Program-made: the position numbers and the translations under genes
The notes under the pieces: model-generated
What the model was told of the DNA's origin: nothing
Database searches by the model: none
Seen by the model: only the letters and a program-made list of their open reading frames with translations
From: Flavobacteriales bacterium
Lineage (GTDB): Bacteria > Bacteroidota > Bacteroidia > Flavobacteriales_D > Parvicellaceae
Assembly: GCA_025210295.1 (NCBI GenBank)
Contig: JAOASC010000016.1
Span: 186,001-250,000, forward strand
Direction of reading: 5' to 3'
DNA: 64,000 nucleotides
In this document: positions 1 to 64,000 of the stretch, piece after piece
Numbering within the stretch: position 1 is the first letter of the stretch
How the letters are laid out: each line of letters starts with the position of its first letter

Positions 1-179
1 TGTCGGAAGAATTAAAAGCTTATGAGATTAGTGAAGATGGTTTTACCATTGCGATTTTAAGTAAGAAAGAGTTTATCAACAAACTCACTTTACCTACAAG
101 AGGCTTACAGAGAACGGAAATCATCAATACCATTTATGATGGGGAGAAAATTTCAACCATTAAATTCCTTGAAAGATGA
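1..179 (+). CDS. C-terminal end of an unrecognised protein (5' truncated by window)
   Basis: An open frame runs from the window edge (codons starting at base 3) to a TGA at 177-179, giving 58 visible residues that end STIKFLER. The upstream part lies outside the window, so no start or domain can be named. The stop overlaps the ATG of the next gene in an ATGA junction (176-179), so the two genes are probably co-transcribed and translationally coupled. I do not recognise the family. The fragment is mixed hydrophilic/hydrophobic without a membrane segment. Confidence 0.6.
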   Translation, partial: SEELKAYEISEDGFTIAILSKKEFINKLTLPTRGLQRTEIINTIYDGEKISTIKFLER

Positions 180-724
180 AAAGCTTAATGAACACATATC
201 AAGTTTTAGCTCTAGGAATATTCATTTTACTTTCTAGTTGTTCCGCTCAGCACGACGAAAGTAAAGCCTATGCTCCGTCTCTAGAGTTTGAAGAAGCGAC
301 TGCTATGGAAGAAGCCAAAAACGATGATGTTATGCAAAAAGAGCTGACTTCCAATGCAACTTCCTTTACTCCTAAAAAATGGAGAAAAAAAGCCCAACAA
401 CAACTTGAAACTTTGGAAGATCTAATTAAAATAAGCCAAGACCATACATTGGAAAAAGAGTTTAAGACAGCTATTGAGGAAGAACTACAGAACCTCTACT
501 CTTCTCTTGATTCTAATGACTATTTTAAAGCGCCAATGCAACTAAAATTCAAACACTTTAGCGTTTCGGATAGCAGTAATAATGATACCATCAGAATTGA
601 CTTTAAAAACAAAAAGGATAACTTAAGCGCTTTCTTTTTAGTCAACAGAACTGAAAAGCAATTTGGAAACTCTTCTGAGTTAGTTGAAGAAATTGAACTT
701 ATAACGATCAAAACTACTCCTTGA
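176..724 (+). CDS. Small lipoprotein of unknown function
   Basis: The protein has 182 residues. Its N-terminus is a lipoprotein signal peptide: basic start, hydrophobic stretch, lipobox LSSC with Cys at about residue 22. The mature part is acidic and Lys-rich: a helical stretch (about residues 66-115) with many Glu and Lys, then a probably beta-rich C-terminal third. No catalytic motif or known family is visible. It starts inside the stop codon of the preceding gene (ATGA overlap), so it is probably the last gene of an operon that begins outside the window. It is convergent with the next gene, with no clear terminator between them. Outer- or inner-membrane lipoprotein is as far as the sequence allows. 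Confidence 0.75.
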   Translation: MKSLMNTYQVLALGIFILLSSCSAQHDESKAYAPSLEFEEATAMEEAKNDDVMQKELTSNATSFTPKKWRKKAQQQLETLEDLIKISQDHTLEKEFKTAIEEELQNLYSSLDSNDYFKAPMQLKFKHFSVSDSSNNDTIRIDFKNKKDNLSAFFLVNRTEKQFGNSSELVEEIELITIKTTP

Positions 725-749
725 TAAAGTATACAACTCCTGTAAAACT

Positions 750-1430
750 TTAGTTCAACTTATAATAGACTCCAATTAAGAGCCATAAATTTTGATTTTT
801 TGATACTTCTGTTAAATTTGAGAGTCGATAATCTATCCCCAACTCTAATTTAAGCTGATCGGAGACTACATAACCATAATTTGGTGAACATCGATACTCA
901 GCTGAAAACTCTCCATTAACCAATATATTTAACAACTCGTTATTTAGCTTTATATAAGCCTCTTTACGATCTAATACAGCTCCATTTAATGGAATCTGCA
1001 TTCCCAAACGGTAACGTAAACGATGGACTATTGCATCCCCAGAAGTTTGATCTAGCCTTAAACGATGTGAAAACTTAAATTGATTGTAGGTATTAAAAAA
1101 GACCAACTGCTCTATTGTCCTTACTGCCCATTTTCCATCTCTAAAACGTACTAGACTACCTACTGAAAGTTTAGAAGCAACTCCTATTTTATGAGCATAA
1201 AGTAAACTACAATCAGAAAGGATGTACCGATACTTCAATTCCTGATCTACAGAACTCAACATTCCAAAACGTTGTTGTGTTGCAAAATTTAAACTATTTC
1301 TTCCCTTTAATTTGTATGTCAAGTTAACTGAGGGTAAATTACCATACGCCCAATTCCCTTGCGCTAAGACTTGAGCGCACATCAAATAATTGGCCATTAA
1401 AAGGAGTACTATTTTCAATCTAATATTCAA
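750..1430 (-). CDS. DUF2490-like secreted/outer-membrane protein
   Basis: This 226-residue protein begins with a hydrophobic signal peptide ending near LAQG and continues with alternating aromatic and charged segments typical of a small beta-barrel. The pattern (QQRFG near the front, a repeated RLRYRLG-type strand, a final strand ending in YYKLN) resembles DUF2490 proteins of Bacteroidota, which are predicted outer-membrane barrels; that assignment is from recalled family appearance. There is no usable ATG: the signal peptide is only complete from a TTG at 1430 or a second TTG at 1418, and the first ATG would cut the signal in half. The frame overlaps the upstream gene's stop by 11 bases, so the two are probably translated together. 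Confidence 0.65.
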   Translation of the reverse strand: MNIRLKIVLLLMANYLMCAQVLAQGNWAYGNLPSVNLTYKLKGRNSLNFATQQRFGMLSSVDQELKYRYILSDCSLLYAHKIGVASKLSVGSLVRFRDGKWAVRTIEQLVFFNTYNQFKFSHRLRLDQTSGDAIVHRLRYRLGMQIPLNGAVLDRKEAYIKLNNELLNILVNGEFSAEYRCSPNYGYVVSDQLKLELGIDYRLSNLTEVSKNQNLWLLIGVYYKLN

Positions 1431-1986
1431 GGTGCTCTGTTGAGTTTAATACAATTTTATTCCTACTGATTAACTTCCCTTTTACATCAAAAAAACATTC
1501 ATAAAGTGCCCCTCCATCAGAAGAAAACCCTTTTATAATCAATTCATATCCCGACACATAACCTAACTCTCTTAAACTATCTATTGAATACAGATACTTA
1601 ACATCCCCCTTTAATTGCTCTTGTATTTTCTGAATTCTAAAGCGTTTGTAGTTATCAGAAAGTGTTACATTTATTTGCTTTAAAATTGATGCCGGGAGCT
1701 CTGCTTTATTGACTAGGACTTCAATATCTTCTAATTGACCTAAGGTGTCAAATTCTACACTGTACTTTTTTTTATCAATTTTAAATTTGGCTTCAATTGA
1801 AATCCCTTGAAAACTTTCTTCTTTATACCATTTCAACTGTTTTATTTCTAAATCAACATCAATAAAATCTAGTGCGCGTTTAGGTACTTCTCTAGATTTC
1901 AATCGATATTCTCTTTCATACTTTACTTGACCAAAAGCCAAATTTAAAGCAAACATAAAACTTAAGAATATACTAATACGCTTCAT
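1420..1986 (-). CDS. Secreted protein, PepSY-like fold possible
   Basis: The protein has 188 residues with a signal peptide ending at AFGQ. The mature part contains two similar alpha/beta stretches (about residues 50-95 and 100-180), with patterns such as LPASILKQI and KGDVKYLYSI. These remind me of the PepSY-like periplasmic domains of Bacteroidota, but the match is weak and I would not assign a function. It is first in a two-gene minus-strand unit with the DUF2490-like gene, which it overlaps by 11 bases. A TAACTTTG element (2015-2022) sits at a suitable distance upstream. The two proteins may form a secreted pair with a barrel partner; this is inference. Confidence 0.6.
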   Translation of the reverse strand: MKRISIFLSFMFALNLAFGQVKYEREYRLKSREVPKRALDFIDVDLEIKQLKWYKEESFQGISIEAKFKIDKKKYSVEFDTLGQLEDIEVLVNKAELPASILKQINVTLSDNYKRFRIQKIQEQLKGDVKYLYSIDSLRELGYVSGYELIIKGFSSDGGALYECFFDVKGKLISRNKIVLNSTEHLEY

Positions 1987-2014
1987 TACTAAGTAATTTC
2001 CAAATAAACTTATG

Positions 2015-2022
2015 CAAAGTTA
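2015..2022 (-). promoter_or_regulatory. Bacteroidota -7 promoter element
   Basis: TAACTTTG on the minus strand matches the phylum consensus TAnnTTTG and lies 29 bases upstream of the ATG at 1986. No convincing -33 TTG was found at the usual spacing. Confidence 0.45.
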
Positions 2023-2091
2023 ATCAATTATCTTTTTGTTTAATTTAATTCATAATTGTCATTTTTTAAGCAGACTATTACTTTTATTAAT

Positions 2092-2099
2092 TAAATTTG
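2092..2099 (+). promoter_or_regulatory. Bacteroidota -7 promoter element
   Basis: TAAATTTG matches TAnnTTTG and lies 34 bases upstream of the flavoprotein ATG at 2134. It is divergent from the element at 2015-2022. Confidence 0.5.
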
Positions 2100-2133
2100 T
2101 AACATAGTTGCATATTAAAAGCAATAGATAGCA

Positions 2134-3033
2134 ATGAATCACTTTGAAGTAATAATAATCGGAGGAAGTTACGCAGGTCTTTCAGCTGCGATGTCTTTAG
2201 GGCGTTCACTAAGAAAAACACTAATCATCGACTCTGGAAAGCCTTGTAACAGTCAAACTCCCCATTCACATAATTTTTTAACACAAGATGGAAGCCCCCC
2301 AAAAGAAATCTCAAGCATAGCAAAGGATCAAGTATTAAAATACGATAGTATAACTTATTATGAAGGATTAGTTATAGACGCTGAACCTGTAGAAGATGGC
2401 TTTGAAATAACTACCTCAAATGGAACTATTTTTACTGCAAAAAAAATAGTTTTTGCAACTGGGATAAAAGATAAACTCCCCAATATAAAAGGCTTTGATC
2501 AGTGCTGGGGAATATCAGTTGTACATTGTCCTTATTGTCATGGTTATGAAATCAGAAATAAAAAAACTGCAATAATCGCTAATGGAGATAAAGCTATACA
2601 TCTTGCCTCTTTAGTCCATAATTTAACACAAGAAATCACCATTATAACATCTAATCTAGAACAGTTTAACAAAGAACAGTTAGATAAACTTAGTAAAAAT
2701 AGCATCAACGTATTTGAAAAGGAAATAACAGAAATAATACATAAAGATGGAAATCTTACCCATCTCATTTTTAATGATGGAAGTAAAAAGGCTTTTGAAG
2801 CAGCTTATGCTGCTGTTCCCTTTGAACAAAATACTGAACTTCCCCAAAAACTGGGTTGTAAATTCACAGAAACAGGACATATAGAAGTTGATCTTATGCA
2901 AAAAACTTCACAAAAAAATGTTTTTGCTTGTGGAGACAGCACTACAATGATGCGTTCTGTAGCAACTGCTGTATATGGAGGAAATATAACAGGCGCAGTG
3001 ATAAACAAAGAGTTTATAGAAGAAAGTTTTTGA
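2134..3033 (+). CDS. Thioredoxin-reductase-like NAD(P)/FAD oxidoreductase
   Basis: A 299-residue two-dinucleotide-fold flavoprotein. An N-terminal FAD-binding motif reads GGSYAGLSA (about residues 10-18), a redox-type CPYC followed by HGYE sits at residue 132, and the C-terminal FAD motif ACGDS is near residue 266. The length is close to that of bacterial thioredoxin reductase (about 310), but the CPYCHGYE motif belongs to the reductase-like subfamily rather than classical TrxB. It probably moves electrons from NAD(P)H through FAD to a disulfide substrate in the cytoplasm; the true partner is unknown. It lies just upstream of a metal-responsive-looking regulator and a metal permease on the same strand, which suggests a role in thiol or metal stress. 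Confidence 0.85.
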   Translation: MNHFEVIIIGGSYAGLSAAMSLGRSLRKTLIIDSGKPCNSQTPHSHNFLTQDGSPPKEISSIAKDQVLKYDSITYYEGLVIDAEPVEDGFEITTSNGTIFTAKKIVFATGIKDKLPNIKGFDQCWGISVVHCPYCHGYEIRNKKTAIIANGDKAIHLASLVHNLTQEITIITSNLEQFNKEQLDKLSKNSINVFEKEITEIIHKDGNLTHLIFNDGSKKAFEAAYAAVPFEQNTELPQKLGCKFTETGHIEVDLMQKTSQKNVFACGDSTTMMRSVATAVYGGNITGAVINKEFIEESF

Positions 3034-3070
3034 AGTAACAAAATCCCCCTCTAATCATCATTCTTTTGTC

Positions 3071-3089
3071 AACTCTAGTACTAGAAGTT
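3071..3089. promoter_or_regulatory. Imperfect dyad, candidate operator
   Basis: A perfect 10-base palindrome CTAGTACTAG (3075-3084) is flanked by AACT and AGTT arms, making a 19-base imperfect dyad. It sits where the -33 region of the regulator's promoter (TATCTTTG at 3111) should be, so it could be an operator for that AraC-type regulator. This is inference from position and symmetry only. Confidence 0.3.
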
Positions 3090-3110
3090 CCATCAGATAA
3101 TACAATTAAC

Positions 3111-3118
3111 TATCTTTG
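3111..3118 (+). promoter_or_regulatory. -7 element placing a near-leaderless start
   Basis: TATCTTTG fits TAnnTTTG and ends only four bases before the ATG at 3123. If transcription starts the usual five to seven bases downstream, the mRNA would begin at or next to the start codon. This also argues against the TTG start at 3066, which would lie upstream of the promoter. Confidence 0.45.
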
Positions 3119-3122
3119 TATT

Positions 3123-3695
3123 ATGAACTCAACTACGCTACATATCAAAAACATGGTTTGCAAACGCTGCATTAAAGTTGTTAGGGATGAATTCGTAAAA
3201 TTAAATTTAACAGTTCAAGAACTCGAACTAGGAAGAGTAACTGTTGCTTCACAGTTATCTTCAAGGCAAATTGAAGCTATTAGACTTGCTCTTGAAAGCA
3301 ATGATTTTGAATTAATACTGGATAAAAAAAGTCAATTGATTGACCAAATAAAAACCATCATTATTGAAAAAATACATTATTCTCAAAATGTGTTAACACC
3401 AATAAATAGTTCAGATTATATTGCCCAAGAATTAGGGTATGATTACTCTTATCTTAGTCACCTTTTTTCGTCAACCGAAGGTATTACCATTGAGAAGTAC
3501 ATCATCAATCAGAAAATAGAAAAAGTAAAAGAATTGATTGCCTATAACGAACTTTCTTTAAATGAAATCGCATTTCAATTAGGATATAGTAGTGTTCAAC
3601 ACTTATCTGGCCAATTTAAAAAAGTAACAGGAATGACTCCATCCAATTATAAAAAACTCCAAGAAAATAGTCGAATACCTTTAGATGAAATCTAA
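3123..3695 (+). CDS. AraC-family regulator with HMA-like metal-sensing N-terminus
   Basis: I use the ATG at 3123 (190 residues) rather than an upstream TTG, because a promoter element lies between the two. The N-terminal 65 residues look like a heavy-metal-associated domain with MVCKRC, a CxxC metal site, near residues 11-16. The C-terminal 100 residues are a double helix-turn-helix AraC domain, with the signature LNEIAFQLGYSSVQHLSGQFKKVTGMTPSNY at the end. Such HMA-AraC proteins are common next to metal-efflux genes in Bacteroidota. It probably binds a soft metal ion (Cu, Zn or similar) and regulates the downstream permease whose C-terminus carries a matching HMA domain; metal and target are inferred from context. 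Confidence 0.8.
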   Translation: MNSTTLHIKNMVCKRCIKVVRDEFVKLNLTVQELELGRVTVASQLSSRQIEAIRLALESNDFELILDKKSQLIDQIKTIIIEKIHYSQNVLTPINSSDYIAQELGYDYSYLSHLFSSTEGITIEKYIINQKIEKVKELIAYNELSLNEIAFQLGYSSVQHLSGQFKKVTGMTPSNYKKLQENSRIPLDEI

Positions 3696-3781
3696 TCCAA
3701 AAAAGATATAACTCTTTTCTAAAATGGTGTAATACTCCTTTCAAGATTTCTTGCTTTTTTTGCATTATCTAATTTTACACC

Positions 3782-5044
3782 ATGCAAATACAAGAATACA
3801 TCCTTAAATTTCTGGCAGACTTTTTTAAGATTTTAGGAGAAATGGCTCCATTCCTTCTCTTAGGCTTTCTCTTTGCTGGTTTACTTTACGCCTTTATTCC
3901 ACAAAAAAAAATTGAACGTTATTTTGGTGGAAGTCCATTAAAATCATCTGCCTTAGCCTCTATTTTTGGTATTCCTCTTCCACTCTGTTCTTGTGGTGTA
4001 ATTCCAACAGGAATGGCTTTTTATCAGAATGGTGCTTCTAAAGGTGGTACAGTCTCTTTTTTAATTTCTACTCCACAAACAGGAGTTGACTCTATTTTAG
4101 CATCCTTTTCTTTGATGGGGTTGCCTTTCGCTATCATTAGGCCTATTGCTGCTCTTGTAACTGGAATAACTGGTGGGTTTATAACAAGTGTAGTCACACA
4201 AAACGAAGCAGAGTCTAGAGTTTTTGAAGAACAAGCAGAGCAGCCAACAACTTTTTCTGAAAAGCTTATTAGTGCTTTTCGTTACGGTTTTATAGCATTT
4301 ATTCAAGATATTTCTAAATGGTTAATTATCGGTTTAGTATTGGCTGCAATTATTTCAGCACTAATCCCAGATGATTTTTTTGACCTACTAAATCTCTCTC
4401 CTTTTGTGCAAATGCTTTTAATTTTGGTAGTTTCTATTCCACTTTATATCTGTGCTACTGGATCTATACCTTTAGCTACTATTCTCATTTTAAAGGGGGT
4501 TAGTCCTGGCGCTGCTTTTGTATTATTAATGGCTGGCCCAGCTACTAATGCAGCTACAATTACAATGATTGCTAAAGTATTGGGTAGAAAAAGTTTATTC
4601 GCATACTTAGGGTCTATCATAGCTGGAGCGATAGGTTTTGGACTCATCATAGACTATGTTTTACCTACTGAATGGTTCACCATTATCGCACAACAACATT
4701 TAGGACATGATCACTCTGGAGCATTAGACTGGTGGCAAATTACTTCTAGCATTCTTCTTATTGGTTTAATCCTTAATGGATACCTCCAAAAATACCTCCA
4801 ATCAAAAAACAATAATCCAATTCATATAAACAACAACACTATGACCACAAAAACAATTAAAGTAGAGGGAATGACTTGTAACCACTGTAAAGCGAATGTT
4901 GAAAAGAACCTTGAGAAACTACCTTTCATTGATCATTTACAAGTCAACTTAGCCGATAAAACAGTCACCTTAGAAGGCGATAATATTGAGCTGGATAAAG
5001 TCAAAGAAACCATTGACAACCTAGGGTATCAAACGATTTTATAA
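3782..5044 (+). CDS. SO_0444-type Cu/Zn efflux permease fused to an HMA domain
   Basis: The protein has 420 residues. The first about 340 are a polytopic permease (DUF318/ArsP-like superfamily) with the hallmark LPLCSCGVIPTG near residue 65, a repeated hydrophobic block, and GPATNAATIT near residue 250. A short Asn-rich linker leads at residue 354 into a complete HMA domain with GMTCNHC. SO_0444-family permeases are annotated as Cu/Zn exporters; the fused HMA would capture the ion and hand it to the channel. The internal Met354 (ATG at 4841) sits exactly at the domain border. The gene follows the HMA-AraC regulator by 86 bases and ends at a hairpin terminator. Confidence 0.85.
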   Translation: MQIQEYILKFLADFFKILGEMAPFLLLGFLFAGLLYAFIPQKKIERYFGGSPLKSSALASIFGIPLPLCSCGVIPTGMAFYQNGASKGGTVSFLISTPQTGVDSILASFSLMGLPFAIIRPIAALVTGITGGFITSVVTQNEAESRVFEEQAEQPTTFSEKLISAFRYGFIAFIQDISKWLIIGLVLAAIISALIPDDFFDLLNLSPFVQMLLILVVSIPLYICATGSIPLATILILKGVSPGAAFVLLMAGPATNAATITMIAKVLGRKSLFAYLGSIIAGAIGFGLIIDYVLPTEWFTIIAQQHLGHDHSGALDWWQITSSILLIGLILNGYLQKYLQSKNNNPIHINNNTMTTKTIKVEGMTCNHCKANVEKNLEKLPFIDHLQVNLADKTVTLEGDNIELDKVKETIDNLGYQTIL

Positions 5045-5063
5045 GCTCTTGAAGCTACAGTAT

Positions 5064-5100
5064 ATAAGCTGAGGTTATTATTTCTACTTCAGCTTATTTT
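5064..5100 (+). terminator. Rho-independent terminator after the permease gene
   Basis: A 12-base-pair stem (5064-5075 with 5086-5097, one G-T wobble) around a 10-base loop is followed by a short T run. It lies 20 bases after the permease stop. Confidence 0.65.
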
Positions 5101-5177
5101 ATTTGAATTGCTCTAAATATTGAATAACAACACTCAATTATATAGTTAGAATAACTTAAAAAGAATTCTATTCTCCC

Positions 5178-5185
5178 TATATTTG
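5178..5185 (+). promoter_or_regulatory. -7 element that decides the truC start
   Basis: TATATTTG fits TAnnTTTG and ends at the GTG of the longest reading frame, so that GTG is promoter sequence and the ATG at 5191 is the better start. The spacing again implies a leaderless or nearly leaderless transcript. Confidence 0.5.
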
Positions 5186-5190
5186 TGGAA

Positions 5191-5898
5191 ATGGAGCAGG
5201 ACAAGATTGAGATTATTTACGAGGACAAATATTGTATTGTCGTTAACAAACCTAACAATGTTTTGATTCACCAATCTCATTATGCCCGTAACATCAAGGC
5301 CCCTACTTTAATTGATTTATTAGAACACCAATTCAATCAGCGTTTCTATCCTGTTCATCGTTTAGACCGAAAGACCTCTGGTATTTTATTATTTTGTAAA
5401 CAAAAAGAAAACGTTGCGGTATTCCAAGAGTTATTCACCTCAGATAATATAGAGAAAAGATATTGGGGAATTGTTCGCGGTTTTGCTGCTCCAAGTGGCA
5501 AAATAGATAGTCCTGTAAAAAACCCAGACACTAAAATCTATAAAGATGCCTTAACCTTTTATAAAACACTAACCTCTATCCAGTTGGATATTCCAGTGCA
5601 TCCTTATCCTCAATCAAGGTATAGTTTAATTGAACTAACCCCTAAAACAGGTAGGATGCATCAATTGAGAATACACTTAAACAAAATAAGTCATCCATTG
5701 GTTGGAGATTATAAATATGGAGATCGTTTTCACAATAGGATGTACGAAAACCAATTTGATTGCCATAACCTGTTCCTACACGCTATACAATTAAGCTTTA
5801 CCCACCCTTTTACAAAGGAAGATTTGGTACTTAAAGCATCTCTTAACAAGAATTGGGAGCTTATTTTTGAACATTTTGGATGGGATAATCTTACTTAA
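5191..5898 (+). CDS. truC: tRNA pseudouridine synthase, RluA/TruC family
   Basis: The protein has 235 residues from the ATG at 5191. The RluA-family catalytic motif HRLDRKTSG near residue 53 contains the essential Asp. The pattern VNKPNNVLIH, then RYSLIELTPKTGRMHQLR, HPLVGDYKYGD and LFLHAIQLSFTHPF matches TruC (pseudouridine at position 65 of certain tRNAs) better than RluC or RluD, and there is no N-terminal S4 domain. Length is near the TruC norm (about 260). The next gene begins two bases after this stop, so the two share a transcript. Pseudouridylation is secure; tRNA-65 specificity is a family-level inference. Confidence 0.85.
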   Translation: MEQDKIEIIYEDKYCIVVNKPNNVLIHQSHYARNIKAPTLIDLLEHQFNQRFYPVHRLDRKTSGILLFCKQKENVAVFQELFTSDNIEKRYWGIVRGFAAPSGKIDSPVKNPDTKIYKDALTFYKTLTSIQLDIPVHPYPQSRYSLIELTPKTGRMHQLRIHLNKISHPLVGDYKYGDRFHNRMYENQFDCHNLFLHAIQLSFTHPFTKEDLVLKASLNKNWELIFEHFGWDNLT

Positions 5899-5900
5899 AC

Positions 5901-8045
5901 ATGGAAATACTCTACCTAATATTAAATATTGCCGCTGTTATTTTATTAAGCATATTGCTGATAAATATTTTCAAAACATTTATTCAAAAGAAACATTCTA
6001 AAAAGAGAAAAAGAAACACACTTTTGGTATTAATCTTTTTTACAGTTATTGTTTCTGCTCCTCTGTATTTCTCTAAAGTTTATATCAAAGATTTAAACCT
6101 AAACACAACAGAAAAACGGATTAATCATTATTCAAAATACCAAAAGTACCTCACTTTAAATAACATTTATTTTGATAGCTTATTATCTGACTCTAATAAC
6201 ATTGATTTACACTACAACTATGTTTACACTCTTGAGCAACAAATCAATAAAAACAGTAAACACTCTCAATATAACCCCAGTGGAATAAATGGTGGATTCT
6301 ATTCAAACAGACTCCTAGAATACTACAATTACTACATTCAAGACACTATAGAAATACGTAAAAATATTGGTCATCTCTTTTCTGCTCAGCATTATATTGA
6401 TTTAAGAAATACAACAGAGGCTATTGAACACCTCAATTTGGTTACTGATACCACATTAAAATACTATAATTACCTGAAAGGAAAAGCTTTTGCTAAAACC
6501 TACTATTCATTTAACTATGCTGAAGCCGAATACTATTTAAAACAAGGCTTGAAAGACTCAATTCAACAAGCTGTTGATGAGTTGGCTGGACTTTATTTTT
6601 ATTTTAGAAAAAACGAAAAACTAAAGGAACTTGTTTATAATAACAAAAAGAACCCTGCATTAAACTCCTTTTTTAAAAGGATTACCTATATGCGTTCAAC
6701 TCAATACTTGTCTTATTGGGAAACTGTTTTTAAAAATCGTTTTTCTAATATTAGTTTCTGGGGAACAATTTCTGCTTTAGCTATTTTATGCATTTGGTTG
6801 TTTTATCTGGTTAGCATTGATATTTACGAAGCAGAAAAATGGTATCACATCCTCTTTACTCTTTTGATGAGTATGACGACTATTTTTTTAGTTTTTCCAC
6901 TATCCGATACACTTTTAGATGTTATAGAATATTCTCCAGCTGGTGGACCTGTTTATTCTTTTTTCCACATTACTATTTCAGTTGGAATGGTAGAAGAATT
7001 TGTGAAAATACTTCCTGTAATCATCTTATTAAGGTTTACTAATGCGATTAATGAACCTTTCGATTATATCTTATACGCTTCAATTTCTGCACTTGGCTTT
7101 GCTTTTATTGAAAACCTATCTTATATACAAGACCATTCACTATACAACATCAATGCTAGGGCCTTAACGGCATCAGTATCACACATTATTGACAGTTCGA
7201 CGATTGGATATGGATTGATGTTAGCGAAATACAAGTATAAAAGTCATTCTTTTATAATCTTCCTTGCTTTCTTTTTTCTTGCCAGTCTTATGCATGGGTT
7301 TTATGACTTTTGGCTACTTGAAGACAGTGTTCAAAGCTATGAATGGATTACTTTGGTATTCTATATATTTAGTATTCATATTTGGCACATTTATGCTAAC
7401 AACACTTTAAATATCTCTACATTTTTCCATCCTAATATAGAAATACAAAATGACAAAATAAGAGTCTACTTAATTTTTGCTTTAGTAAGTCTTTTAATGT
7501 TTTCCTACTTAATAAATGGTTATACCAGAGGTAAAATGTTTGGTGATCAATATTTACTCAATTCAATTATTTACTATGGGTACTTTATCCTTTATCTAGC
7601 TATATCTTTAAGTAACTTTAAGATTATACGCGGTTACCTCTCTCCCTTTGGTGCTCCCTTACTTCTATTTATCCCTAAGCTTAAAAGAGTCACTAATTTT
7701 TCTGGTTTACATATTAAAATTGCCCCTTCTAAGAGACATGAATTCCGACCAAAATATGCTGAATTACGGCCGAAGTTTTTTTCAAATGGAACGTTACAGC
7801 AAAGAATTGTAGTTGACAATAACTTAGAAGCATATGTAACAGCATTGCACCAGACTATAAATTTTGGCGACTACATCAATGACTTAGTCATTATATTTCC
7901 ACATTCAAAAAAGAAAAGCTTTAATGACGATTCAAACATTCTTATTCATGTTTATTTAATTCCAAACTATGAACTATTGGAGCAACCAATTTTAAAGAAA
8001 GATGATTTTGAATATTTAGGTTGGGCTATTTCAAAAAAAATATAG
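5901..8045 (+). CDS. PrsW-type intramembrane protease with large extracytoplasmic and C-terminal extensions
   Basis: This 714-residue polytopic protein carries the PrsW motif set: EExxK at residues 365-369, FxxxE at 400-404 and HxxxD at 465-469, plus a further HxxD at 428-431, all in membrane segments. PrsW proteases cut anti-sigma factors or other membrane proteins within the bilayer. Two membrane helices at the N-terminus (about 5-25 and 42-62) bracket the start of an approximately 220-residue Tyr-rich region with TPR-like helices, probably facing the periplasm. After the protease core come more helices and a soluble C-terminal domain of about 120 residues. Typical PrsW proteins are much shorter. 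No sigma or anti-sigma gene is adjacent; the only partner in the operon is the upstream truC. The substrate is unknown. Confidence 0.75.
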   Translation: MEILYLILNIAAVILLSILLINIFKTFIQKKHSKKRKRNTLLVLIFFTVIVSAPLYFSKVYIKDLNLNTTEKRINHYSKYQKYLTLNNIYFDSLLSDSNNIDLHYNYVYTLEQQINKNSKHSQYNPSGINGGFYSNRLLEYYNYYIQDTIEIRKNIGHLFSAQHYIDLRNTTEAIEHLNLVTDTTLKYYNYLKGKAFAKTYYSFNYAEAEYYLKQGLKDSIQQAVDELAGLYFYFRKNEKLKELVYNNKKNPALNSFFKRITYMRSTQYLSYWETVFKNRFSNISFWGTISALAILCIWLFYLVSIDIYEAEKWYHILFTLLMSMTTIFLVFPLSDTLLDVIEYSPAGGPVYSFFHITISVGMVEEFVKILPVIILLRFTNAINEPFDYILYASISALGFAFIENLSYIQDHSLYNINARALTASVSHIIDSSTIGYGLMLAKYKYKSHSFIIFLAFFFLASLMHGFYDFWLLEDSVQSYEWITLVFYIFSIHIWHIYANNTLNISTFFHPNIEIQNDKIRVYLIFALVSLLMFSYLINGYTRGKMFGDQYLLNSIIYYGYFILYLAISLSNFKIIRGYLSPFGAPLLLFIPKLKRVTNFSGLHIKIAPSKRHEFRPKYAELRPKFFSNGTLQQRIVVDNNLEAYVTALHQTINFGDYINDLVIIFPHSKKKSFNDDSNILIHVYLIPNYELLEQPILKKDDFEYLGWAISKKI

Positions 8046-8047
8046 TT

Positions 8048-8938
8048 TTACCAACTCAACACCTTTTTAAAGATTTTCTTCTCTCCTATAGTAAATTCAA
8101 ACAATAGTATTCCTTTGTTAAAACTACTAATATCAACTACTTCTTCTGAGAAGATTTTTTGTTTAGTTAATAATTGTCCATTAATGGTATAGATTGCCAA
8201 TTCCACAGGTTTGATTCCATTATACTTAACCAATACATTTTTGTCGATATGATTCGTAATCAGATCTATATCGAACAATTCTTGACCTCTTACACCAACT
8301 GTATAATCAGTTGAACACTCATTGGTAGAATCTAATTGGCTATAAAACAACTGGTCATTTTTAAAGAAACAGCTTATTTTACCAGCCCCATTAACATTGG
8401 GAGTTGCTCCAGGTGCATTTATTAATGATAACGAGCCAGCTCCCTCAATCCAAACTGCATTTTGCCTACCCGCTTGAACTGTATCCAACGCATGTAAATA
8501 AAAATGTTTGTAACTATTCCCATCCACTAAAGGATGCAAAGCAATAGAATCAAGCTGAAACATCCCTGCATCAAACACAAATGGAGCTATAGGATTATAA
8601 ACATTCATTGAGTCTCCTACAGACAATGAAAAATCATATAACAAAAATTCATCTGGCCTAGAATTATAATTAGCCAACTTTAGGTATACTTTTCTTTCAT
8701 GAATATCTTCTCTTAAAAGGAAAGTTCTTGAGATATAATGGTAGCCATCCAAAATCTTATAGGAATTCCCATCCACAATAGTATCTCCATCTGTATAATA
8801 TTTATCGTCGACACAACCAAAATAACATGACGTTAATCTCCACTCATTATAGTTGTCCAACAAAGGGGTATAACCTTGGGCACGCACACCTATCCATAAC
8901 ACACTAAGCATTCCTACTAAAAGAACTTTTTTACACAT
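8048..8938 (-). CDS. Secreted protein with type A type-IX sorting domain
   Basis: The protein has 296 residues. A signal peptide ends near VRAQG. The central part holds repeated phrases around DGNSYK and no recognisable enzyme motif. The last about 75 residues have the shape of a Por-secretion (type A) sorting domain: KPVELAIYTINGQLLTKQ, then a final strand block ending KKIFKKVLSW. It should therefore be exported by the type IX system and anchored or released at the cell surface. Its stop is two bases from the convergent protease gene's stop. The function of the passenger part is not recognised. Confidence 0.7.
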   Translation of the reverse strand: MCKKVLLVGMLSVLWIGVRAQGYTPLLDNYNEWRLTSCYFGCVDDKYYTDGDTIVDGNSYKILDGYHYISRTFLLREDIHERKVYLKLANYNSRPDEFLLYDFSLSVGDSMNVYNPIAPFVFDAGMFQLDSIALHPLVDGNSYKHFYLHALDTVQAGRQNAVWIEGAGSLSLINAPGATPNVNGAGKISCFFKNDQLFYSQLDSTNECSTDYTVGVRGQELFDIDLITNHIDKNVLVKYNGIKPVELAIYTINGQLLTKQKIFSEEVVDISSFNKGILLFEFTIGEKKIFKKVLSW

Positions 8939-9014
8939 TTTATTAAAGTTTATATTCTTAACTGGAAGTCTATAATTCGTTACTTTCTACCCTCTCAATA
9001 TCAACTATTTTTAC

Positions 9015-9022
9015 TAAATTTG
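9015..9022 (+). promoter_or_regulatory. Bacteroidota -7 promoter element
   Basis: TAAATTTG (fits TAnnTTTG) lies 38 bases upstream of the thiolase ATG at 9061, giving a conventional leader. Confidence 0.55.
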
Positions 9023-9060
9023 CAAGGATTTTTAACTCAATTTAAAACTAAATACACAAA

Positions 9061-10236
9061 ATGAAAGAAGTTTATATTATTTCGGCTGTAAGAACTCCAA
9101 TTGGAAGCTTTGGAGGATCATTATCAACTGTTCCTGCTACTAAATTAGGTGCTGCAGCAATTAAAGGTGCTTTAGGTAAGGCTAACATAGATGCTCAATT
9201 AGTTGATGAAGTATTTATGGGGAATGTTTTACAAGCAAACTTGGGACAAGCTCCTGCTCGACAAGCTGCAATTTTTGCTGGGCTATCTGAAGATGTTCCT
9301 TCTACTACAGTAAATAAAGTATGTGCTTCTGGAATGAAAGCTATTAGTTTAGCAACTCAATCTATTTTAGCTGGAGACAATGATATTGTTGTTGCAGGTG
9401 GAATGGAAAACATGAGTATGGTTCCTCATTACTACAGCGCGCGTAATGCTGTAAAATTAGGTGATGTTAAGTTAGTAGATGGAATGGTTAAAGATGGTTT
9501 AACTGATGTTTACAACCAGGTACACATGGGAGTTTGCGCTGACAAATGTGCTACTGAATACAACATTACTAGAGAAGATCAAGATAATTTTGCTATTGAA
9601 TCTTATAATAGAGCTGCTAAAGCATGGGATGCTGGGAAATTTGATGAAGAAATTGTTCCTGTTGAAGTTCCACAAAGAAGAGGTGATGCTATTGTTGTCA
9701 ACAAAGACGAAGAGTACACCAATGTAAAAATGGAAAAAATCCCTCAGTTAAGAGCTGTATTTAATAAAGAAGGTACAGTAACTGCTGCTAACGCTTCTAC
9801 TTTAAATGATGGTGCTTCTGCTTTAATTTTAGCTAGCAAAGAAAAAGTGGAAGAATTAGGGTTGAAACCAATTGCAAAAATTGTTGGATATGGAGATGCT
9901 GCTCACGAACCAGAATGGTTTACAACTGCACCTTCAAAAGCTGTTCCTGTTGCTTTAAAGAAAGCAAACTTAGAAATTGCTGATATTGATTACTGGGAAT
10001 TAAACCAAGCATTCTCTGTTGTAGGATTAGTCAACACTCAAAAATTAGGGTTAGATCCTGCAAAAGTTGATGTAAATGGTGGTGCTGTTTCTTTAGGACA
10101 TCCTCTAGGAAATAGTGGTTCTAGAATTATCGTTACTTTAATCAATGTGTTAAAGCAAAATAATGGAAAATATGGAGCTGCTGGTATTTGTAACGGTGGC
10201 GGAGGTGCTTCTGCTATGGTTATTGAAAATATATAA
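9061..10236 (+). CDS. Acetyl-CoA C-acetyltransferase (thiolase)
   Basis: The enzyme has 391 residues, the normal thiolase length. The nucleophilic cysteine is in NKVCASGMKAI near residue 88, the catalytic histidine in GHPLGNSG near residue 345, and the second cysteine in CNGGGGASAM near the C-terminus. The sequence from YNQVHMG through WDAGKFDEEIVPV to VTAANASTLNDGA resembles mitochondrial acetoacetyl-CoA thiolase (ACAT1 type), so it most likely interconverts acetoacetyl-CoA and two acetyl-CoA in the cytoplasm. It is monocistronic, between its own promoter and a strong terminator. It lies 2-10 kb from a tyrosine-degradation block whose end product is acetoacetate, a suggestive but unproven link. 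Confidence 0.93.
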   Translation: MKEVYIISAVRTPIGSFGGSLSTVPATKLGAAAIKGALGKANIDAQLVDEVFMGNVLQANLGQAPARQAAIFAGLSEDVPSTTVNKVCASGMKAISLATQSILAGDNDIVVAGGMENMSMVPHYYSARNAVKLGDVKLVDGMVKDGLTDVYNQVHMGVCADKCATEYNITREDQDNFAIESYNRAAKAWDAGKFDEEIVPVEVPQRRGDAIVVNKDEEYTNVKMEKIPQLRAVFNKEGTVTAANASTLNDGASALILASKEKVEELGLKPIAKIVGYGDAAHEPEWFTTAPSKAVPVALKKANLEIADIDYWELNQAFSVVGLVNTQKLGLDPAKVDVNGGAVSLGHPLGNSGSRIIVTLINVLKQNNGKYGAAGICNGGGGASAMVIENI

Positions 10237-10260
10237 TTACCTATAGCCTTTTATAAAATC

Positions 10261-10295
10261 AAAAGCCACTTATTAAATTTTAATAAGTGGCTTTT
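10261..10295 (+). terminator. Rho-independent terminator after the thiolase gene
   Basis: A long hairpin with arms beginning AAAAGCCACTTATTAA and ending TTAATAAGTGGCTTTT. It contains the GTG that would give the longest frame of the next gene, which is one reason to reject that start. Confidence 0.8.
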
Positions 10296-10310
10296 CTACA
10301 ATTAAACTTT

Positions 10311-11666
10311 ATGACCGCTTACGAAAAGATTATTACAACCCTAGGTTTTCTAGGATTCTTTATTCTACTCCCCCAGCTCCTTGCGATTTTTGGAATAAAT
10401 GATCCTCAATTATTCTTAGAACAAAACCTTGGAGCAATAGGTACTGCCTCTGCTCTTAGTATAATTGGTCTTTCACTAATATTACTCGCTGTAATTTTTG
10501 GTGGTGGAGAAACAATTGGTGCTACTTTTTTAGGATTAGTCATTGGGTTTCTGCTTATCTCTACTTCAGTTGAAGTAAGTTTTATGGTTTGGTTAAAAAA
10601 GATCATGGCATTGAGTAACATTACCTCTAATTTCAACCTGAATTACCTCGTTGGGGTTAGCTCTATTTTATTAGGCTTGCTTTTAAGTTACTCTTCAAAG
10701 TTTTCTTTTAAAGCTTTATTTGCCATTATTATTATACTCCCGCTATCTTTTATTGGTATATCTCAAGCTTTCGAACTTTTTCAATTTGAAAACAAATTTG
10801 AAATCACCGTAGACAAAGGTTTTTCTTCTCTTGCTAGTCTTATTGATCCAGAATATCAAGATATGCCTGAAGTCGTTTCTTATATCCAAACGGTTGAAAC
10901 GGATACTGTTTTGAATCAAAAAGAGAAAGAAGAAAAGATGGAAGAGCTTCAAGAAAACATTAATAAACTTGAAGAAGACAAGGCAACATTAGAACAACTC
11001 AAAAAAGAGAATGAAAAATTTAAAGCACTTATTAAACAACAAGCGAAAGAATTAGCTGCTGTTGGTTGGTGTAAAAGTGCTATGGATACTAGTAGTCAAA
11101 CAAAATCTTTTCAAGAAGCTGTTACAACTGATGAGCCTTGTGTTAGAGATTATGCATTAACCATTGTCAAAGATTTTCCAGGTAATTTTTATGATACAGA
11201 AAGAGGACTTCCTGGTAAAAGTGGAATGAATCAAATCTGTGCTTTAAACTTACATTTATTTAGCAACTGGAAATACATCAGTGACCCAACAGTATTGAGA
11301 GATGATTTTTATTCTAGAGCTGATCGAACAATAGCAATTGGACTTGCTGGTGATTGTGATGATTTTGCAGTATTAAACGCCGCTTGTGTTGAGTCAATTG
11401 GTGGAATTGCTCGTATAATGGGAGGACAATGCGATGGAGGTGGTCATGCTTGGTGTGAAGTACTTATTGGGACTGAAGCACATTATAATACAGCTGTTAC
11501 TACTATTAGAAGTTTTTATAAAGACCCTAATAAGAAACTAACTCCTACAATTGATGAAAACGGACTCTATTGGCTAGTCTTAGATTGGAGAATTGGAGAA
11601 TATACTTGTAATGATTTTGGTTTAGAACAACTCTATCCTAAAAATAAATTACAGTTAGTTAAATAA
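10311..11666 (+). CDS. Membrane protein with transglutaminase-like domain
   Basis: I take the ATG at 10311 (451 residues) because an earlier GTG lies in the thiolase terminator. Residues 1-160 hold about five membrane helices. A Glu/Lys-rich coiled coil follows (about 200-250). The C-terminal about 170 residues form a transglutaminase/protease-like domain with Cys in GDCDDFAVL, His in GHAWCEV and Asp in LVLDWRIGEY, the expected Cys-His-Asp triad. In bacteria such domains act as peptidases or cross-linkers in the envelope or have no known substrate. The coiled coil could set the catalytic domain at a distance from the membrane. The stop overlaps the convergent gene by 12 bases. Confidence 0.75.
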   Translation: MTAYEKIITTLGFLGFFILLPQLLAIFGINDPQLFLEQNLGAIGTASALSIIGLSLILLAVIFGGGETIGATFLGLVIGFLLISTSVEVSFMVWLKKIMALSNITSNFNLNYLVGVSSILLGLLLSYSSKFSFKALFAIIIILPLSFIGISQAFELFQFENKFEITVDKGFSSLASLIDPEYQDMPEVVSYIQTVETDTVLNQKEKEEKMEELQENINKLEEDKATLEQLKKENEKFKALIKQQAKELAAVGWCKSAMDTSSQTKSFQEAVTTDEPCVRDYALTIVKDFPGNFYDTERGLPGKSGMNQICALNLHLFSNWKYISDPTVLRDDFYSRADRTIAIGLAGDCDDFAVLNAACVESIGGIARIMGGQCDGGGHAWCEVLIGTEAHYNTAVTTIRSFYKDPNKKLTPTIDENGLYWLVLDWRIGEYTCNDFGLEQLYPKNKLQLVK

Positions 11667-12002
11667 TTGTTTTAGCAAAGTAAAGCTAGTATACAAAATT
11701 ATTCCCACAGCTATACTGATTGCATAAAACTGATTTTGCGCTTTTTGTCCTTGATTGACTAATGTTTTAGCAGATATATAGTTATAATACAAAATTGGAA
11801 CCAACAGCAAAAAAATCGCTCTCCCAGAAAATATCGAGGAATTGAATCGAATGTTCTCCTGTTTTTGAGCTATAGCCTTTAGTTGTTCTCCACGGCTGTT
11901 TAACTCTTCCTCAAAAATAATTCTGTCTCTTAATAAAACAGACTTATTTTGCGCAAGTGCATTAAGTGTTTGAGTTGATATGTTGATTAAGCTATTATTC
12001 AT
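11655..12002 (-). CDS. Small membrane protein of unknown function
   Basis: The frame is open up to 12047, but that part covers a terminator hairpin (12012-12039), so I choose the ATG at 12002 (115 residues). A soluble N-terminal helix rich in Asn, Glu and Gln is followed by two hydrophobic helices: FLLLVPILYYNYI and FYAISIAVGIILYTSF. There are no conserved catalytic residues and I do not recognise the family. Its 3' end overlaps the end of the transglutaminase-like gene by 12 bases in convergent orientation. The helix-plus-two-membrane-helix layout is like many small bacterial accessory membrane proteins. Confidence 0.55.
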   Translation of the reverse strand: MNNSLINISTQTLNALAQNKSVLLRDRIIFEEELNSRGEQLKAIAQKQENIRFNSSIFSGRAIFLLLVPILYYNYISAKTLVNQGQKAQNQFYAISIAVGIILYTSFTLLKQLFN

Positions 12003-12003
12003 G

Positions 12004-12039
12004 TCAAAAAAAATAGACTTGTTCATCCACAAGTCTATT
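12004..12039 (-). terminator. Rho-independent terminator of the paaABC transcript
   Basis: On the minus strand a perfect 10-base-pair stem (AATAGACTTG with CAAGTCTATT, 12012-12021 and 12030-12039; 8-base loop) is followed directly by a run of Ts. It lies 33 bases after the paaC stop, so the transcript ends here, before any paaD or paaE. Confidence 0.8.
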
Positions 12040-12071
12040 CTCTTCAATAATTATATACAATCATCACTTGC

Positions 12072-12821
12072 CTACCACTTCGCATCAGGATATTTATTAT
12101 TTAGGTATTGAATATCCAATAAAATATACCCCATGTGATCTGTATGATGTCCATTCTTACCGTATTCTAAAGAATATACTGGCATTTCAGGTAAAGTTAG
12201 CGTTGCTTTTGTTAACACTTCTTCTACACGTTCATTCCATTTGTCCTGAACGGCTTTTAAGTCTACTCCTACTCCAACTTTTATCATTTCTTCATCTGTT
12301 TCATCCATAAAGAATAATTCGTCTTTATACATCCACAAGTGATTTAATGCTCCTTGAATTTTTATATGACTGACTTCAGTCCCATCTCCAAGACGATACA
12401 TCCATTGTGTACTTCTTCTTAAATGGTAAGTAACTTCTTTTAAAGACTTTTGTGCCAAAGCAGCCAAAGTTTCATCTTTACTTTCAGCTAAGGCTTCCAA
12501 AAAGAAAAATTGATAAACATCAAACAAAAACTGTCTTGCCATAATATAAGCAAAATCTTCGTTGGGATATTCTACCAATTGTATATTGTAATATTCATGT
12601 TCTGCTCTTCTAAAAGCAAAATCATCAGCAGATTTAGTTCCATCCAAGTCAGCGACGTATTTATACACGCCTTCAGCTAAACCGATATGATCTAAACCTA
12701 CATTCGTAATGGCTAAATCTTCTTCTAAAAAAGGTCCTTTACTAGAATATTCTCCTAGTCTATTCCCTAAAATCCAGCTATTATCAGCTATTCTTAAACT
12801 ATATTTTTGTAAATGGTTCAT
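12072..12821 (-). CDS. paaC: 1,2-phenylacetyl-CoA epoxidase, subunit PaaC
   Basis: A 249-residue ferritin-fold protein, the usual PaaC length. Recognisable features are LGNRLGEYSSKGPFLEEDLA near the N-terminus, the YVADLDGTKSADDFAFRR region, EYPNEDFAYIMARQFLFD, and LKEVTYHLRRSTQWMYRLGDGTEVS. PaaC is the structural partner that binds the catalytic PaaA subunit and itself has no iron centre. The complex adds oxygen to phenylacetyl-CoA to open the phenylacetate pathway. It follows paaB by 126 bases and is the last gene before a terminator. The spacer contains short AAGA/GACT-type repeats also found upstream of paaB. Confidence 0.92.
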   Translation of the reverse strand: MNHLQKYSLRIADNSWILGNRLGEYSSKGPFLEEDLAITNVGLDHIGLAEGVYKYVADLDGTKSADDFAFRRAEHEYYNIQLVEYPNEDFAYIMARQFLFDVYQFFFLEALAESKDETLAALAQKSLKEVTYHLRRSTQWMYRLGDGTEVSHIKIQGALNHLWMYKDELFFMDETDEEMIKVGVGVDLKAVQDKWNERVEEVLTKATLTLPEMPVYSLEYGKNGHHTDHMGYILLDIQYLNNKYPDAKW

Positions 12822-12947
12822 TTTATTTTTAGACTTTAAGATTTTAAGACAAAAGACGTTAAGACTTCCGCTTATTCTTATTGATTCAATATTGTACTTC
12901 GACCAATAGTCTTATTTCTTGACTCTTCTGGTCTTCAGTCTAAACAA

Positions 12948-13238
12948 CTATATATGCTTTGCTCCTTCTGGCATTACATAAAATGTAGGATGGCGATATG
13001 CTTTATCATTAGCAGGATCGAAAAAAGCACCTACATCTTCTGGTTGGCTAGCCACAATATCTTCTGCTTTTACCACCCATAATGCTGTTCCTTCTGAACG
13101 ACGTGTATATAAGTCTCTAGCATTTTCCATTGCCATACTCTTGTCATAAGCATGAACTGCTCCTGCATGCCTAAATGGTTTCCCTGGTTTTGTTTGAACA
13201 AATACTTCCCAAACTGGTCCTTGATTATCTGTACTCAT
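12948..13238 (-). CDS. paaB: 1,2-phenylacetyl-CoA epoxidase, subunit PaaB
   Basis: I take the ATG at 13238 (96 residues, the usual PaaB size); a longer frame would add a hydrophobic leader encoded by spacer repeats. Hallmarks are WEVFVQTKPGKPFRHAGAVHA, then MALENARD-like MAMENARDLYTRR and LWVVKAEDI. PaaB bridges PaaA-PaaC units in the multicomponent epoxidase. It lies between paaA (244 bases upstream) and paaC (126 bases downstream). The unusually long spacers inside what is normally a tight operon hold repeat-like AT-rich sequence. Confidence 0.92.
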   Translation of the reverse strand: MSTDNQGPVWEVFVQTKPGKPFRHAGAVHAYDKSMAMENARDLYTRRSEGTALWVVKAEDIVASQPEDVGAFFDPANDKAYRHPTFYVMPEGAKHI

Positions 13239-13249
13239 TTTTTTATTAT

Positions 13250-13482
13250 TTAGATTCAAGATTAAAAGATTTAAGATAAAAGACAAATTAACTTTTTCTA
13301 TACTCTAATCTTGTTACTTTTTCATTTATTATTAACTGCGTTCCTTTCGGTCAGGCTATCCGCTATATCTTTTTTGCAATTCTCAATACAATTTCATTTT
13401 TTCAAAATTAAACCACTCGAACCGACTAAAAAACTATCGTTTCTATCCTTAACGCATTTTTCTCAATTGGTCAATTAGCTAA
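13250..13482. repeat. Spacer between paaA and paaB with repeat-like sequence
   Basis: This spacer has three elements. Next to paaB is an AT-rich tract (13250-13285) of AAGATT/GATTTAAGAT-type units resembling the tract upstream of paaC (12830-12870). In the middle is a more GC-rich block, GCGTTCCTTTCGGTCAGGCT then ATCCGC (13338-13363), that looks like a dispersed intergenic repeat. By the paaA stop is the palindrome AATTAGCTAATT (13473-13484). No gene is seen. Confidence 0.4.
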
Positions 13483-14415
13483 TTACCCTACTAATTCCAT
13501 TTGTTTTTTACCATATGCAGCAGCAGCTTCTCTTACCCATGCTCCATCATCATGTGCTTTTTTATGGTGTTTTAAACGTTGCGCATTACATGGTCCGTTT
13601 CCTTTGATAACATTCCAAAATTCGTCCCAATCAATATCACTTGTTTTATAAGATCCATTCGGTAGTAACTCAACATTATCATCTGGAACCTTTAATCCAA
13701 TTAATTCTGCTTGAGGAATTGTTTTATCAATAAACTGTTGACGTAAATCATCGTTCGATTCTAGTTTAATTCCCCATTTCATTGATTGACCAGAATTAGC
13801 AGATTCTTTATCATGAGGACCAAACATCATTAATGAAGGCCACCACCATCTATTTAATGCCTCTTGAGCCATTTGTTTTTGCTCAGGAGTCCCTTTAGCC
13901 ATTTCAGCCATTATTTCATAACCTTGACGTTGATGGAAACTTTCTTCTTTACAAATTCTAACCATCGCTCTAGAATATGGTCCATAAGATGTTCGTTGTA
14001 AAGAGACTTGATTTACAATGGCAGCTCCGTCAACTAACCAACCAATAGCTCCCATATCTGCCCAAGTTGGAGATGGGTAGTTAAATACACTTGCATATTT
14101 TGCTTTCCCCTCATGTAACCACTGAATATATTGATCTCTTGAGACCCCTAAAGTTTCAGCAGCACAATATAAATACAAACCATGCCCTCCTTCATCTTGA
14201 ATTTTGGCCATCAAAATTTTCTTAGCTCTTAAGCTAGGTGCTCTTGTAATCCAGTTTCCTTCAGGTTGCATTCCTATCACCTCAGAATGGGCATGTTGAG
14301 ACATCTGACGCACTAATGTTTGTCTATATTTCTCTGGCATCCAATCTTTTGGTTCTATTTTTATCCCTGCATCAATTTTCGCTTGAAACTCTTCTAACTT
14401 TTTTTGATCTTCCAT
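13483..14415 (-). CDS. paaA: 1,2-phenylacetyl-CoA epoxidase, catalytic subunit PaaA
   Basis: A 310-residue di-iron ferritin-like subunit. Both EXXH iron motifs are visible: QDEGGH near residue 75 and CKEESFH near residue 160. [22 protein letters not shown] and [16 protein letters not shown] are characteristic of PaaA. With PaaB and PaaC it epoxidises the ring of phenylacetyl-CoA, using electrons from the reductase PaaE, which is not encoded here. It is the first paa gene in the minus-strand run and lies 117 bases after the tryptophan dioxygenase gene, possibly on the same transcript since no terminator was seen between them. Confidence 0.95.
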
Positions 14416-14532
14416 AATTTTATATAGTAGCTTTAGTGCCTTGAATATACTAAGAAGTTATCTAAAGTTGAAACGATACATTAAAAATTAACTCTTTTTG
14501 TATTCAATTTCACTTATATAGAACGCTTCTAT

Positions 14533-15492
14533 TTATTTATCATTTTCAAATGAAGGAACATCAGTCAAAACTTCATATCCTTCTAAATTAGTTATTCCCC
14601 AATTATCAAATTCTTCTTTTGACCATAACTCAGGGAAGAATACCCTTTTTTGATATTTAGGATGCATATATTTTCTCCATGGGCTTCCGCCTGTTGCATC
14701 AGCATCTCCTAAATACTTTCCTGCTGCATTATAATGTGCCATCACCCAACTGACATTTACTGTATGGTCATAATGACGCATAGCATTTATTAAACCAATA
14801 TCTTCTCTTACTTTTAGTGGCAATGATTTAAACTTGGTCCATAAGTTCGTTTGGTTATAATTACGCATTACACGTAACAACTTGACTTTATACTTATCTT
14901 CAAAAAACTGTAGTAATGGCGTTTTCTTATCTGAATTAGGTATTTTGCCTGCTGCTTGCCAATAAAGGTATTCAAAAGCATATTCAAACGGAGTATTTCT
15001 ATCAATAATTTTTCTAAAACGATAGTCTATTAAGTTAATTAACTCTGTTGAACAAAACTCAATCATTCTATATTGAGCACTTTGGAATCCACTTGCAGGA
15101 GTTAACGTGTTCCTAAACTTCATATACTGCTCCACATCCATTCCATCTCCCATAATATCAAACGACTTTGATAACATATCAAAATAACGGCTAATACGCA
15201 TGAGGTGTTTGGTAAATTTTTCAGCAGTTATTTCTTCTGCATTCGCAATTTGATCGATTTCCCAAATTACCATCTTAAATAGCAATTCATTGATTTGATG
15301 GTACATGATAAATACCATTTCATCTGGTTGATCAGTACGTTGAATCTGTAAACCTAATAAGGCATCTGTTTGGATATAATCCCAATACGTAATAGGGTTG
15401 CCATGCAACAAACCTTCTAACAATACATCTGGATTTATTCCTAAATCGTTGTATTTTTTATCAATCTGTTCCAATATTTCTTTTCTTTCCAT
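14533..15492 (-). CDS. kynA: Tryptophan 2,3-dioxygenase
   Basis: The enzyme has 319 residues. Family signatures are MVFIMYHQINELLFK, SGFQSAQYRMIEF and the haem-side sequence WVMAHYNAAGKYLG followed by DATGGSPWRKYM; the His in MAHY is at the position of the proximal haem ligand. It opens the indole ring of L-tryptophan to give N-formylkynurenine, the first step of the kynurenine route. No formamidase, kynurenine monooxygenase or kynureninase lies in the window. Its placement between hppD/hmgA and paaA makes this an aromatic amino-acid degradation neighbourhood. Confidence 0.93.
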   Translation of the reverse strand: MERKEILEQIDKKYNDLGINPDVLLEGLLHGNPITYWDYIQTDALLGLQIQRTDQPDEMVFIMYHQINELLFKMVIWEIDQIANAEEITAEKFTKHLMRISRYFDMLSKSFDIMGDGMDVEQYMKFRNTLTPASGFQSAQYRMIEFCSTELINLIDYRFRKIIDRNTPFEYAFEYLYWQAAGKIPNSDKKTPLLQFFEDKYKVKLLRVMRNYNQTNLWTKFKSLPLKVREDIGLINAMRHYDHTVNVSWVMAHYNAAGKYLGDADATGGSPWRKYMHPKYQKRVFFPELWSKEEFDNWGITNLEGYEVLTDVPSFENDK

Positions 15493-15552
15493 TGTTCTTT
15501 GTGTGTAGTTTGTTTTATTTACAATGTTTATTTATTATGAATTCAATTATTC

Positions 15553-15960
15553 TTAAGGGATTTCAAAAAAGTCAAAAAAGTAGATAACAGCAGCTTGCTC
15601 TTTATCTACCCCTCTAGCAGAACCTATTATGCTTCCTCTTTTTCTAATATCTCCATTCGACTCAATTCTTCCCACAATACTCCCACTCTTCCTTACATCA
15701 CCGTTCGATTCCACTCTTCCTACAATTGAACCATTTTTACGAATACTACCGTTCGATTCTATTCTACCTTTTATACTTCCACTCACACGTATTGAACCAT
15801 TTGATTCAAATTTACCTTTGATACTCCCTCTAATACGTACAGCACCATCTGATTCGATTCTCCCAAAACTAGAACCTCCTTTTCTTAAGTCTTGAGCTAA
15901 ACCAAAACTTGCTAAGCCTAAGAATAGCACTGCTAATGTTATTATATTTCTTAACTTCAT
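15553..15960 (-). CDS. Five-fold beta-flower protein (16-residue repeats), secreted
   Basis: The protein has 135 residues with a signal peptide ending at GLAQ. The mature part consists of five consecutive 16-residue repeats of the pattern G-S-I-x-G-R-[IV]-E-S-[ND]-G-[SD]-[IV]-R-x-x, then a C-terminal GVDKEQAAV plus an aromatic tail. This matches the family that public annotation calls '5-fold beta-flower protein' (recalled). Each repeat would contribute one beta-hairpin blade. Function is unknown; a small periplasmic or surface structural role is plausible. It lies between kynA and an OmpA-domain gene on the same strand. Confidence 0.75.
   Translation of the reverse strand: MKLRNIITLAVLFLGLASFGLAQDLRKGGSSFGRIESDGAVRIRGSIKGKFESNGSIRVSGSIKGRIESNGSIRKNGSIVGRVESNGDVRKSGSIVGRIESNGDIRKRGSIIGSARGVDKEQAAVIYFFDFFEIP
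15600..15890 (-). repeat. Tandem 48-base coding repeats (about five units)
   Basis: The 16-residue protein repeats are visible at DNA level as 48-base units around 'attcgattc' and 'ccattcga' motifs spaced 48 bases apart. Units are clearly related but diverged, so they are not a fresh microsatellite. Confidence 0.7.
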
Positions 15961-16015
15961 AGTTTACCTGTTAATCAACCTCTTTTATTCCTATTTGCTC
16001 TCCATGAGAGAACAT

Positions 16016-16543
16016 TTAATCAATACTTATTATTTTAAATTCTGTTCTTCTGTTTAAGTCATGTGCTTTATTTTGTAGTTCTTTTGTTGGTAATGCCAAG
16101 GTTTCTTCTTTTGAAATTAACAAAGCTGATTCACCTTTTCCTGATGACTTCAATCGAGATTCACTAATGCCTTTTGAAATTAAATAATACATTACACTTT
16201 CAGCTCTCCTTTTAGACAAAGCGTTATTAAACATTTCATTACCTCTTACATCTGTATGAACAACAATTTTTAACTTAAATTGATGTTTTTTTAAAAATAA
16301 AACTAATGAATCAAGTTGCTTTTTTCCTACTGAATGTAACCTCCCATCATAAAACCAAACATCCTCAACTAAAACACTCCCTGCTTCAAACACCGAATCT
16401 TCTAGTGTAAATGTTTTCGAATAATGTGCATCAAACTTAGCTTGTAATAAAGAATCGATATTGGTAGAATCTATTGTTTGAGCATAAGCATTTATAACCA
16501 ATAAATTGGTTAGTAAAACAATGATACTCCATACTCTTTTCAT
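16016..16543 (-). CDS. OmpA-family peptidoglycan-binding protein
   Basis: The protein has 175 residues with a signal peptide ending near NAYAQ. The C-terminal about 105 residues are an OmpA-like domain: VVHTDVRGNEMFNNALSKRR, then VMYYLISKGI, SSGKGES and HDLNRRTEFKI, with the Asp and Arg that normally grip meso-diaminopimelate. There is no N-terminal beta-barrel and no lipobox, so it is a small soluble periplasmic peptidoglycan binder rather than an outer-membrane porin. It lies downstream of hppD, separated from it by a stem-loop, and next to the beta-flower gene; a functional link to the catabolic genes is not evident. Confidence 0.85.
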   Translation of the reverse strand: MKRVWSIIVLLTNLLVINAYAQTIDSTNIDSLLQAKFDAHYSKTFTLEDSVFEAGSVLVEDVWFYDGRLHSVGKKQLDSLVLFLKKHQFKLKIVVHTDVRGNEMFNNALSKRRAESVMYYLISKGISESRLKSSGKGESALLISKEETLALPTKELQNKAHDLNRRTEFKIISID

Positions 16544-16598
16544 CTTTTCAATATCAAATAATCCTTAGCTATTCTACTATCAACAGAAAAACAAATCA

Positions 16599-16637
16599 AT
16601 GTGCAATGGGTATACTAAAAGTAAACACATTGCACAT
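16599..16637 (-). terminator. Stem-loop after hppD, probable terminator
   Basis: Ten perfect base pairs (16599-16608 with 16628-16637) enclose a 19-base loop, 14 bases past the hppD stop. The following T run on the minus strand is interrupted, so termination may be partial or the loop may stabilise the 3' end. Confidence 0.5.
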
Positions 16638-16650
16638 CATCTGAATTCAA

Positions 16651-17814
16651 TTACAACGTTCCTCTATTCGCTTGCTCTCTTTCAATAGCTTCAAACAAAG
16701 CCTTGAAGTTACCTACTCCAAATGACTGTGCTCCTTTACGTTGTATAATTTCAAAAAACATTGTTGGACGATCTACAACTGGTTTGGTAAACAACTGCAA
16801 CAGATATCCTTCATCATCTCTATCAATCAATATCCCATGCTTTTTTAAGACTTCTACATCTTCATCAATGTCACCTACACGCTCCAATAAATCATCGTAA
16901 TAAGTATCTGGAACATATAAAAATTCTACACCTCTGTCACGCATTGCAGATACAGTTGCTACAATATCATTTGTTGCTACTGCAATGTGTTGTACACCAG
17001 CTCCATTATAAAAATCAATATATTCTTCTATTTGTGATTTCTTTTTCCCTTCTGCTGGTTCATTAATTGGAAACTTAATTCGTCCATTACCATTACTCAT
17101 TACCTTACTCATTAGCGCAGTATAATCAGTTGAGATATCATCATCAGTAAAAGACACGATTTGTGCAAACCCCATTACTTCTTTGTAGAAGTTGCACCAT
17201 GTCATCATCTCATTCCAGTCTACATTTCCTACCATATGATCAACATATCTCAACCCTACAGGCTCTGGATTGTAATGCGATTCCCATTTTTGATATCCTG
17301 GTAAGAATATACCATTGTAATTCTTACGCTCTACAAAAATATGAACTGTTTCTCCGTAAGTATGGATTCCCGAACGTACTACCCAACCATTTTCATCTTC
17401 TTCTCTGGTTGGTTCTAGATATGGCTTAGCTCCTCTTTTAGTTGTTTCTTCAAACGCCTTAGTAGCATCTTCTACCCAAAGTGCTACAACTTTAACTCCA
17501 TCACCATGTTTATTGATGTGTTCATTAATCACACCTCCCTCATCTAATGGAGTTGTTAACACTAAACGGATCTTATCTTGCTTTAAAACATAAGAGACTC
17601 TATCAGTTAAACCTGTTTCTAAACCTGCAAATGCCTCAGATTGAAATCCAAATGCTGTTTTATAAAAATGCGCCGACTGCTTTGCATTCCCGACATATAA
17701 TTCAATATAATCTGTTCCTAATAACGGTAAAAAGTCTTCTGCTTCATCGAATAATTTTTCTAAACCGTAAGTTACGTTCTGTATGTTTTTTAAGTTTTTT
17801 ATTTCTGCTGCCAT
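16651..17814 (-). CDS. hppD: 4-hydroxyphenylpyruvate dioxygenase
   Basis: The enzyme has 387 residues from the ATG at 17814 (an upstream TTG would add three). Two vicinal-oxygen-chelate domains are present. The Fe(II) ligands are expected in YVDHMVGNV (His), VQHIAVATND (His) and MFFEIIQRKG (Glu), all present. The Gln-Ile-Glu-Glu-Tyr and GVGNFKALFEAIE stretches are typical of the family. It converts 4-hydroxyphenylpyruvate from tyrosine transamination to homogentisate, the substrate of the HmgA encoded 0.5 kb upstream. A perfect 20-base palindrome lies 15 bases upstream of the start. Confidence 0.95.
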   Translation of the reverse strand: MAAEIKNLKNIQNVTYGLEKLFDEAEDFLPLLGTDYIELYVGNAKQSAHFYKTAFGFQSEAFAGLETGLTDRVSYVLKQDKIRLVLTTPLDEGGVINEHINKHGDGVKVVALWVEDATKAFEETTKRGAKPYLEPTREEDENGWVVRSGIHTYGETVHIFVERKNYNGIFLPGYQKWESHYNPEPVGLRYVDHMVGNVDWNEMMTWCNFYKEVMGFAQIVSFTDDDISTDYTALMSKVMSNGNGRIKFPINEPAEGKKKSQIEEYIDFYNGAGVQHIAVATNDIVATVSAMRDRGVEFLYVPDTYYDDLLERVGDIDEDVEVLKKHGILIDRDDEGYLLQLFTKPVVDRPTMFFEIIQRKGAQSFGVGNFKALFEAIEREQANRGTL

Positions 17815-17829
17815 GTTTATCAATTAGAG

Positions 17830-17849
17830 AATTAGCTAATTAGCTAATT
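17830..17849. repeat. Perfect 20-base palindrome AATTAGCTAATTAGCTAATT
   Basis: The sequence is identical to its own reverse complement and is built from two AGCT cores. It lies in the hppD leader. A half-version (AATTAGCTAATT) overlaps the paaA stop at 13473-13484, and related TTAGCTTATTAGCTCATTA sequence follows hmgA (18250-18268). Confidence 0.6.
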
Positions 17850-17861
17850 GGTTATTTTTTT

Positions 17862-18230
17862 CTATTTCTTATTTTTTGATGAACTGATTATGCTATTTAA
17901 TATTTTAATAATTGAAATTAGTTTTTCAATCAAAAAGGTAGTATCAGGATAAGTTTCAATTTCATTACAGAGATACAACCAATATTCAAGTTCATCAGCC
18001 TCTTTTAGTGCTACTTTAATTTTATGTATAAAATCTTTTTTACTTTCGGCATTTTGAGATTCTTTAACATTAGCTCCTATTGATGTTCCACTACGTAAAA
18101 TTTGTTTCGCTATTACAGACTTATTTAAATATTCAAGTTTTTCTGAATACAACACAATGTCTACTGCAAACTCAAAAGTAAGTTTAAGAATAATATTATC
18201 TCTATACTTAGGATTATCAGTGAATTTCAT
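17862..18230 (-). CDS. Four-helix-bundle protein (23S rRNA intervening-sequence protein family)
   Basis: The protein has 122 residues from the ATG at 18230. The pattern YRDNIILKLTFEFAVDIVL, then ILRSGTSIGANVKESQNAES, KKDFIHKIKVALKEADELEYWL and a final Ile-rich helix is the hallmark of the four-helix-bundle family first met as an open frame in 23S rRNA intervening sequences (PF05635). Function is unknown; members occur singly all over Bacteroidota genomes, often in odd places. It sits between hmgA and hppD on the same strand, flanked by TTAGCTNATTAG-type repeats on both sides, and looks inserted rather than part of the pathway. Confidence 0.88.
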   Translation of the reverse strand: MKFTDNPKYRDNIILKLTFEFAVDIVLYSEKLEYLNKSVIAKQILRSGTSIGANVKESQNAESKKDFIHKIKVALKEADELEYWLYLCNEIETYPDTTFLIEKLISIIKILNSIISSSKNKK

Positions 18231-18272
18231 CAATTATCTCATCATCTCATTAGCTTATTAGCTCATTAATCA

Positions 18273-19436
18273 TCAATCATCAACCATCCAACTCTTGTAG
18301 TAATCTTCTGTTTCTAGTTTTAAAGCTTCTTCAGTGATCATAACTGGTGCGAATGGATCTATCATTACTGCTAGTTCTTCAGTTTTTACTTTTCCAATTG
18401 AGCGTTCAATTGCTCCTGGATGTGGACCGTGAGGTATTCCTCCCGGATGTAATGTAAATTGTCCTTTCCCTATATTATTTCTGCTCATAAAATCTCCGTC
18501 TACATAATATAAGATTTCTTCAGAATCAATATTACTATGGTGATAAGGAGCTGGAATAGCTTTTGGATGATAATCGTACAACCTAGGAACGAATGAACAC
18601 ACCACAAAACCTCTTGCTTCCCACTGTTGGTGAACAGGTGGTGGTTGATGTATTCTTCCTGTAATTGGCTCAAAGTCATGGATTGAAAATGCGTAAGGAT
18701 AATTAAATCCATCCCATCCAACTACATCAAATGGGTGATTCCCATAAGTATATTCCCAAAGAACACCTTGTTTTTTGATCTTTACCTTAAACTCACCTTT
18801 TTCATCATGTGTTTCTAAATTTTGTGGCAATTTATAGTCACGTTCACAAAATGGCGAATGCTCCAAGAATTGTCCAAATTCATTTCGATAACGCTTTGGC
18901 GAATATATTGGGCTAAATGACTCGATGTATAATAAACGGTTATCCTCACCATCAAATTCTAGTTGATAGATTGTCCCCCTTGGAATGATAATATAATCCC
19001 CATATTCAAATGGTATATTTCCATAAGATGATTTGAATGTTCCTGAGCCTTTATGCACAAATAACATTTCATCAGCATCCCCATTCTTATAAAAATATCC
19101 ATCAGAAAACTCTTTTGGAGCTGCAATTCCAATGTGTAAATCATTATTGACAAATAAGGTCTTACGACTCTCTATATAATCAGCTTCTTGTGGCAAAGAA
19201 AAACCTTGCAAACTTAAAGCTTTCATATTTTTTTCTATCGCAATTTTAGGCGATACATCTTTTACCTTTTTCACCTCAGTAACTACTGTTGGTGGGTGGA
19301 TATGATACAGTAGAGAAGACATTCCTGAAAACCCTTCAGTACCAAATAATTCCTCTTGATACAAACTTCCATCTTCTTTTTCGAAAGTTATGTGTCTTTT
19401 AGGTGGAATTTTACCTAACGAATGATAACGTGGCAT
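18273..19436 (-). CDS. hmgA: Homogentisate 1,2-dioxygenase
   Basis: The enzyme has 387 residues. The N-terminal part carries the MPRYHSLGKIPPKRH start seen in this family. The iron site is in HHSNIDSEEILYYVDGDF (His and Glu) and FTLHPGGIPHGPHPGAIE (His). It opens the ring of homogentisate to maleylacetoacetate using O2. The protein is shorter than the human enzyme (about 445), as is usual for bacterial members. Maleylacetoacetate isomerase and fumarylacetoacetase are not in the window. A 322-base gene-free region lies upstream. Confidence 0.95.
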   Translation of the reverse strand: MPRYHSLGKIPPKRHITFEKEDGSLYQEELFGTEGFSGMSSLLYHIHPPTVVTEVKKVKDVSPKIAIEKNMKALSLQGFSLPQEADYIESRKTLFVNNDLHIGIAAPKEFSDGYFYKNGDADEMLFVHKGSGTFKSSYGNIPFEYGDYIIIPRGTIYQLEFDGEDNRLLYIESFSPIYSPKRYRNEFGQFLEHSPFCERDYKLPQNLETHDEKGEFKVKIKKQGVLWEYTYGNHPFDVVGWDGFNYPYAFSIHDFEPITGRIHQPPPVHQQWEARGFVVCSFVPRLYDYHPKAIPAPYHHSNIDSEEILYYVDGDFMSRNNIGKGQFTLHPGGIPHGPHPGAIERSIGKVKTEELAVMIDPFAPVMITEEALKLETEDYYKSWMVDD

Positions 19437-19697
19437 GTAAAATTTATTTAAGTATGTGTAATGTAAAAGCGTATTTACTACGCAAGAAAGTCAATGTAAA
19501 ATCAGAACTGGATCATTCTGGATTTCTTTTCAATTCGATTTGTTTATTAAAACAATATTTCGAAACCATTTTCATTTGACTCATTAGTTTTAAGACAGCT
19601 AAATATACGAAAAACAATTTTACTTAAACTGATATTCCTCAGCTTTTTTAACTATTCTTTTTTTCACTTCCTTTACCTTATAGTCAGCACTTTAAGC
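19437..19697. other. Gene-free upstream region of hmgA
   Basis: No gene is visible. ATGTAAAA occurs three times close to hmgA (19435-19442, 19461-19468, 19494-19501), and a small GCGTA/TACGC inverted repeat lies at about 19470-19484. These could be regulator sites for the tyrosine pathway, but nothing proves it. No TAnnTTTG element was found on the minus strand. Confidence 0.35.
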
Positions 19698-19738
19698 AAA
19701 AAGGCTCTATTTCTATAGTGTAGAAATAGAGCCTTTTT
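19698..19738 (-). terminator. Rho-independent terminator after the PhnA-domain gene
   Basis: A perfect 18-base-pair stem (19698-19715 with 19721-19738) with a 5-base loop ends in a T run on the minus strand, 21 bases past the stop. Confidence 0.9.
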
Positions 19739-19758
19739 AAAACCTAAAAGTAATTGAA

Positions 19759-20337
19759 TTACATTTTTTTGACATAATCTGTTATGATGACCACAGTTTG
19801 TCCATCTACTTTTCCTTCAATATATTTTGAATTATCTCTATCTAAAGCTATTCTCCTTACAGCTGTTCCTCTTTTTGCTGTAAACCCTCCTCCTTTTACT
19901 TTGAGGTCTTTGATTAACACCACTGAATCTCCTGCACTTAAGACGACTCCATTGACGTCTTTATGAATAACCTTATCTTCATCTGACAGATGCTCTCCTG
20001 TAGCTTTTGCCCATTCTAAAACATCTTCTTCAATATAGAACATATCCAACAAGTCTTGCGGCCACCCTTCAGCTTTTAATCTTGTTAACATTCTCCATGC
20101 CAAAACTTTTACTGCATCCACCTCACTCCACATCGAATCGTTCAAACACCTCCAATGGTTCGGATCCATTGCTGTTTTCTTTTCTATTTGATCAATACAT
20201 GTTTGACTGATATAGACAGTATCTTTTTCAGTACCTTCTGGCTTTGGTTGCACACTGTAAACGGCTAAATTTTCTTCACTCCCAGACAATTCACATTTAT
20301 TCCCACTTCTTTTTTGTAATTTTTTTTCTAAACTCAT
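19759..20337 (-). CDS. PhnA-domain protein (YjdM-like) with N-terminal extension
   Basis: The protein has 192 residues. The C-terminal about 70 residues (KDVNGVVLSAGDSVVLIKDLKVKG through VDGQTVVIITDYVKKM) are the PhnA/YjdM domain. The N-terminus (KRSGNKCELSGS, later a Cys at QTCIDQI) resembles the zinc-ribbon part, but the usual four-Cys ribbon is not fully evident. A central Trp-rich helical segment (HWRCLNDSMWSEVDAVKVLAWRML) distinguishes the longer Bacteroidota version from the 111-residue E. coli protein. Despite the name, phosphonate use has not been shown for this family as a whole. It is monocistronic, between two terminators. Confidence 0.8.
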   Translation of the reverse strand: MSLEKKLQKRSGNKCELSGSEENLAVYSVQPKPEGTEKDTVYISQTCIDQIEKKTAMDPNHWRCLNDSMWSEVDAVKVLAWRMLTRLKAEGWPQDLLDMFYIEEDVLEWAKATGEHLSDEDKVIHKDVNGVVLSAGDSVVLIKDLKVKGGGFTAKRGTAVRRIALDRDNSKYIEGKVDGQTVVIITDYVKKM

Positions 20338-20356
20338 TGCTCTTCCTTTTGTAAAT

Positions 20357-20392
20357 AAAAAAGCCTTTCTAAGTCAATAGAAAGGCTTTTTT
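20357..20392 (-). terminator. Rho-independent terminator after the S46 peptidase gene
   Basis: A 14-base-pair stem (AAAAAAGCCTTTCT, 20357-20370, with 20379-20392) and 8-base loop, ending in Ts on the minus strand, 14 bases past the peptidase stop. Confidence 0.88.
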
Positions 20393-20405
20393 AAGCTCAT
20401 AGTGA

Positions 20406-22652
20406 TTAATATAAACCGTTTTTCTTTAGCAGTTTTAATTGCTTCTTACGATTCTTTAATACTTTCTTTTCTTTCGTTTTTACTAAAGTCATTTCATCAA
20501 CCAAATGCTTCGCTCCAGCGTATTTATCTATAATAAACAATACATAACGAATATCACAAGAAATGGTTCTTTGAATATTAGGTTCAAAGTAGATATCTCC
20601 ACTCATAGCTTCCCAGTTTCCATCGAAAGCTGTTCCTATCAATTCACCTTTAGCGTTAATTACTGGACTACCTGAGTTACCTCCTGTAATGTCATTATTC
20701 GACAAAAATGCGACATGTAATTCTCCATTTTCTGCATACTGACCATAATCTTTAGCATTATACAAATCAACCAATTTTTGAGGAACGTAGAATTCGTGAT
20801 CTTTATTTGTAGTGTGGGCATCTTTTTCCATTACCCCTTTTAAAGTTGTGTACAACTCATATTTTACCCCGTCTTTTGGTTCATAAGACAATACATTTCC
20901 ATAAGTAACACGCATTGTTGAATTAGCATCAGGAGCATACGCTTTTTCTGGGTTCATTTTTCTTACCCCATCAATAAACAAACGTTTTCCCTCATCAATT
21001 TTTTCAACTAATGTTTGTTGTGGCATTGCAATGGTTTCATAATACATTTCAACAAAGCTTGAAGTCAACCAATATGCTTTATCAGCTTCTATTGTTTTAA
21101 TTGATACCCCTTCTAACCAATTTTCTAATTTTTGTTTTGAAGTAAATGGTGAGCTTGCAAAATAATCTTTCGCTAACTTTTTAAAGTTATTATTATACTC
21201 ATCAGCTAATTTAACTAAAGCAGCTGGGTGAAATTTCTTATCAATATCTTCAAAATAAACTCTTAACATTGCTGCTAATAGTTTTTCATCAATTTCAGCA
21301 TTGTAATCTTTAAAATAAGCTTCTGACTTTGCTAAAATTTCTTGTTTAGCTTCAGCTGCTGCTTCTTTATTTTCTTCTGAAAGTGCTTGATGTAATTTAG
21401 AACGTGAATTTAAATTTCCAAAGGCAAAACTTAACACTTCAGGTCCCTGCATAATTGCTTCTCCAAAGTAAACTTGCGGTAATACATATTCTTGTCCTTC
21501 TTTATAAAACGCTTCAATTAAATCAAGTGCCTTTCCATATTTCTTTTGATTGGCTTCATCTTTTGCTGCCCAAGCTTTAAATTCATTTTCTAAAGCCAGT
21601 TTTTTATCGTGTACATTGTTTTTAACTAATTGTTGAGATTGTCCCAAGAAATACTTCCAATAATTACTTACATGCGCATGTTTAGAAGCATACTGAATTC
21701 TAATCTTTTGAGATGAATTCATTCCTTCTTCCATGATGTCTAATTTCATTCTTCTAACTTTCACTCTAGCAGGTTGCTCAATATCAACAGCCTCTTTTAC
21801 CCCATAGGAAGTTAAATAGCGATCAGTACTTCCAGGATACCCCAAAATCATGGCAAAATCTCCTTCTCCAACACCATCCAATGACACTGGTAAATGATGT
21901 TTAGGCTCATAAGGTTTGTTGTCTTTAGCATAAGCTGATGGAGCATTATCTTTATTGGCATAAACTCTAAACATAGAGAAATCTCCTGTATGTCTAGGCC
22001 ACATCCAATTATCAGTATCACCTCCAAATTTACCAACAGATGCTGGTGGCGCACCAACTAAACGTACATCTTCGAAAATATTATACTTAAACATATAGTA
22101 CTCATTCCCGTTGTAAAAATCTTTAATCTGAATTTTTTGATTTCCTTTTTTACTTTCTTCTGCTTGTATTGCTTTGATATTCTTATCAACTAGAATCGCT
22201 CTCTCCTGATTGGTCATTTCATCAGTTACACCTTCTAATACTCGAGCTGTAACATCATCCATACGATCTAAAAACCATACTGATAAATCTGGAATTGGAA
22301 TCTCTTCACCTTTATTCATTGCCCAGAAACCATCTCTTAAATAATCGTGCTCTGTAGTACTATTTTGTTGAATAGCATCGAAACCACAGTGATGGTTGGT
22401 TAACATTAACCCTTCTTTTGAGATAATTTCTCCCGTACAAAATCCTCCACCTAATGCTACAATAGCATCTTTTAAGCTGGAATTATTGACCGAATAAATT
22501 TCTTCTGGTGTTAATTTTAATCCATGTTTTTTAATGTCTACCCCATTTAACCTTTTGATCAAAAGTGGTAACCACATTCCTTCATCTGCTCGAACTGAAT
22601 AAATTCCAGTACCAAAAACAAATGCTAATACTAATAAAAAATTCTTTTTCAT
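20406..22652 (-). CDS. S46-family dipeptidyl-peptidase (DPP7-like)
   Basis: The enzyme has 748 residues and a signal peptide ending near VRADEG. The catalytic His is in LTNHHCGFDAIQ (near residue 87) and the catalytic Ser in GGNSGSPVINAKGELIG (near residue 658), the S46 chymotrypsin-like arrangement with a large helical insert between. Eighteen residues after the serine is Gly (in FDGNWEAMSGD), where, as I recall, DPP7 enzymes have Gly and the acid-specific DPP11 has Arg, so preference for hydrophobic P1 residues is likely. It acts in the periplasm, releasing dipeptides from peptide N-termini for nutrition. It is monocistronic. Confidence 0.92.
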   Translation of the reverse strand: MKKNFLLVLAFVFGTGIYSVRADEGMWLPLLIKRLNGVDIKKHGLKLTPEEIYSVNNSSLKDAIVALGGGFCTGEIISKEGLMLTNHHCGFDAIQQNSTTEHDYLRDGFWAMNKGEEIPIPDLSVWFLDRMDDVTARVLEGVTDEMTNQERAILVDKNIKAIQAEESKKGNQKIQIKDFYNGNEYYMFKYNIFEDVRLVGAPPASVGKFGGDTDNWMWPRHTGDFSMFRVYANKDNAPSAYAKDNKPYEPKHHLPVSLDGVGEGDFAMILGYPGSTDRYLTSYGVKEAVDIEQPARVKVRRMKLDIMEEGMNSSQKIRIQYASKHAHVSNYWKYFLGQSQQLVKNNVHDKKLALENEFKAWAAKDEANQKKYGKALDLIEAFYKEGQEYVLPQVYFGEAIMQGPEVLSFAFGNLNSRSKLHQALSEENKEAAAEAKQEILAKSEAYFKDYNAEIDEKLLAAMLRVYFEDIDKKFHPAALVKLADEYNNNFKKLAKDYFASSPFTSKQKLENWLEGVSIKTIEADKAYWLTSSFVEMYYETIAMPQQTLVEKIDEGKRLFIDGVRKMNPEKAYAPDANSTMRVTYGNVLSYEPKDGVKYELYTTLKGVMEKDAHTTNKDHEFYVPQKLVDLYNAKDYGQYAENGELHVAFLSNNDITGGNSGSPVINAKGELIGTAFDGNWEAMSGDIYFEPNIQRTISCDIRYVLFIIDKYAGAKHLVDEMTLVKTKEKKVLKNRKKQLKLLKKNGLY

Positions 22653-22679
22653 TGTGCCTTGTTTATAATTTTAGATGTG

Positions 22680-22687
22680 CAAAGTTA
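22680..22687 (-). promoter_or_regulatory. Bacteroidota -7 promoter element
   Basis: TAACTTTG on the minus strand fits TAnnTTTG, 28 bases upstream of the S46 peptidase ATG. Confidence 0.5.
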
Positions 22688-22812
22688 ACAAAATTTTAAG
22701 ATATTACTGGAGGTATTCTATCGTCCCGTTTTTTTTTAACAAATCAACCTAAATAATTGTATTTATCTATAAAATCATCAATTTTGATGAGTTTAAAAGG
22801 CCTGATTTCACT

Positions 22813-22820
22813 TAGTTTTG
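22813..22820 (+). promoter_or_regulatory. Bacteroidota -7 promoter element
   Basis: TAGTTTTG fits TAnnTTTG. It ends 10 bases before an ATG at 22831 and 28 bases before the ATG at 22849; the second spacing leaves a normal leader. Confidence 0.4.
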
Positions 22821-22848
22821 GTTCATATTCATGCTAAAAACAAAAAAT

Positions 22849-24213
22849 ATGAAAATCACCTTTACATTTATTTTAACACTTGGATTTACCTTATTATATG
22901 GCCAACAAATCCCTACTAAAGATCGTGCATTAAAAGACATCAAACTCAAGACTGAAAGTATAGAAAAACAACTTGAGTTTTTTGGAGTTCAATCTGGATT
23001 AGAAGCTATTAAAATCGAACATTCAGGAGGACCTTATCGTAAGTACTCAACTGGAGCAAGAACTTTTTATTATGATCATGTGGCTGACTTTGATGCTGCC
23101 TATCATAAATTTACATTAACAACACCTCAATACCCTAATGGTGATCAATTTACTTTCGATCTTATTATTAGTTATAACAGTTATCACTATTTACATTCTG
23201 GCTACCGAAAGAGTTTAGGAAAATACAAGTTAAATATTGCCACAATTAGTGTTAAGAGCTATAAGGGAAAAGAACTTACTACTACACAATTAATTGAAAA
23301 ACTCAATGATTTATCCAAAGAACAAGGAAAAGCCTTTGAAGTGGACAATAAATATCATTTTACACAAATTGAAACAATAGGTTTTGAACGAAAAGAGCAA
23401 CGAATTCGTCAAGGAGTAACTTATTATGAATATGAAATTAAGATAAAAGGTAAAGGAGCTAAATACGAATCTAGCGCAGGAGATTATATTGAGTATGAAA
23501 TTAGAGAGACAGCAGATATAACAGCATATTATACTGCTGATATTGGTTTAATTAATGGGAAATGGAAGTTTACAGACTACTCCTTAAAACAAGATTTTAA
23601 CAAAATTGAGGTTACCAATGTAGAAAAAGATCCTAACGTACCAGCCTATCAATCTCTACGAAATTTATCGCTAAAAGAAATATTAGCTGGCCCTCAAATT
23701 TCGAAAGAGATCTCTGTATACAGTATTAAGTATATGAATGACTTAAAAAGTTTAGTGTTGTTACGTTTAACCCAAGTTCCCAAAGAAGAGTTTATTAAAG
23801 GAGAACTATTAACTACGCTATTCTCTACTGAAGCTGGCCAATCTGCTTTTAATCAATTTTACAATTTAAAACAAACTATGAAAGATTATTATTTGGATTC
23901 TGTTCAACTTGGTTTCGCCTCAAACAGAACTCAAATTGAAAAAGGGGGACAAGGACAATTTTCGGTTTCATATCGTGTAAAGAGAACTGCTTCAAAAGAC
24001 TTATTTAAGAAAGCAAAAGCTAATGGAGCTAGTAAAGAACAATTAAATATCATCAAATATCCTGCACAAGGTTATTATAACCTTAGTATTGACTTAAAAG
24101 TGGAGAACGGTAAAATACTCATTGATGATGTTATTAGTCCTAATGGGGCAAACCAAATCAAATACAAAAATGGAGGTAGTACTAGGAGTCACCCTATTAC
24201 TATTGTAGAATAG
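22849..24213 (+). CDS. Secreted protein of unknown function
   Basis: I choose the ATG at 22849 (454 residues) because the signal peptide starts there (MKITFTFILTLGFTLLYGQ) and because of promoter spacing. An upstream ATG at 22831 would add six residues. The mature protein is rich in Lys, Tyr and Glu, with several beta-strand-like blocks (YYEYEIKIKGKGAKYESSAG; YIEYEIRETADITAYYTADIG) and a C-terminal block around GQGQFSVSYRVKRT. No Por-secretion sorting domain, lipobox or catalytic motif is visible, so it is probably periplasmic. I do not recognise the family. It is monocistronic and convergent with the S8 protease gene, sharing a bidirectional terminator. Confidence 0.6.
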   Translation: MKITFTFILTLGFTLLYGQQIPTKDRALKDIKLKTESIEKQLEFFGVQSGLEAIKIEHSGGPYRKYSTGARTFYYDHVADFDAAYHKFTLTTPQYPNGDQFTFDLIISYNSYHYLHSGYRKSLGKYKLNIATISVKSYKGKELTTTQLIEKLNDLSKEQGKAFEVDNKYHFTQIETIGFERKEQRIRQGVTYYEYEIKIKGKGAKYESSAGDYIEYEIRETADITAYYTADIGLINGKWKFTDYSLKQDFNKIEVTNVEKDPNVPAYQSLRNLSLKEILAGPQISKEISVYSIKYMNDLKSLVLLRLTQVPKEEFIKGELLTTLFSTEAGQSAFNQFYNLKQTMKDYYLDSVQLGFASNRTQIEKGGQGQFSVSYRVKRTASKDLFKKAKANGASKEQLNIIKYPAQGYYNLSIDLKVENGKILIDDVISPNGANQIKYKNGGSTRSHPITIVE

Positions 24214-24217
24214 ACCC

Positions 24218-24252
24218 AAAAAGAGCTACCCTTTTCTATGGTAGCTCTTTTT
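24218..24252. terminator. Bidirectional rho-independent terminator
   Basis: A 13-base-pair stem (24218-24230 with 24240-24252) has A and T runs on both sides, so it can end transcripts from both convergent genes. Confidence 0.85.
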
Positions 24253-24286
24253 TCACTTAGGTCTATCTCTCTAAATGACTATACTC

Positions 24287-26470
24287 CTACTCCTTAATAA
24301 ACTTAACAGTTGCTATTTTTTGTTGGGTTTTTATTTGAACAAAATAAACTCCTGCTTTCCATTCATTAACAGTTATTACCTGAGTATCATTAAGTTCACC
24401 TGAGGTTATTAATTTTCCATCGATTGAATAGATTGTATAAATAACTGTTTTTTCTAATGGGTGTTCAAGCTTTAATGTCAACTCACTTTGAACAGGATTA
24501 GGATACACCATCAGTGAGTTCTTAATATTATTCTCTTCAATTGCAACCGTACTTAATGCCATCTGAAGTGCTGCTGTAGCGGTTACTTTCCCCATTCCCC
24601 ACTCGGTACTTCCAGGAGCTGTGATCACTCCTGTTCTGTTATCTTGTCTGGCTGTTAACCTCAACATATTTCTAACATCTGCAGGAGCAATTAAAGGGTT
24701 TGCTTCTAGCATTAACGCCACAACTCCAGCAGTTGCTGGTGAAGACATGGATGTTCCAGAAAATGCGGCAAAGTGATACGTTCTTCCATTAAAACTGGTA
24801 TTTGCTACTGAAGAGAACGCTCTTGTTGTATAAGAATTGATAGAGGAAACTACTCCTACTCCTGGTGCAGAAACATCTGGTTTAATTCGTTCATCATAGG
24901 TAGGACCCTCACTTGAAAATGTAGCTAAAACACCTGGATAAATGGAACCTGACCCTGTAACATTTTCTGAACGATGTGCCGCCACAGTTATAGCACTCTC
25001 TGTACAAGCTGGTTCTCCCAAACTATAATGAGCATCTCCTCCTACTCCATTTTGTCCGAATGTATAAAATGGCATTCCCCAATTCCCAACTCCGGTTGTT
25101 AATTCTACAACATTCCAGTAATGCACCGTTCCTGTTGCTGCAAAAGAGTTCAACACTACTTTATAATTAGAATTGGTATTTTTTACACGTAATCGAACGT
25201 GAGGCCTTTGATTTTGTGGATGTATGTGATCAATAGTATAGTTATAAAATATTGTATCATTCCCTATCACTATGATAGAGTCATGATACCCAGCGTTTAA
25301 CTGAGTGTTGTAGACATCAGTAGCACCAATCAATGTATTCGTTCCATCATACACCTCCAATTTTACATTAAATTCATGATTCTGTTCTCCCCACATTGAG
25401 ATACTTTGCCCCCACATTGCTGGATGGGCATTATACCCATAAAAACTAATTCTTGATGTTATAGTATCGTTATTAAATTCTTTTTTTATGTGTAAATCAA
25501 CATCTCCATTATTCCCCGCAGAAGTTACAAAGACAACCCCTTGACTACTTAACGTATTGATCGCTTGACTAATTAGAGAAGTCCCATCCATAGTCCCTAA
25601 ATAATAGAGTCCCCAACTCATATTAATGACCAGTCTTTTACTATCCTGATCTGCAATATTTTTCATCCAATTAAACGCATCAATAACTGACCCGACATCT
25701 AATTGTACAGAATTAAAAAGGTATTCTGCTTCAAATGCTACTCCTCTATACCCTATACCAGCTCCACTTCCTCCGGCAATTCCAGCAACATGACTTCCAT
25801 GCGTAGCATAATCATAGTAATAACTTGCTGTATCAGAATTTGCTGCATCTAATGCTGCTGGTGTCACATACTCAACTCCATATCCCATAGCTGGTTGATT
25901 TCCTTCAATTTTAAAGTGATCCCAGGCAGCTCTTACTCTAGAAGTTGTCAAAGTAGTATCCATAAACATGGGATGATCATAGTCAAATCCCCAATCTGTA
26001 ATTCCTATCAATACATTTTTACCTGTATACCCTTGAGGCATATTTATTCCCTGCCAGACACTATCTACTCGTAAATCTGCTGTCATTTTTTTATTCAAAG
26101 GCTGAATACGATCTGCTATGGACAAAAATAATACATTCTTATAGGTAGTATAACGCTCAATATTAGTCAAGGGAATTTTGATGGTTACCACATCACCTAT
26201 TCTACTGCCCAAAAAAGCGTTTTTATTTAAATCTTCTTCTTTAAAACCAACATTAACCTTAGCAACAGTTGATAGACAATATTCTCCGTTAACTTTATAA
26301 ATAGGTAGTTTTGCAAAATGCTTTTTTATATTTTGCTCAGTTGGAGTATTTTCTTTATAAAAATTGGATAGCTCCTCTAAATTATAAGTTGTTTCGGCAC
26401 TTAAATTCAGTTGCCCTAATGCAAGAAAAGAGCTTCCAATAGCTATGAGTAACAAGACAAAGTTTTTCAT
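24287..26470 (-). CDS. Secreted S8 subtilisin-like protease with type A sorting domain
   Basis: The protein has 727 residues and a signal peptide ending at ALGQ. After a propeptide-like region comes the catalytic domain: Asp in GITDWGFDYDH (near residue 160), His in HGSHVAGIAGG (near 224), the oxyanion Asn in SAGNNG and Ser in FSGTSMSSPATAG (near 574). A jelly-roll-like insert lies between the His and Ser parts. Residues about 650-727 are a type A Por-secretion sorting domain (SLMVYPNPVQSELTLKL, ending KIATVKFIKE). It should be secreted by the type IX system and degrade extracellular proteins, complementing the S46 peptidase upstream in the window. Confidence 0.93.
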   Translation of the reverse strand: MKNFVLLLIAIGSSFLALGQLNLSAETTYNLEELSNFYKENTPTEQNIKKHFAKLPIYKVNGEYCLSTVAKVNVGFKEEDLNKNAFLGSRIGDVVTIKIPLTNIERYTTYKNVLFLSIADRIQPLNKKMTADLRVDSVWQGINMPQGYTGKNVLIGITDWGFDYDHPMFMDTTLTTSRVRAAWDHFKIEGNQPAMGYGVEYVTPAALDAANSDTASYYYDYATHGSHVAGIAGGSGAGIGYRGVAFEAEYLFNSVQLDVGSVIDAFNWMKNIADQDSKRLVINMSWGLYYLGTMDGTSLISQAINTLSSQGVVFVTSAGNNGDVDLHIKKEFNNDTITSRISFYGYNAHPAMWGQSISMWGEQNHEFNVKLEVYDGTNTLIGATDVYNTQLNAGYHDSIIVIGNDTIFYNYTIDHIHPQNQRPHVRLRVKNTNSNYKVVLNSFAATGTVHYWNVVELTTGVGNWGMPFYTFGQNGVGGDAHYSLGEPACTESAITVAAHRSENVTGSGSIYPGVLATFSSEGPTYDERIKPDVSAPGVGVVSSINSYTTRAFSSVANTSFNGRTYHFAAFSGTSMSSPATAGVVALMLEANPLIAPADVRNMLRLTARQDNRTGVITAPGSTEWGMGKVTATAALQMALSTVAIEENNIKNSLMVYPNPVQSELTLKLEHPLEKTVIYTIYSIDGKLITSGELNDTQVITVNEWKAGVYFVQIKTQQKIATVKFIKE

Positions 26471-26545
26471 TTTATAGTATTTCCTAATTTATTAGACTCT
26501 AAAAATACAAAAATTACAAACTTCCTAAAGAAGGAGTTTTAAACA

Positions 26546-26581
26546 AAAAAGCCTTCTGCTCAAGATTGAACAAAAGGCTTT
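26546..26581 (-). terminator. Rho-independent terminator after the DUF937-like gene
   Basis: AAAGCCTT/AAGGCTTT arms close a loop with further pairing. On the minus strand it is followed by a T run, 21 bases past the stop at 26603. Confidence 0.7.
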
Positions 26582-26602
26582 ACATCTTTTAATTAGAGCT
26601 AT

Positions 26603-27046
26603 TTACCCAAATAAACCTCCTAGCATTCCTTTGGCTTTGTCCATGATATCATCTGTTCCTCCAAACATTGAAGCAATACTTGAAGTATCTGAAGCAGGTG
26701 TTTCTTCATTTTTATTCGTAATCATTGATAAAATCTTTGGAATAATCGCACTTGCTACTGTTTTTGCCATTCCTTCACTTAACCCTAACTTTGTTCCTAA
26801 TTTCCCAATAAAGTTTGAGGTCAAATCATTTTGTAAAGAATTTGCAGAGGATGAGTTTTCTCTTTTAGAAAATAGATTCATTACAGTATCCATAGCTCCT
26901 GAAGCTAATTGTTTACTCATCACTTCTTTAGCTGATTCTCCAGCTAAATTTGCTACATCACCAGCTTTAGATGCGTCTAATCCTACTTTCTCTAATAAAT
27001 CTCCTGGGATTTGATCTTTTAACCCTCCTAATATTGAATCTAACAT
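26603..27046 (-). CDS. DUF937-like small protein
   Basis: The protein has 147 residues and no signal peptide or membrane helix. It is rich in Ala, Gly, Ser and Leu, with amphipathic helices and a Gly/Met-rich C-terminus (AKGMLGGLFG). The pattern LTSNFIGKLGTKLGLSEGMAK followed by IIPKILSMI resembles DUF937 proteins, which are small, helical and of unknown function. It is monocistronic, upstream of the S8 protease on the same strand but separated from it by a terminator. The family call is moderate; no role can be offered. Confidence 0.65.
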   Translation of the reverse strand: MLDSILGGLKDQIPGDLLEKVGLDASKAGDVANLAGESAKEVMSKQLASGAMDTVMNLFSKRENSSSANSLQNDLTSNFIGKLGTKLGLSEGMAKTVASAIIPKILSMITNKNEETPASDTSSIASMFGGTDDIMDKAKGMLGGLFG

Positions 27047-27166
27047 GTTTTCGTTTTTATGTATTTAATGTTGTTAAAATAATTTTTGTGGAATATACAC
27101 TTTTTATGCATCATTATAAAAAAATATTTTTCTGTTTAACACCATTTTAACGACCTTTACTTTTTT

Positions 27167-28483
27167 ATGAAAAGATTATTACTTTATACATTATTGTTTG
27201 CTCATTCATTCATTCTTGCGCAAGATTATGGATTTGTTGTTCGGGGTAAAATTATTGACAACAACCTAATGCCTATTCCTGATGTAAAAATTAACACCAG
27301 CTCGAATCAAACGACAATTCGTTCCAATGAAAAAGGTGAATTTAAACTTAAAATCAATTACCCAAATGATCGCTACATTGTATTCAACCACGTTGGTTAT
27401 ATCAATGACACCCTGTTCTTTTCAGCAAGAAAAGCGAAAAAATACGCGAAGAAAGGTGAGGTAAAGCTCTCCATCAAATTAAGTGAGTTAGTTTTTAAAG
27501 AAGTTATTGTTACAGCAACAAGAGTTGATACCGTATACGGGAACCCGCTCTTCTCTATTCAGGATTATATGCTATTGGAAGATGATCAACTTTTGTTACT
27601 TACTTACAGTAAAAGCTTAAAAAAAGATGGGAAACTCATCTTAACAGATGCTCAACAACAAATAATTACAGAATATACCATTCCTGATCAGCCACGCTAC
27701 CTTTACAAGGATTATGCTGGTACTTATTTTTTGGTTTGTACTGCCCATGTCTATCATATTCGAATTCATCGACAACAAATTAAATTAACTCCAATTCTAA
27801 AAGAAGATTTCTATGGGTTTTACCAACGAATTATCGACACTATACAGGACGATTTTTACTATTCTAACTTTTCAGAAAATTATCCAGCTGTAGATTTTTT
27901 AGTTACCAATCGTACAGACTCTGCCCATCATAAATTATGTAGTGTTCAAGATGATTTTATGATGGAACTTTATCGTGCCCAATATAAGTACGTTAGTGGA
28001 CGAGAGAAACTCTGGGCTTATAGAAAAGAACAAGAAACAGGGATTGATAAAGAAATATGGATTGGAGCTGCTTCTTTTACGCAAGACTTTTTATATAAAC
28101 CTGTATATGCTCCGTTATTTATCAGAGAAGATACTGTACTCATTTTTGATCAATACAAAAACTATATCTTTAAGTTCGATAGTGATCATGATCTTGTTGA
28201 CTCTATCCCGTTTCAATTAAAGATAAAAGGAAGTAAAGAAAAATGGGAACAACCACTTATTAAAGACCAAACAACGCAAGATATCTATGCACTCTACAAC
28301 AAAGGTGGTTATTACTACTTAAAACAATTTGACTTAAATACAGGTAAGACTATTCAGACATTAAAATTGAGTAATCGCTATGTAGATCAACTTACCATAA
28401 AAGACAATTATGTTTATTATATCTATCGCCCTTTTGAATCTTTACAAAAGAAATATTTATATCGTGAGGAGCTTGTCAGGTAA
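27167..28483 (+). CDS. Secreted protein with carboxypeptidase-regulatory-like N-terminal domain
   Basis: The protein has 438 residues and a signal peptide ending at ILAQ. Residues about 25-115 form a CarboxypepD-regulatory-like (CarbopepD_reg_2) beta-sandwich of the kind found at the front of TonB-dependent receptors (VVRGKIIDNNLMPIPDVKI; SNEKGEFKL; ELVFKEVIVTATR). Instead of a plug and barrel, the remaining 320 residues contain repeated beta-rich segments that may be a six-bladed propeller (YMLLEDDQLLLLTYSK; DFYYSNFSENYPAVDFLV; LIFDQYKNYIFKFD; YYYLKQFDLNTGK). No sorting domain or lipobox is seen. A periplasmic or surface binding role is possible; function unknown. Confidence 0.65.
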   Translation: MKRLLLYTLLFAHSFILAQDYGFVVRGKIIDNNLMPIPDVKINTSSNQTTIRSNEKGEFKLKINYPNDRYIVFNHVGYINDTLFFSARKAKKYAKKGEVKLSIKLSELVFKEVIVTATRVDTVYGNPLFSIQDYMLLEDDQLLLLTYSKSLKKDGKLILTDAQQQIITEYTIPDQPRYLYKDYAGTYFLVCTAHVYHIRIHRQQIKLTPILKEDFYGFYQRIIDTIQDDFYYSNFSENYPAVDFLVTNRTDSAHHKLCSVQDDFMMELYRAQYKYVSGREKLWAYRKEQETGIDKEIWIGAASFTQDFLYKPVYAPLFIREDTVLIFDQYKNYIFKFDSDHDLVDSIPFQLKIKGSKEKWEQPLIKDQTTQDIYALYNKGGYYYLKQFDLNTGKTIQTLKLSNRYVDQLTIKDNYVYYIYRPFESLQKKYLYREELVR

Positions 28484-28494
28484 TAATTTTAGAA

Positions 28495-29466
28495 TTACCT
28501 CCCAAAAGAATCATAATACGTCTCTGCATGTTGCTCATATCTCTTGATTAACTCAATATTCTTTAATTCAACAGCTGTTAATTCCTTGGATACATCTGTT
28601 GAAAATGGAATATACCAATCGACATAAGCATCAAATATATTTCTGATTTTTCGATTTTTAAATGAGTACCCATGACGAGCATAAATCGTATTTCTAATAA
28701 TCTCTAAATCTGTTTTATATAAATTTTCAACCTCTTCTTTTGTCAACAACTTTGTAGAAGCATTGATGTTAGAAGATGCTTCTGTTAATGTTTCAACAAC
28801 TTCATCAATGTAATAATCCTCTCCCTCTTCATCTAAAACTTTCCCCTCTTTTGTTTTCCCATACTCATATAAATTAAACCATCCTACTTCTAACATCAAA
28901 TCAGGATTATACTCGAATACTTTATTCGTTAACTCAAACTCCCTAACTGGGACTTTTAATTGACTGTTATTAGCATACCATTTCCCCGATAATTCAGTCT
29001 CTTTTAAATCCATTATAAACCTACCATCATATTGATCATCACCTGGTTCATTTACATCAATACTCAAAAATCCATCTCGAATTTTTACCTCTCCTGAAAA
29101 AGGTCTTAAGTTACCTGCTACTACGGAATGACCATAGATTAACGTATCTCCTACAATTGAGTCAAATTGAATGGTTATTTTATTTGAACGCATCCCTCCT
29201 TTTTCATAGTCAAAATCTAACGCTTCAAATTGACCAACATAACATTCATTTTTTGCATTTAAAGTCAAACTTTGCTTCTCCTTTTCAGGCTCTAGCTCTG
29301 CTTCTTGAATATTTTCAGAGCTCATTCTTTTAACATCTTCAACTTTAGAATTGTCTTCCTTACTCGTTTTCGAATGAGTTGTACTACTTTCTTCTTGTGT
29401 CGCTGTTGAACAACTAGCCAATAGTATTATTCCTATACATCCAACTTTAATTAATCTATTTTTCAT
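28495..29466 (-). CDS. YARHG-domain lipoprotein
   Basis: The protein has 323 residues. A lipoprotein signal peptide ends at the lipobox LASC, followed by a Ser/Glu/Lys-rich tether of about 55 residues. A beta-rich middle domain (about 75-200) contains KITIQFDSIVGDTLIYGHSVV and GRFIMDLKETELSGKWY. The C-terminal 75 residues are a YARHG domain, with the eponymous motif in IIRNTIYARHGYSF. YARHG domains occur in extracellular or periplasmic proteins; no activity is established. It starts 11 bases inside the preceding DUF2306 gene, so the two are translationally coupled. Confidence 0.85.
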   Translation of the reverse strand: MKNRLIKVGCIGIILLASCSTATQEESSTTHSKTSKEDNSKVEDVKRMSSENIQEAELEPEKEKQSLTLNAKNECYVGQFEALDFDYEKGGMRSNKITIQFDSIVGDTLIYGHSVVAGNLRPFSGEVKIRDGFLSIDVNEPGDDQYDGRFIMDLKETELSGKWYANNSQLKVPVREFELTNKVFEYNPDLMLEVGWFNLYEYGKTKEGKVLDEEGEDYYIDEVVETLTEASSNINASTKLLTKEEVENLYKTDLEIIRNTIYARHGYSFKNRKIRNIFDAYVDWYIPFSTDVSKELTAVELKNIELIKRYEQHAETYYDSFGR

Positions 29467-30082
29467 TTTTTCTTCTTTTGTAAATGATATATTCTGCTAT
29501 AATAAGATTTAACACCCAACCTAACCAAGCTACTATCATATAGGTATCCATTGGTCGGGTATGAAAAATAGCCACAATTATATATTTCCATGCTCTCAAT
29601 GTAATTGCTGATAAAGCTAAAGAAAAACTTCTTATCATCCATTCTTTATGCTGAATCAACTGCCTTTTTCTAATGCTAACTACTGCTTTTATTGTAAAAT
29701 ATATCCATAAAATTGCCAACAAGCAAAATGCAATTTGAGATGAAAGTCCTCCGTTGGCATAAACTCCAATAATCAGTCCTGATGGGCCTGCTAACAAAAC
29801 GGTTACAGCTACATAGATCCACCCCATAGTTCTATGAATTTTCGGCTTTTGAGTATAGATAAAATGACTAAACTGTGTATATCCAGCCAATAAGACTAAT
29901 AAAGATGTAAATACATGTACAAAAAATGCAATGCGATAATGTTGCATCTGAATGTAATCCTGTTTGATTCTTAAAAAAGCAACATCTGTATCTACAGGAA
30001 TATATTGCAAGGTTATTTTTAATAGTAGAAAACAAAAGAAACTGTATACTATTAACAACACTATTGAAAATATATTCCTCAT
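29456..30082 (-). CDS. DUF2306-like integral membrane protein
   Basis: The protein has 208 residues and about seven membrane helices. Conserved-looking polar positions inside helices are YRIAFFVHVF, KPKIHRTMGWIYV and LIQHKEWMIRSFSLALSAI; the paired histidines recall haem- or metal-binding membrane families such as DUF2306. Function is not established. It overlaps the YARHG lipoprotein gene by 11 bases and is upstream of it, so both are made together. A membrane protein with an associated lipoprotein is a reasonable picture, but nothing further can be read. Confidence 0.75.
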   Translation of the reverse strand: MRNIFSIVLLIVYSFFCFLLLKITLQYIPVDTDVAFLRIKQDYIQMQHYRIAFFVHVFTSLLVLLAGYTQFSHFIYTQKPKIHRTMGWIYVAVTVLLAGPSGLIIGVYANGGLSSQIAFCLLAILWIYFTIKAVVSIRKRQLIQHKEWMIRSFSLALSAITLRAWKYIIVAIFHTRPMDTYMIVAWLGWVLNLIIAEYIIYKRRKNEK

Positions 30083-30179
30083 TGATTATCCCTTCTTTAA
30101 AACGGAAAACTTATTTTAAATCTGTAATTTTAGACTGTTAATATAATAATATTCACCATTTAATCAACTGCTGTAAAAT

Positions 30180-31763
30180 ATGTCAATGCACGAAATTGAA
30201 GGTTTAGCTGAAGACAGTATTCGTTTTATTAGTAACCTAAAAGAAATTACGCCACAACAAAAAAGAACATTCTTTTTGAACATTTATAACTGGCAAGCTA
30301 TTTTCGACACTAGCTATACTCATTTTAGGGTAAAAGAGTTTTTAGAAAAACAGAATTTTTTATTGACTTTATCTTTAACTGATTTTCAAAGGTTTCGAAC
30401 GCTTAAAACAAATGAACTTTTAAAAATTGAAACGGAAGGTTACGCCTGGATTAAGGGGCCAAATACAGCAGAAGATGTTTATGCCGATTGGAATAATGGA
30501 GTTCCTCTTTTCTATTTTGATTACGGCAGTTCAACTTGGAGTTATTTAATTGAAAAACAATATCTTCAAGATGATTCACCTGTAGAAACATGGGACACTA
30601 TTGAATTGACTCATCGTATAGTCAAGTTAGCTATTGAAGCCGATAAAAAAACATTAGCATTTGAATGGTACGCAGCTTTTGTCAATTGTATCCATGAAGA
30701 GTATATCGATTATCCTACGTCCTTTACTACTTTTCTTGCCCATCCATTATTAATTGAGTTAAAAGAAAGTATTTTTGAAGCAGGCTTTAGTAAATATAGA
30801 TGTTATGATAACCTACTAGAAAAACCAACTTGGAATGATTTAAAGGAGGACTTAAACGAAGAAGAAGACCTTTATTACTCACTCAAATATCTTACTAATG
30901 GCCGCATTACCAAAGAAAAAGCCTTAAAAAACTATGAACAACATCTAAAAACACCCAAACAACCAATAAATGTTATTAGAGATGGATTAGCTCCTTTTTT
31001 TAATCACAATGAGTGGACTTTAGCGGAACATGAAGATGAAAACTATTGCTATTGGACGTGGTATAAAGACCTTAATCCTGAATTGGGTGAACACGATTCC
31101 AGCTTTAAACGTTATGTCTTTTCTTTTGAATACCATCGTAAAGACGCTTTCTTATTTGTTCTTCAAGGGATCCAAATGGGGAAATTTTTAAAATGGCAAA
31201 ATGCTTCTCCCAATCATATGGAGTATGCTTGGCATTTTAGGCAAACTTTTAACGCATCCTTACCAGGCGAAGTATTGGATCAAAATAAATTTATCAATGA
31301 TTGGGGAGCTTGGCATATCCCATTAAAAAAGAAGCTTCCTTTTATCAATAAACGTATACAAGACCTCACCTATAACCTAGAGCAATACTGGAGCGTTTAC
31401 TTTGATTACATTACCAATTTATTCAATGACAATTCCTACTTCAAACAAGATATTGATTCCTTAATTGATTTATCCATTAATGGTGATGAAAACGGTTTTA
31501 TTCCCAAACACATCGCTTTTGATAGTCCATTGAGTATCTATTTTGCTTTTATTTTTCGAGCAATAGAAAACGACGACAAAAAATTGAGAGACGATACTTT
31601 ACAAAAAGCTAAAGCATACCTCATAGACAGAGATAATTTGTTAACTAAAATTTTCTTACCCCAAATTAAACAGCTCGAAAGAAATGAGTCTATAAATTAT
31701 CCATTACATATTCATCATCCTTCTTTAAAACATTTAAAACAACAGTATGAGCAAGAACAGTGA
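30180..31763 (+). CDS. Large cytoplasmic protein of unknown function
   Basis: The protein has 527 residues without signal peptide, membrane helix or low-complexity stretch. It is very rich in Trp, Tyr and Phe (for example NYCYWTWYKDLNPE and WHFRQTFNASLPGE), suggesting a large well-packed alpha-helical or ligand-binding fold. I recognise no catalytic motif. Start: ATG at 30180, with another at 30186. Gene and codon use match the surroundings, so recent transfer is not indicated. It has its own upstream space of about 100 bases and is convergent with a GNAT-like gene. Confidence 0.6.
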   Translation: MSMHEIEGLAEDSIRFISNLKEITPQQKRTFFLNIYNWQAIFDTSYTHFRVKEFLEKQNFLLTLSLTDFQRFRTLKTNELLKIETEGYAWIKGPNTAEDVYADWNNGVPLFYFDYGSSTWSYLIEKQYLQDDSPVETWDTIELTHRIVKLAIEADKKTLAFEWYAAFVNCIHEEYIDYPTSFTTFLAHPLLIELKESIFEAGFSKYRCYDNLLEKPTWNDLKEDLNEEEDLYYSLKYLTNGRITKEKALKNYEQHLKTPKQPINVIRDGLAPFFNHNEWTLAEHEDENYCYWTWYKDLNPELGEHDSSFKRYVFSFEYHRKDAFLFVLQGIQMGKFLKWQNASPNHMEYAWHFRQTFNASLPGEVLDQNKFINDWGAWHIPLKKKLPFINKRIQDLTYNLEQYWSVYFDYITNLFNDNSYFKQDIDSLIDLSINGDENGFIPKHIAFDSPLSIYFAFIFRAIENDDKKLRDDTLQKAKAYLIDRDNLLTKIFLPQIKQLERNESINYPLHIHHPSLKHLKQQYEQEQ

Positions 31764-31774
31764 TTGATAAGCTA

Positions 31775-32341
31775 TTATACTTCAGGTGGCAGGTATTTAA
31801 AAAAATAAATCTTTATCCCTTTATTTTCTACTGTAGTATAGAGTTCAAAGCCAGCTTTTAAATAAAAATTAACCAACTCCTCTTTAGCTGTTTCTAGTAA
31901 GAGTGGAATTTTATTCGTTTGACTTTTCTTTACGATATAATTTCTAGCTTCAAACAAACCATCCAAACGATGATAATCGTTAGCTTGTGCCAAATACCAG
32001 GCGTAATAGTAATCATTAACTTTTAATCGGTTGGCTTTAATTAGCTTTTCTTCTTGTAGAATATCGATAATGAGTGCTGGCTTAATGGTAAAGATTAGCC
32101 TTAGATACAACACAAAAGACTTCAACGATTTTACCTTACTTGTTCGATAGTACAATAAGACTGTTTTTTGGTTACTAGCTACAAATACCCCTTTACTTTG
32201 TTTAGCAACCTCATAGGCATAATCTATTAAACGACTATACCTGACTTTAAAACCAGGCTTTTTATCATTGAATAACTTTTGAATACGAGGATGATCGTGA
32301 AAAACATCCTTAATGATATTTTTTATATCGTGGTCTTGCAT
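31775..32341 (-). CDS. GNAT-like acetyltransferase domain protein
   Basis: The protein has 188 residues from the ATG at 32341. The N-terminal half (RIQKLFNDKKPGFKVRYSRLIDYAYEVA; KGVFVASNQKTVLLYYRT) and the end (PLLLETAKEELVNFYLKAGFELY) follow the acetyltransferase plan, in which the final helix-turn 'N-x-Y-x-K-x-G-F' faces the acyl-CoA. The classical Q/R-x-x-G-x-G/A pyrophosphate motif is degenerate here, so activity is uncertain. It lies 15 bases after the M61 peptidase gene on the same strand and is probably in its operon. Confidence 0.65.
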   Translation of the reverse strand: MQDHDIKNIIKDVFHDHPRIQKLFNDKKPGFKVRYSRLIDYAYEVAKQSKGVFVASNQKTVLLYYRTSKVKSLKSFVLYLRLIFTIKPALIIDILQEEKLIKANRLKVNDYYYAWYLAQANDYHRLDGLFEARNYIVKKSQTNKIPLLLETAKEELVNFYLKAGFELYTTVENKGIKIYFFKYLPPEV

Positions 32342-32359
32342 CAATACAAAATCCTTTGA

Positions 32360-34024
32360 CTACCCTCCTATTTTATTTAATTGATACTTAAAGTAACGCA
32401 TTCCATTTTTAGGTGGCAATTGAACCGAAATTAAGGCACCTTCACGTTTTAAAGATAATTCAATTCGTTCGCCTTTGAAATAAAGCAACCATTCTGATAA
32501 ATTGCCCTCTAATGGGAAATTATTAATTGCATATATTTTGTCTTGACGTAACAATCCTGCGTTATAAGCAGCAGAATTTTCAAGAACATCTGTTACAACC
32601 ATTGTTCCGTGCTTGGTTTGTAATTTCAATCCATAATTTTCAGCTTCATTTTCCGAATTCACAATATCAAATTGTATCCCTCTATATTTTAATGCTTTAT
32701 TGATATAAGGGGAGAATTTATTGGTACCGTATATTAAATCATCAAAAATATCATCAAAAGATACACCAGAAAACTCTTCTAACAACCCTTTGTACTGTTC
32801 TTCTGAATACCCTTTTTCTTGATTCGTTTGTTCATATAATTTACGCATAGCATCATGCAAAGTATATTTTCCATTAGAAGCTTCTCTAATTCGCATATCA
32901 CAAACCATTGCCGTTAATGCACCCTCTACATAAATTGATGTCTTTCTTGATGGAATTCCTTGTTCATAACCATCCAACCAAGTATCAAAAGATGATTCAG
33001 CTACGCTATAGTGATTCCTTGCTCCATTATGAAAATGACGTGTTAAATACGCTTCTACTTCTTTTTGATACTGTTGCTCATCAAAAACACCACTTTCTAG
33101 TAATATTAAATCTCCCATGTAGGTTGTTACCCCTTCGGTAACATATCCAGAACGCGTGTAGTTTTCTTGTTTATAATCGTACGGAAATAAGCCATCAGGT
33201 CTAATTGCTTTAACATTCCATGTATGATACAATTCATGAGAACTGACTCCTAACAATTCTGTATAAAAACTTTCAAACACAGCATAACTTGGCCCCAAAG
33301 CTATTACAGTACTTTTTTGGTGCTCTACTCCATGGTAATATTTATACGGCATGATTTGGAACAGAAAATGAAATTCATCTACAGGAAACCCTCCAAATGC
33401 ATCAATCTGATATTGTGTGAATTTTGTAAAATCATTAATTAAACGTTCCCAGTCTGGACGTACTTCTCCTTGAAACCAAATATGAAAAGGTATTCCCGCC
33501 ACTTCGTACTCACCATGTTGTAAACTATCTGAAACGATAAATGGAGAATCAGCTAACTCATGGAAATCTTCAGCTTCATATAAATCTTCTCCCACCTTTT
33601 TTAAACTCGTTGCAACTTGATGATCTACAGGATATTTAATCTCAACCAACCTTTTAGAACTTAAATCTGTAGGTTCATAAATACAACAATTTACAGGGTT
33701 AACATACAGTTGATTATCATCTAAAAATGTTGAACCTGCATTTAAATCAGCTGCATAATACAAGTATTGTACACGAACTAAATCAACTTCTTTACATTCT
33801 ACTTTCCAACTATCGATAGTTACTTTATAAGTGTTTAAGGTTTTTCCTTCGGATGAATAAGCTGCAAAATCTCTTACATTCTTAGCAAAATTTCCTAACT
33901 CATAACGCCCTGGTCTCCATGCTGGCAATTGTAATACAACTTCTTCTTTTTGAGTTGTATTGATTTCTACATCGATTGTTATAAAATGGTGATGGGGCTG
34001 TTGGTATGAGAATGTATATTTCAT
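32360..34024 (-). CDS. M61-family glycyl aminopeptidase-like metallopeptidase
   Basis: The protein has 554 residues. No clear signal peptide is seen, so a cytoplasmic location is possible. The zinc motif HExxH appears in SHELYHTWN (near residue 262), with the third ligand Glu expected in GYVTEGVTTYMGDL. The N-terminal half is the beta-rich M61 domain (VVLQLPAWRPGRYELGNFAKNV is very characteristic). The C-terminal about 90 residues form a PDZ domain (GLKLQTKHGTMVVTDVLENSAAYNAGL). M61 enzymes cleave N-terminal Gly or Ala residues. A TATATTTG promoter lies 26 bases upstream. Confidence 0.9.
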   Translation of the reverse strand: MKYTFSYQQPHHHFITIDVEINTTQKEEVVLQLPAWRPGRYELGNFAKNVRDFAAYSSEGKTLNTYKVTIDSWKVECKEVDLVRVQYLYYAADLNAGSTFLDDNQLYVNPVNCCIYEPTDLSSKRLVEIKYPVDHQVATSLKKVGEDLYEAEDFHELADSPFIVSDSLQHGEYEVAGIPFHIWFQGEVRPDWERLINDFTKFTQYQIDAFGGFPVDEFHFLFQIMPYKYYHGVEHQKSTVIALGPSYAVFESFYTELLGVSSHELYHTWNVKAIRPDGLFPYDYKQENYTRSGYVTEGVTTYMGDLILLESGVFDEQQYQKEVEAYLTRHFHNGARNHYSVAESSFDTWLDGYEQGIPSRKTSIYVEGALTAMVCDMRIREASNGKYTLHDAMRKLYEQTNQEKGYSEEQYKGLLEEFSGVSFDDIFDDLIYGTNKFSPYINKALKYRGIQFDIVNSENEAENYGLKLQTKHGTMVVTDVLENSAAYNAGLLRQDKIYAINNFPLEGNLSEWLLYFKGERIELSLKREGALISVQLPPKNGMRYFKYQLNKIGG

Positions 34025-34050
34025 CTTGCTTTTATTATTTTGAGATTCCT

Positions 34051-34058
34051 CAAATATA
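34051..34058 (-). promoter_or_regulatory. Bacteroidota -7 promoter element
   Basis: TATATTTG on the minus strand fits TAnnTTTG, 26 bases upstream of the M61 peptidase ATG. Confidence 0.55.
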
Positions 34059-34114
34059 AAAACAATCTACCAATGAAATAATTGAAAGACAATCATTATA
34101 TTCACAATGTATTT

Positions 34115-34303
34115 ATGAAATCATTTTTAATCTTCTTTTCTATATTCTTATCTTTATGTTCTTGTGAAGTAGCACCTTTGGCTAAAGAACTCATAAAAAG
34201 AAATAATGAAGTTAATACATTTACTCCTTCTGAACTTTCAGATACAGTCAAAAAAATACATAAGGATTTAAAAGACAAAAAATGTAAAGACTGCCACAAA
34301 TGA
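34115..34303 (+). CDS. Tiny lipoprotein ending in a CXXCH haem-c motif
   Basis: The protein has 62 residues from the ATG at 34115, where a proper lipoprotein signal begins (MKSFLIFFSIFLSLCSC). A longer frame from 34082 would spoil the signal. After lipidation about 45 residues remain: a charged helix and then KKCKDCHK at the very C-terminus. CKDCH is a c-type haem attachment motif, but there is no downstream Met or His region for a normal cytochrome fold. The stop codon overlaps the next gene's ATG (ATGA). Either a minimal haem or metal tether, or a remnant of a longer cytochrome-like lipoprotein. Confidence 0.6.
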   Translation: MKSFLIFFSIFLSLCSCEVAPLAKELIKRNNEVNTFTPSELSDTVKKIHKDLKDKKCKDCHK

Positions 34304-34890
34304 ACTATTTAGCACACATAGCGCTTTCAGGAAAAAACACCAATATTATGTTGGGGAATTTTATTGGTGATTTTGTCAAAGGAGATGATTTTCATCAATA
34401 CCCTCAAGACTTTCAGACGGGGATTTTATTGCATCGTTCTATTGATTCTTTTACAGATAGTCATCCAATTGCCTTACAAAGTAAACGACGTTTTTATGAA
34501 AATTTTCCTAAGGTTGGTGGGATTATCACTGATATTATTTACGATTATTTTCTGTGCCAAAATTGGGACAGTTTTTATGCTATTGATTTAGATAAATTTA
34601 TTACACAAACGTATAAAACCCTAGATCAGAACCAACATCACTTACATAAGAATATGCAATACCTCTATAGTCATTTAACACAAAATGATTGGTTTAGAAG
34701 ATATCAAACTCAAGAAGGAACAGCGCTTTCTCTAACACAAATTGGAGGTAGAATAAATTATTCAAAAGATTTGGGAACAGCTTTTGAAATTGTTAATGCA
34801 AACTATGATGATTTCCAAAAGGAATTCAACTCCTTTTATTTAGCTTTACAAAAACATTGCGAGGACTTCCTCAGTAAACATCAAAATTAA
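34300..34890 (+). CDS. acpH: Acyl carrier protein phosphodiesterase
   Basis: The protein has 196 residues, the size of AcpH. Signatures are MNYLAHIALS, MLGNFIGDFVKG, GILLHRSIDSFTD and VGGIITDIIYDYFLCQNW, matching the AcpH family, whose His and Asp residues bind Mn. It removes the 4'-phosphopantetheine arm from acyl carrier protein. It begins in the stop codon of the small CXXCH lipoprotein gene and ends one base before the TfoX-N gene, so the three form one unit. Confidence 0.9.
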   Translation: MNYLAHIALSGKNTNIMLGNFIGDFVKGDDFHQYPQDFQTGILLHRSIDSFTDSHPIALQSKRRFYENFPKVGGIITDIIYDYFLCQNWDSFYAIDLDKFITQTYKTLDQNQHHLHKNMQYLYSHLTQNDWFRRYQTQEGTALSLTQIGGRINYSKDLGTAFEIVNANYDDFQKEFNSFYLALQKHCEDFLSKHQN

Positions 34891-34891
34891 C

Positions 34892-35248
34892 ATGGCATAC
34901 GACGAATTTCTAGCAGATAGAATCAGGCAAATTTTTAAAGAGCAAAACACCTCTTTTTATGAAAAGAAAATGATGGGAGGACTAGTGTTTATGGTCGATG
35001 ACAAAATGTGTTGTGGACTTTCATTTAATAAGAAAGTGGGTAAAGAGTTATTAATGGCTCGAATTGGAGAAGATGCCTTTGAGCAAAACAAAGATCAACC
35101 AGGTTGTTATCCAATGGATTTTACAGGCAGACCGATGAAAGGATATGCCTTTATTGATGAAGACGGTTATGATCTCGATGATGATTTAGAACGTTGGGTA
35201 ATGCTTTGCATAGCGTTTAATCCCTTTGCTAAAAGTAGTAAACGTTAA
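34892..35248 (+). CDS. TfoX N-terminal-domain protein
   Basis: The protein has 118 residues. It matches the N-terminal TfoX/Sxy domain: MGGLVFMVDDKMCCGLSF, then ELLMARIGEDAFEQ and FTGRPMKGYAFIDEDGYDLDDDL. The C-terminal helix-hairpin-helix part of full-length TfoX is absent, so it should not be read as a competence regulator; stand-alone TfoX-N proteins are of unknown function. It lies one base after acpH and is convergent with a DUF4159 gene, two bases apart. Confidence 0.88.
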   Translation: MAYDEFLADRIRQIFKEQNTSFYEKKMMGGLVFMVDDKMCCGLSFNKKVGKELLMARIGEDAFEQNKDQPGCYPMDFTGRPMKGYAFIDEDGYDLDDDLERWVMLCIAFNPFAKSSKR

Positions 35249-35250
35249 CA

Positions 35251-35919
35251 TCATTCCCCAATCAAGGCATACTGAACAATATTCGCTCCCATTTGAAGTG
35301 CTTTAGTTCTTGCTTCTTTACTATCGTTATGAACAGCTTCATCTTCCCAGCCATCACCAAGATCACATTCAAAATCGTAAAAACAAACTAAACGCCCTTC
35401 GTACTCTAGTCCAAATCCTTGAGGAGCTTTGTTATCGTGTTCATGTATTTTGGGTAATCCTTTATTAAAGTTATATTTTTGATGGTAAATTTTATGGTTA
35501 AATGGTAATTCGATAAACTCTAACTCAGGAAACACCTTTTTCATTTCAGTTCGTACAAACTTATCCATCCCATAATTATCAGAGATATGTAGAAAGCCTC
35601 CTCCAATTAAATATTTTCTTAAATTTTCTGCTTCATTAGCACTAAAAACAACATTTCCATGCCCTGTCATGTGTATAAAAGGATAATTGAACAATTCAAC
35701 GCTCCCAACATCGACATCTTTTACTGCAGGATTAATTGTTGTATTTAAGTTTTCATTACAAAACTTAACCAAATTAGGCAATGCACTTGGGTTCGAATAC
35801 CAATCTCCTCCTCCATTATACTTTAATACAGCGAATTCATATCCTTGGGTGGGCTTAAAAGAGAATAAGCTCACTAGAATACTTCCAATAATAACTATTT
35901 TAAACTTTACGCTATTCAT
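35251..35919 (-). CDS. DUF4159-domain periplasmic protein
   Basis: The protein has 222 residues with a signal peptide ending near SFKPTQG. The mature part is a class I glutamine-amidotransferase-like fold (DUF4159): FAVLKYNGGGDWYSNP, PFIHMTGHGNVVFS, LRKYLIGGGFLHISDNYGMD and FELPFNHKIYH. DUF4159 genes are usually near MoxR/BatA-type modules, but that context is absent here. Function unknown. It follows a thioesterase gene by 10 bases on the same strand and may share its transcript. Confidence 0.88.
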   Translation of the reverse strand: MNSVKFKIVIIGSILVSLFSFKPTQGYEFAVLKYNGGGDWYSNPSALPNLVKFCNENLNTTINPAVKDVDVGSVELFNYPFIHMTGHGNVVFSANEAENLRKYLIGGGFLHISDNYGMDKFVRTEMKKVFPELEFIELPFNHKIYHQKYNFNKGLPKIHEHDNKAPQGFGLEYEGRLVCFYDFECDLGDGWEDEAVHNDSKEARTKALQMGANIVQYALIGE

Positions 35920-35929
35920 AATAATAGAG

Positions 35930-36337
35930 CTAAGCTAATAAATCTTGTACTTTTTCCAAAAAGAATGTTGGTGGTTTAATTGGCCGCATTGTTTCAGCAT
36001 TCACAAAAGCTAATGTTGTCTTGGCTGTATTAATTTTTGTTCCATCAGCTTTAAACGTTTCATAATGAAATGTAATTCGTACGCCTGGATACTCTTTTAA
36101 ATGTGTTTTGACTGTTAATTCATCATCGTAATATGCTGGAATTAAGAATTTTGTTTGAAGATCTAAAACAGGCAACATTACCCCTCTATTCTCCATATCT
36201 AAATAACTAATCCCCAATTCTCTCATTAACTCAGTTCTTCCCATTTCAAAGTACTGTGCATAGTTACTATGGTGGCAATATCCCATTTTATCGGTTTCAG
36301 AATATCTTACCCTTAATTTTATTTCAGAAGTATACAT
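35930..36337 (-). CDS. Acyl-CoA thioesterase (YbgC/FadM-like hotdog)
   Basis: The enzyme has 135 residues with a single hotdog domain. The signature RVRYSETDKMGYCHHSNYAQYFEMGRTEL includes the catalytic Asp of the 4-hydroxybenzoyl-CoA thioesterase/YbgC group (here in SETDKMGY). It hydrolyses a small or aromatic acyl-CoA in the cytoplasm; the substrate cannot be read. Its start lies 32 bases from the divergent 5'-nucleotidase C-terminal gene. Confidence 0.88.
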   Translation of the reverse strand: MYTSEIKLRVRYSETDKMGYCHHSNYAQYFEMGRTELMRELGISYLDMENRGVMLPVLDLQTKFLIPAYYDDELTVKTHLKEYPGVRITFHYETFKADGTKINTAKTTLAFVNAETMRPIKPPTFFLEKVQDLLA

Positions 36338-36344
36338 AATTTAT

Positions 36345-36352
36345 TAGATTTG
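36345..36352 (+). promoter_or_regulatory. Bacteroidota -7 promoter element
   Basis: TAGATTTG fits TAnnTTTG, ending 17 bases before the ATG at 36370. The -33 region would fall inside the start of the divergent thioesterase gene. Confidence 0.5.
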
Positions 36353-36369
36353 CGATACATTGTAATTCT

Positions 36370-37143
36370 ATGGCAAATTTAACAAAATATATTGCTCTTT
36401 TGGGGGTTAGCATTCTTTTAATCGCATGCAACAAAACCTTACAAATTACTGATTCGAATTCTTCTAACCAATCAGTTAGCGCAAATATAGCTGCCTCTAC
36501 TTTTGCAGATTCGATTATCGCTCCCTACAGAGACAGTATGAAAGCTAGTATGGATGAAGTTTTAAATGAAACATTGGTTGATTTAGAAGTTGGTGTTCCA
36601 GAGGGGTTATTGGGTGATTTTGTTACAGATTTAACTTTTGATCGAACTAGAAACGAAGCTAAAAGTGTTCCTGACTTTTGTATTCTAAACAATGGAGGAT
36701 TACGTACACCTGTTTTAAAAGGAGCGATTACAAGAGGAAAAATTTTTGAATTAATGCCTTTTGAGAATGAAATTGTAATTGTTGAAATTTCTCCAGATAA
36801 AATGTTAGATTTAATTGAATATGTTCGTAGTAAATCATTGATGGGCGATTCGAGGAAAGCAGGAGTTCCTGTAAGCAACTTTAGAATGCAGATGAGCAAT
36901 GGAAAGGTTTCCAATATTATGATTAACAATCGTCAATATAGTAAGCATAAAAATTATAAAGTTGTTACTACAGATTATTTAGCCAACGGAGGAGACAATA
37001 TGAACTTTTTTCTAAACCCTATCAACATCGAAAAAACGGGCTTAAAGTTAAGAGACATTATTATTGACCATGTTATTGAGTTGAAAAAAAGAAATATAGC
37101 TATAAATTTAGCACTAGACGGAAGAATACACAATGCAGAATAG
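36370..37143 (+). CDS. 5'-nucleotidase C-terminal domain lipoprotein
   Basis: The protein has 257 residues with a lipoprotein signal (lipobox LIAC). The body is the substrate-binding 5'-nucleotidase C-terminal domain: VGVPEGLLGDFVTDL, CILNNGGLRTPVLKGAITRGKIFELMPFENEIV and YLANGGDNMNFF, with the NGG and adenine-stacking Phe motifs. The catalytic metallophosphatase half is encoded by the next gene, which overlaps it by 11 bases. So a normally single UshA-like enzyme is here two genes in reverse domain order, one lipid-anchored, the other Tat-exported. Confidence 0.9.
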   Translation: MANLTKYIALLGVSILLIACNKTLQITDSNSSNQSVSANIAASTFADSIIAPYRDSMKASMDEVLNETLVDLEVGVPEGLLGDFVTDLTFDRTRNEAKSVPDFCILNNGGLRTPVLKGAITRGKIFELMPFENEIVIVEISPDKMLDLIEYVRSKSLMGDSRKAGVPVSNFRMQMSNGKVSNIMINNRQYSKHKNYKVVTTDYLANGGDNMNFFLNPINIEKTGLKLRDIIIDHVIELKKRNIAINLALDGRIHNAE

Positions 37144-38071
37144 AAGAACATTTATTAAACAAGTTGCTGTAGGAAGTTTAGGTATTTCTACATTAAGTTC
37201 TTTTGACACTTTGGGTCAAAAAAAGCAAGCTCCTACCAAAATTACAATTTTGCACACTAATGATATGCATAGTCGTATTGATCCATTTCCTAGCAATCAT
37301 CGTAAGTATGCTAGTTTAGGAGGGATGTCGAAAATTGCTAACATGGTTAAAAAGGTCAGAGCTGAAGAAAAGAATGTACTTCTATTAGATGCTGGTGATG
37401 TTTTTCAGGGGACTCCTTATTTTAATTTATATGGAGGAGAACTAGAATTAAAGTTAATGAGCCAAATTGGTTATGATGCTTCTACAATGGGGAATCATGA
37501 TTTTGACAATGGTTTAGATGGTTTTAACACCGTACTCCCTAATGCGAATTTTCCTTTTTTATGTGCTAACTATGATTTTTCCAACACAATATTAGATGGT
37601 AAAACAACTCCATATACCATCAAGGAAAAAGATGGAATAAAAATTGGGATTTTAGGAGTTGGAATTAAATTAAAAGGACTTGTTGATCAACGTTTATATA
37701 AAGAGACTAAATATTTAGATCCAATTGAACAAGCTAATCACTATGCGACCCATTTAAAGCAGGTAGAAAAATGTAATTTGGTTATTTGTTTATCGCATTT
37801 AGGATATGAATATTCTGATAACAAACTATCTGACAAACAATTAGCCAAAAACTCAAAAAACATTGATTTAATAATTGGTGGTCATACCCACACTTTTTTA
37901 GAAAAAGCTGAAACCTTTTTCAATAAAGAAGGTAAGAGAGTATTGGTGAATCAAGCCGGATGGGCAGCTTTAAGCTTGGGACGTATTGATTTCTTTTTTG
38001 ATAAGAAAAAAGCTCAAAAAAGTGATTTTGAAGCGAATACGTTTTCGACAAAAAACTATGCCAGAATTTAA
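37133..38071 (+). CDS. 5'-nucleotidase metallophosphatase domain protein, Tat-exported
   Basis: The protein has 312 residues. A twin-arginine signal is evident (NRRTFIKQVAVGSLGIS). The metallophosphatase motifs ILHTNDMHSRID, LLDAGDVFQGTP, MGNHDFDNG, CLSHLG and IGGHTHT provide the complete two-metal site. It lacks the C-terminal substrate domain, which the overlapping upstream gene encodes. Together they would hydrolyse extracytoplasmic nucleotides to nucleosides for phosphate and purine salvage. Tat export suggests metals are loaded in the cytoplasm. Confidence 0.92.
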   Translation: MQNRRTFIKQVAVGSLGISTLSSFDTLGQKKQAPTKITILHTNDMHSRIDPFPSNHRKYASLGGMSKIANMVKKVRAEEKNVLLLDAGDVFQGTPYFNLYGGELELKLMSQIGYDASTMGNHDFDNGLDGFNTVLPNANFPFLCANYDFSNTILDGKTTPYTIKEKDGIKIGILGVGIKLKGLVDQRLYKETKYLDPIEQANHYATHLKQVEKCNLVICLSHLGYEYSDNKLSDKQLAKNSKNIDLIIGGHTHTFLEKAETFFNKEGKRVLVNQAGWAALSLGRIDFFFDKKKAQKSDFEANTFSTKNYARI

Positions 38072-38253
38072 CATTGAGTTAATGTCAAAAAAAGTTATAA
38101 AACAATAGTGAAAACATTTTTTTATTAACTTTTTTTTGTGAACATTTGTATTGTTGAATTTGAGCAGCTACCAAAAGTTTTATTAAAAGACTTTAAGCTT
38201 GATTTTAGCCACAAAAGAAGAATTTTCTTAACCAATTATATAGAATTTAAAAT

Positions 38254-39687
38254 ATGAGTAAAAACCTGAAACAAATTTGGGATAACTGTCTTATGGTTAT
38301 CAAAGATAATGTGCCATTGCAAGCTTATAAAACTTGGTTTGAACCTATCAAGCCAATTAAGTTAAGAAGTAATGTACTTACTATCCAAGTTCCTTCTCAG
38401 TTTTTTTACGAGTGGTTAGAAGAGCATTATGTTGTTTTATTAAGAAAAACAATTAGAAAAGAGTTAGGACCAGATGCTAAATTAGAATATAGCATTATTA
38501 TGGAAAACAACAGTGCTAAAAACACGAATCCATATACGGTTAAAATTCCAACAACGAACAAGAAAGCGATCAAGAACCCTTCTGTAGCGATGCCTTTGGA
38601 TATTAGTACTAATCCAATTAGAAATCCATTCATCATCCCTGGTCTTCGCAAGATTAATATTGATTCTAATTTGAATCCTAATTATTCTTTCGAAAATTTT
38701 ATTGAAGGCGATTGCAATCGTTTGGCACGTTCTGCTGGTTATGCTGTTGCAGAAAAACCAGGAGGAACAGCTTTTAACCCACTATTGATATATGGTGGAG
38801 TTGGTTTAGGAAAAACACACCTAGCTCACGCTATTGGTATTTCAATTAAAAACAGGTTCCCAGGGAAAACAGTTTTATATGTTGCTTCTGAAAAGTTTAC
38901 GCAACAGTTTATTGATGCTGTTAAAACGAATAACACCAATGACTTTATACATTTTTACCAAATGGTAGATGTATTGATTATTGATGATGTCCAGTTTTTC
39001 TCAGGAAAGGAAAAGACACAAGATGTATTCTTCCATATCTTTAACCACTTGCATCAAACTGGAAAGCAGATTATCTTAACATCAGACAAAGCTCCTGTAG
39101 AATTACAAGGAATGGAACAACGTCTATTATCTCGTTTTAAATGGGGATTATCAGCAGATTTACAAGTTCCAGATTTAGAAACAAGAATTGCTATCTTAAA
39201 CCAAAAGATGTATGCTGACGGTATTGAACTACCGAAAGAAGTTGTTGAGTACTTAGCATATAGTATTTCTAGCAATATTAGAGAACTAGAGGGAGCATTA
39301 ATCTCTTTAATTGCTCAATCTTCGTTAAACAAAAAATCAATCACTTTAGATTTAGCTAAACAAATGATTGACAAATTTGTTAAGAATACAGCAAGAGAAG
39401 TTAGCATTGAGTACATCCAAAAAGTAGTTTGTGATTATTTCGATTTACCAATCGAATTAATGAAGTCTAAAACTAGAAAAAGAGAAGTTGTACAAGCAAG
39501 ACAAATTGCCATGTATTTCTCTAAAAAGATGACCAAGTCTTCTTTAGCTAATATTGGAGCTCACTGTGGAGGAAAAGACCACGCTACTGTATTACACGCT
39601 TGTAGAACAGTAAACAACCTATCTGAAACAGATAAAAAGTTTAAAGTTTACTTAGATGATTTAGATAAAAAACTAAGCATTCAATAA
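38254..39687 (+). CDS. dnaA: Chromosomal replication initiator DnaA
   Basis: The protein has 477 residues. Domain I (about 1-90) is followed by a linker, then the AAA+ domain with Walker A GGVGLGKTHLAHA (near residue 181) and Walker B VLIIDDVQFF (near 240), and the C-terminal DnaA-box-binding domain with GGKDHATVLHACR. It binds ATP and opens the origin. The gene is alone, without dnaN or recF beside it, as is common in Bacteroidota. I found no cluster of DnaA boxes nearby, so this need not be the origin. The transcript ends at a strong hairpin. Confidence 0.97.
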   Translation: MSKNLKQIWDNCLMVIKDNVPLQAYKTWFEPIKPIKLRSNVLTIQVPSQFFYEWLEEHYVVLLRKTIRKELGPDAKLEYSIIMENNSAKNTNPYTVKIPTTNKKAIKNPSVAMPLDISTNPIRNPFIIPGLRKINIDSNLNPNYSFENFIEGDCNRLARSAGYAVAEKPGGTAFNPLLIYGGVGLGKTHLAHAIGISIKNRFPGKTVLYVASEKFTQQFIDAVKTNNTNDFIHFYQMVDVLIIDDVQFFSGKEKTQDVFFHIFNHLHQTGKQIILTSDKAPVELQGMEQRLLSRFKWGLSADLQVPDLETRIAILNQKMYADGIELPKEVVEYLAYSISSNIRELEGALISLIAQSSLNKKSITLDLAKQMIDKFVKNTAREVSIEYIQKVVCDYFDLPIELMKSKTRKREVVQARQIAMYFSKKMTKSSLANIGAHCGGKDHATVLHACRTVNNLSETDKKFKVYLDDLDKKLSIQ

Positions 39688-39693
39688 CATTTT

Positions 39694-39731
39694 AAAAAAG
39701 CTCGTTTATTCATTTAAACGAGCTTTTTTTT
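39694..39731 (+). terminator. Rho-independent terminator after dnaA
   Basis: A perfect 9-base-pair core (GCTCGTTTA with TAAACGAGC, 39700-39708 and 39715-39723) extended by A/T pairs and followed by eight Ts. Confidence 0.9.
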
Positions 39732-39745
39732 GCACTAAAAACTTT

Positions 39746-40189
39746 ATGAAAAAACTCTCTATTACCTTTCTACTCATTCTCTCCTTTCTAGTATTTTTCT
39801 CTCAGAAAACAAAATTAGATCGCAAAGCTACATTATTCGCTGAAAAGCTAATTTCTAATAAAAATGTCGATACTTTTTTTTCAAAATCAACTCCCTTAGA
39901 TAGTAACTCTATTTATCTTAACCAAATCAAAAAATCTATTCAAGATTCAGAACATCCTGCTTATTATATTACAAAATTAAATCTTGGAAATTCTTATTAT
40001 AGTATTTCAATTTATGAATTGAAAAAGAAAAAACAATATGGAACAGCTATCATAAACTTTAATGACAGGCTAAAAATTGAAAGGATAGCATACTTTATCC
40101 ATAAAGAAGAAAAAAGAAAAACACTTAAAGATTTATTTCCTGATGGAAACACTCCCCCAGCTCCTTCTCCATCCATAAAAAATGAATAG
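39746..40189 (+). CDS. Small secreted protein of unknown function
   Basis: The protein has 147 residues with a signal peptide (MKKLSITFLLILSFLVFFSQ). The mature part is Lys-rich with one folded-looking alpha/beta block (HPAYYITKLNLGNSYYSISIYELKKKKQYGTAIINF) and a Pro-rich tail. I do not recognise the family. It lies between the dnaA terminator and the end of the giant SPOR-protein gene (convergent, 116 bases apart). Confidence 0.5.
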   Translation: MKKLSITFLLILSFLVFFSQKTKLDRKATLFAEKLISNKNVDTFFSKSTPLDSNSIYLNQIKKSIQDSEHPAYYITKLNLGNSYYSISIYELKKKKQYGTAIINFNDRLKIERIAYFIHKEEKRKTLKDLFPDGNTPPAPSPSIKNE

Positions 40190-40305
40190 CAAAATGATGA
40201 TAGAAAAATAGGATTAAAACATGAAGAAATTACCTATAGTAAATAGACATTGATACATTTAACCAATAAAAGCAAACAAATAGGAGCTATTATAGACAGC
40301 TTCTA

Positions 40306-43300
40306 CTATTTAGCCAACTCTTCGGCCTCAATCAACGAAATTTGTCTATCTCCTACAAAAGCAACTACTTTTGCTTCAGTAATTCCTTTGTCTACAAACT
40401 TTTGTTTTAATTCATTAGCCTCGGCTTCAGTATCGACTTTACCACAATAATAAGTTTGTTTATTATTATAGTTTTTCTTTTCGATTCCTAAATAGCCAAG
40501 CTCTAAGAAAACTTTACCTGTTGAAATAGGCATTGTTTCTTTAAAGGTCCCTAACTCTACCCTATAGATTAATTTGGTATCTACAATTGATATTGTGTTC
40601 TCAGCATTTTTTTCGATATCCTTATCAATTTGATTTTCTTTTTCCATTAAAATAAACTCTTCTCCTTCTTCTATTTCTACAATTTTTGCATCTGTTAATC
40701 CATCTTGAACAAATGATGCCCAGATTTCTGCAACTTCATCTTTTGTCAAGAATACCCCACAGTAATATTGAGTAGCAGCATCGTTGATTTTATTTCTTTT
40801 TATTTTAGCCTTTTTATTGGTTAATAAAGCCTGTGCTATTGGAGTTGGTACTGTTCCATAATACACTCCTAAATCGACATAATAAGTGCTGTTATCTTTT
40901 TCTTCAACTGCATTTTGAGTACTGGTATTACTGCTTTGAGCAGTATTTGGTGATTCAGGTACGGAATTAGTAATATTCTCTGTGTTATCATCTTCATTAG
41001 TTGGTACAGACTCAATTACAGAATCCAACTCTTTTTGTTCGTTTCTAACCTTTAGTTGTTCTGATCTTAATAATTCCAAATTCTTACTAACTTTCTCTTT
41101 TTGAGCATCAGGAATATTTGAAATCAACAGTTTCATGTTTTCATTAATATCAGCATCAACTTTTGCTTTCCATATATTTAAAACGTCTTGTTTTTCTGAG
41201 TTAGCACTTTCAGAATATTGTTGATTTATTGCAGCGTATTCTTGTTTTTTATTGTCAATGTATGACTTAGCAAAAACTCCTGTTTCTTCTGCTAACTCAT
41301 TGTCATTTGTTTCTGATTGAGTAACATTTTCAACTTCTGTATTTGGATTGGAAGCACTTCGATCTGTTGAGACATTATCAGAATTAGACTCTTCACTATT
41401 ATTGATAGGAGATTCATCTTGAGATTGATTACTATTAGATGTTCCTCCCTCAACTTTATTCGTAAATGCAGCCTCACCTCTTTCTTGAATAATTTGTTGT
41501 GCCTGAGCTAATGATACGCGATCTCCATTGTAATAAGCAATGACAAATGCATCTGGAATTCCTTTTGCTCTAACTTCATTTTTACGCCCATCAGCATCTT
41601 GTACAGATTTATAGATACCAGTAGTATACTTATATAATCCATTCACATATTTTGTTACTAAAGGAGAAATATTAAATGTTCCTGTTTTTGCTATTGGTTT
41701 AGAGAAAGCTCCTACCTGAACGGTATAAAATAATCCTTGGATATTTTCAACAGCATTAACTTCAGCTGCATCTTCCCCTAAGTTTCTAACATATTCTGGA
41801 ACTTCTTCCTCTACTACTGATGTATTTTCTTCGTTGGTGTTAGTCGAGTTTTCTTCATTAACATTTGTCTCTTCCTCAGTATTTGAAGGACGATTGGTTT
41901 CTTCCGCTGTATTTGACTCTGTATTTTGTGGTGTTTCGTTTACTGCTAACACTTCAGAAGTCGCATTATTGGTATAAGCTCTAGCCTCAGCAATACTAAT
42001 TCGTTTACCATTTAATATCGCAACTACAAAGGCATCATTATACCCTAACCCTCTAATTTGATTTTTAGAAACATTAGCTGTTTCAAAGTTTACAAAATAC
42101 CCTACTCTATATCTAGTGATATCATCTCTAATTCGCTCTGCACTAATTGGTGCAAATCCTTTGAATAAATCTTGAGGTATTGGCTTTCTGAACGCTCCTA
42201 CTTGAACTTTATACACTAAGCCTTTAGGATTTTTAGGATTCAATGGTATTGGATTAGACTCAGAATAAACACTTTGTTGAGTATCATTATTAATAACAAC
42301 AATATTAGAAGTTAAATCCTCAGGAGCTTCAAATTTAGAAGAAGTTAGGTTGTTTAATGTTAATGTTGGAGTTGGTTTTTCTTCTACCTTTTCTAATGGT
42401 GTTTTTTCATAATTTGACAACATTAATCCACGAATATCATTTTGAAATTCTTCATCAAATAATGACAATAAATCAAATTGCTCTTGTTCTACTAGGTCTT
42501 TTTTCTCATTAATTTCATCTATAATACCTGCTATTGAATCTTGCTTTTCATTATTAATCTCAGCTTGTTCGTATAATTTATCAGCAATTGCTATAAACTT
42601 CTGCTTTTCATCTTCCGATTCAGCGTTTTTAGCCTTTTCCTCATACTTACGTGCTTTATTTTCTTGCTGTTTAGCCAAGTTCATATAACTACGCATCAGT
42701 TCTTCCTCTGCTTTTAACTCTTTTAAGAATTGTTCTATAGCTAACTGTTTAGCATAAATCTCATCATAATTATCAGCTGATCTTACTTTTTCTACATCAG
42801 ATTGAGAAAGGTTTGTTAACAACAATTCATTTTCTAATACTTCTTGTTCTTTTGCTTCTACTCTAGCCCCTTCTTCTTTTAGTTTTTCGGCTATTTGTTC
42901 CTGAACTTCAGCTCGCTGTGAATAAACTTCTGCCTCTTGGATTACCTTAGTTCTGTGTTTTTTCTTTACCGTTTGTGCGCTATCTCTTAACTCTCCTGCT
43001 CTTGTAGAGTATTCATAAGCTAAATTGTCTGCTTTATTTGCTGCAGCAATAATTTCTGTTGACGTTCTTTCGTCTTCATTTTCAGACACTGTCGCTATCT
43101 TATTTTCATCAACATTATAGCTATTTACAACTGCATCTGCATAAAGCTTACTAGCTTTAACTTTGTAAGCTGCACTCGTTTTTTCTTTCGCTAAGGCCTC
43201 ATTCAATTTTTCGTTTTTCTCAACAACACCTTTTATTCCAGCAGCTTCATTTCTCAATTGATTGGCTTCATTAGCTAACTGCTCTGCTTTAGCTTCATAT

Positions 43301-46300
43301 TCTACAGCTTGTTTATACGCATAACTGTTCTCATCCACTTCAGCTGTTAATAACGTTTTTGCTTCTTCTAATTCTTCAGAAGCTAATTGTTGATCGTTTT
43401 CAGAAGCTTGTTTTAGGTCGTTAGCCAATTTCAAAGCTGTTTTTGATTTTTTTGTTTGGGCTTTAGTAATTTTCTTATCTATACTTGCAATTGTTTTATC
43501 ATCACTTGCCTCACTCTTTTGTGCTTCTAGTGTCTCTATAGTCGTATTATAGGATTTAACTTTAGCTACTGTTGATTCATTTTCAGTGATAATCTCATTT
43601 GCTGAAGAACTAGTAAATTCAACATGCTCTGTTAAATCTTTAGATTGAGTATTGGTTGAAACTTCATAAACATCTAAGTTTTCTTTCCCTGAATAAAATT
43701 CAATACCTTCTACGTTCTCGTTAAGTTTAGAAGCTTGTTTTTCTTCTGAAGAGACTGTTTTATTGTCTGCTTGAACAGCTGCAAAAACAGGATTTTCTTC
43801 TAATAACGCATTTTTAACTTCTGATAACTCATCATTCTTTTCTTCTAATTGTTCTTCTAACCAGTCAATTTTTTCTTGGATTATCGCCTCCTCTTCTATG
43901 GTTATGTTTCCTTTAATTGCAGCTTCATTGAGTTCTATTTCTTCTTCTAATTGAGCAATCCAATTATTGTATACCGTTTGCTTTTCTTCATTTGTTTCTA
44001 CGACATCCAATTCGTTTGAATAGTTCTCAAAAACAGCTTTTTGTTCATTTAAACTCGTAACTGTACTTTCTGTAGTTGTATTTTCATTTTGACTTGTACT
44101 ACTTTCCTCTTGCGTATTCTCTTCTGCATTAGCATTTGTTTCATTACTATTGGCTAATTCATTTTCAGCTGAAGAATTTTCAACTTCATTATTACTTTCT
44201 TCACTAGTATTTTCATTTGATGCTGCTGAATTCTCTTGTGAGTTGCTAGTATTAATGCTATTCTCTTCATTAACACTATTATCTACCTCTGCTACAGCAT
44301 TTTCACTATTGGTATTATTGTTACTTTCTTCTTCATTATTACTGCTATTTTCAGTATTAGAATTATCAGGATCAGTTGTTTCATTGGTTGAACTTGAAGC
44401 ATTATCAGCTAAGGCAGTCAAATCTTCTTCTTTACTCCTAACATTCTGTTGTTCTGCTCTAAGCAGTTCAAGGTTTTTACTAACGATTTCTTTTTCATCA
44501 TCAGGAATATTTGAAGTCAATAATTTCATATTCTTATTCACCTCTGTATCAACCTTAGACTTCCAATTGGCTAAATATGCTGCTTTTTCATCATTGGGTA
44601 TCGTTGAATATTCCTCTTCTAAATTATCAAAATCTCTTTTTTGGTTTTCAACATAGCTACTTGTCAACAATTCGTTTTGAGTATTGGATGAGTTTTCTAT
44701 CGTTTCATTTTCAACAAATAACTCTTCTTTTTCTCCTATATATGTTGGACTATAATCTTCTTCTACTGTTTCTTCTATTAAATAAATGGCTTCTTTCTGA
44801 TTATCAATTGCAGCCAGTTGTAAGGCATGAGCTTCTTTTAGTTTCTCTGCTTTTGCTGCTTTATTTTCAGTAAACGAAGCTTCTTTAATTAATTCCTTTG
44901 CTTCTTTATTTTGGGTTACAAATTTTTCTTCAAGTAATTTTGCTAATTGATAATTTTCATCCTTAATATAATTATTATCCTCAGCTCTAGCTGATTTTAA
45001 CAAAGTTGTCAATTTATTCTGATTGGCTTCAAATTCAGCATTATCTATCTCATGGATACGCTCCCCTAAGTCAGCTTCTAATTGATATTGTTTTTCTAAC
45101 TTATTATCTATTTGATTTTGAATTATTGTTTTCTTCTTCTCTTTTTTCGTCTCCGATAACTGTTGTTCTAATTGTTCTATTTCCTGCTCTACAACAGTCA
45201 ACTCATCCACTTGAGCTATGAGTTCTTCTTTCATTGTATTAGCTCTTTCACTTTCGTATTCTGAAGTGCTAGTAAATGCCCCTTCAAACTCAGAAGCTAT
45301 TGAACTGGTATTTTCTATTTCATCCACCAATTCTTGATATTCTTCTGATTTTTCTACTGCTTGTTGAGCTGCCGACTTTTCAATAATAGAAGTATTGGTT
45401 TCAACAACATTTTGTTTTTCAGCTTTTAAACGTTCTAGGTTTTCTTTTTGCGCAATTAAATCAGCCTTTTTCTGAGGATCATTCTCAGTAGTTATTTTTT
45501 GTTCCAATTCATTGATATCGTTATCAATAATATTTAACCAATCCTCTGCTTTTTGATTCTCTTCATTAATTTGAGTTTCATTAATTGCTACTGATGACTC
45601 ACTTTCCTCAATTGTTGCCAATTCAGATTCTAACGCTGATTTTTCAGTTTCTTTTTCATTTTTTTGAGTTTTTAACCAATCTATCTTAGTCGCTAATGTC
45701 TCTTTTATTTTTCCCTCCTGAGCTTCTTGATAATCGCTCTCTGTTGTATTTATTTCTCCATCGATATAGGTAATCCATTCATCACTTAATCGAATTCTTT
45801 GCTCTACTTCTTCTTTTCTGGAAGAACTATTATTTTTAGCTGCTTCTACTCTTTCTTCAAATGGTTCGAACTTTTTTCGTTCTTCATTAATGATTTCATC
45901 TTTTTCTGTTGCTGTCAAACTAGCTACTTCATCCACTTGACTTTCCTGTTCTACAATAGCAGCGATTTCTTCTTCAATAAAATTAAGATCTACTTCTTTG
46001 TTTGATTTTTGCTCATTTAAAAGATTTAATTTTTCTGTTGCTTCAGCTTTTTCTTTCGGTGTTGATGCTAATGCTAACTGATCTTCAACATCCATTATTT
46101 CACTATCTAAAGCAGCAATCCAATCTTCCGTAATTTTTTTCTTAGCTGTAGCTACTTCTTTTTCTGTTCCATCAGTATCAATTGCTTTTAAATCACTTTC
46201 ATAGCTCGAGTAATTTTCAGTAATTTCTTCTTTTAAGGTAGAGACCTCACTTTCAGATAGGTTTACTTGAGTAGAATTTTCTTCAGAAGTAGAGTTTTCT

Positions 46301-49137
46301 TCAGAAGTAGAGTTTTCAGTATTACTTGCTTCAGCCATCAATTCCTCTAATGCTTCTAATTCGCTTGTTTTTAATGCTTTTTGTTGTTTAAGCCATTCTA
46401 AGTAATATGCTAATTTTGACGACTCCTTAGCTTCAGTAGTTGAAGCGATATCAGCTTCAGTCTCTTGGATTTTAGTTTCAATAGTCGCTATCCAATTTTC
46501 TAAAATTTCTTTTTTCTTTTCAACATCTTGGGATGTTTCTTCTGATAGGCTTTGTAGTTGACGCTCATAATCGCTAAACTCCTCTTCTTTTGCTGCAAGT
46601 AATGTTTCTTTTTCCTCTTCTGTCAACTCAGTACTTTCTGTTGTTTCCGTACCTTCTATTGTTTCATTTTCTGAAGAAGCATTCGTATTTTCATTATTCG
46701 TTGAAGTGTTATTTTCAGAAGTGTTATCAGCAAGTTCAGTTTCTTGGTGTTGACTTAAACTATTCTCATTTTGAGAGATACTATTTTCTAATTCATTAGA
46801 AGCTAGATATTCTTTAATTTGTTCTTTCTCCTCTTCTGTCAATTCAACAGTTGTTCCAGCATCAATATCATCGTATAAGTTTGACATTAAATCAACCTGA
46901 TGGCTTAATACATCTGCTTCTTCTTGCAAACGTTTTGACTTTTCAAAACTTTCTTTTGCTAATTCATCATTTAATTGTAATTGCTCTTTAATATCGTCGA
47001 TTTGGCGTTGAATTGTTGGTTGATCTTTTTTCTTTGCTTTTTCCAACTCTCTATTTAGACTACTCAACCTTAGGTTCAGTTCATCATCAGCCTCACGATA
47101 TTCTTGTGCTTCTCGATTAGCTTTATCAGCTTCTTCTTGTTTTTGTTTGGCCTTTTCAACAATTTCATCAAAACCAGATTTATAGTTAGGCTTATCACTT
47201 ATTAAACTGTCAATTCTAGTTTGTAATTGTTTTAATGCTGCTATCGCTTTATCGTGTGAATTTTCATTTACTGCTTTTTCAATTGCTACGGCTACATTTT
47301 TAGCGTCAGTAGCTTCAACTTGTTTTTTATCATATTCTTTTTTCAAAGAGTTCGCTAAATTTAAGGCTGTTGTTGCCAACATATTTAAATCTTTTGATTG
47401 CGCATGAGATTTTTTGGCTAACTCTAATTTTTCTTGTTTTTCTAATGGATTCGAAATCGTTTCCACTTCTTTTAACAATTCATCAGCTTGTTTGGTCAAT
47501 TCTTTAGCTTGATTGCTTTTATTATTAGCTACAGTGTAAGCAGCTTCCATTCTCTTTTTTAGATCGTTTGCTTCTTCTTGAACTTCATTTGCTTTCTCTG
47601 AACTCAAAGCTACTAAATCGTCTACAGTATAGTTCTCATTCAATGCTTCTGTAACAATTTCATTTTCATTTTCGAAGTTATTATAAAGTGAATCTGGGAA
47701 GTCATCAGCATTTGGATCTGGATCTGCCATTCCTTTAAGTACCTTAGCCATGATCTCAGCTGCATTGGGTACTTCTTGATCAAACATATTATTAATCACC
47801 AATTTTTCAACTCCCCCATCTTTAACTAAAGCCAAAGATTGTTTTAATGGTTTTACCACTTTTTGAGCGGGAACCTCTACAACACCTGTATGAATTTTTT
47901 CACTTTCTGGTGTCTCAACAATAAATTTATATTTTCCACTTCGTGGCAATATAATAATATAATTACCGATTTTATCAGGATTATAAATCCCCTCAATTTC
48001 GCCTGTCTGCATGTTCTCCACTTTAATGGTAGCAGCATTATCCTCAGGGTTAATTTTATTTTCAAAACTTCCCGCTAAGATTACATTAACAATTGGGAAT
48101 GTCTCCACTTTAACTTTATACACATCAAGGTATCCTCCCTTTGCAGCTCGTGATGATGAAAAATAAGCATTTTCAAAATTGGGATCAACAATGTACATGA
48201 TATCATCGTCGGGAGTGTTAATCTTATAATCAAGGTTTTTGGGAGTTCCAAACTGATTAATTTGAGTATCGTAATCTACCTTAAACACGTCATACCCTCC
48301 CATACTATTGTGCCCTTTGGAACTAAAATAAAATGTTTTTCCATCAGCATGTAAGAAACCATAAGCATCGTCATAAGGAGTATTTATCGATTCGGGCAAC
48401 TTTTCTGGTTCTCCCCAACCTCCTGATGCTTTTCTTCTAACCATGTACAAATCTAAACCTGTGCTTCCATCTTTTCCATAACTGGAATAGAATAACACAT
48501 CTTGATTTAATGGAGGGAAATAAACAACAGATTGATAACCTATTTTTTTATCATATTTAGATTGAAACTCTGAAGAAACTAAAATTTTACCTCCAATTTC
48601 AGAAAGGTCATAAGAGTATTGAAAACGTTGAAAACTAGATTCCGTTTTTTCATACACCACCAACTCGGTTAAGTTTTGTAATAGTTTTTTCCCATTAGAA
48701 CACATTTGGATGTGCAAGTCCACTTGTAAATCTTTTTTATAATTAGGATCTCCTTCAGCTTTAAATTTTTGATAATATTTTAAAGCAGCTTTAAAATTAT
48801 AGTTCAGATGGTATGATTTTCCTAAAAAGAAATAAACTCGGCTATCTCCACCTCCTCCTTTATTTGCAGCAAATTTTAGATACCTTAAACTCTTCTCTTT
48901 ATCTTCGTCAGCATACATCAAACAAACTCCGTATTTAAAGTTAAACTCTGGACTTGTTTGATTTAAACTTAGAAAATGTAGGATATGAGGTGTTGCTTCG
49001 ACATACTTACCTTTGTCGAATAGTTTATTAGCATGTTTCTTTCTGTCTTCTTCATTTTTAAATTCTTGAGAAAAAATCCCCAAAGTAGAAAAGACTATAA
49101 GAGTGAATAGGCAATATTTTATCAAACGATTATTCAA
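40306..49137 (-). CDS. Giant TPR-PD40-CRD-coiled-coil-SPOR envelope protein
   Basis: The protein has 2943 residues. Order: signal peptide (1-24, no lipobox); TPR-like region (about 30-170); PD40 propeller (about 200-340, with YFSSKGHNSMGGYDVF); carboxypeptidase-regulatory-like sandwich (about 344-435); about 1800 residues of Glu/Lys/Ala coiled coil with at least seven copies of a 'NW-I-x-x-[LI]-[DE]' module (Trp near 881, 1005, 1120, 1198, 1522, 1724, 2655) and Asn/Ser/Glu/Thr linkers; four SPOR-like domains (starting near 2303, 2466, 2749, 2853). TPR-PD40-CRD is the front of the type IX component PorE, whose OmpA end is replaced here. It probably spans the periplasm with SPOR domains on septal or denuded peptidoglycan (inference). 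No ATG is in frame; the signal peptide starts at a TTG. The gene follows plsY by 37 bases. Confidence 0.85.
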   Translation of the reverse strand: MNNRLIKYCLFTLIVFSTLGIFSQEFKNEEDRKKHANKLFDKGKYVEATPHILHFLSLNQTSPEFNFKYGVCLMYADEDKEKSLRYLKFAANKGGGGDSRVYFFLGKSYHLNYNFKAALKYYQKFKAEGDPNYKKDLQVDLHIQMCSNGKKLLQNLTELVVYEKTESSFQRFQYSYDLSEIGGKILVSSEFQSKYDKKIGYQSVVYFPPLNQDVLFYSSYGKDGSTGLDLYMVRRKASGGWGEPEKLPESINTPYDDAYGFLHADGKTFYFSSKGHNSMGGYDVFKVDYDTQINQFGTPKNLDYKINTPDDDIMYIVDPNFENAYFSSSRAAKGGYLDVYKVKVETFPIVNVILAGSFENKINPEDNAATIKVENMQTGEIEGIYNPDKIGNYIIILPRSGKYKFIVETPESEKIHTGVVEVPAQKVVKPLKQSLALVKDGGVEKLVINNMFDQEVPNAAEIMAKVLKGMADPDPNADDFPDSLYNNFENENEIVTEALNENYTVDDLVALSSEKANEVQEEANDLKKRMEAAYTVANNKSNQAKELTKQADELLKEVETISNPLEKQEKLELAKKSHAQSKDLNMLATTALNLANSLKKEYDKKQVEATDAKNVAVAIEKAVNENSHDKAIAALKQLQTRIDSLISDKPNYKSGFDEIVEKAKQKQEEADKANREAQEYREADDELNLRLSSLNRELEKAKKKDQPTIQRQIDDIKEQLQLNDELAKESFEKSKRLQEEADVLSHQVDLMSNLYDDIDAGTTVELTEEEKEQIKEYLASNELENSISQNENSLSQHQETELADNTSENNTSTNNENTNASSENETIEGTETTESTELTEEEKETLLAAKEEEFSDYERQLQSLSEETSQDVEKKKEILENWIATIETKIQETEADIASTTEAKESSKLAYYLEWLKQQKALKTSELEALEELMAEASNTENSTSEENSTSEENSTQVNLSESEVSTLKEEITENYSSYESDLKAIDTDGTEKEVATAKKKITEDWIAALDSEIMDVEDQLALASTPKEKAEATEKLNLLNEQKSNKEVDLNFIEEEIAAIVEQESQVDEVASLTATEKDEIINEERKKFEPFEERVEAAKNNSSSRKEEVEQRIRLSDEWITYIDGEINTTESDYQEAQEGKIKETLATKIDWLKTQKNEKETEKSALESELATIEESESSVAINETQINEENQKAEDWLNIIDNDINELEQKITTENDPQKKADLIAQKENLERLKAEKQNVVETNTSIIEKSAAQQAVEKSEEYQELVDEIENTSSIASEFEGAFTSTSEYESERANTMKEELIAQVDELTVVEQEIEQLEQQLSETKKEKKKTIIQNQIDNKLEKQYQLEADLGERIHEIDNAEFEANQNKLTTLLKSARAEDNNYIKDENYQLAKLLEEKFVTQNKEAKELIKEASFTENKAAKAEKLKEAHALQLAAIDNQKEAIYLIEETVEEDYSPTYIGEKEELFVENETIENSSNTQNELLTSSYVENQKRDFDNLEEEYSTIPNDEKAAYLANWKSKVDTEVNKNMKLLTSNIPDDEKEIVSKNLELLRAEQQNVRSKEEDLTALADNASSSTNETTDPDNSNTENSSNNEEESNNNTNSENAVAEVDNSVNEENSINTSNSQENSAASNENTSEESNNEVENSSAENELANSNETNANAEENTQEESSTSQNENTTTESTVTSLNEQKAVFENYSNELDVVETNEEKQTVYNNWIAQLEEEIELNEAAIKGNITIEEEAIIQEKIDWLEEQLEEKNDELSEVKNALLEENPVFAAVQADNKTVSSEEKQASKLNENVEGIEFYSGKENLDVYEVSTNTQSKDLTEHVEFTSSSANEIITENESTVAKVKSYNTTIETLEAQKSEASDDKTIASIDKKITKAQTKKSKTALKLANDLKQASENDQQLASEELEEAKTLLTAEVDENSYAYKQAVEYEAKAEQLANEANQLRNEAAGIKGVVEKNEKLNEALAKEKTSAAYKVKASKLYADAVVNSYNVDENKIATVSENEDERTSTEIIAAANKADNLAYEYSTRAGELRDSAQTVKKKHRTKVIQEAEVYSQRAEVQEQIAEKLKEEGARVEAKEQEVLENELLLTNLSQSDVEKVRSADNYDEIYAKQLAIEQFLKELKAEEELMRSYMNLAKQQENKARKYEEKAKNAESEDEKQKFIAIADKLYEQAEINNEKQDSIAGIIDEINEKKDLVEQEQFDLLSLFDEEFQNDIRGLMLSNYEKTPLEKVEEKPTPTLTLNNLTSSKFEAPEDLTSNIVVINNDTQQSVYSESNPIPLNPKNPKGLVYKVQVGAFRKPIPQDLFKGFAPISAERIRDDITRYRVGYFVNFETANVSKNQIRGLGYNDAFVVAILNGKRISIAEARAYTNNATSEVLAVNETPQNTESNTAEETNRPSNTEEETNVNEENSTNTNEENTSVVEEEVPEYVRNLGEDAAEVNAVENIQGLFYTVQVGAFSKPIAKTGTFNISPLVTKYVNGLYKYTTGIYKSVQDADGRKNEVRAKGIPDAFVIAYYNGDRVSLAQAQQIIQERGEAAFTNKVEGGTSNSNQSQDESPINNSEESNSDNVSTDRSASNPNTEVENVTQSETNDNELAEETGVFAKSYIDNKKQEYAAINQQYSESANSEKQDVLNIWKAKVDADINENMKLLISNIPDAQKEKVSKNLELLRSEQLKVRNEQKELDSVIESVPTNEDDNTENITNSVPESPNTAQSSNTSTQNAVEEKDNSTYYVDLGVYYGTVPTPIAQALLTNKKAKIKRNKINDAATQYYCGVFLTKDEVAEIWASFVQDGLTDAKIVEIEEGEEFILMEKENQIDKDIEKNAENTISIVDTKLIYRVELGTFKETMPISTGKVFLELGYLGIEKKNYNNKQTYYCGKVDTEAEANELKQKFVDKGITEAKVVAFVGDRQISLIEAEELAK
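46271..46318 (-). repeat. 18-base tandem repeat in a low-complexity linker
   Basis: Units start at 46271, 46289 and 46307; the first two differ by one base and the third is partial. They encode SEENST repeats in the giant protein. Such near-perfect short repeats suggest recent slippage and possible length variation between strains. Confidence 0.7.
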
Positions 49138-49174
49138 AATATCAATCAGTTATACACATTAGCTACAAAAAGGT

Positions 49175-49819
49175 TCACTTTTTCTTTAAATTAAAAGGCA
49201 TTTTACCTTCTTCATGCTTTAATAAGCGTTCTATATTTTTTCGATGTCTAACGACCACTAAAACTGCTAATGCGATAGAAAAATAAATTAAAGAGTTGGA
49301 ATCTGTTTTAAAAACAAAGATAGTCACCAATGGAAAAGCTGTTGCAGCAATAATTGCTCCTAGCGAAACATATTGGCTAATGAGGTATACCATCAAAAAT
49401 ATACCAAAACAAACTGCTGCTGCTGGAAAGTTAATCGCTAAAACAATCCCTAACAAAGTCGCCACTCCTTTACCTCCTTTAAAACGTTCGTAGATTGGAA
49501 ACACATGTCCTAATACTGCTGCAGCTCCAATAGACATTTGCAAGTTTATATAAGCATTGCTTCCTATTTCAAAGTCAGAATATTTGGATAATAAATATAC
49601 AGAAGCCCACCCTTTTATTATATCAAAAAATAAAACAGGAAAACCTGCTCGCTTTCCTATTGTTCTAAAAGTATTTGTAGCCCCAGCATTTTTACTCCCA
49701 AAATCTCTTACATCAACACCGAAAAACCACTTTCCTACCCAAATTGAAGATGGTACGGATCCTACTAAATAAGCTATAATAATAGCCATTATGTTATACC
49801 CAGTAAAAACTTCGCTCAT
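49175..49819 (-). CDS. plsY: Acyl-phosphate:glycerol-3-phosphate acyltransferase PlsY
   Basis: The protein has 214 residues and five membrane helices. Family motifs are GSVPSSIWVGK, GSKNAGATNTFRTIGK, FPIYERFKGGKGVATLLG and VVVRHRKNIERLLKHEE. It transfers the acyl group from acyl-phosphate to glycerol-3-phosphate, the first step of phospholipid synthesis. A promoter with both parts (TATATTTG at 49866-49873, TTG at 49895-49897) lies upstream. The giant SPOR-protein gene follows after 37 bases without a terminator, so a common transcript is possible. Confidence 0.95.
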   Translation of the reverse strand: MSEVFTGYNIMAIIIAYLVGSVPSSIWVGKWFFGVDVRDFGSKNAGATNTFRTIGKRAGFPVLFFDIIKGWASVYLLSKYSDFEIGSNAYINLQMSIGAAAVLGHVFPIYERFKGGKGVATLLGIVLAINFPAAAVCFGIFLMVYLISQYVSLGAIIAATAFPLVTIFVFKTDSNSLIYFSIALAVLVVVRHRKNIERLLKHEEGKMPFNLKKK

Positions 49820-49865
49820 ATATTCAAATTATGGTATTTGTATTCAATACAATACCGACCAACCT

Positions 49866-49897
49866 CAAATATACAATTTTAGACTGAAAAGCATCAA
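49866..49897 (-). promoter_or_regulatory. Two-part Bacteroidota promoter for plsY
   Basis: On the minus strand TTG (49895-49897) is followed after 21 bases by TATATTTG (49866-49873), the -33/-7 arrangement of Bacteroidota, 46 bases before the plsY ATG. Confidence 0.6.
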
Positions 49898-49923
49898 CTT
49901 ATAAGAACTATTGTTAAGCTCGT

Positions 49924-52116
49924 CTAGAAAGTTACTCCCATTATACACACATCATCAATCTGCTCTTTATCACCTTTCCACTCTTCAAATTTTTGATTTA
50001 GGATCTTGCTTCGTTCTTCAATAGGTTTTGAATTTATTATTCTCAATAGGTTTCTCAGCCTTGAATAATAGTACTTCTTTCCCTTCTCTCCTCCTTTTTG
50101 ATCTGGGAATCCATCGGTACTCATGTATACAGAAGTTCCAGGTTGAATTATTTTTTTATGGCTTGAAACATTAAAGTTTTCTGAAATACCTAAAAATAGA
50201 TTATCTCCTTTTATAGCCGTTAACTCATTATCGGGATCAATAATATAAAGAGGGTTATGTAATCCTGAATATTCTAATTCATGAGTTACATGATTGTATG
50301 CGCACATTGCGATATCTAAGCCATGTTTAATCTGCCCTCCTTTTTTCTCAGACATTTTATCTTTTAGCCGTTCATGCAAATATTCCAATACTGTTGCTGT
50401 AGATTCAACCTCTTTTTCCAAAATAATTGAATTGATAATATTTAAACTAATGAGTGTCATAAAAGCCCCAGGAACTCCATGTCCTGTACAATCTGCTACA
50501 GAGAAAAAAGTTTTATCTCCTTTCCTGTGAGCCCAATAGAAATCACCACTTACAACATCTTTAGATTTAAAATAAATAAAAGATTCTGGCAATAAATTAT
50601 TAATCTCATGAATCGTTGGGAAAATTCTTTGTTGAATATTTTTTGAATATTCAATACTCTCCAACATTTCATTTCTGTTTTTCTCAATAATTTTCTTTTG
50701 ACCACTAATAACCCTTTGTTGCTTTTTGGCTATTCTTAGGCGTTTATAAATCAATACAGAAAAAACACTAATCAACAACATTCCAAAGCCAATTGAATAA
50801 ATAATAATTAGCTGATTCCTTGCTTTTTCATCTGCTACTGCTTTTTCTTTTTCTGCTTTTGCATCAGCCAATGCCTTTTGTTTGGCTCGTTCCTCTTCTT
50901 CAATCGCTTGTTGCTTCTCAAATTCAAACTTAGCTTCTTGTTTCCCCAACTCTCGTTGTTTATCCTGATTAAATAAACTATCCTGTAGCATTACATTCTG
51001 CTCATAAAATTTGAGGGCTCTTCCATTCTTCCCTAATACTTTATAGACTTGATATAATTTTGAGGTCACCCCTACTTCATTACCTAACATTGTAGAGTTA
51101 CCCTGACATATTTTATAACTCGCTAAATAATATTTGAGCGCTTTATTATATTTTTTTTGATAAAATAGAAAGTCTCCATATCGCACATTTGCATTATAAA
51201 TATGATGTTGGTCATTTCCTAACTCTGTAATTTCAATCGATTTTTTTATATAATACTCAGCAGTGTCTAGTATGGCTTGATCCAGTTTTTTTATTCCTAA
51301 GAAATTAGGATTAATAATTTGCACACTGTCCTTATTGTGCTCATGATAATACAAATACACTTCAGCTATATTACCATATATTAAACTCAATCTAGAAGCT
51401 GTAGGTTTATTAAGTGTATCCACGTATATATTTACTGCTTTTAAAGAAGCTTTAATCGACAAGGCGTTTTTATTCATTTCTTTGTACTGATACCCTTGAC
51501 TTAAGTAGGCTCTGGCTAAAGAAGGATAATCTTCAGTTTCTAAAGCTATCTGGATTACTTTTTGATTATAATCAAATGCCTTTTGTAAATCATTGAGTTG
51601 CCCATAAATGATTCCAAGTGCTCTATAGGAACTTAAAGGAGTACCTAATTTTTCATAATACTTTGAACTCTCAAAAAAAGAAGTTATCGATCCTGCGACA
51701 TCCCCACTGATGTATATTGTTCTACCTAACAAATCATAGGCTTTTGCCATTTCTAGTGTATCACTTTCATTAAGTAAACGAATGCTTTCTTTTAGTGTCT
51801 TAACTGCTTTATCATATTCTTTATTAGCATTATAATTTTGGGCCTTAATTCGATATGCTCTAGCAAACAATCCTCGATCTCCAATTTGTTCTGATAATTG
51901 AATAATTTTATTACTAACATCAATGGCACTATCATAGTTATTGATGTTCCGATAAAACACATTCTTTTTATACAATAATTGATAACGTACTGTATCCTCC
52001 ATTGTATTCTTTAACTCCCTATTAATAGAGTCCAATTCATGGTGCTGCCCTCTAAAAGTAAAGGTGGTAAAAAGACATAAAGCAAACAGTAAAAAATTAG
52101 GAAACAACACTTTCAT
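49924..52116 (-). CDS. TPR-membrane-SpoIIE phosphatase, downstream paralogue
   Basis: The protein has 730 residues: signal peptide, TPR repeats (about 30-400, typical KVIQIALETEDYPSLARAYLS), Glu/Ala/Lys-rich coiled coil, one membrane helix (about 434-456), a second coil and a SpoIIE/PP2C domain (about 520-730). Metal-binding Asp residues are in VVSGDFYW, VADCTGHGVPGAFM and DDVCIMG, so the phosphatase looks active. The TPR array is on the outer side and the phosphatase inside, suggesting a periplasmic signal controlling dephosphorylation of an anti-sigma-antagonist-type or other Ser/Thr-phosphoprotein. Its ATG overlaps the stop of the upstream paralogue by one base (TAATG), so translation is coupled. 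Confidence 0.9.
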   Translation of the reverse strand: MKVLFPNFLLFALCLFTTFTFRGQHHELDSINRELKNTMEDTVRYQLLYKKNVFYRNINNYDSAIDVSNKIIQLSEQIGDRGLFARAYRIKAQNYNANKEYDKAVKTLKESIRLLNESDTLEMAKAYDLLGRTIYISGDVAGSITSFFESSKYYEKLGTPLSSYRALGIIYGQLNDLQKAFDYNQKVIQIALETEDYPSLARAYLSQGYQYKEMNKNALSIKASLKAVNIYVDTLNKPTASRLSLIYGNIAEVYLYYHEHNKDSVQIINPNFLGIKKLDQAILDTAEYYIKKSIEITELGNDQHHIYNANVRYGDFLFYQKKYNKALKYYLASYKICQGNSTMLGNEVGVTSKLYQVYKVLGKNGRALKFYEQNVMLQDSLFNQDKQRELGKQEAKFEFEKQQAIEEEERAKQKALADAKAEKEKAVADEKARNQLIIIYSIGFGMLLISVFSVLIYKRLRIAKKQQRVISGQKKIIEKNRNEMLESIEYSKNIQQRIFPTIHEINNLLPESFIYFKSKDVVSGDFYWAHRKGDKTFFSVADCTGHGVPGAFMTLISLNIINSIILEKEVESTATVLEYLHERLKDKMSEKKGGQIKHGLDIAMCAYNHVTHELEYSGLHNPLYIIDPDNELTAIKGDNLFLGISENFNVSSHKKIIQPGTSVYMSTDGFPDQKGGEKGKKYYYSRLRNLLRIINSKPIEERSKILNQKFEEWKGDKEQIDDVCIMGVTF

Positions 52117-54299
52117 TATTCAAAACTAATTCCCATTATACACACATCGTCAATTTGTTCTTTGTCTCCTTTCCAGTCCTCAAACTTTTGATTCAAGACC
52201 CCTCTTCTATTATCTACAGGCATTGCATCTACAACTCTTAATGAGTTTCTTAATCTTGAATAATAATATTTCTTCCCCTTTTCTCCCCCTTTTTGATCAG
52301 GAAACCCATCGGTACTCATATAAACAGAATCACCAGATTGAATTTCTATTTTATGACTTGTTACTTGAAAGTTATTCGATATCCCTAAGAACAAATTATC
52401 ACCTTTGATTTCTCTCAATTCATTATCTGAATTAATAATATACAATGGATTATGTAAACCAGAATACTCTAATTCTTTCGTTTTATGATTATATGCACAC
52501 ATTGCAATATCTAGCCCATGTTTTACTTGATCTTCTTCACTCACAGACAAACGCTCCTTTAACCTAATATGTAGACGTTCTAAAATCGTTGCTGTTGAGT
52601 CTACTCCATCTTCTAAAATAATAGCATTAATTAAATTCAGACTAATTAACGTCATAAACGCTCCAGGAACACCATGTCCTGTACAATCAGCAACTGAAAA
52701 GAATGTTTTATCACCTTTTTGGTGTGCCCAATAAAAATCACCACTGACAACATCTTTAGGTCTAAAATAGACAAACGAATTAGGTAATAAGGCTTGAATC
52801 TCCTCTATTGTTGGAAATATTCTTTGTTGGATATTCTTTGAATACTCTATACTCTCCAACATTTCATTTCTATTTTTCTCAATCGTTTTTTTCTGCTTTT
52901 CAATAACTATTTGTTGTGCTCTAGCAATCTTCAATCTTCTATAGATTAAAGCAGAGAAAATACTAATCAAAATTAACCCTAAAGCAATTGAATAAGTGAT
53001 AATTTGTTGATTTTTTTCCTTTTCTTTTGCTACTGCTCTTTCTTGTTCAGCCCTAGCATCTTCTATTGCTTTTTGTTTAGCTCTTTGAGCCTCTTCTTGC
53101 GCTTTTTGTTTTTCATATTCAAACTTAGCTTCTTGCTTCCCTACATCTCTTTGTTTATCCTGATTAAACAAAGTATCTCTCAAAGCCACAAACTCCTCAT
53201 AAAACTTTAATGCTTTCTTCTCATCTCCTAATTTCTTATACACCTTATACAGTTGTTCTGAAACTTTTTTTCTATCAAAAGTCATCCCCTCATTTTCTTT
53301 TGATATACGATAACATTTTAAAAACTCCTTTTCAGATCGCTTAACTTTACCTTGATAATAATATAAATCACCATAGCCGTAAAAAATATAAAATAAGTTT
53401 TTATTGTTTTTAGAGGCTATAGCATAAGATTTATCAATATAGTATTCGGCAGTATCTAGCATGGCCTTTTTGATATCTTTAACCCCATTAAATAAAGGAT
53501 TTACGATCTTAATACTATCGGGAGCATTTTTATAATAGTAAATATATACATCAGCAATATTACCATATACCACTCCTAACCCTCTATTTTCTGGATCTTT
53601 CAAAATATTTAAGTAGACATCTTTTGCTTTTTGAGAATACTTGTAGGAAGTCTCATGGTTTATTAACATTAAATGATAATATCCCTCAGCCAAATAGCCA
53701 TTAGCTAAAGCATGATAATTACTATCTGCTTTTGCTTTTTCTATGTAGATTAAATTATATTTTGATGCATTTTTTTCGTCATTTAATTCAGAATAAGTAG
53801 TTGCAATATTTTTGGTTATCCACAAATCATCACCTAATAAATTATAATAATGTGCTGATTTAAAATAATACTTTAATGCTTCAGAAAAATTTTCTTCTCT
53901 CGTATAGCGATGGCCTATATCTTGGTACAACAACGCTATATCAGCTGTATCATCGGATGATAATGAGTTGATATAGTCTAATATATATTGAAGAGCTTCC
54001 TCTTTACTTCCTTGTAAATTCATATTATGAGCAACAACCCTCTTACTCCAAGTAATCTTCTTTTGATCCTTTGATTGTTCGGCTAACTTTAGCATCTCAT
54101 AACTAATACTAAGCGCCTCGTCTATACTATCATGCTCCCTGTAATATCTATTTATCCAATACAGGTTTTGTAATGCTGCGGAGTCTGTATCTGCTTTTTC
54201 TAGTTCTATCCTTAAAGAATCTAAATTTGAGTATTGAGCATAACTAAAATTATTAATTCCGAAAAATAGGGTTATCGTAATCAAAAAAATCAATTTCAT
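52116..54299 (-). CDS. TPR-membrane-SpoIIE phosphatase, upstream paralogue
   Basis: The protein has 727 residues with the same plan as its downstream neighbour: signal peptide, TPR repeats, coiled coil (AQEEAQRAKQKAIEDARAEQ), membrane helix near 430-452, and SpoIIE domain from about 516 with VVSGDFYW, VADCTGHGVPGAFM and DDVCIMG. The two phosphatase domains are nearly identical over long stretches while the TPR parts differ more. This implies duplication followed by change of the sensing half. No kinase, anti-sigma factor or STAS-domain gene is nearby. Genes of this type are frequent in Flavobacteriales, where targets are mostly unknown. Confidence 0.9.
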   Translation of the reverse strand: MKLIFLITITLFFGINNFSYAQYSNLDSLRIELEKADTDSAALQNLYWINRYYREHDSIDEALSISYEMLKLAEQSKDQKKITWSKRVVAHNMNLQGSKEEALQYILDYINSLSSDDTADIALLYQDIGHRYTREENFSEALKYYFKSAHYYNLLGDDLWITKNIATTYSELNDEKNASKYNLIYIEKAKADSNYHALANGYLAEGYYHLMLINHETSYKYSQKAKDVYLNILKDPENRGLGVVYGNIADVYIYYYKNAPDSIKIVNPLFNGVKDIKKAMLDTAEYYIDKSYAIASKNNKNLFYIFYGYGDLYYYQGKVKRSEKEFLKCYRISKENEGMTFDRKKVSEQLYKVYKKLGDEKKALKFYEEFVALRDTLFNQDKQRDVGKQEAKFEYEKQKAQEEAQRAKQKAIEDARAEQERAVAKEKEKNQQIITYSIALGLILISIFSALIYRRLKIARAQQIVIEKQKKTIEKNRNEMLESIEYSKNIQQRIFPTIEEIQALLPNSFVYFRPKDVVSGDFYWAHQKGDKTFFSVADCTGHGVPGAFMTLISLNLINAIILEDGVDSTATILERLHIRLKERLSVSEEDQVKHGLDIAMCAYNHKTKELEYSGLHNPLYIINSDNELREIKGDNLFLGISNNFQVTSHKIEIQSGDSVYMSTDGFPDQKGGEKGKKYYYSRLRNSLRVVDAMPVDNRRGVLNQKFEDWKGDKEQIDDVCIMGISFE

Positions 54300-54415
54300 T
54301 CTTTAAAATTAATTTTTTTATCGAATTTAACAATAACTTTTTTTCCTAAAATATTCAATTTAAGGTCTTTAATTAAAAACTTAAAAAAAAACATTGTTTT
54401 TTTACAAAAAATATT

Positions 54416-54445
54416 TTGTGATATATGAAATAGTTCATATATTTG
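54416..54445 (+). promoter_or_regulatory. Two-part Bacteroidota promoter for tRNA-Arg
   Basis: TTG (54416-54418) and TATATTTG (54438-54445) with a 19-base spacer; the tRNA begins 17 bases after the -7 element. This is the cleanest consensus promoter in the window. Confidence 0.75.
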
Positions 54446-54461
54446 CAATCGCGAAACAAAA

Positions 54462-54535
54462 GGGTCAGTAGCTCAGCTGGATAGAGCACCTCCCTTCTAA
54501 GGAGGCGGTCAAAGGTTCGAATCCTTTCTGACTCA
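54462..54535 (+). tRNA. tRNA-Arg (anticodon UCU)
   Basis: A full cloverleaf can be folded: acceptor GGGTCAG/CTGACTC with one G-T pair, D arm GCTC/GAGC, anticodon stem CCTCC/GGAGG with loop CTTCTAA giving anticodon TCT (reads AGA), a 5-base variable loop, and T arm AAAGG-TTCGAAT-CCTTT. The discriminator is A and the CCA end is not encoded. Confidence 0.97.
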
Positions 54536-54536
54536 C

Positions 54537-54574
54537 AAAAAAGTCTTATTCTCATTGAGGGTAAGACTTTTTTT
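54537..54574 (+). terminator. Rho-independent terminator after tRNA-Arg
   Basis: AAAAAAGTCTTA pairs with TAAGACTTTTTT around a 13-base loop, starting two bases after the tRNA. Confidence 0.85.
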
Positions 54575-54790
54575 ATAACCTTTCTAAACCTGAGTTTCTG
54601 GCTATACTTTTCATGATACTTATGAAAGATTTCTCCATTAATTTCACCGTTCGCAACCGTCTCTCCCATTCTTTTCGACTTTTACTTTTAGTTGAGCAAT
54701 GCTTTTTCAATAGAACACTATTCTCTTCTTGTTCTTAAAAGAAAGCCTCAAAATGCCATAATAGAAATGATTAATCGGATTAGAAATAGA
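54575..54790. other. Region after the tRNA, possible decayed recombinase fragment
   Basis: No intact gene. On the minus strand, broken frames read QLKVKVEK, then GEINGEIFHKYHEKYSQKL, which resemble the coiled-coil end of large serine recombinases. The match is short and interrupted by stops and frame changes. Confidence 0.2.
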
Positions 54791-56419
54791 TTACTTCAAT
54801 ACATTGACGTGACCGTAAAGTTCACACTTTTCATTTGTAAAAGCATCTTTAATTTCAATTTTCCAGATGTAAACTCCATTTTCTACAAAACTACCTGACT
54901 TGCAAGTTCCATCCCATCCAACGGCAACATTGTAAGACTCAAACATGAGCTCACCCCAGCGATTGAATATTGCCATATGAAAGCTGTCAGGATCATATCC
55001 ACTTGTAAATACCGGTTGAAAATACTGATTGTACTGATCTCCGTCTGGTGTGAATGAATTAGGAATATAATATGCTTGATAACCCTGAACTTTCACTACT
55101 TGAAAAGCAGAGTCAACACAACCTATATCATTGTAGGCATATAAAACTGTTGTATAATGTCCAGACTTCATTGTTGAATAAACATGACTAGGATTTTCAC
55201 TTATCGACGCCCCACCATCTCCAAAAGACCAACTGTAATTTGTAGCATTTTGCGACTGATTTAAAAAAGTAACTGATGGATCTTCAATAAATAACGTACT
55301 TGGATTGTAGGTAAAGCTTGCGATTGGTTGATCTTCAGCACAAACTAGATCTACATGAGTTAATGATGAGCTACAACCATTACTGTTGATAGACAATGTC
55401 ACGTCATAACAACCATCGTCCTGATAAACGTGATTTGCCGCCCCGCATCCACTATAGGTGTTTCCATCTCCAAAATCCCAAGTACAAATCGCGCCTGAGT
55501 CAATGCCTGATGAATTATTACTGAATTCTGTATTAATTGGAGCACATCCTAAAGGATTCAAAACAGTAAAATCTACCACCGGAGTTTCTTTTACATCCAC
55601 AAGAATTGAAGACTCATCTTGACATCCATTAATATCGGTAACTCTTAAAGTGACATTGTAGCTTCCACTAGCTGCATAATTGTGAGTGGGATTAGCCCCA
55701 GCCCCATTATTTCCATCTCCAAAATCCCACAAATAAGTCGCGATTCCTGCATCTGCAGTCGAGTTAGTACCATCAAACAAAAAACTATTCCCAAGAAGAC
55801 ACTGCGGAGTTTGAGCCACTATATCAGCCTCCCCCATACATGTTTGAGTAATCACTAAATCTTCTGTGGCAATATCCATTCCGTTTCCTCCAACGCTGTT
55901 GAAATGAATCACATAATGAATAGTTGGCGATGTGGCTATTCCTGTCAAGGTTATTTGCTGATAAACGCCATTTAGCGTTAAAGTAATATCGTCTAGGACA
56001 GTTCCATAATTGTCTTCCAGGCTCAAAGTTACATTTGTTCCTCCATAAGATTCCCTAATCCACATACTGGCACTCACTTCGCAACCAACCGAGACACCTG
56101 TAACTTGTCTGTCATAGATATCAACATTGGTAATACCACTTTGAATATTAAACCATCCAAAATAGGCACCGCTCATGATCATACTTGCATTATGGTTACT
56201 CCCTCCGGTCCCATATAAAACAGCTCCATTAACTCCAACGATTACAGAAGTATCGAATGGCTCATTCAACAAAGTTGTTGAACAACTTGTTCCTTGTGCA
56301 ATTGCAGCAGACAGAGAGAGTAAAACAATTAAAAATGTGATAAAAATACCTTTCAAAAAAACGGAAAATTTTACGAGGCTATTCAAGCCATCTGGTAAGC
56401 TTAAACTGGGGTAATACAT
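54791..56419 (-). CDS. PKD-domain protein with gliding-motility-type (type B) sorting domain
   Basis: The protein has 542 residues. A rather long signal region (about 42 residues, ending SAAIAQG) precedes a jelly-roll-like domain (about 45-195). Three PKD domains follow, each with the WDFGDGN or WSFGDGG hallmark (near residues 228, 314 and 395). The last about 90 residues (YYIPNSFTPDGDQYNQYF, then FNRWGELMFES and a final VNVLK) are the gliding-motility-associated C-terminal domain, the type B type-IX signal. It is a surface protein, perhaps an adhesin. A TAAATTTG promoter lies 53 bases upstream. Confidence 0.93.
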   Translation of the reverse strand: MYYPSLSLPDGLNSLVKFSVFLKGIFITFLIVLLSLSAAIAQGTSCSTTLLNEPFDTSVIVGVNGAVLYGTGGSNHNASMIMSGAYFGWFNIQSGITNVDIYDRQVTGVSVGCEVSASMWIRESYGGTNVTLSLEDNYGTVLDDITLTLNGVYQQITLTGIATSPTIHYVIHFNSVGGNGMDIATEDLVITQTCMGEADIVAQTPQCLLGNSFLFDGTNSTADAGIATYLWDFGDGNNGAGANPTHNYAASGSYNVTLRVTDINGCQDESSILVDVKETPVVDFTVLNPLGCAPINTEFSNNSSGIDSGAICTWDFGDGNTYSGCGAANHVYQDDGCYDVTLSINSNGCSSSLTHVDLVCAEDQPIASFTYNPSTLFIEDPSVTFLNQSQNATNYSWSFGDGGASISENPSHVYSTMKSGHYTTVLYAYNDIGCVDSAFQVVKVQGYQAYYIPNSFTPDGDQYNQYFQPVFTSGYDPDSFHMAIFNRWGELMFESYNVAVGWDGTCKSGSFVENGVYIWKIEIKDAFTNEKCELYGHVNVLK

Positions 56420-56842
56420 AACTATTTAATTATTTAATTGAGACCAATGTACTTGTCTAAATAATCTAAGGACAAATTTAAGGAGTCTTCTCCTAAACGA
56501 TTGAAATTCAGCACAGATGCCTATTTTAAGTCAGGTTTTTATTAACAAATTGGAATCCTAAAACAAGAAAGATCAATATTCTAAGGCAGGTTCTATTCGG
56601 ACTTTATATGTTAATTATATAAACTTTGAATATTTTTAACTTTTCTTCTCTATGTGACTGTATCAATTAAAAGTGAACTGGTTTAATAAAAAACAATTGT
56701 TTTGGCATTGTAAGAAACTGAAAGTGATGCGCTTCTAATCTTATCTAATGTTCCTACATTAACGATTAAACTCTTCAATACCTTTATACAACTTCAAAAT
56801 CTTGAAACAAATAGTTCGAATTCATGTTGTTTGAGGGCATAA
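56420..56842. other. Gene-free region upstream of the PKD-protein gene
   Basis: Over 400 bases of AT-rich sequence. The minus-strand TAAATTTG at 56473-56480 is the only clear signal. No open frame of interest, tRNA or strong repeat was seen in the remainder. A long leader or a small RNA cannot be excluded. Confidence 0.4.
56473..56480 (-). promoter_or_regulatory. Bacteroidota -7 promoter element
   Basis: TAAATTTG on the minus strand fits TAnnTTTG, 53 bases upstream of the PKD-protein ATG at 56419. Confidence 0.5.
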
Positions 56843-56875
56843 AAAAAGCCCTAGAGTTAAACTCTAGGGCTTTTT
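56843..56875 (-). terminator. Rho-independent terminator after the first FN3 adhesin gene
   Basis: AAAAAGCCCTAGAGT and its exact complement (15 base pairs) around a 3-base TAA loop, ending in Ts on the minus strand, 23 bases past the stop at 56899. Confidence 0.92.
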
Positions 56876-56898
56876 AGCTTTATAAAAGCTTTGTTAGC

Positions 56899-59800
56899 TT
56901 ATTTAACAATTACATTGCTGTTAAAGACTTGGTTATTAGTAACAACTCTTACTAAATAAACTCCTGATTCAACATTTCCTAAAGAAACTTCTTGTTGAGC
57001 TCCAGCAGCCATCACATAAGTGTTACTATAAATAACTTTTCCTTGTACATCTATAACTTCCATTACAATGTTACTTTCATTTTTACCATTAGTAATAAAG
57101 AAAGTACCATCATTAGGGTTAGGATAAACTCCAAATGTTGTAGCTTCTCCTTCTGTGATATTTGTACAATCAACTAAGTTAACTGTTATTTGAGTAGAAG
57201 CTACTGGACAGATACCATTATCTACAACATATGTAAATTGGTATGGTCCATTAGGTAATCCATCAGCAATAAATCTATTCCCATTTAATAGCCCTGTACC
57301 TGTATTATCATTCCAAACACCTCCAGCATCAACTGTACCAGTTAATCCATCAAATAAGAATACATCTCCATTACTACAAGCTTGGAAGTTAGAGATTGCA
57401 GAACCAGTGTTCGTTTGAGTTGCTGCATTAATAGCTACAGTAGCAGTATCAGCATCACATGTATTAGAAACAATGTAATAAACTTCGTTTCCAGTTAAGC
57501 TAAATGCTCCAGTATTAACAGTAGTATCATCTACAATCGCAGAAGAGTTACTTGGATATTCCCAATCTCCTAGGTTTGTCAATTGACCTGTTAAGTTACT
57601 CCATAAATCAACTGTATCTCCAGCACAAACAGAAAGAGGCGTAGCTGGTCCTTCTCCAGCGTATCCATCTAATGAATAATCTGAAACAATTAAGTTAATC
57701 AAACCACTTTGAGTAGAAGAAGATCCACCTACATAGAACATAACAGTATCACCTGCAGTAGCACCACAAATCTCAACTGAACCTCTTGATGACTGACCAC
57801 AAACGCTAAAATTCGATGAATTGTATGCAATTTGCCCAAATGTTTCCATACTATCACAAATGATTGTATCGTGAGCATAAGCACCAACCACTGAGTTAAA
57901 GTCAGAACCACAAGTAGCGATTAATAAGTGTCCAGAAGTAGGTATAACTGTTTTAAACCATACAGTATTATATTGACTACCAGGTAATGCACTTTCATTA
58001 GCCTGTAATGTTGCACCAATATTAGAGAATACTCTTGCAGAGAAATCTGTATTAGGAGCTACAAAGATAGCATCACATGTTGTATCGTTTAATACTGGAG
58101 TAGCAACAAATAATGGTCCTACCCAATCACTTTCATCTCCACCTCCACAATTTGCACGAACGTAGAACTCATATACAGCTCCTAAGTTTAATCCAGCAAT
58201 TGTATCGATAGTATCAGCAGCAACAACCATAGTTCCAGAACCTTGAGTAAAGCCTATTTCTCCATACTCAATATCCCATGATGTTTCAATTGCACCAGCA
58301 TTCCAGTTAATAACTACTGAATCTTGTGACTGATATACCTCTGCTAAATCAGTAGGTCTAGGGCATGAAATAATTTCTAATTTAATATTATCAATACCTA
58401 ATCCATCTGAATTATATGGATAGTTATCTTCTTGACCAAATTTAACTTGGAAAGTAGTTGAGAACATTTGTGAGTTATCACCAAGGACTTCAGCAACAAA
58501 TACACCTTGATCTACGCTAAGCCAGTTATTAGTAACTCTTCCTGACCAATCATAAACCTCAATCCATGAATCGGTATCACTTCCTCTTACCCAAACTCTA
58601 TCTCCAGAATGATTTTCATCTCCCCAATCAGCAAAGTCGAATGAAAGGAAAACATTATCTGTCAATGTATAGTTTGACATATCTAAAGTTAAAACTAGTT
58701 CATTAGCAACTACACTTCCGCTTGTATGTACATCTAAGAAAGCTGCTCCATTTCCTCCATTATTCTCAGGAGCAAATGTACCAATAGTTAATCTACCAAA
58801 TGCATTATCATCAGTATAGAATGCCCAAGCTTTATCTGTTCCACAATATACATTTCCAGTTCCTACTATTGAATCATTAATTGTCTCAAAATCTTCAACA
58901 AATGGTAAGGTTACTGGTTGTAAACTATTACAAGTCTCAATGTTAGTTTGGAAACCAAAAGGTCCTACCCAGTTACTAACATTACCAACAGCACAAGAAT
59001 CTTGAACGTAGAACTCATAAGCTGTATTTGGAGATAATGTATCTATCGTTAATGGGTTGAATGCATTGGTAATTAAATACCCTGTTCCAGGAGTAAATCC
59101 AGCAGGCCCAAACTCAACATTCCAGTTAGTTGCACCTCCAGTTGTCCAACCTAATACAGCAACAGTATCAGTTAAACCTGTAACTGTTAAGTTAGAAGGA
59201 TCAGCACATGCTGGCTCAAAAATATGAATATCATCGATATACCAACCATCTCTTTGACCACTTCCATCAGACTCTAAAACAAATCTAAAACGAACATTTG
59301 CTACATTATAAGCACTTAAATCAAATGATTCTTTTTTCCACCATGAGTTATCAGGTGTCTCTGTTCCAGTTCCCCAATCAGCATATGAATCTTCGTGGAA
59401 ATATGTTGAATAAGCCCCTGATCCTGTATATGCTGAAGATGGTAAATTTGTGTATGTAGCACCTCCATCTGTAGAGATTTGAACATAACACTCATCATAA
59501 GTACCTTCAGTCTTAGCAATATGCCAAAACTCAATAACAGGTGTAGTTGCAACAGATAAATCTAAAATACCTGTTTCATGTAATATATTTTCATCACTTG
59601 CTGAATAAGCATTATGCATACTTTGAGTTCCTCCATGTGCTAAAGTTGTTGAAAGAGCCCAAGCTACATCACTACTTGATTCATTTTCAAAAAACAATGT
59701 ATTATCTTCAAAATCTTCCATTAGTGGGAATGGATGAGGTCCATAAGCTGTAGTGAAAGACAATGAAGTCCAATTACTTACAGCTCCTACTCCACATGAA

Positions 59801-61500
59801 TCTTGAACGTAAACATCATAGCTAGTTCCAGCTGTTAAACCAGTTATATTATATGGTTTAGCAGTATTAACAACCATAGTTCCTGTTCCAGGAGTAAATC
59901 CAGCAGGTCCATATTCTAAATTCCAATTTGCTGCTCCTCCAGTAGTCCATGAAATATCAGCTCCTGTTGAAGACACATTTGATGCTGCTAATGCAGTTGG
60001 AGCAGGACATGCAGGTAATTGATGGATATCAAAGTTATCTAAATAAAAGTTTAAATCAACACCTCCATAAGTAGCTCCTTCATTTGCCCAAAAAGCAAAT
60101 TTGGCACTTGAAGTATAAGATGATAAATTGTATAATCTTGTTTCTCCAGTATTAGATGGGCTATTAGTAGCGTTAAAAATCTCTAATGTATCCCAAGTCG
60201 TTCCGTTATCTTCACTAATTAATAAGATAATTTCATCATCACTATCTAGCGTTGCAGAATTCGATCCTGAGTAAGTAGTTACACCAACATCAAAACTCAA
60301 CTCCCAAGCAGTCATCCCAGACAAATCAAACTCTGGACTAATTAACCACTCTTTATCTCCAGTTAACCACATCTCTATTCTAGCAGCACCTGTAGTTCCA
60401 CTATTTAAGAATCCATCAGATGTCCATTTTCCTGTTCCTAAAGAAGATGGTCCAGCCGAAGGTGTTCCATCACCTGCTTCTTCCCAACAAGTAGGAACAA
60501 AAGAAGAAAAGCTTTCTGTATAAACAGGAGTATAAGTACCACATGGAGTTGTAAAAGAAACCGAACTCCAAGCACTTACATCTCCAGCACCACATGAATC
60601 TTGTACATATACATCATAATCTGTATTAGCAGTTAGCATAGACAAAGAAAGTGGGTTCGTAACATTTGTCATCAAAGTACCAGAACCAGGAGTAAATCCA
60701 GCTGGACCATACTCTAAATTCCAGTTAGCAGCTCCACCTGTTGTCCAACCAATATCAGCTCCAGTTGAAGATACATTAGATGCAGCTAAAGCTGTTGGTG
60801 CAGGACAAGAAGGAGGTGTAAATGAATACACTTGACCGTCAGCAGGAACAGTACTTAATGAAGTCGTTTCAGTAGTATTACTAGCATTTGGAGTAGCTCC
60901 TGTTCCATCTAGTGACAAGAACGTAGAAACTCCAGAAATCCCAATAGATGCACTTGGCGTATTCGGTGTTCCTGTCTCACTTCTGTAAACATATTCTACA
61001 ACATTAGTTGTCTCATATAATTTAACTTGAAATGACACAACAGGATCAGAAGATCCAAATCTCCACTCCCAGTTTAAGAACTCGAATGTAAAAACTCGAT
61101 TGGGAGCTGTTCCAGTTACAACGTAAGCTGCAGTAGAACCACCAGTAGCACTACCATCTAAATCATCCCAAAGTGGAGCTAATAATGGACGACGTACAGC
61201 ACTCGTATTATCTAAATCATTTGTTGTAGAACTTGATGCTCCCGACGCAAAAGATATAAATCCGTTAGAGCATGCTACTACATCTGTATAATCAACTCCA
61301 TCAAAATTAAATGTAAATCCGATTGGAATACTTGGTGAAACAGCATCATCTGCTTCAATTGAGTTAACATCTGTCCCTCCCGTTATGGGTGTAAAAGAGC
61401 CAGATGAAGCAGCAAAAGCATAAGCTCCAGCCTGAGCATCCGCTTTAGACATGGAGAATAACCCCAGAGCTAAAGAGAATAAAACTGTAATTTTCTTCAT
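56899..61500 (-). CDS. Large fibronectin-III/MAM-like surface protein with type A sorting domain
   Basis: The protein has 1533 residues with a signal peptide ending near KADAQ. An N-terminal beta domain (about 24-215, ending in DGQVYSFTPP) is followed by four fibronectin type III units (each starting C-P-x-P-T or similar and carrying WNLEYGPAGFTPGSGT and YDVYVQDSCG patterns), alternating with three MAM/jelly-roll-like domains (WYIDDIHIFEP type, near 310-490, 580-760, 860-1030). A pre-peptidase-like domain (about 1120-1270), an Ig-like region and a type A Por-secretion sorting domain (FGVYPNPNDGTFFI to the end) complete it. Probably a surface adhesin. Its last about 480 residues are nearly the same as those of the next protein, so they arose by tandem duplication. 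Confidence 0.9.
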   Translation of the reverse strand: MKKITVLFSLALGLFSMSKADAQAGAYAFAASSGSFTPITGGTDVNSIEADDAVSPSIPIGFTFNFDGVDYTDVVACSNGFISFASGASSSTTNDLDNTSAVRRPLLAPLWDDLDGSATGGSTAAYVVTGTAPNRVFTFEFLNWEWRFGSSDPVVSFQVKLYETTNVVEYVYRSETGTPNTPSASIGISGVSTFLSLDGTGATPNASNTTETTSLSTVPADGQVYSFTPPSCPAPTALAASNVSSTGADIGWTTGGAANWNLEYGPAGFTPGSGTLMTNVTNPLSLSMLTANTDYDVYVQDSCGAGDVSAWSSVSFTTPCGTYTPVYTESFSSFVPTCWEEAGDGTPSAGPSSLGTGKWTSDGFLNSGTTGAARIEMWLTGDKEWLISPEFDLSGMTAWELSFDVGVTTYSGSNSATLDSDDEIILLISEDNGTTWDTLEIFNATNSPSNTGETRLYNLSSYTSSAKFAFWANEGATYGGVDLNFYLDNFDIHQLPACPAPTALAASNVSSTGADISWTTGGAANWNLEYGPAGFTPGTGTMVVNTAKPYNITGLTAGTSYDVYVQDSCGVGAVSNWTSLSFTTAYGPHPFPLMEDFEDNTLFFENESSSDVAWALSTTLAHGGTQSMHNAYSASDENILHETGILDLSVATTPVIEFWHIAKTEGTYDECYVQISTDGGATYTNLPSSAYTGSGAYSTYFHEDSYADWGTGTETPDNSWWKKESFDLSAYNVANVRFRFVLESDGSGQRDGWYIDDIHIFEPACADPSNLTVTGLTDTVAVLGWTTGGATNWNVEFGPAGFTPGTGYLITNAFNPLTIDTLSPNTAYEFYVQDSCAVGNVSNWVGPFGFQTNIETCNSLQPVTLPFVEDFETINDSIVGTGNVYCGTDKAWAFYTDDNAFGRLTIGTFAPENNGGNGAAFLDVHTSGSVVANELVLTLDMSNYTLTDNVFLSFDFADWGDENHSGDRVWVRGSDTDSWIEVYDWSGRVTNNWLSVDQGVFVAEVLGDNSQMFSTTFQVKFGQEDNYPYNSDGLGIDNIKLEIISCPRPTDLAEVYQSQDSVVINWNAGAIETSWDIEYGEIGFTQGSGTMVVAADTIDTIAGLNLGAVYEFYVRANCGGGDESDWVGPLFVATPVLNDTTCDAIFVAPNTDFSARVFSNIGATLQANESALPGSQYNTVWFKTVIPTSGHLLIATCGSDFNSVVGAYAHDTIICDSMETFGQIAYNSSNFSVCGQSSRGSVEICGATAGDTVMFYVGGSSSTQSGLINLIVSDYSLDGYAGEGPATPLSVCAGDTVDLWSNLTGQLTNLGDWEYPSNSSAIVDDTTVNTGAFSLTGNEVYYIVSNTCDADTATVAINAATQTNTGSAISNFQACSNGDVFLFDGLTGTVDAGGVWNDNTGTGLLNGNRFIADGLPNGPYQFTYVVDNGICPVASTQITVNLVDCTNITEGEATTFGVYPNPNDGTFFITNGKNESNIVMEVIDVQGKVIYSNTYVMAAGAQQEVSLGNVESGVYLVRVVTNNQVFNSNVIVK

Positions 61501-61539
61501 TTTGTATATATATTAGTTAATAAATCAAAAATAAAAGTA

Positions 61540-61547
61540 CAAAATTA
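61540..61547 (-). promoter_or_regulatory. Bacteroidota -7 promoter element
   Basis: TAATTTTG on the minus strand fits TAnnTTTG, 40 bases upstream of the ATG at 61500. Confidence 0.45.
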
Positions 61548-61600
61548 TATTAACAACAGATTAACATGTTGATAACTATAGGCTTTTGTACAAAATAAAA

Positions 61601-61634
61601 AAAAAGGCTTGTAGAAAATTCTACAAGCCTTTTT
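61601..61634 (-). terminator. Rho-independent terminator after the second FN3 adhesin gene
   Basis: A perfect 16-base-pair stem (61601-61616 with 61619-61634) and 2-base loop; ends in Ts on the minus strand, 32 bases past the stop at 61667. Confidence 0.92.
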
Positions 61635-61666
61635 CACTTAATAATTTAGTTTATTATCAAATAGTT

Positions 61667-64000
61667 TTACTTAACAATCACATTTGTATTAAATACTTGA
61701 TTATTAGTAATTACTCTTATTAAATAAACTCCAGCCTCAACATTTCCTAAAGAAACTTCTTGTTGAGATCCTGAAGCCATAACATAAGTGTTACTATAAA
61801 TAACTTTTCCTTGTACATCTATAACTTCCAATGCTATATTACTGTCATTTTTACCATTTGTAATAAAGAATGTTCCGTTATTAGGATTAGGATATACACC
61901 AAATGTTGTAGCTTCTTCTTCCGAAATATTCGTACAATCAACTAAGTTAACCGTTACTTGTGTAGAAGCAGCAGGACAAACACCATTATCCACAGTATAA
62001 GTAAACTGGTAAGGTCCATCAGGTAATCCATTCGCTACAAATTTATTACCATTTAATAAACCAGTGTTGGTATTATCAGTCCAATTTCCACCTGCATCAA
62101 TAGCACCTGTTAACCCTTCAAATAAATATACATCTCCATTACTACAAGCTTGGAAATTAGAAACTGCAGTTCCTGTATTTGTTTGTGTAGCAGCGTTAAT
62201 AACCACAGTTGCAGTATCGGCATCACATGTATTTGTAACAATATAATAAACTTCGTTTCCAACTAAACTAAATGCTCCAGTATTTGCTGTTGTATCATCA
62301 ACAATAACTGCCGAATTTGAAGGATATTCCCAATCTCCTGCATTTGTTAATTGATTTGAAAGCTGACTCCATAAATCAATTGTATCTCCAGCACAAGCAG
62401 CTAAAGGCTCTTGAGGCCCCTCACCTGCATATCCTTCCATTGAATAATCTGAAACGATTAAGTTGATAATTCCACTTTGAGTAGAAGAAGACCCACCTAC
62501 ATAAAATAAGATGGTATCTCCAGGAGTTGCTCCACAAATTTCAACACTTCCGTTACCATACGATCCACAAACACTATATGAAGATGAAGTATAAGCGCTT
62601 GCATAAGCAACTTGACCAAAAGTCTCCATACTATCACATATTAAAGTATCATAAGCATAGGCTCCTACAACTGAAGTAAAATCCGAACCACAAGTTCCAA
62701 TCACTAAATGACCTGAAGCTGGTATCACAGTCTTAAACCAAGCTGTATTGTATTGAGTTCCAGGTAAACCACTTTCGTCAGTTTGTAAGGTTGCTCCAAT
62801 ATTAGAAAATACTCTAGCAGAAAAATCAGTATTTGGAGTAACTAGAATAGCGTCGCATGTCGAATCATTTAAAATTGGTGTAGCATAAACATAAGGACCT
62901 ATCCAATCACCTTCATCTCCACCACCACAATCAGCTTGTAAATAGAACTCATAAATTGCTCCTAAGTTTAAGTTAGCAATAGTATCAATAGTATCACCTA
63001 CAGCAATCATTGTACCTGATCCTTGAGCAAATCCTAGTTCTCCATACTCTATATTCCACATTGTTTCTTGATATCCAGCATTCCAGTTAAAAACAACTGT
63101 ATCCATGTTAGCATAAACTTCTGCCATATCATATGGGTTTGGACATGTAGGTTCATAAATATGTACATCATCAATATACCATCCCTCATCTTGAACAGAA
63201 CCATCAGATTCTAATCTAAATCTAAATCGAACGTCAGATACTGTATAACCAGCTAAGCTAAATTGCTCTTTTTTCCAATGCGAATTATCAACATCATCAG
63301 TATTATCCCATTCACTGTATGAATCCTCATTAAAATAACCTGAGTAACCTCCGATTCCTCTGTAAGTAGACGACGGCAATACAGAATAAGTAGCTCCTCC
63401 ATCAGTAGAGATTTCAACAAAAGCTTCATCACAACAACCTTCCAATTCAGCAATATGCCAAAACTCTAATACAGGAGCTCCTGTACCCGATAAATCTAAA
63501 ATACCTGTTTCATGTAAAATATTATCAGCATTTGAACCATAATCATTATAAGCACTTTGGTTTCCTGAATGCGCTAATGCATTAGTTAGTACCCAATCAG
63601 TATTTGAACTTGCATCATTTTCAAAGAATAAAACACTATCCTCAAAATCTTCCATTAATGGGAATGGATGCATGTTTGGTAAAGTAGTTAAACTTAACAC
63701 AGACCAGTTACTTACATCACCAGCTCCACATGAATCTTGTACATAAACATCATAACCAGTATTAGATGTTAACATAGATAAACTATATGGATTGGTAATA
63801 TTCATAACCGTTGTTCCTGACCCAGGTGTAAATCCAGCTGGACCATATTCAATGTTCCAGTTAGTTGAACCACCAGTTGTCCAACCAATATCTGCACCAC
63901 TTGACGTGATATTTGAAGCTGTTAAAGCTGTTGGTTGTGGACATGACGGAGCAGGTCCCTGTGACATTACAATATCATCGATATAGAAATAGTAATCTCC
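61667..64000 (-). CDS. Second FN3/MAM-like surface protein, 5' end beyond the window
   Basis: The frame is open to the last base (777 visible residues), and the Met encoded at 63967 is internal: the upstream residues GDYYFYIDDIVMSQG are the end of a MAM-like domain as in the neighbour. Visible order: FN3, MAM/jelly-roll-like domain (about 105-280), FN3 with VFNWNAGYQETMWNIEYG, pre-peptidase-like domain, Ig-like region, type A sorting domain (FGVYPNPNNGTFFI). It is a close paralogue of the downstream protein; the terminator between them shows separate transcripts. Probably an adhesin or extracellular structural protein. Confidence 0.9.
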   Translation of the reverse strand, partial: GDYYFYIDDIVMSQGPAPSCPQPTALTASNITSSGADIGWTTGGSTNWNIEYGPAGFTPGSGTTVMNITNPYSLSMLTSNTGYDVYVQDSCGAGDVSNWSVLSLTTLPNMHPFPLMEDFEDSVLFFENDASSNTDWVLTNALAHSGNQSAYNDYGSNADNILHETGILDLSGTGAPVLEFWHIAELEGCCDEAFVEISTDGGATYSVLPSSTYRGIGGYSGYFNEDSYSEWDNTDDVDNSHWKKEQFSLAGYTVSDVRFRFRLESDGSVQDEGWYIDDVHIYEPTCPNPYDMAEVYANMDTVVFNWNAGYQETMWNIEYGELGFAQGSGTMIAVGDTIDTIANLNLGAIYEFYLQADCGGGDEGDWIGPYVYATPILNDSTCDAILVTPNTDFSARVFSNIGATLQTDESGLPGTQYNTAWFKTVIPASGHLVIGTCGSDFTSVVGAYAYDTLICDSMETFGQVAYASAYTSSSYSVCGSYGNGSVEICGATPGDTILFYVGGSSSTQSGIINLIVSDYSMEGYAGEGPQEPLAACAGDTIDLWSQLSNQLTNAGDWEYPSNSAVIVDDTTANTGAFSLVGNEVYYIVTNTCDADTATVVINAATQTNTGTAVSNFQACSNGDVYLFEGLTGAIDAGGNWTDNTNTGLLNGNKFVANGLPDGPYQFTYTVDNGVCPAASTQVTVNLVDCTNISEEEATTFGVYPNPNNGTFFITNGKNDSNIALEVIDVQGKVIYSNTYVMASGSQQEVSLGNVEAGVYLIRVITNNQVFNTNVIVK

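Follow-up and report, generated by a model that had tools for sequence, protein, structure and literature searches.

The window analysed here is a 64,000-nucleotide stretch of a Flavobacteriales genome, in which one open reading frame of 2943 codons runs without interruption on the reverse strand (Table 1). Its TTG start lies only four codons after the preceding stop, and the same start site was found in homologues. The encoded protein had been described preliminarily as a signal peptide followed by TPR, PD40 and CRD-like domains, a middle of about 1800 residues and four C-terminal SPOR-like regions, and this layout was borne out by Pfam, profiles and structural models. A lone oddity or an assembly artefact was ruled out, as the same layout was found in many genomes of the order. 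The Gln at the end of the signal peptide (Gln24) is invariant among the homologues compared, and a lipobox Cys was absent from all of the 75 full-length members in which it was searched.

Table 1. Position of the giant gene, its domains and its upstream neighbour in the window.
Feature	Residues	Coordinates	Strand	Evidence
Whole gene, 2943 aa		40306..49137	-	single ORF, TTG start; homologues of the same layout
Signal peptide, invariant Gln at end, no lipobox	1-24	49066..49137	-	homologue alignment
TPR domain	about 27-130	48748..49059	-	profile level; Pfam alone E 0.05
PD40 beta-propeller	about 195-345 (Pfam PD40 248-285)	48103..48555	-	Pfam, hhalign
CRD-like domain	about 348-440	47818..48096	-	aligned by hhalign with the CRD of OmpA-type paralogues
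Helical middle, net charge -221	488-2290	42268..47676	-	profile comparison, repeats, lengths
Three-helix unit 1	836-943	46309..46632	-	repeat detection, model
Three-helix unit 2	959-1067	45937..46263	-	repeat detection, model
Three-helix unit 3	1073-1182	45592..45921	-	repeat detection, model
Unit 4, continuous helix shared with unit 3	1160-1260	45358..45660	-	repeat detection, model
Unit 5	1477-1586	44380..44709	-	repeat detection
Unit 6	1679-1786	43780..44103	-	repeat detection
Unit 7, similar to unit 5, between SPOR2 and SPOR3	2608-2716	40990..41316	-	repeat detection
SPOR1, VQVGAF, glycan-contact Gln and Phe retained	2307-2390	41968..42219	-	Pfam, alignment
SPOR2, VQVGAF, glycan-contact Gln and Phe retained	2469-2551	41485..41733	-	Pfam, alignment
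SPOR3, supported SPOR fold, Asp at the contact Gln position	2751-2836	40630..40887	-	AlphaFold, Foldseek, sequence
SPOR4, supported SPOR fold, Glu at the contact Gln position	2855-2943	40309..40575	-	hhalign, AlphaFold, Foldseek, sequence
plsY, 37 bp upstream, kept beside the gene in many relatives		49175..49819	-	Pfam

The head was aligned by hhalign over 446 columns (probability 100) with TPR-PD40-CRD-OmpA paralogues of the same genome, in most of which OmpA was found by Pfam, and this front half recurs in many of the paralogues. When the N-terminal segment was scanned alone, PD40 was detected with a Pfam E of 1.8e-6 (28.1 bits, cut-off 20.9). The TPR domain reached an E of just 0.05 in the window protein alone, and the family profile matched consensus TPR structures down to 2e-37; the CRD-like domain has no direct match in Pfam. 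The best NCBIfam match of the front half was the CHU_0125 family NF053607 (92.5 bits, E 2e-26, cut-off 620), and the PorE family NF052230 scored 72.8 bits against a cut-off of 600. The head is thus nearer to CHU_0125 than to PorE, with both scores far under the cut-off. The front half had been likened to that of PorE, and its homology to the TPR-PD40-CRD part of PorE-type proteins stands, but a specific tie to PorE or to the type IX secretion system (T9SS) is unsupported because the same head occurs in many paralogues, the NCBIfam scores are so low and there is no lipobox. The front half is the general TPR-PD40-CRD scaffold. Finding this scaffold in a protein does not by itself mark the protein as part of the T9SS, which matters for annotation. 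The claim that OmpA is absent and that SPOR repeats occupy the C-terminus held; no OmpA was detected by Pfam in the window protein or with a local OmpA profile in the 75 full-length members.

The middle had been described as some 1800 residues of coiled coil with Asn/Ser/Glu/Thr linkers. It is helical and has such linkers, but it is not one rod. Seven recurring units of about 100 residues were counted, six in the middle and the seventh within the SPOR region, and in a model of residues 826-1270 (units 1-4; pLDDT 85.5, pTM 0.38) each unit consisted of three helices. One long helix joins units 3 and 4 in this model, while the modelled units are otherwise separated mostly by disordered N/S/E/T linkers; confidence is low at model positions 116-132 and 242-246, and the orientations between units are undefined. 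A known fold was also sought for the middle, but Foldseek against the PDB gave no match below E 0.001 (pyocin S5 was best, and a nesprin spectrin-repeat fragment ranked lower), so the claim is limited to three-helix modules. Units 5 (44380-44709) and 7 (40990-41316) are very similar to each other, probably as a result of a recent internal duplication.

The flanks of the middle (about residues 488-800 and 1800-2290) are conserved and its centre is variable; similarity to other families likewise holds at both flanks and fades between about 800 and 1800. From the end of the CRD to SPOR1, the 75 full-length members span 771-2237 aa (median 1334), and within the genus the middle is only 45% identical where the N-terminus is 84% identical. 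It had been suggested that the protein is a periplasm-spanning ruler. Such a ruler or rigid rod would set the distance between the membrane machinery and the wall. A long helical middle between two conserved ends would suit such a role, but the middle varies freely in length and sequence, whole proteins of the family can be as short as 1020-1156 aa, the middle evolves fast within the genus and its modules are separated by disordered linkers, all of which disfavours a ruler and makes it very improbable. A fully helical rod of 1800 residues would be about 270 nm long (estimated at 1.5 angstrom per residue), which far exceeds the periplasm, so the middle must be folded or flexible. Conserved ends with a variable middle are as expected of a leash.

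Four SPOR regions had been proposed on the basis of VQVGAF/VELGTF-type motifs. Scanned as segments, SPOR1 (21.9 bits) and SPOR2 (23.3 bits) pass the Pfam cut-off of 21, while SPOR3 and SPOR4 of the window protein have no Pfam match of their own. The four repeats of the window protein served as the seed of the first SPOR search profile, which was therefore partly circular. Independently of it, a profile of the SPOR1/2 group matched that of the last repeat in hhalign (probability 99.5, E 9e-23), and at E up to 0.01 Pfam SPOR was found in 45/62 relatives of SPOR1-2 and in 10/39 of the last repeat. AlphaFold predicted SPOR3-4 as two beta-alpha-beta-beta-alpha-beta domains (pLDDT 82). Submitted as single domains, these matched the SPOR domains of CwlC (1x60) and FtsN (1uta) in Foldseek with probabilities of 1.00 and 0.99, although the top-ranked matches of the tandem were other ferredoxin-like proteins. 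The assignment of SPOR3 and SPOR4 as SPOR folds is therefore supported by profile comparison and by the predicted model.

In RlpA, Q270 and F274 are the best conserved glycan contacts (PMC6895207). The Gln matching Q270 is present in 61/62 rows of SPOR1-2, where a Phe or Tyr is also retained at the F274 position, but in just 8/39 last repeats (loci L080, L082, L089, L092-L094, L098 and L103). Because the contact Gln is kept in the former and mostly lost in the latter, SPOR1-2 look glycan-competent and the extra repeats look drifted. Targeting to the division site would be compatible with SPOR1/2. Relatives of SPOR1-2 were also sought on plasmids and none were found.

With nothing but the N-terminal profile as query, 80 named loci were recovered, and a search for relatives added 20 more; together these comprised 74 distinct untruncated homologues. 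All 74 combine the same head with 2-5 terminal SPOR repeats, and OmpA was found in 0/74; as both searches began at the N-terminus, they are silent on SPOR tails without the head. Some candidates for homologues lacking SPOR were dismissed: in L039 and L059 the repeats lie in another frame past a stop, indicating a frameshift, and L060, L086 and L063 end at or near contig ends. L114 encodes 672 aa with no SPOR and has 1.5 kb of contig remaining. Apparent frameshifts split the homologue in L039/L059 and in G007:C1:254827-256262, for which sequencing error or decay are both possible.

The family protein was detected in at least 146 of the 177 genomes of the window's order (E 1e-70). The true count must be higher, because shorter or divergent versions occur in G491, G486 and G437. 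Two shortened versions, L189 (8935-12402, 1156 aa) and L191 (9381-12440, 1020 aa), have the head and SPOR-like ends and are located away from plsY. When 296 genomes were sampled evenly from the phylum, only two long-frame matches appeared at E 1e-45; both came from this order, and one was the window genome itself. Two named isolates carry the gene, Brumimicrobium salinarum and Salibacter halophilus. Many of the metagenome-assembled genomes (MAGs) that have it go under the names Crocinitomicaceae, Cryomorphaceae or Flavobacteriales, but some of the MAG names are questionable. In the open-access literature, no paper was found on proteins pairing SPOR with PD40 or with gliding motility, or on Bacteroidota SPOR domain-containing proteins. 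The giant envelope proteins form a Bacteroidota family that is widespread in the order and, as far as we found, undescribed.

The recurrent gene order in relatives is doxX-tpiA-prmA-unknown protein-plsY-giant gene-clpS-M48, where plsY was identified by Pfam and the other named genes are presumed from recognition of their sequences. In the window genome plsY adjoins the giant gene, and the unknown protein is on another contig, after prmA (L180:4781-9184, contig C40). It is a well-conserved secreted protein of about 1,480 aa with no Pfam or NCBIfam match, and it neighbours the giant gene (as U1/U2) in about 50 of 80 relatives. It was considered as an obligate partner, but this was weakened by its presence in 171/177 genomes of the order, including many without the giant protein, and by the lack of linkage in the window genome. 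It is an uncharacterised core protein and, given this distribution, independent of the giant protein.

Among the neighbours conserved in relatives, no gene of the T9SS, gliding, divisome, Tol-Pal or wall-enzyme type was identified, which bears on the proposed tie to the secretion or gliding machinery. A T9SS or gliding accessory would bind a PorP/SprF-like barrel by its head and fix the complex to the wall by its SPOR tail, as PorE does via OmpA. The head is homologous to PorE, which binds both PorP and peptidoglycan (PMC9143113, PMC7192894), and SprA is present in nearly all genomes of the order (175/177). However, the giant protein does not always accompany the T9SS core. At least seven checked genomes (G041, G051, G402, G501 and G371-G373) keep SprA, with the giant gene absent after plsY and not found above threshold genome-wide (for G501, judged by its absence from the match list), although the contigs of G372 and G373 end 1-3 kb beyond the plsY locus. 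Six of these genomes have GldJ above the cut-off, whereas in G041 it scores under it. In addition, the giant protein is not a lipoprotein, it is nearly absent from the phylum sample and its conserved neighbours in relatives include no identified PorP/SprF-like gene. The tie to secretion or gliding was thus not upheld, and an accessory role of this kind appears unlikely.

On balance, we consider it somewhat probable that the protein acts in the periplasm as a flexible tether, linking the outer membrane to septal peptidoglycan processed by amidases. Of the scaffold originally envisaged, anchoring to the wall is probable, given the SPOR repeats at the C-terminus, but the link to secretion or gliding is not retained. 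By analogy with PorE and PorP, the TPR-PD40-CRD head could dock on an outer-membrane partner, while SPOR1 and SPOR2 would bind glycan without stem peptides, which is enriched at the septum. The additional, drifted SPOR copies may serve as spacers or contact other partners. The three-helix modules and acidic linkers between the two ends could form a long flexible leash that tolerates changes in length. The outer membrane would then be held to the wall where amidases act, chiefly at constriction, which could contribute to outer-membrane integrity or daughter-cell separation. CHU_0125, which like PorE is of the TPR-PD40-CRD-OmpA type to which the head is homologous, has been reported to maintain outer-membrane integrity (PMC5891637).

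Some points count against such a tether. As there is no lipobox, attachment of the head must go via a separate partner, and neither a divisome nor a Tol-Pal gene was identified beside the gene in relatives. Possession of a SPOR domain does not guarantee septal localisation. Several lineages have lost the giant gene, which shows that division in the order can do without it.

The protein could instead serve as a scaffold for the enzymes of septal peptidoglycan or regulate them: SPOR would position it, and its head or its acidic helical middle would bring in amidases or synthases. This would parallel E. coli, where DamX and DedD act on class A PBPs (PMC7642682). In favour of this, the contact residues of SPOR1/2 are conserved, and the conserved helical flanks of the middle (488-800 and 1800-2290) offer possible docking sites. 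We regard it as rather unlikely, however, as no wall enzyme or divisome gene was identified beside the gene and the head belongs with outer-membrane scaffolds rather than with any known activator.

A bolder form of the tether is an order-typical machine for outer-membrane constriction, whose propeller end would grip an outer-membrane protein and whose SPOR end would grip fresh, stripped septal glycan, performing part of Tol-Pal's job in one protein. We hold this to be doubtful. The tether as first proposed above would itself be a new type of conserved, mostly single-copy link from outer membrane to peptidoglycan, one that senses stripped glycan and not peptide stems. The envelope division machinery of these bacteria has received little study.

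Compared with known systems, the giant protein shares with PorE (PG1058, T9SS) the order of TPR, beta-propeller and CRD, a probably periplasmic location and a C-terminus that binds peptidoglycan, as predicted for the giant protein. PorE, however, is a lipoprotein of 668 residues and carries a single OmpA domain, whereas the giant family lacks lipobox and OmpA, adds the helical middle of 771-2237 aa and the SPOR repeats, and has no T9SS gene context. The CHU_0125 family of Cytophaga hutchinsonii, the best NCBIfam match of the front half, is likewise a likely membrane-to-wall tether, but it has an OmpA/Pal-like end and no long middle where the giant protein has a SPOR end, and the score is far below 620. 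FtsN, DamX, DedD, RlpA and CwlC share the SPOR fold, and SPOR1/2 have the same glycan-site Gln and Phe. These proteins are far smaller and pair the SPOR domain with other partner domains; to our knowledge, none of them carries a TPR-PD40-CRD head. A 646-aa paralogue in the same genome (L170:3152-5089) has TPR and PD40 followed by SPOR, as in the giant protein, but with a single SPOR repeat (E 5e-18) and no long helical middle, and represents an exchange of OmpA for SPOR.

Other genes were observed alongside. Two adjacent similar genes lie at 49924-52116 and 52116-54299 of the window; in the first, Pfam recognises TPR and a SpoIIE phosphatase domain. Candidate T9SS cargo is encoded at 54791-56419, 56899-61500, 61667-63967 and 24287-26470 (PKD with CHU_C, two fn3, and a subtilase with Por_Secre_tail). 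A 705-aa protein at L179:144-2258 matches DUF6089 weakly and carries three SPOR repeats, the strongest at E 4e-23.
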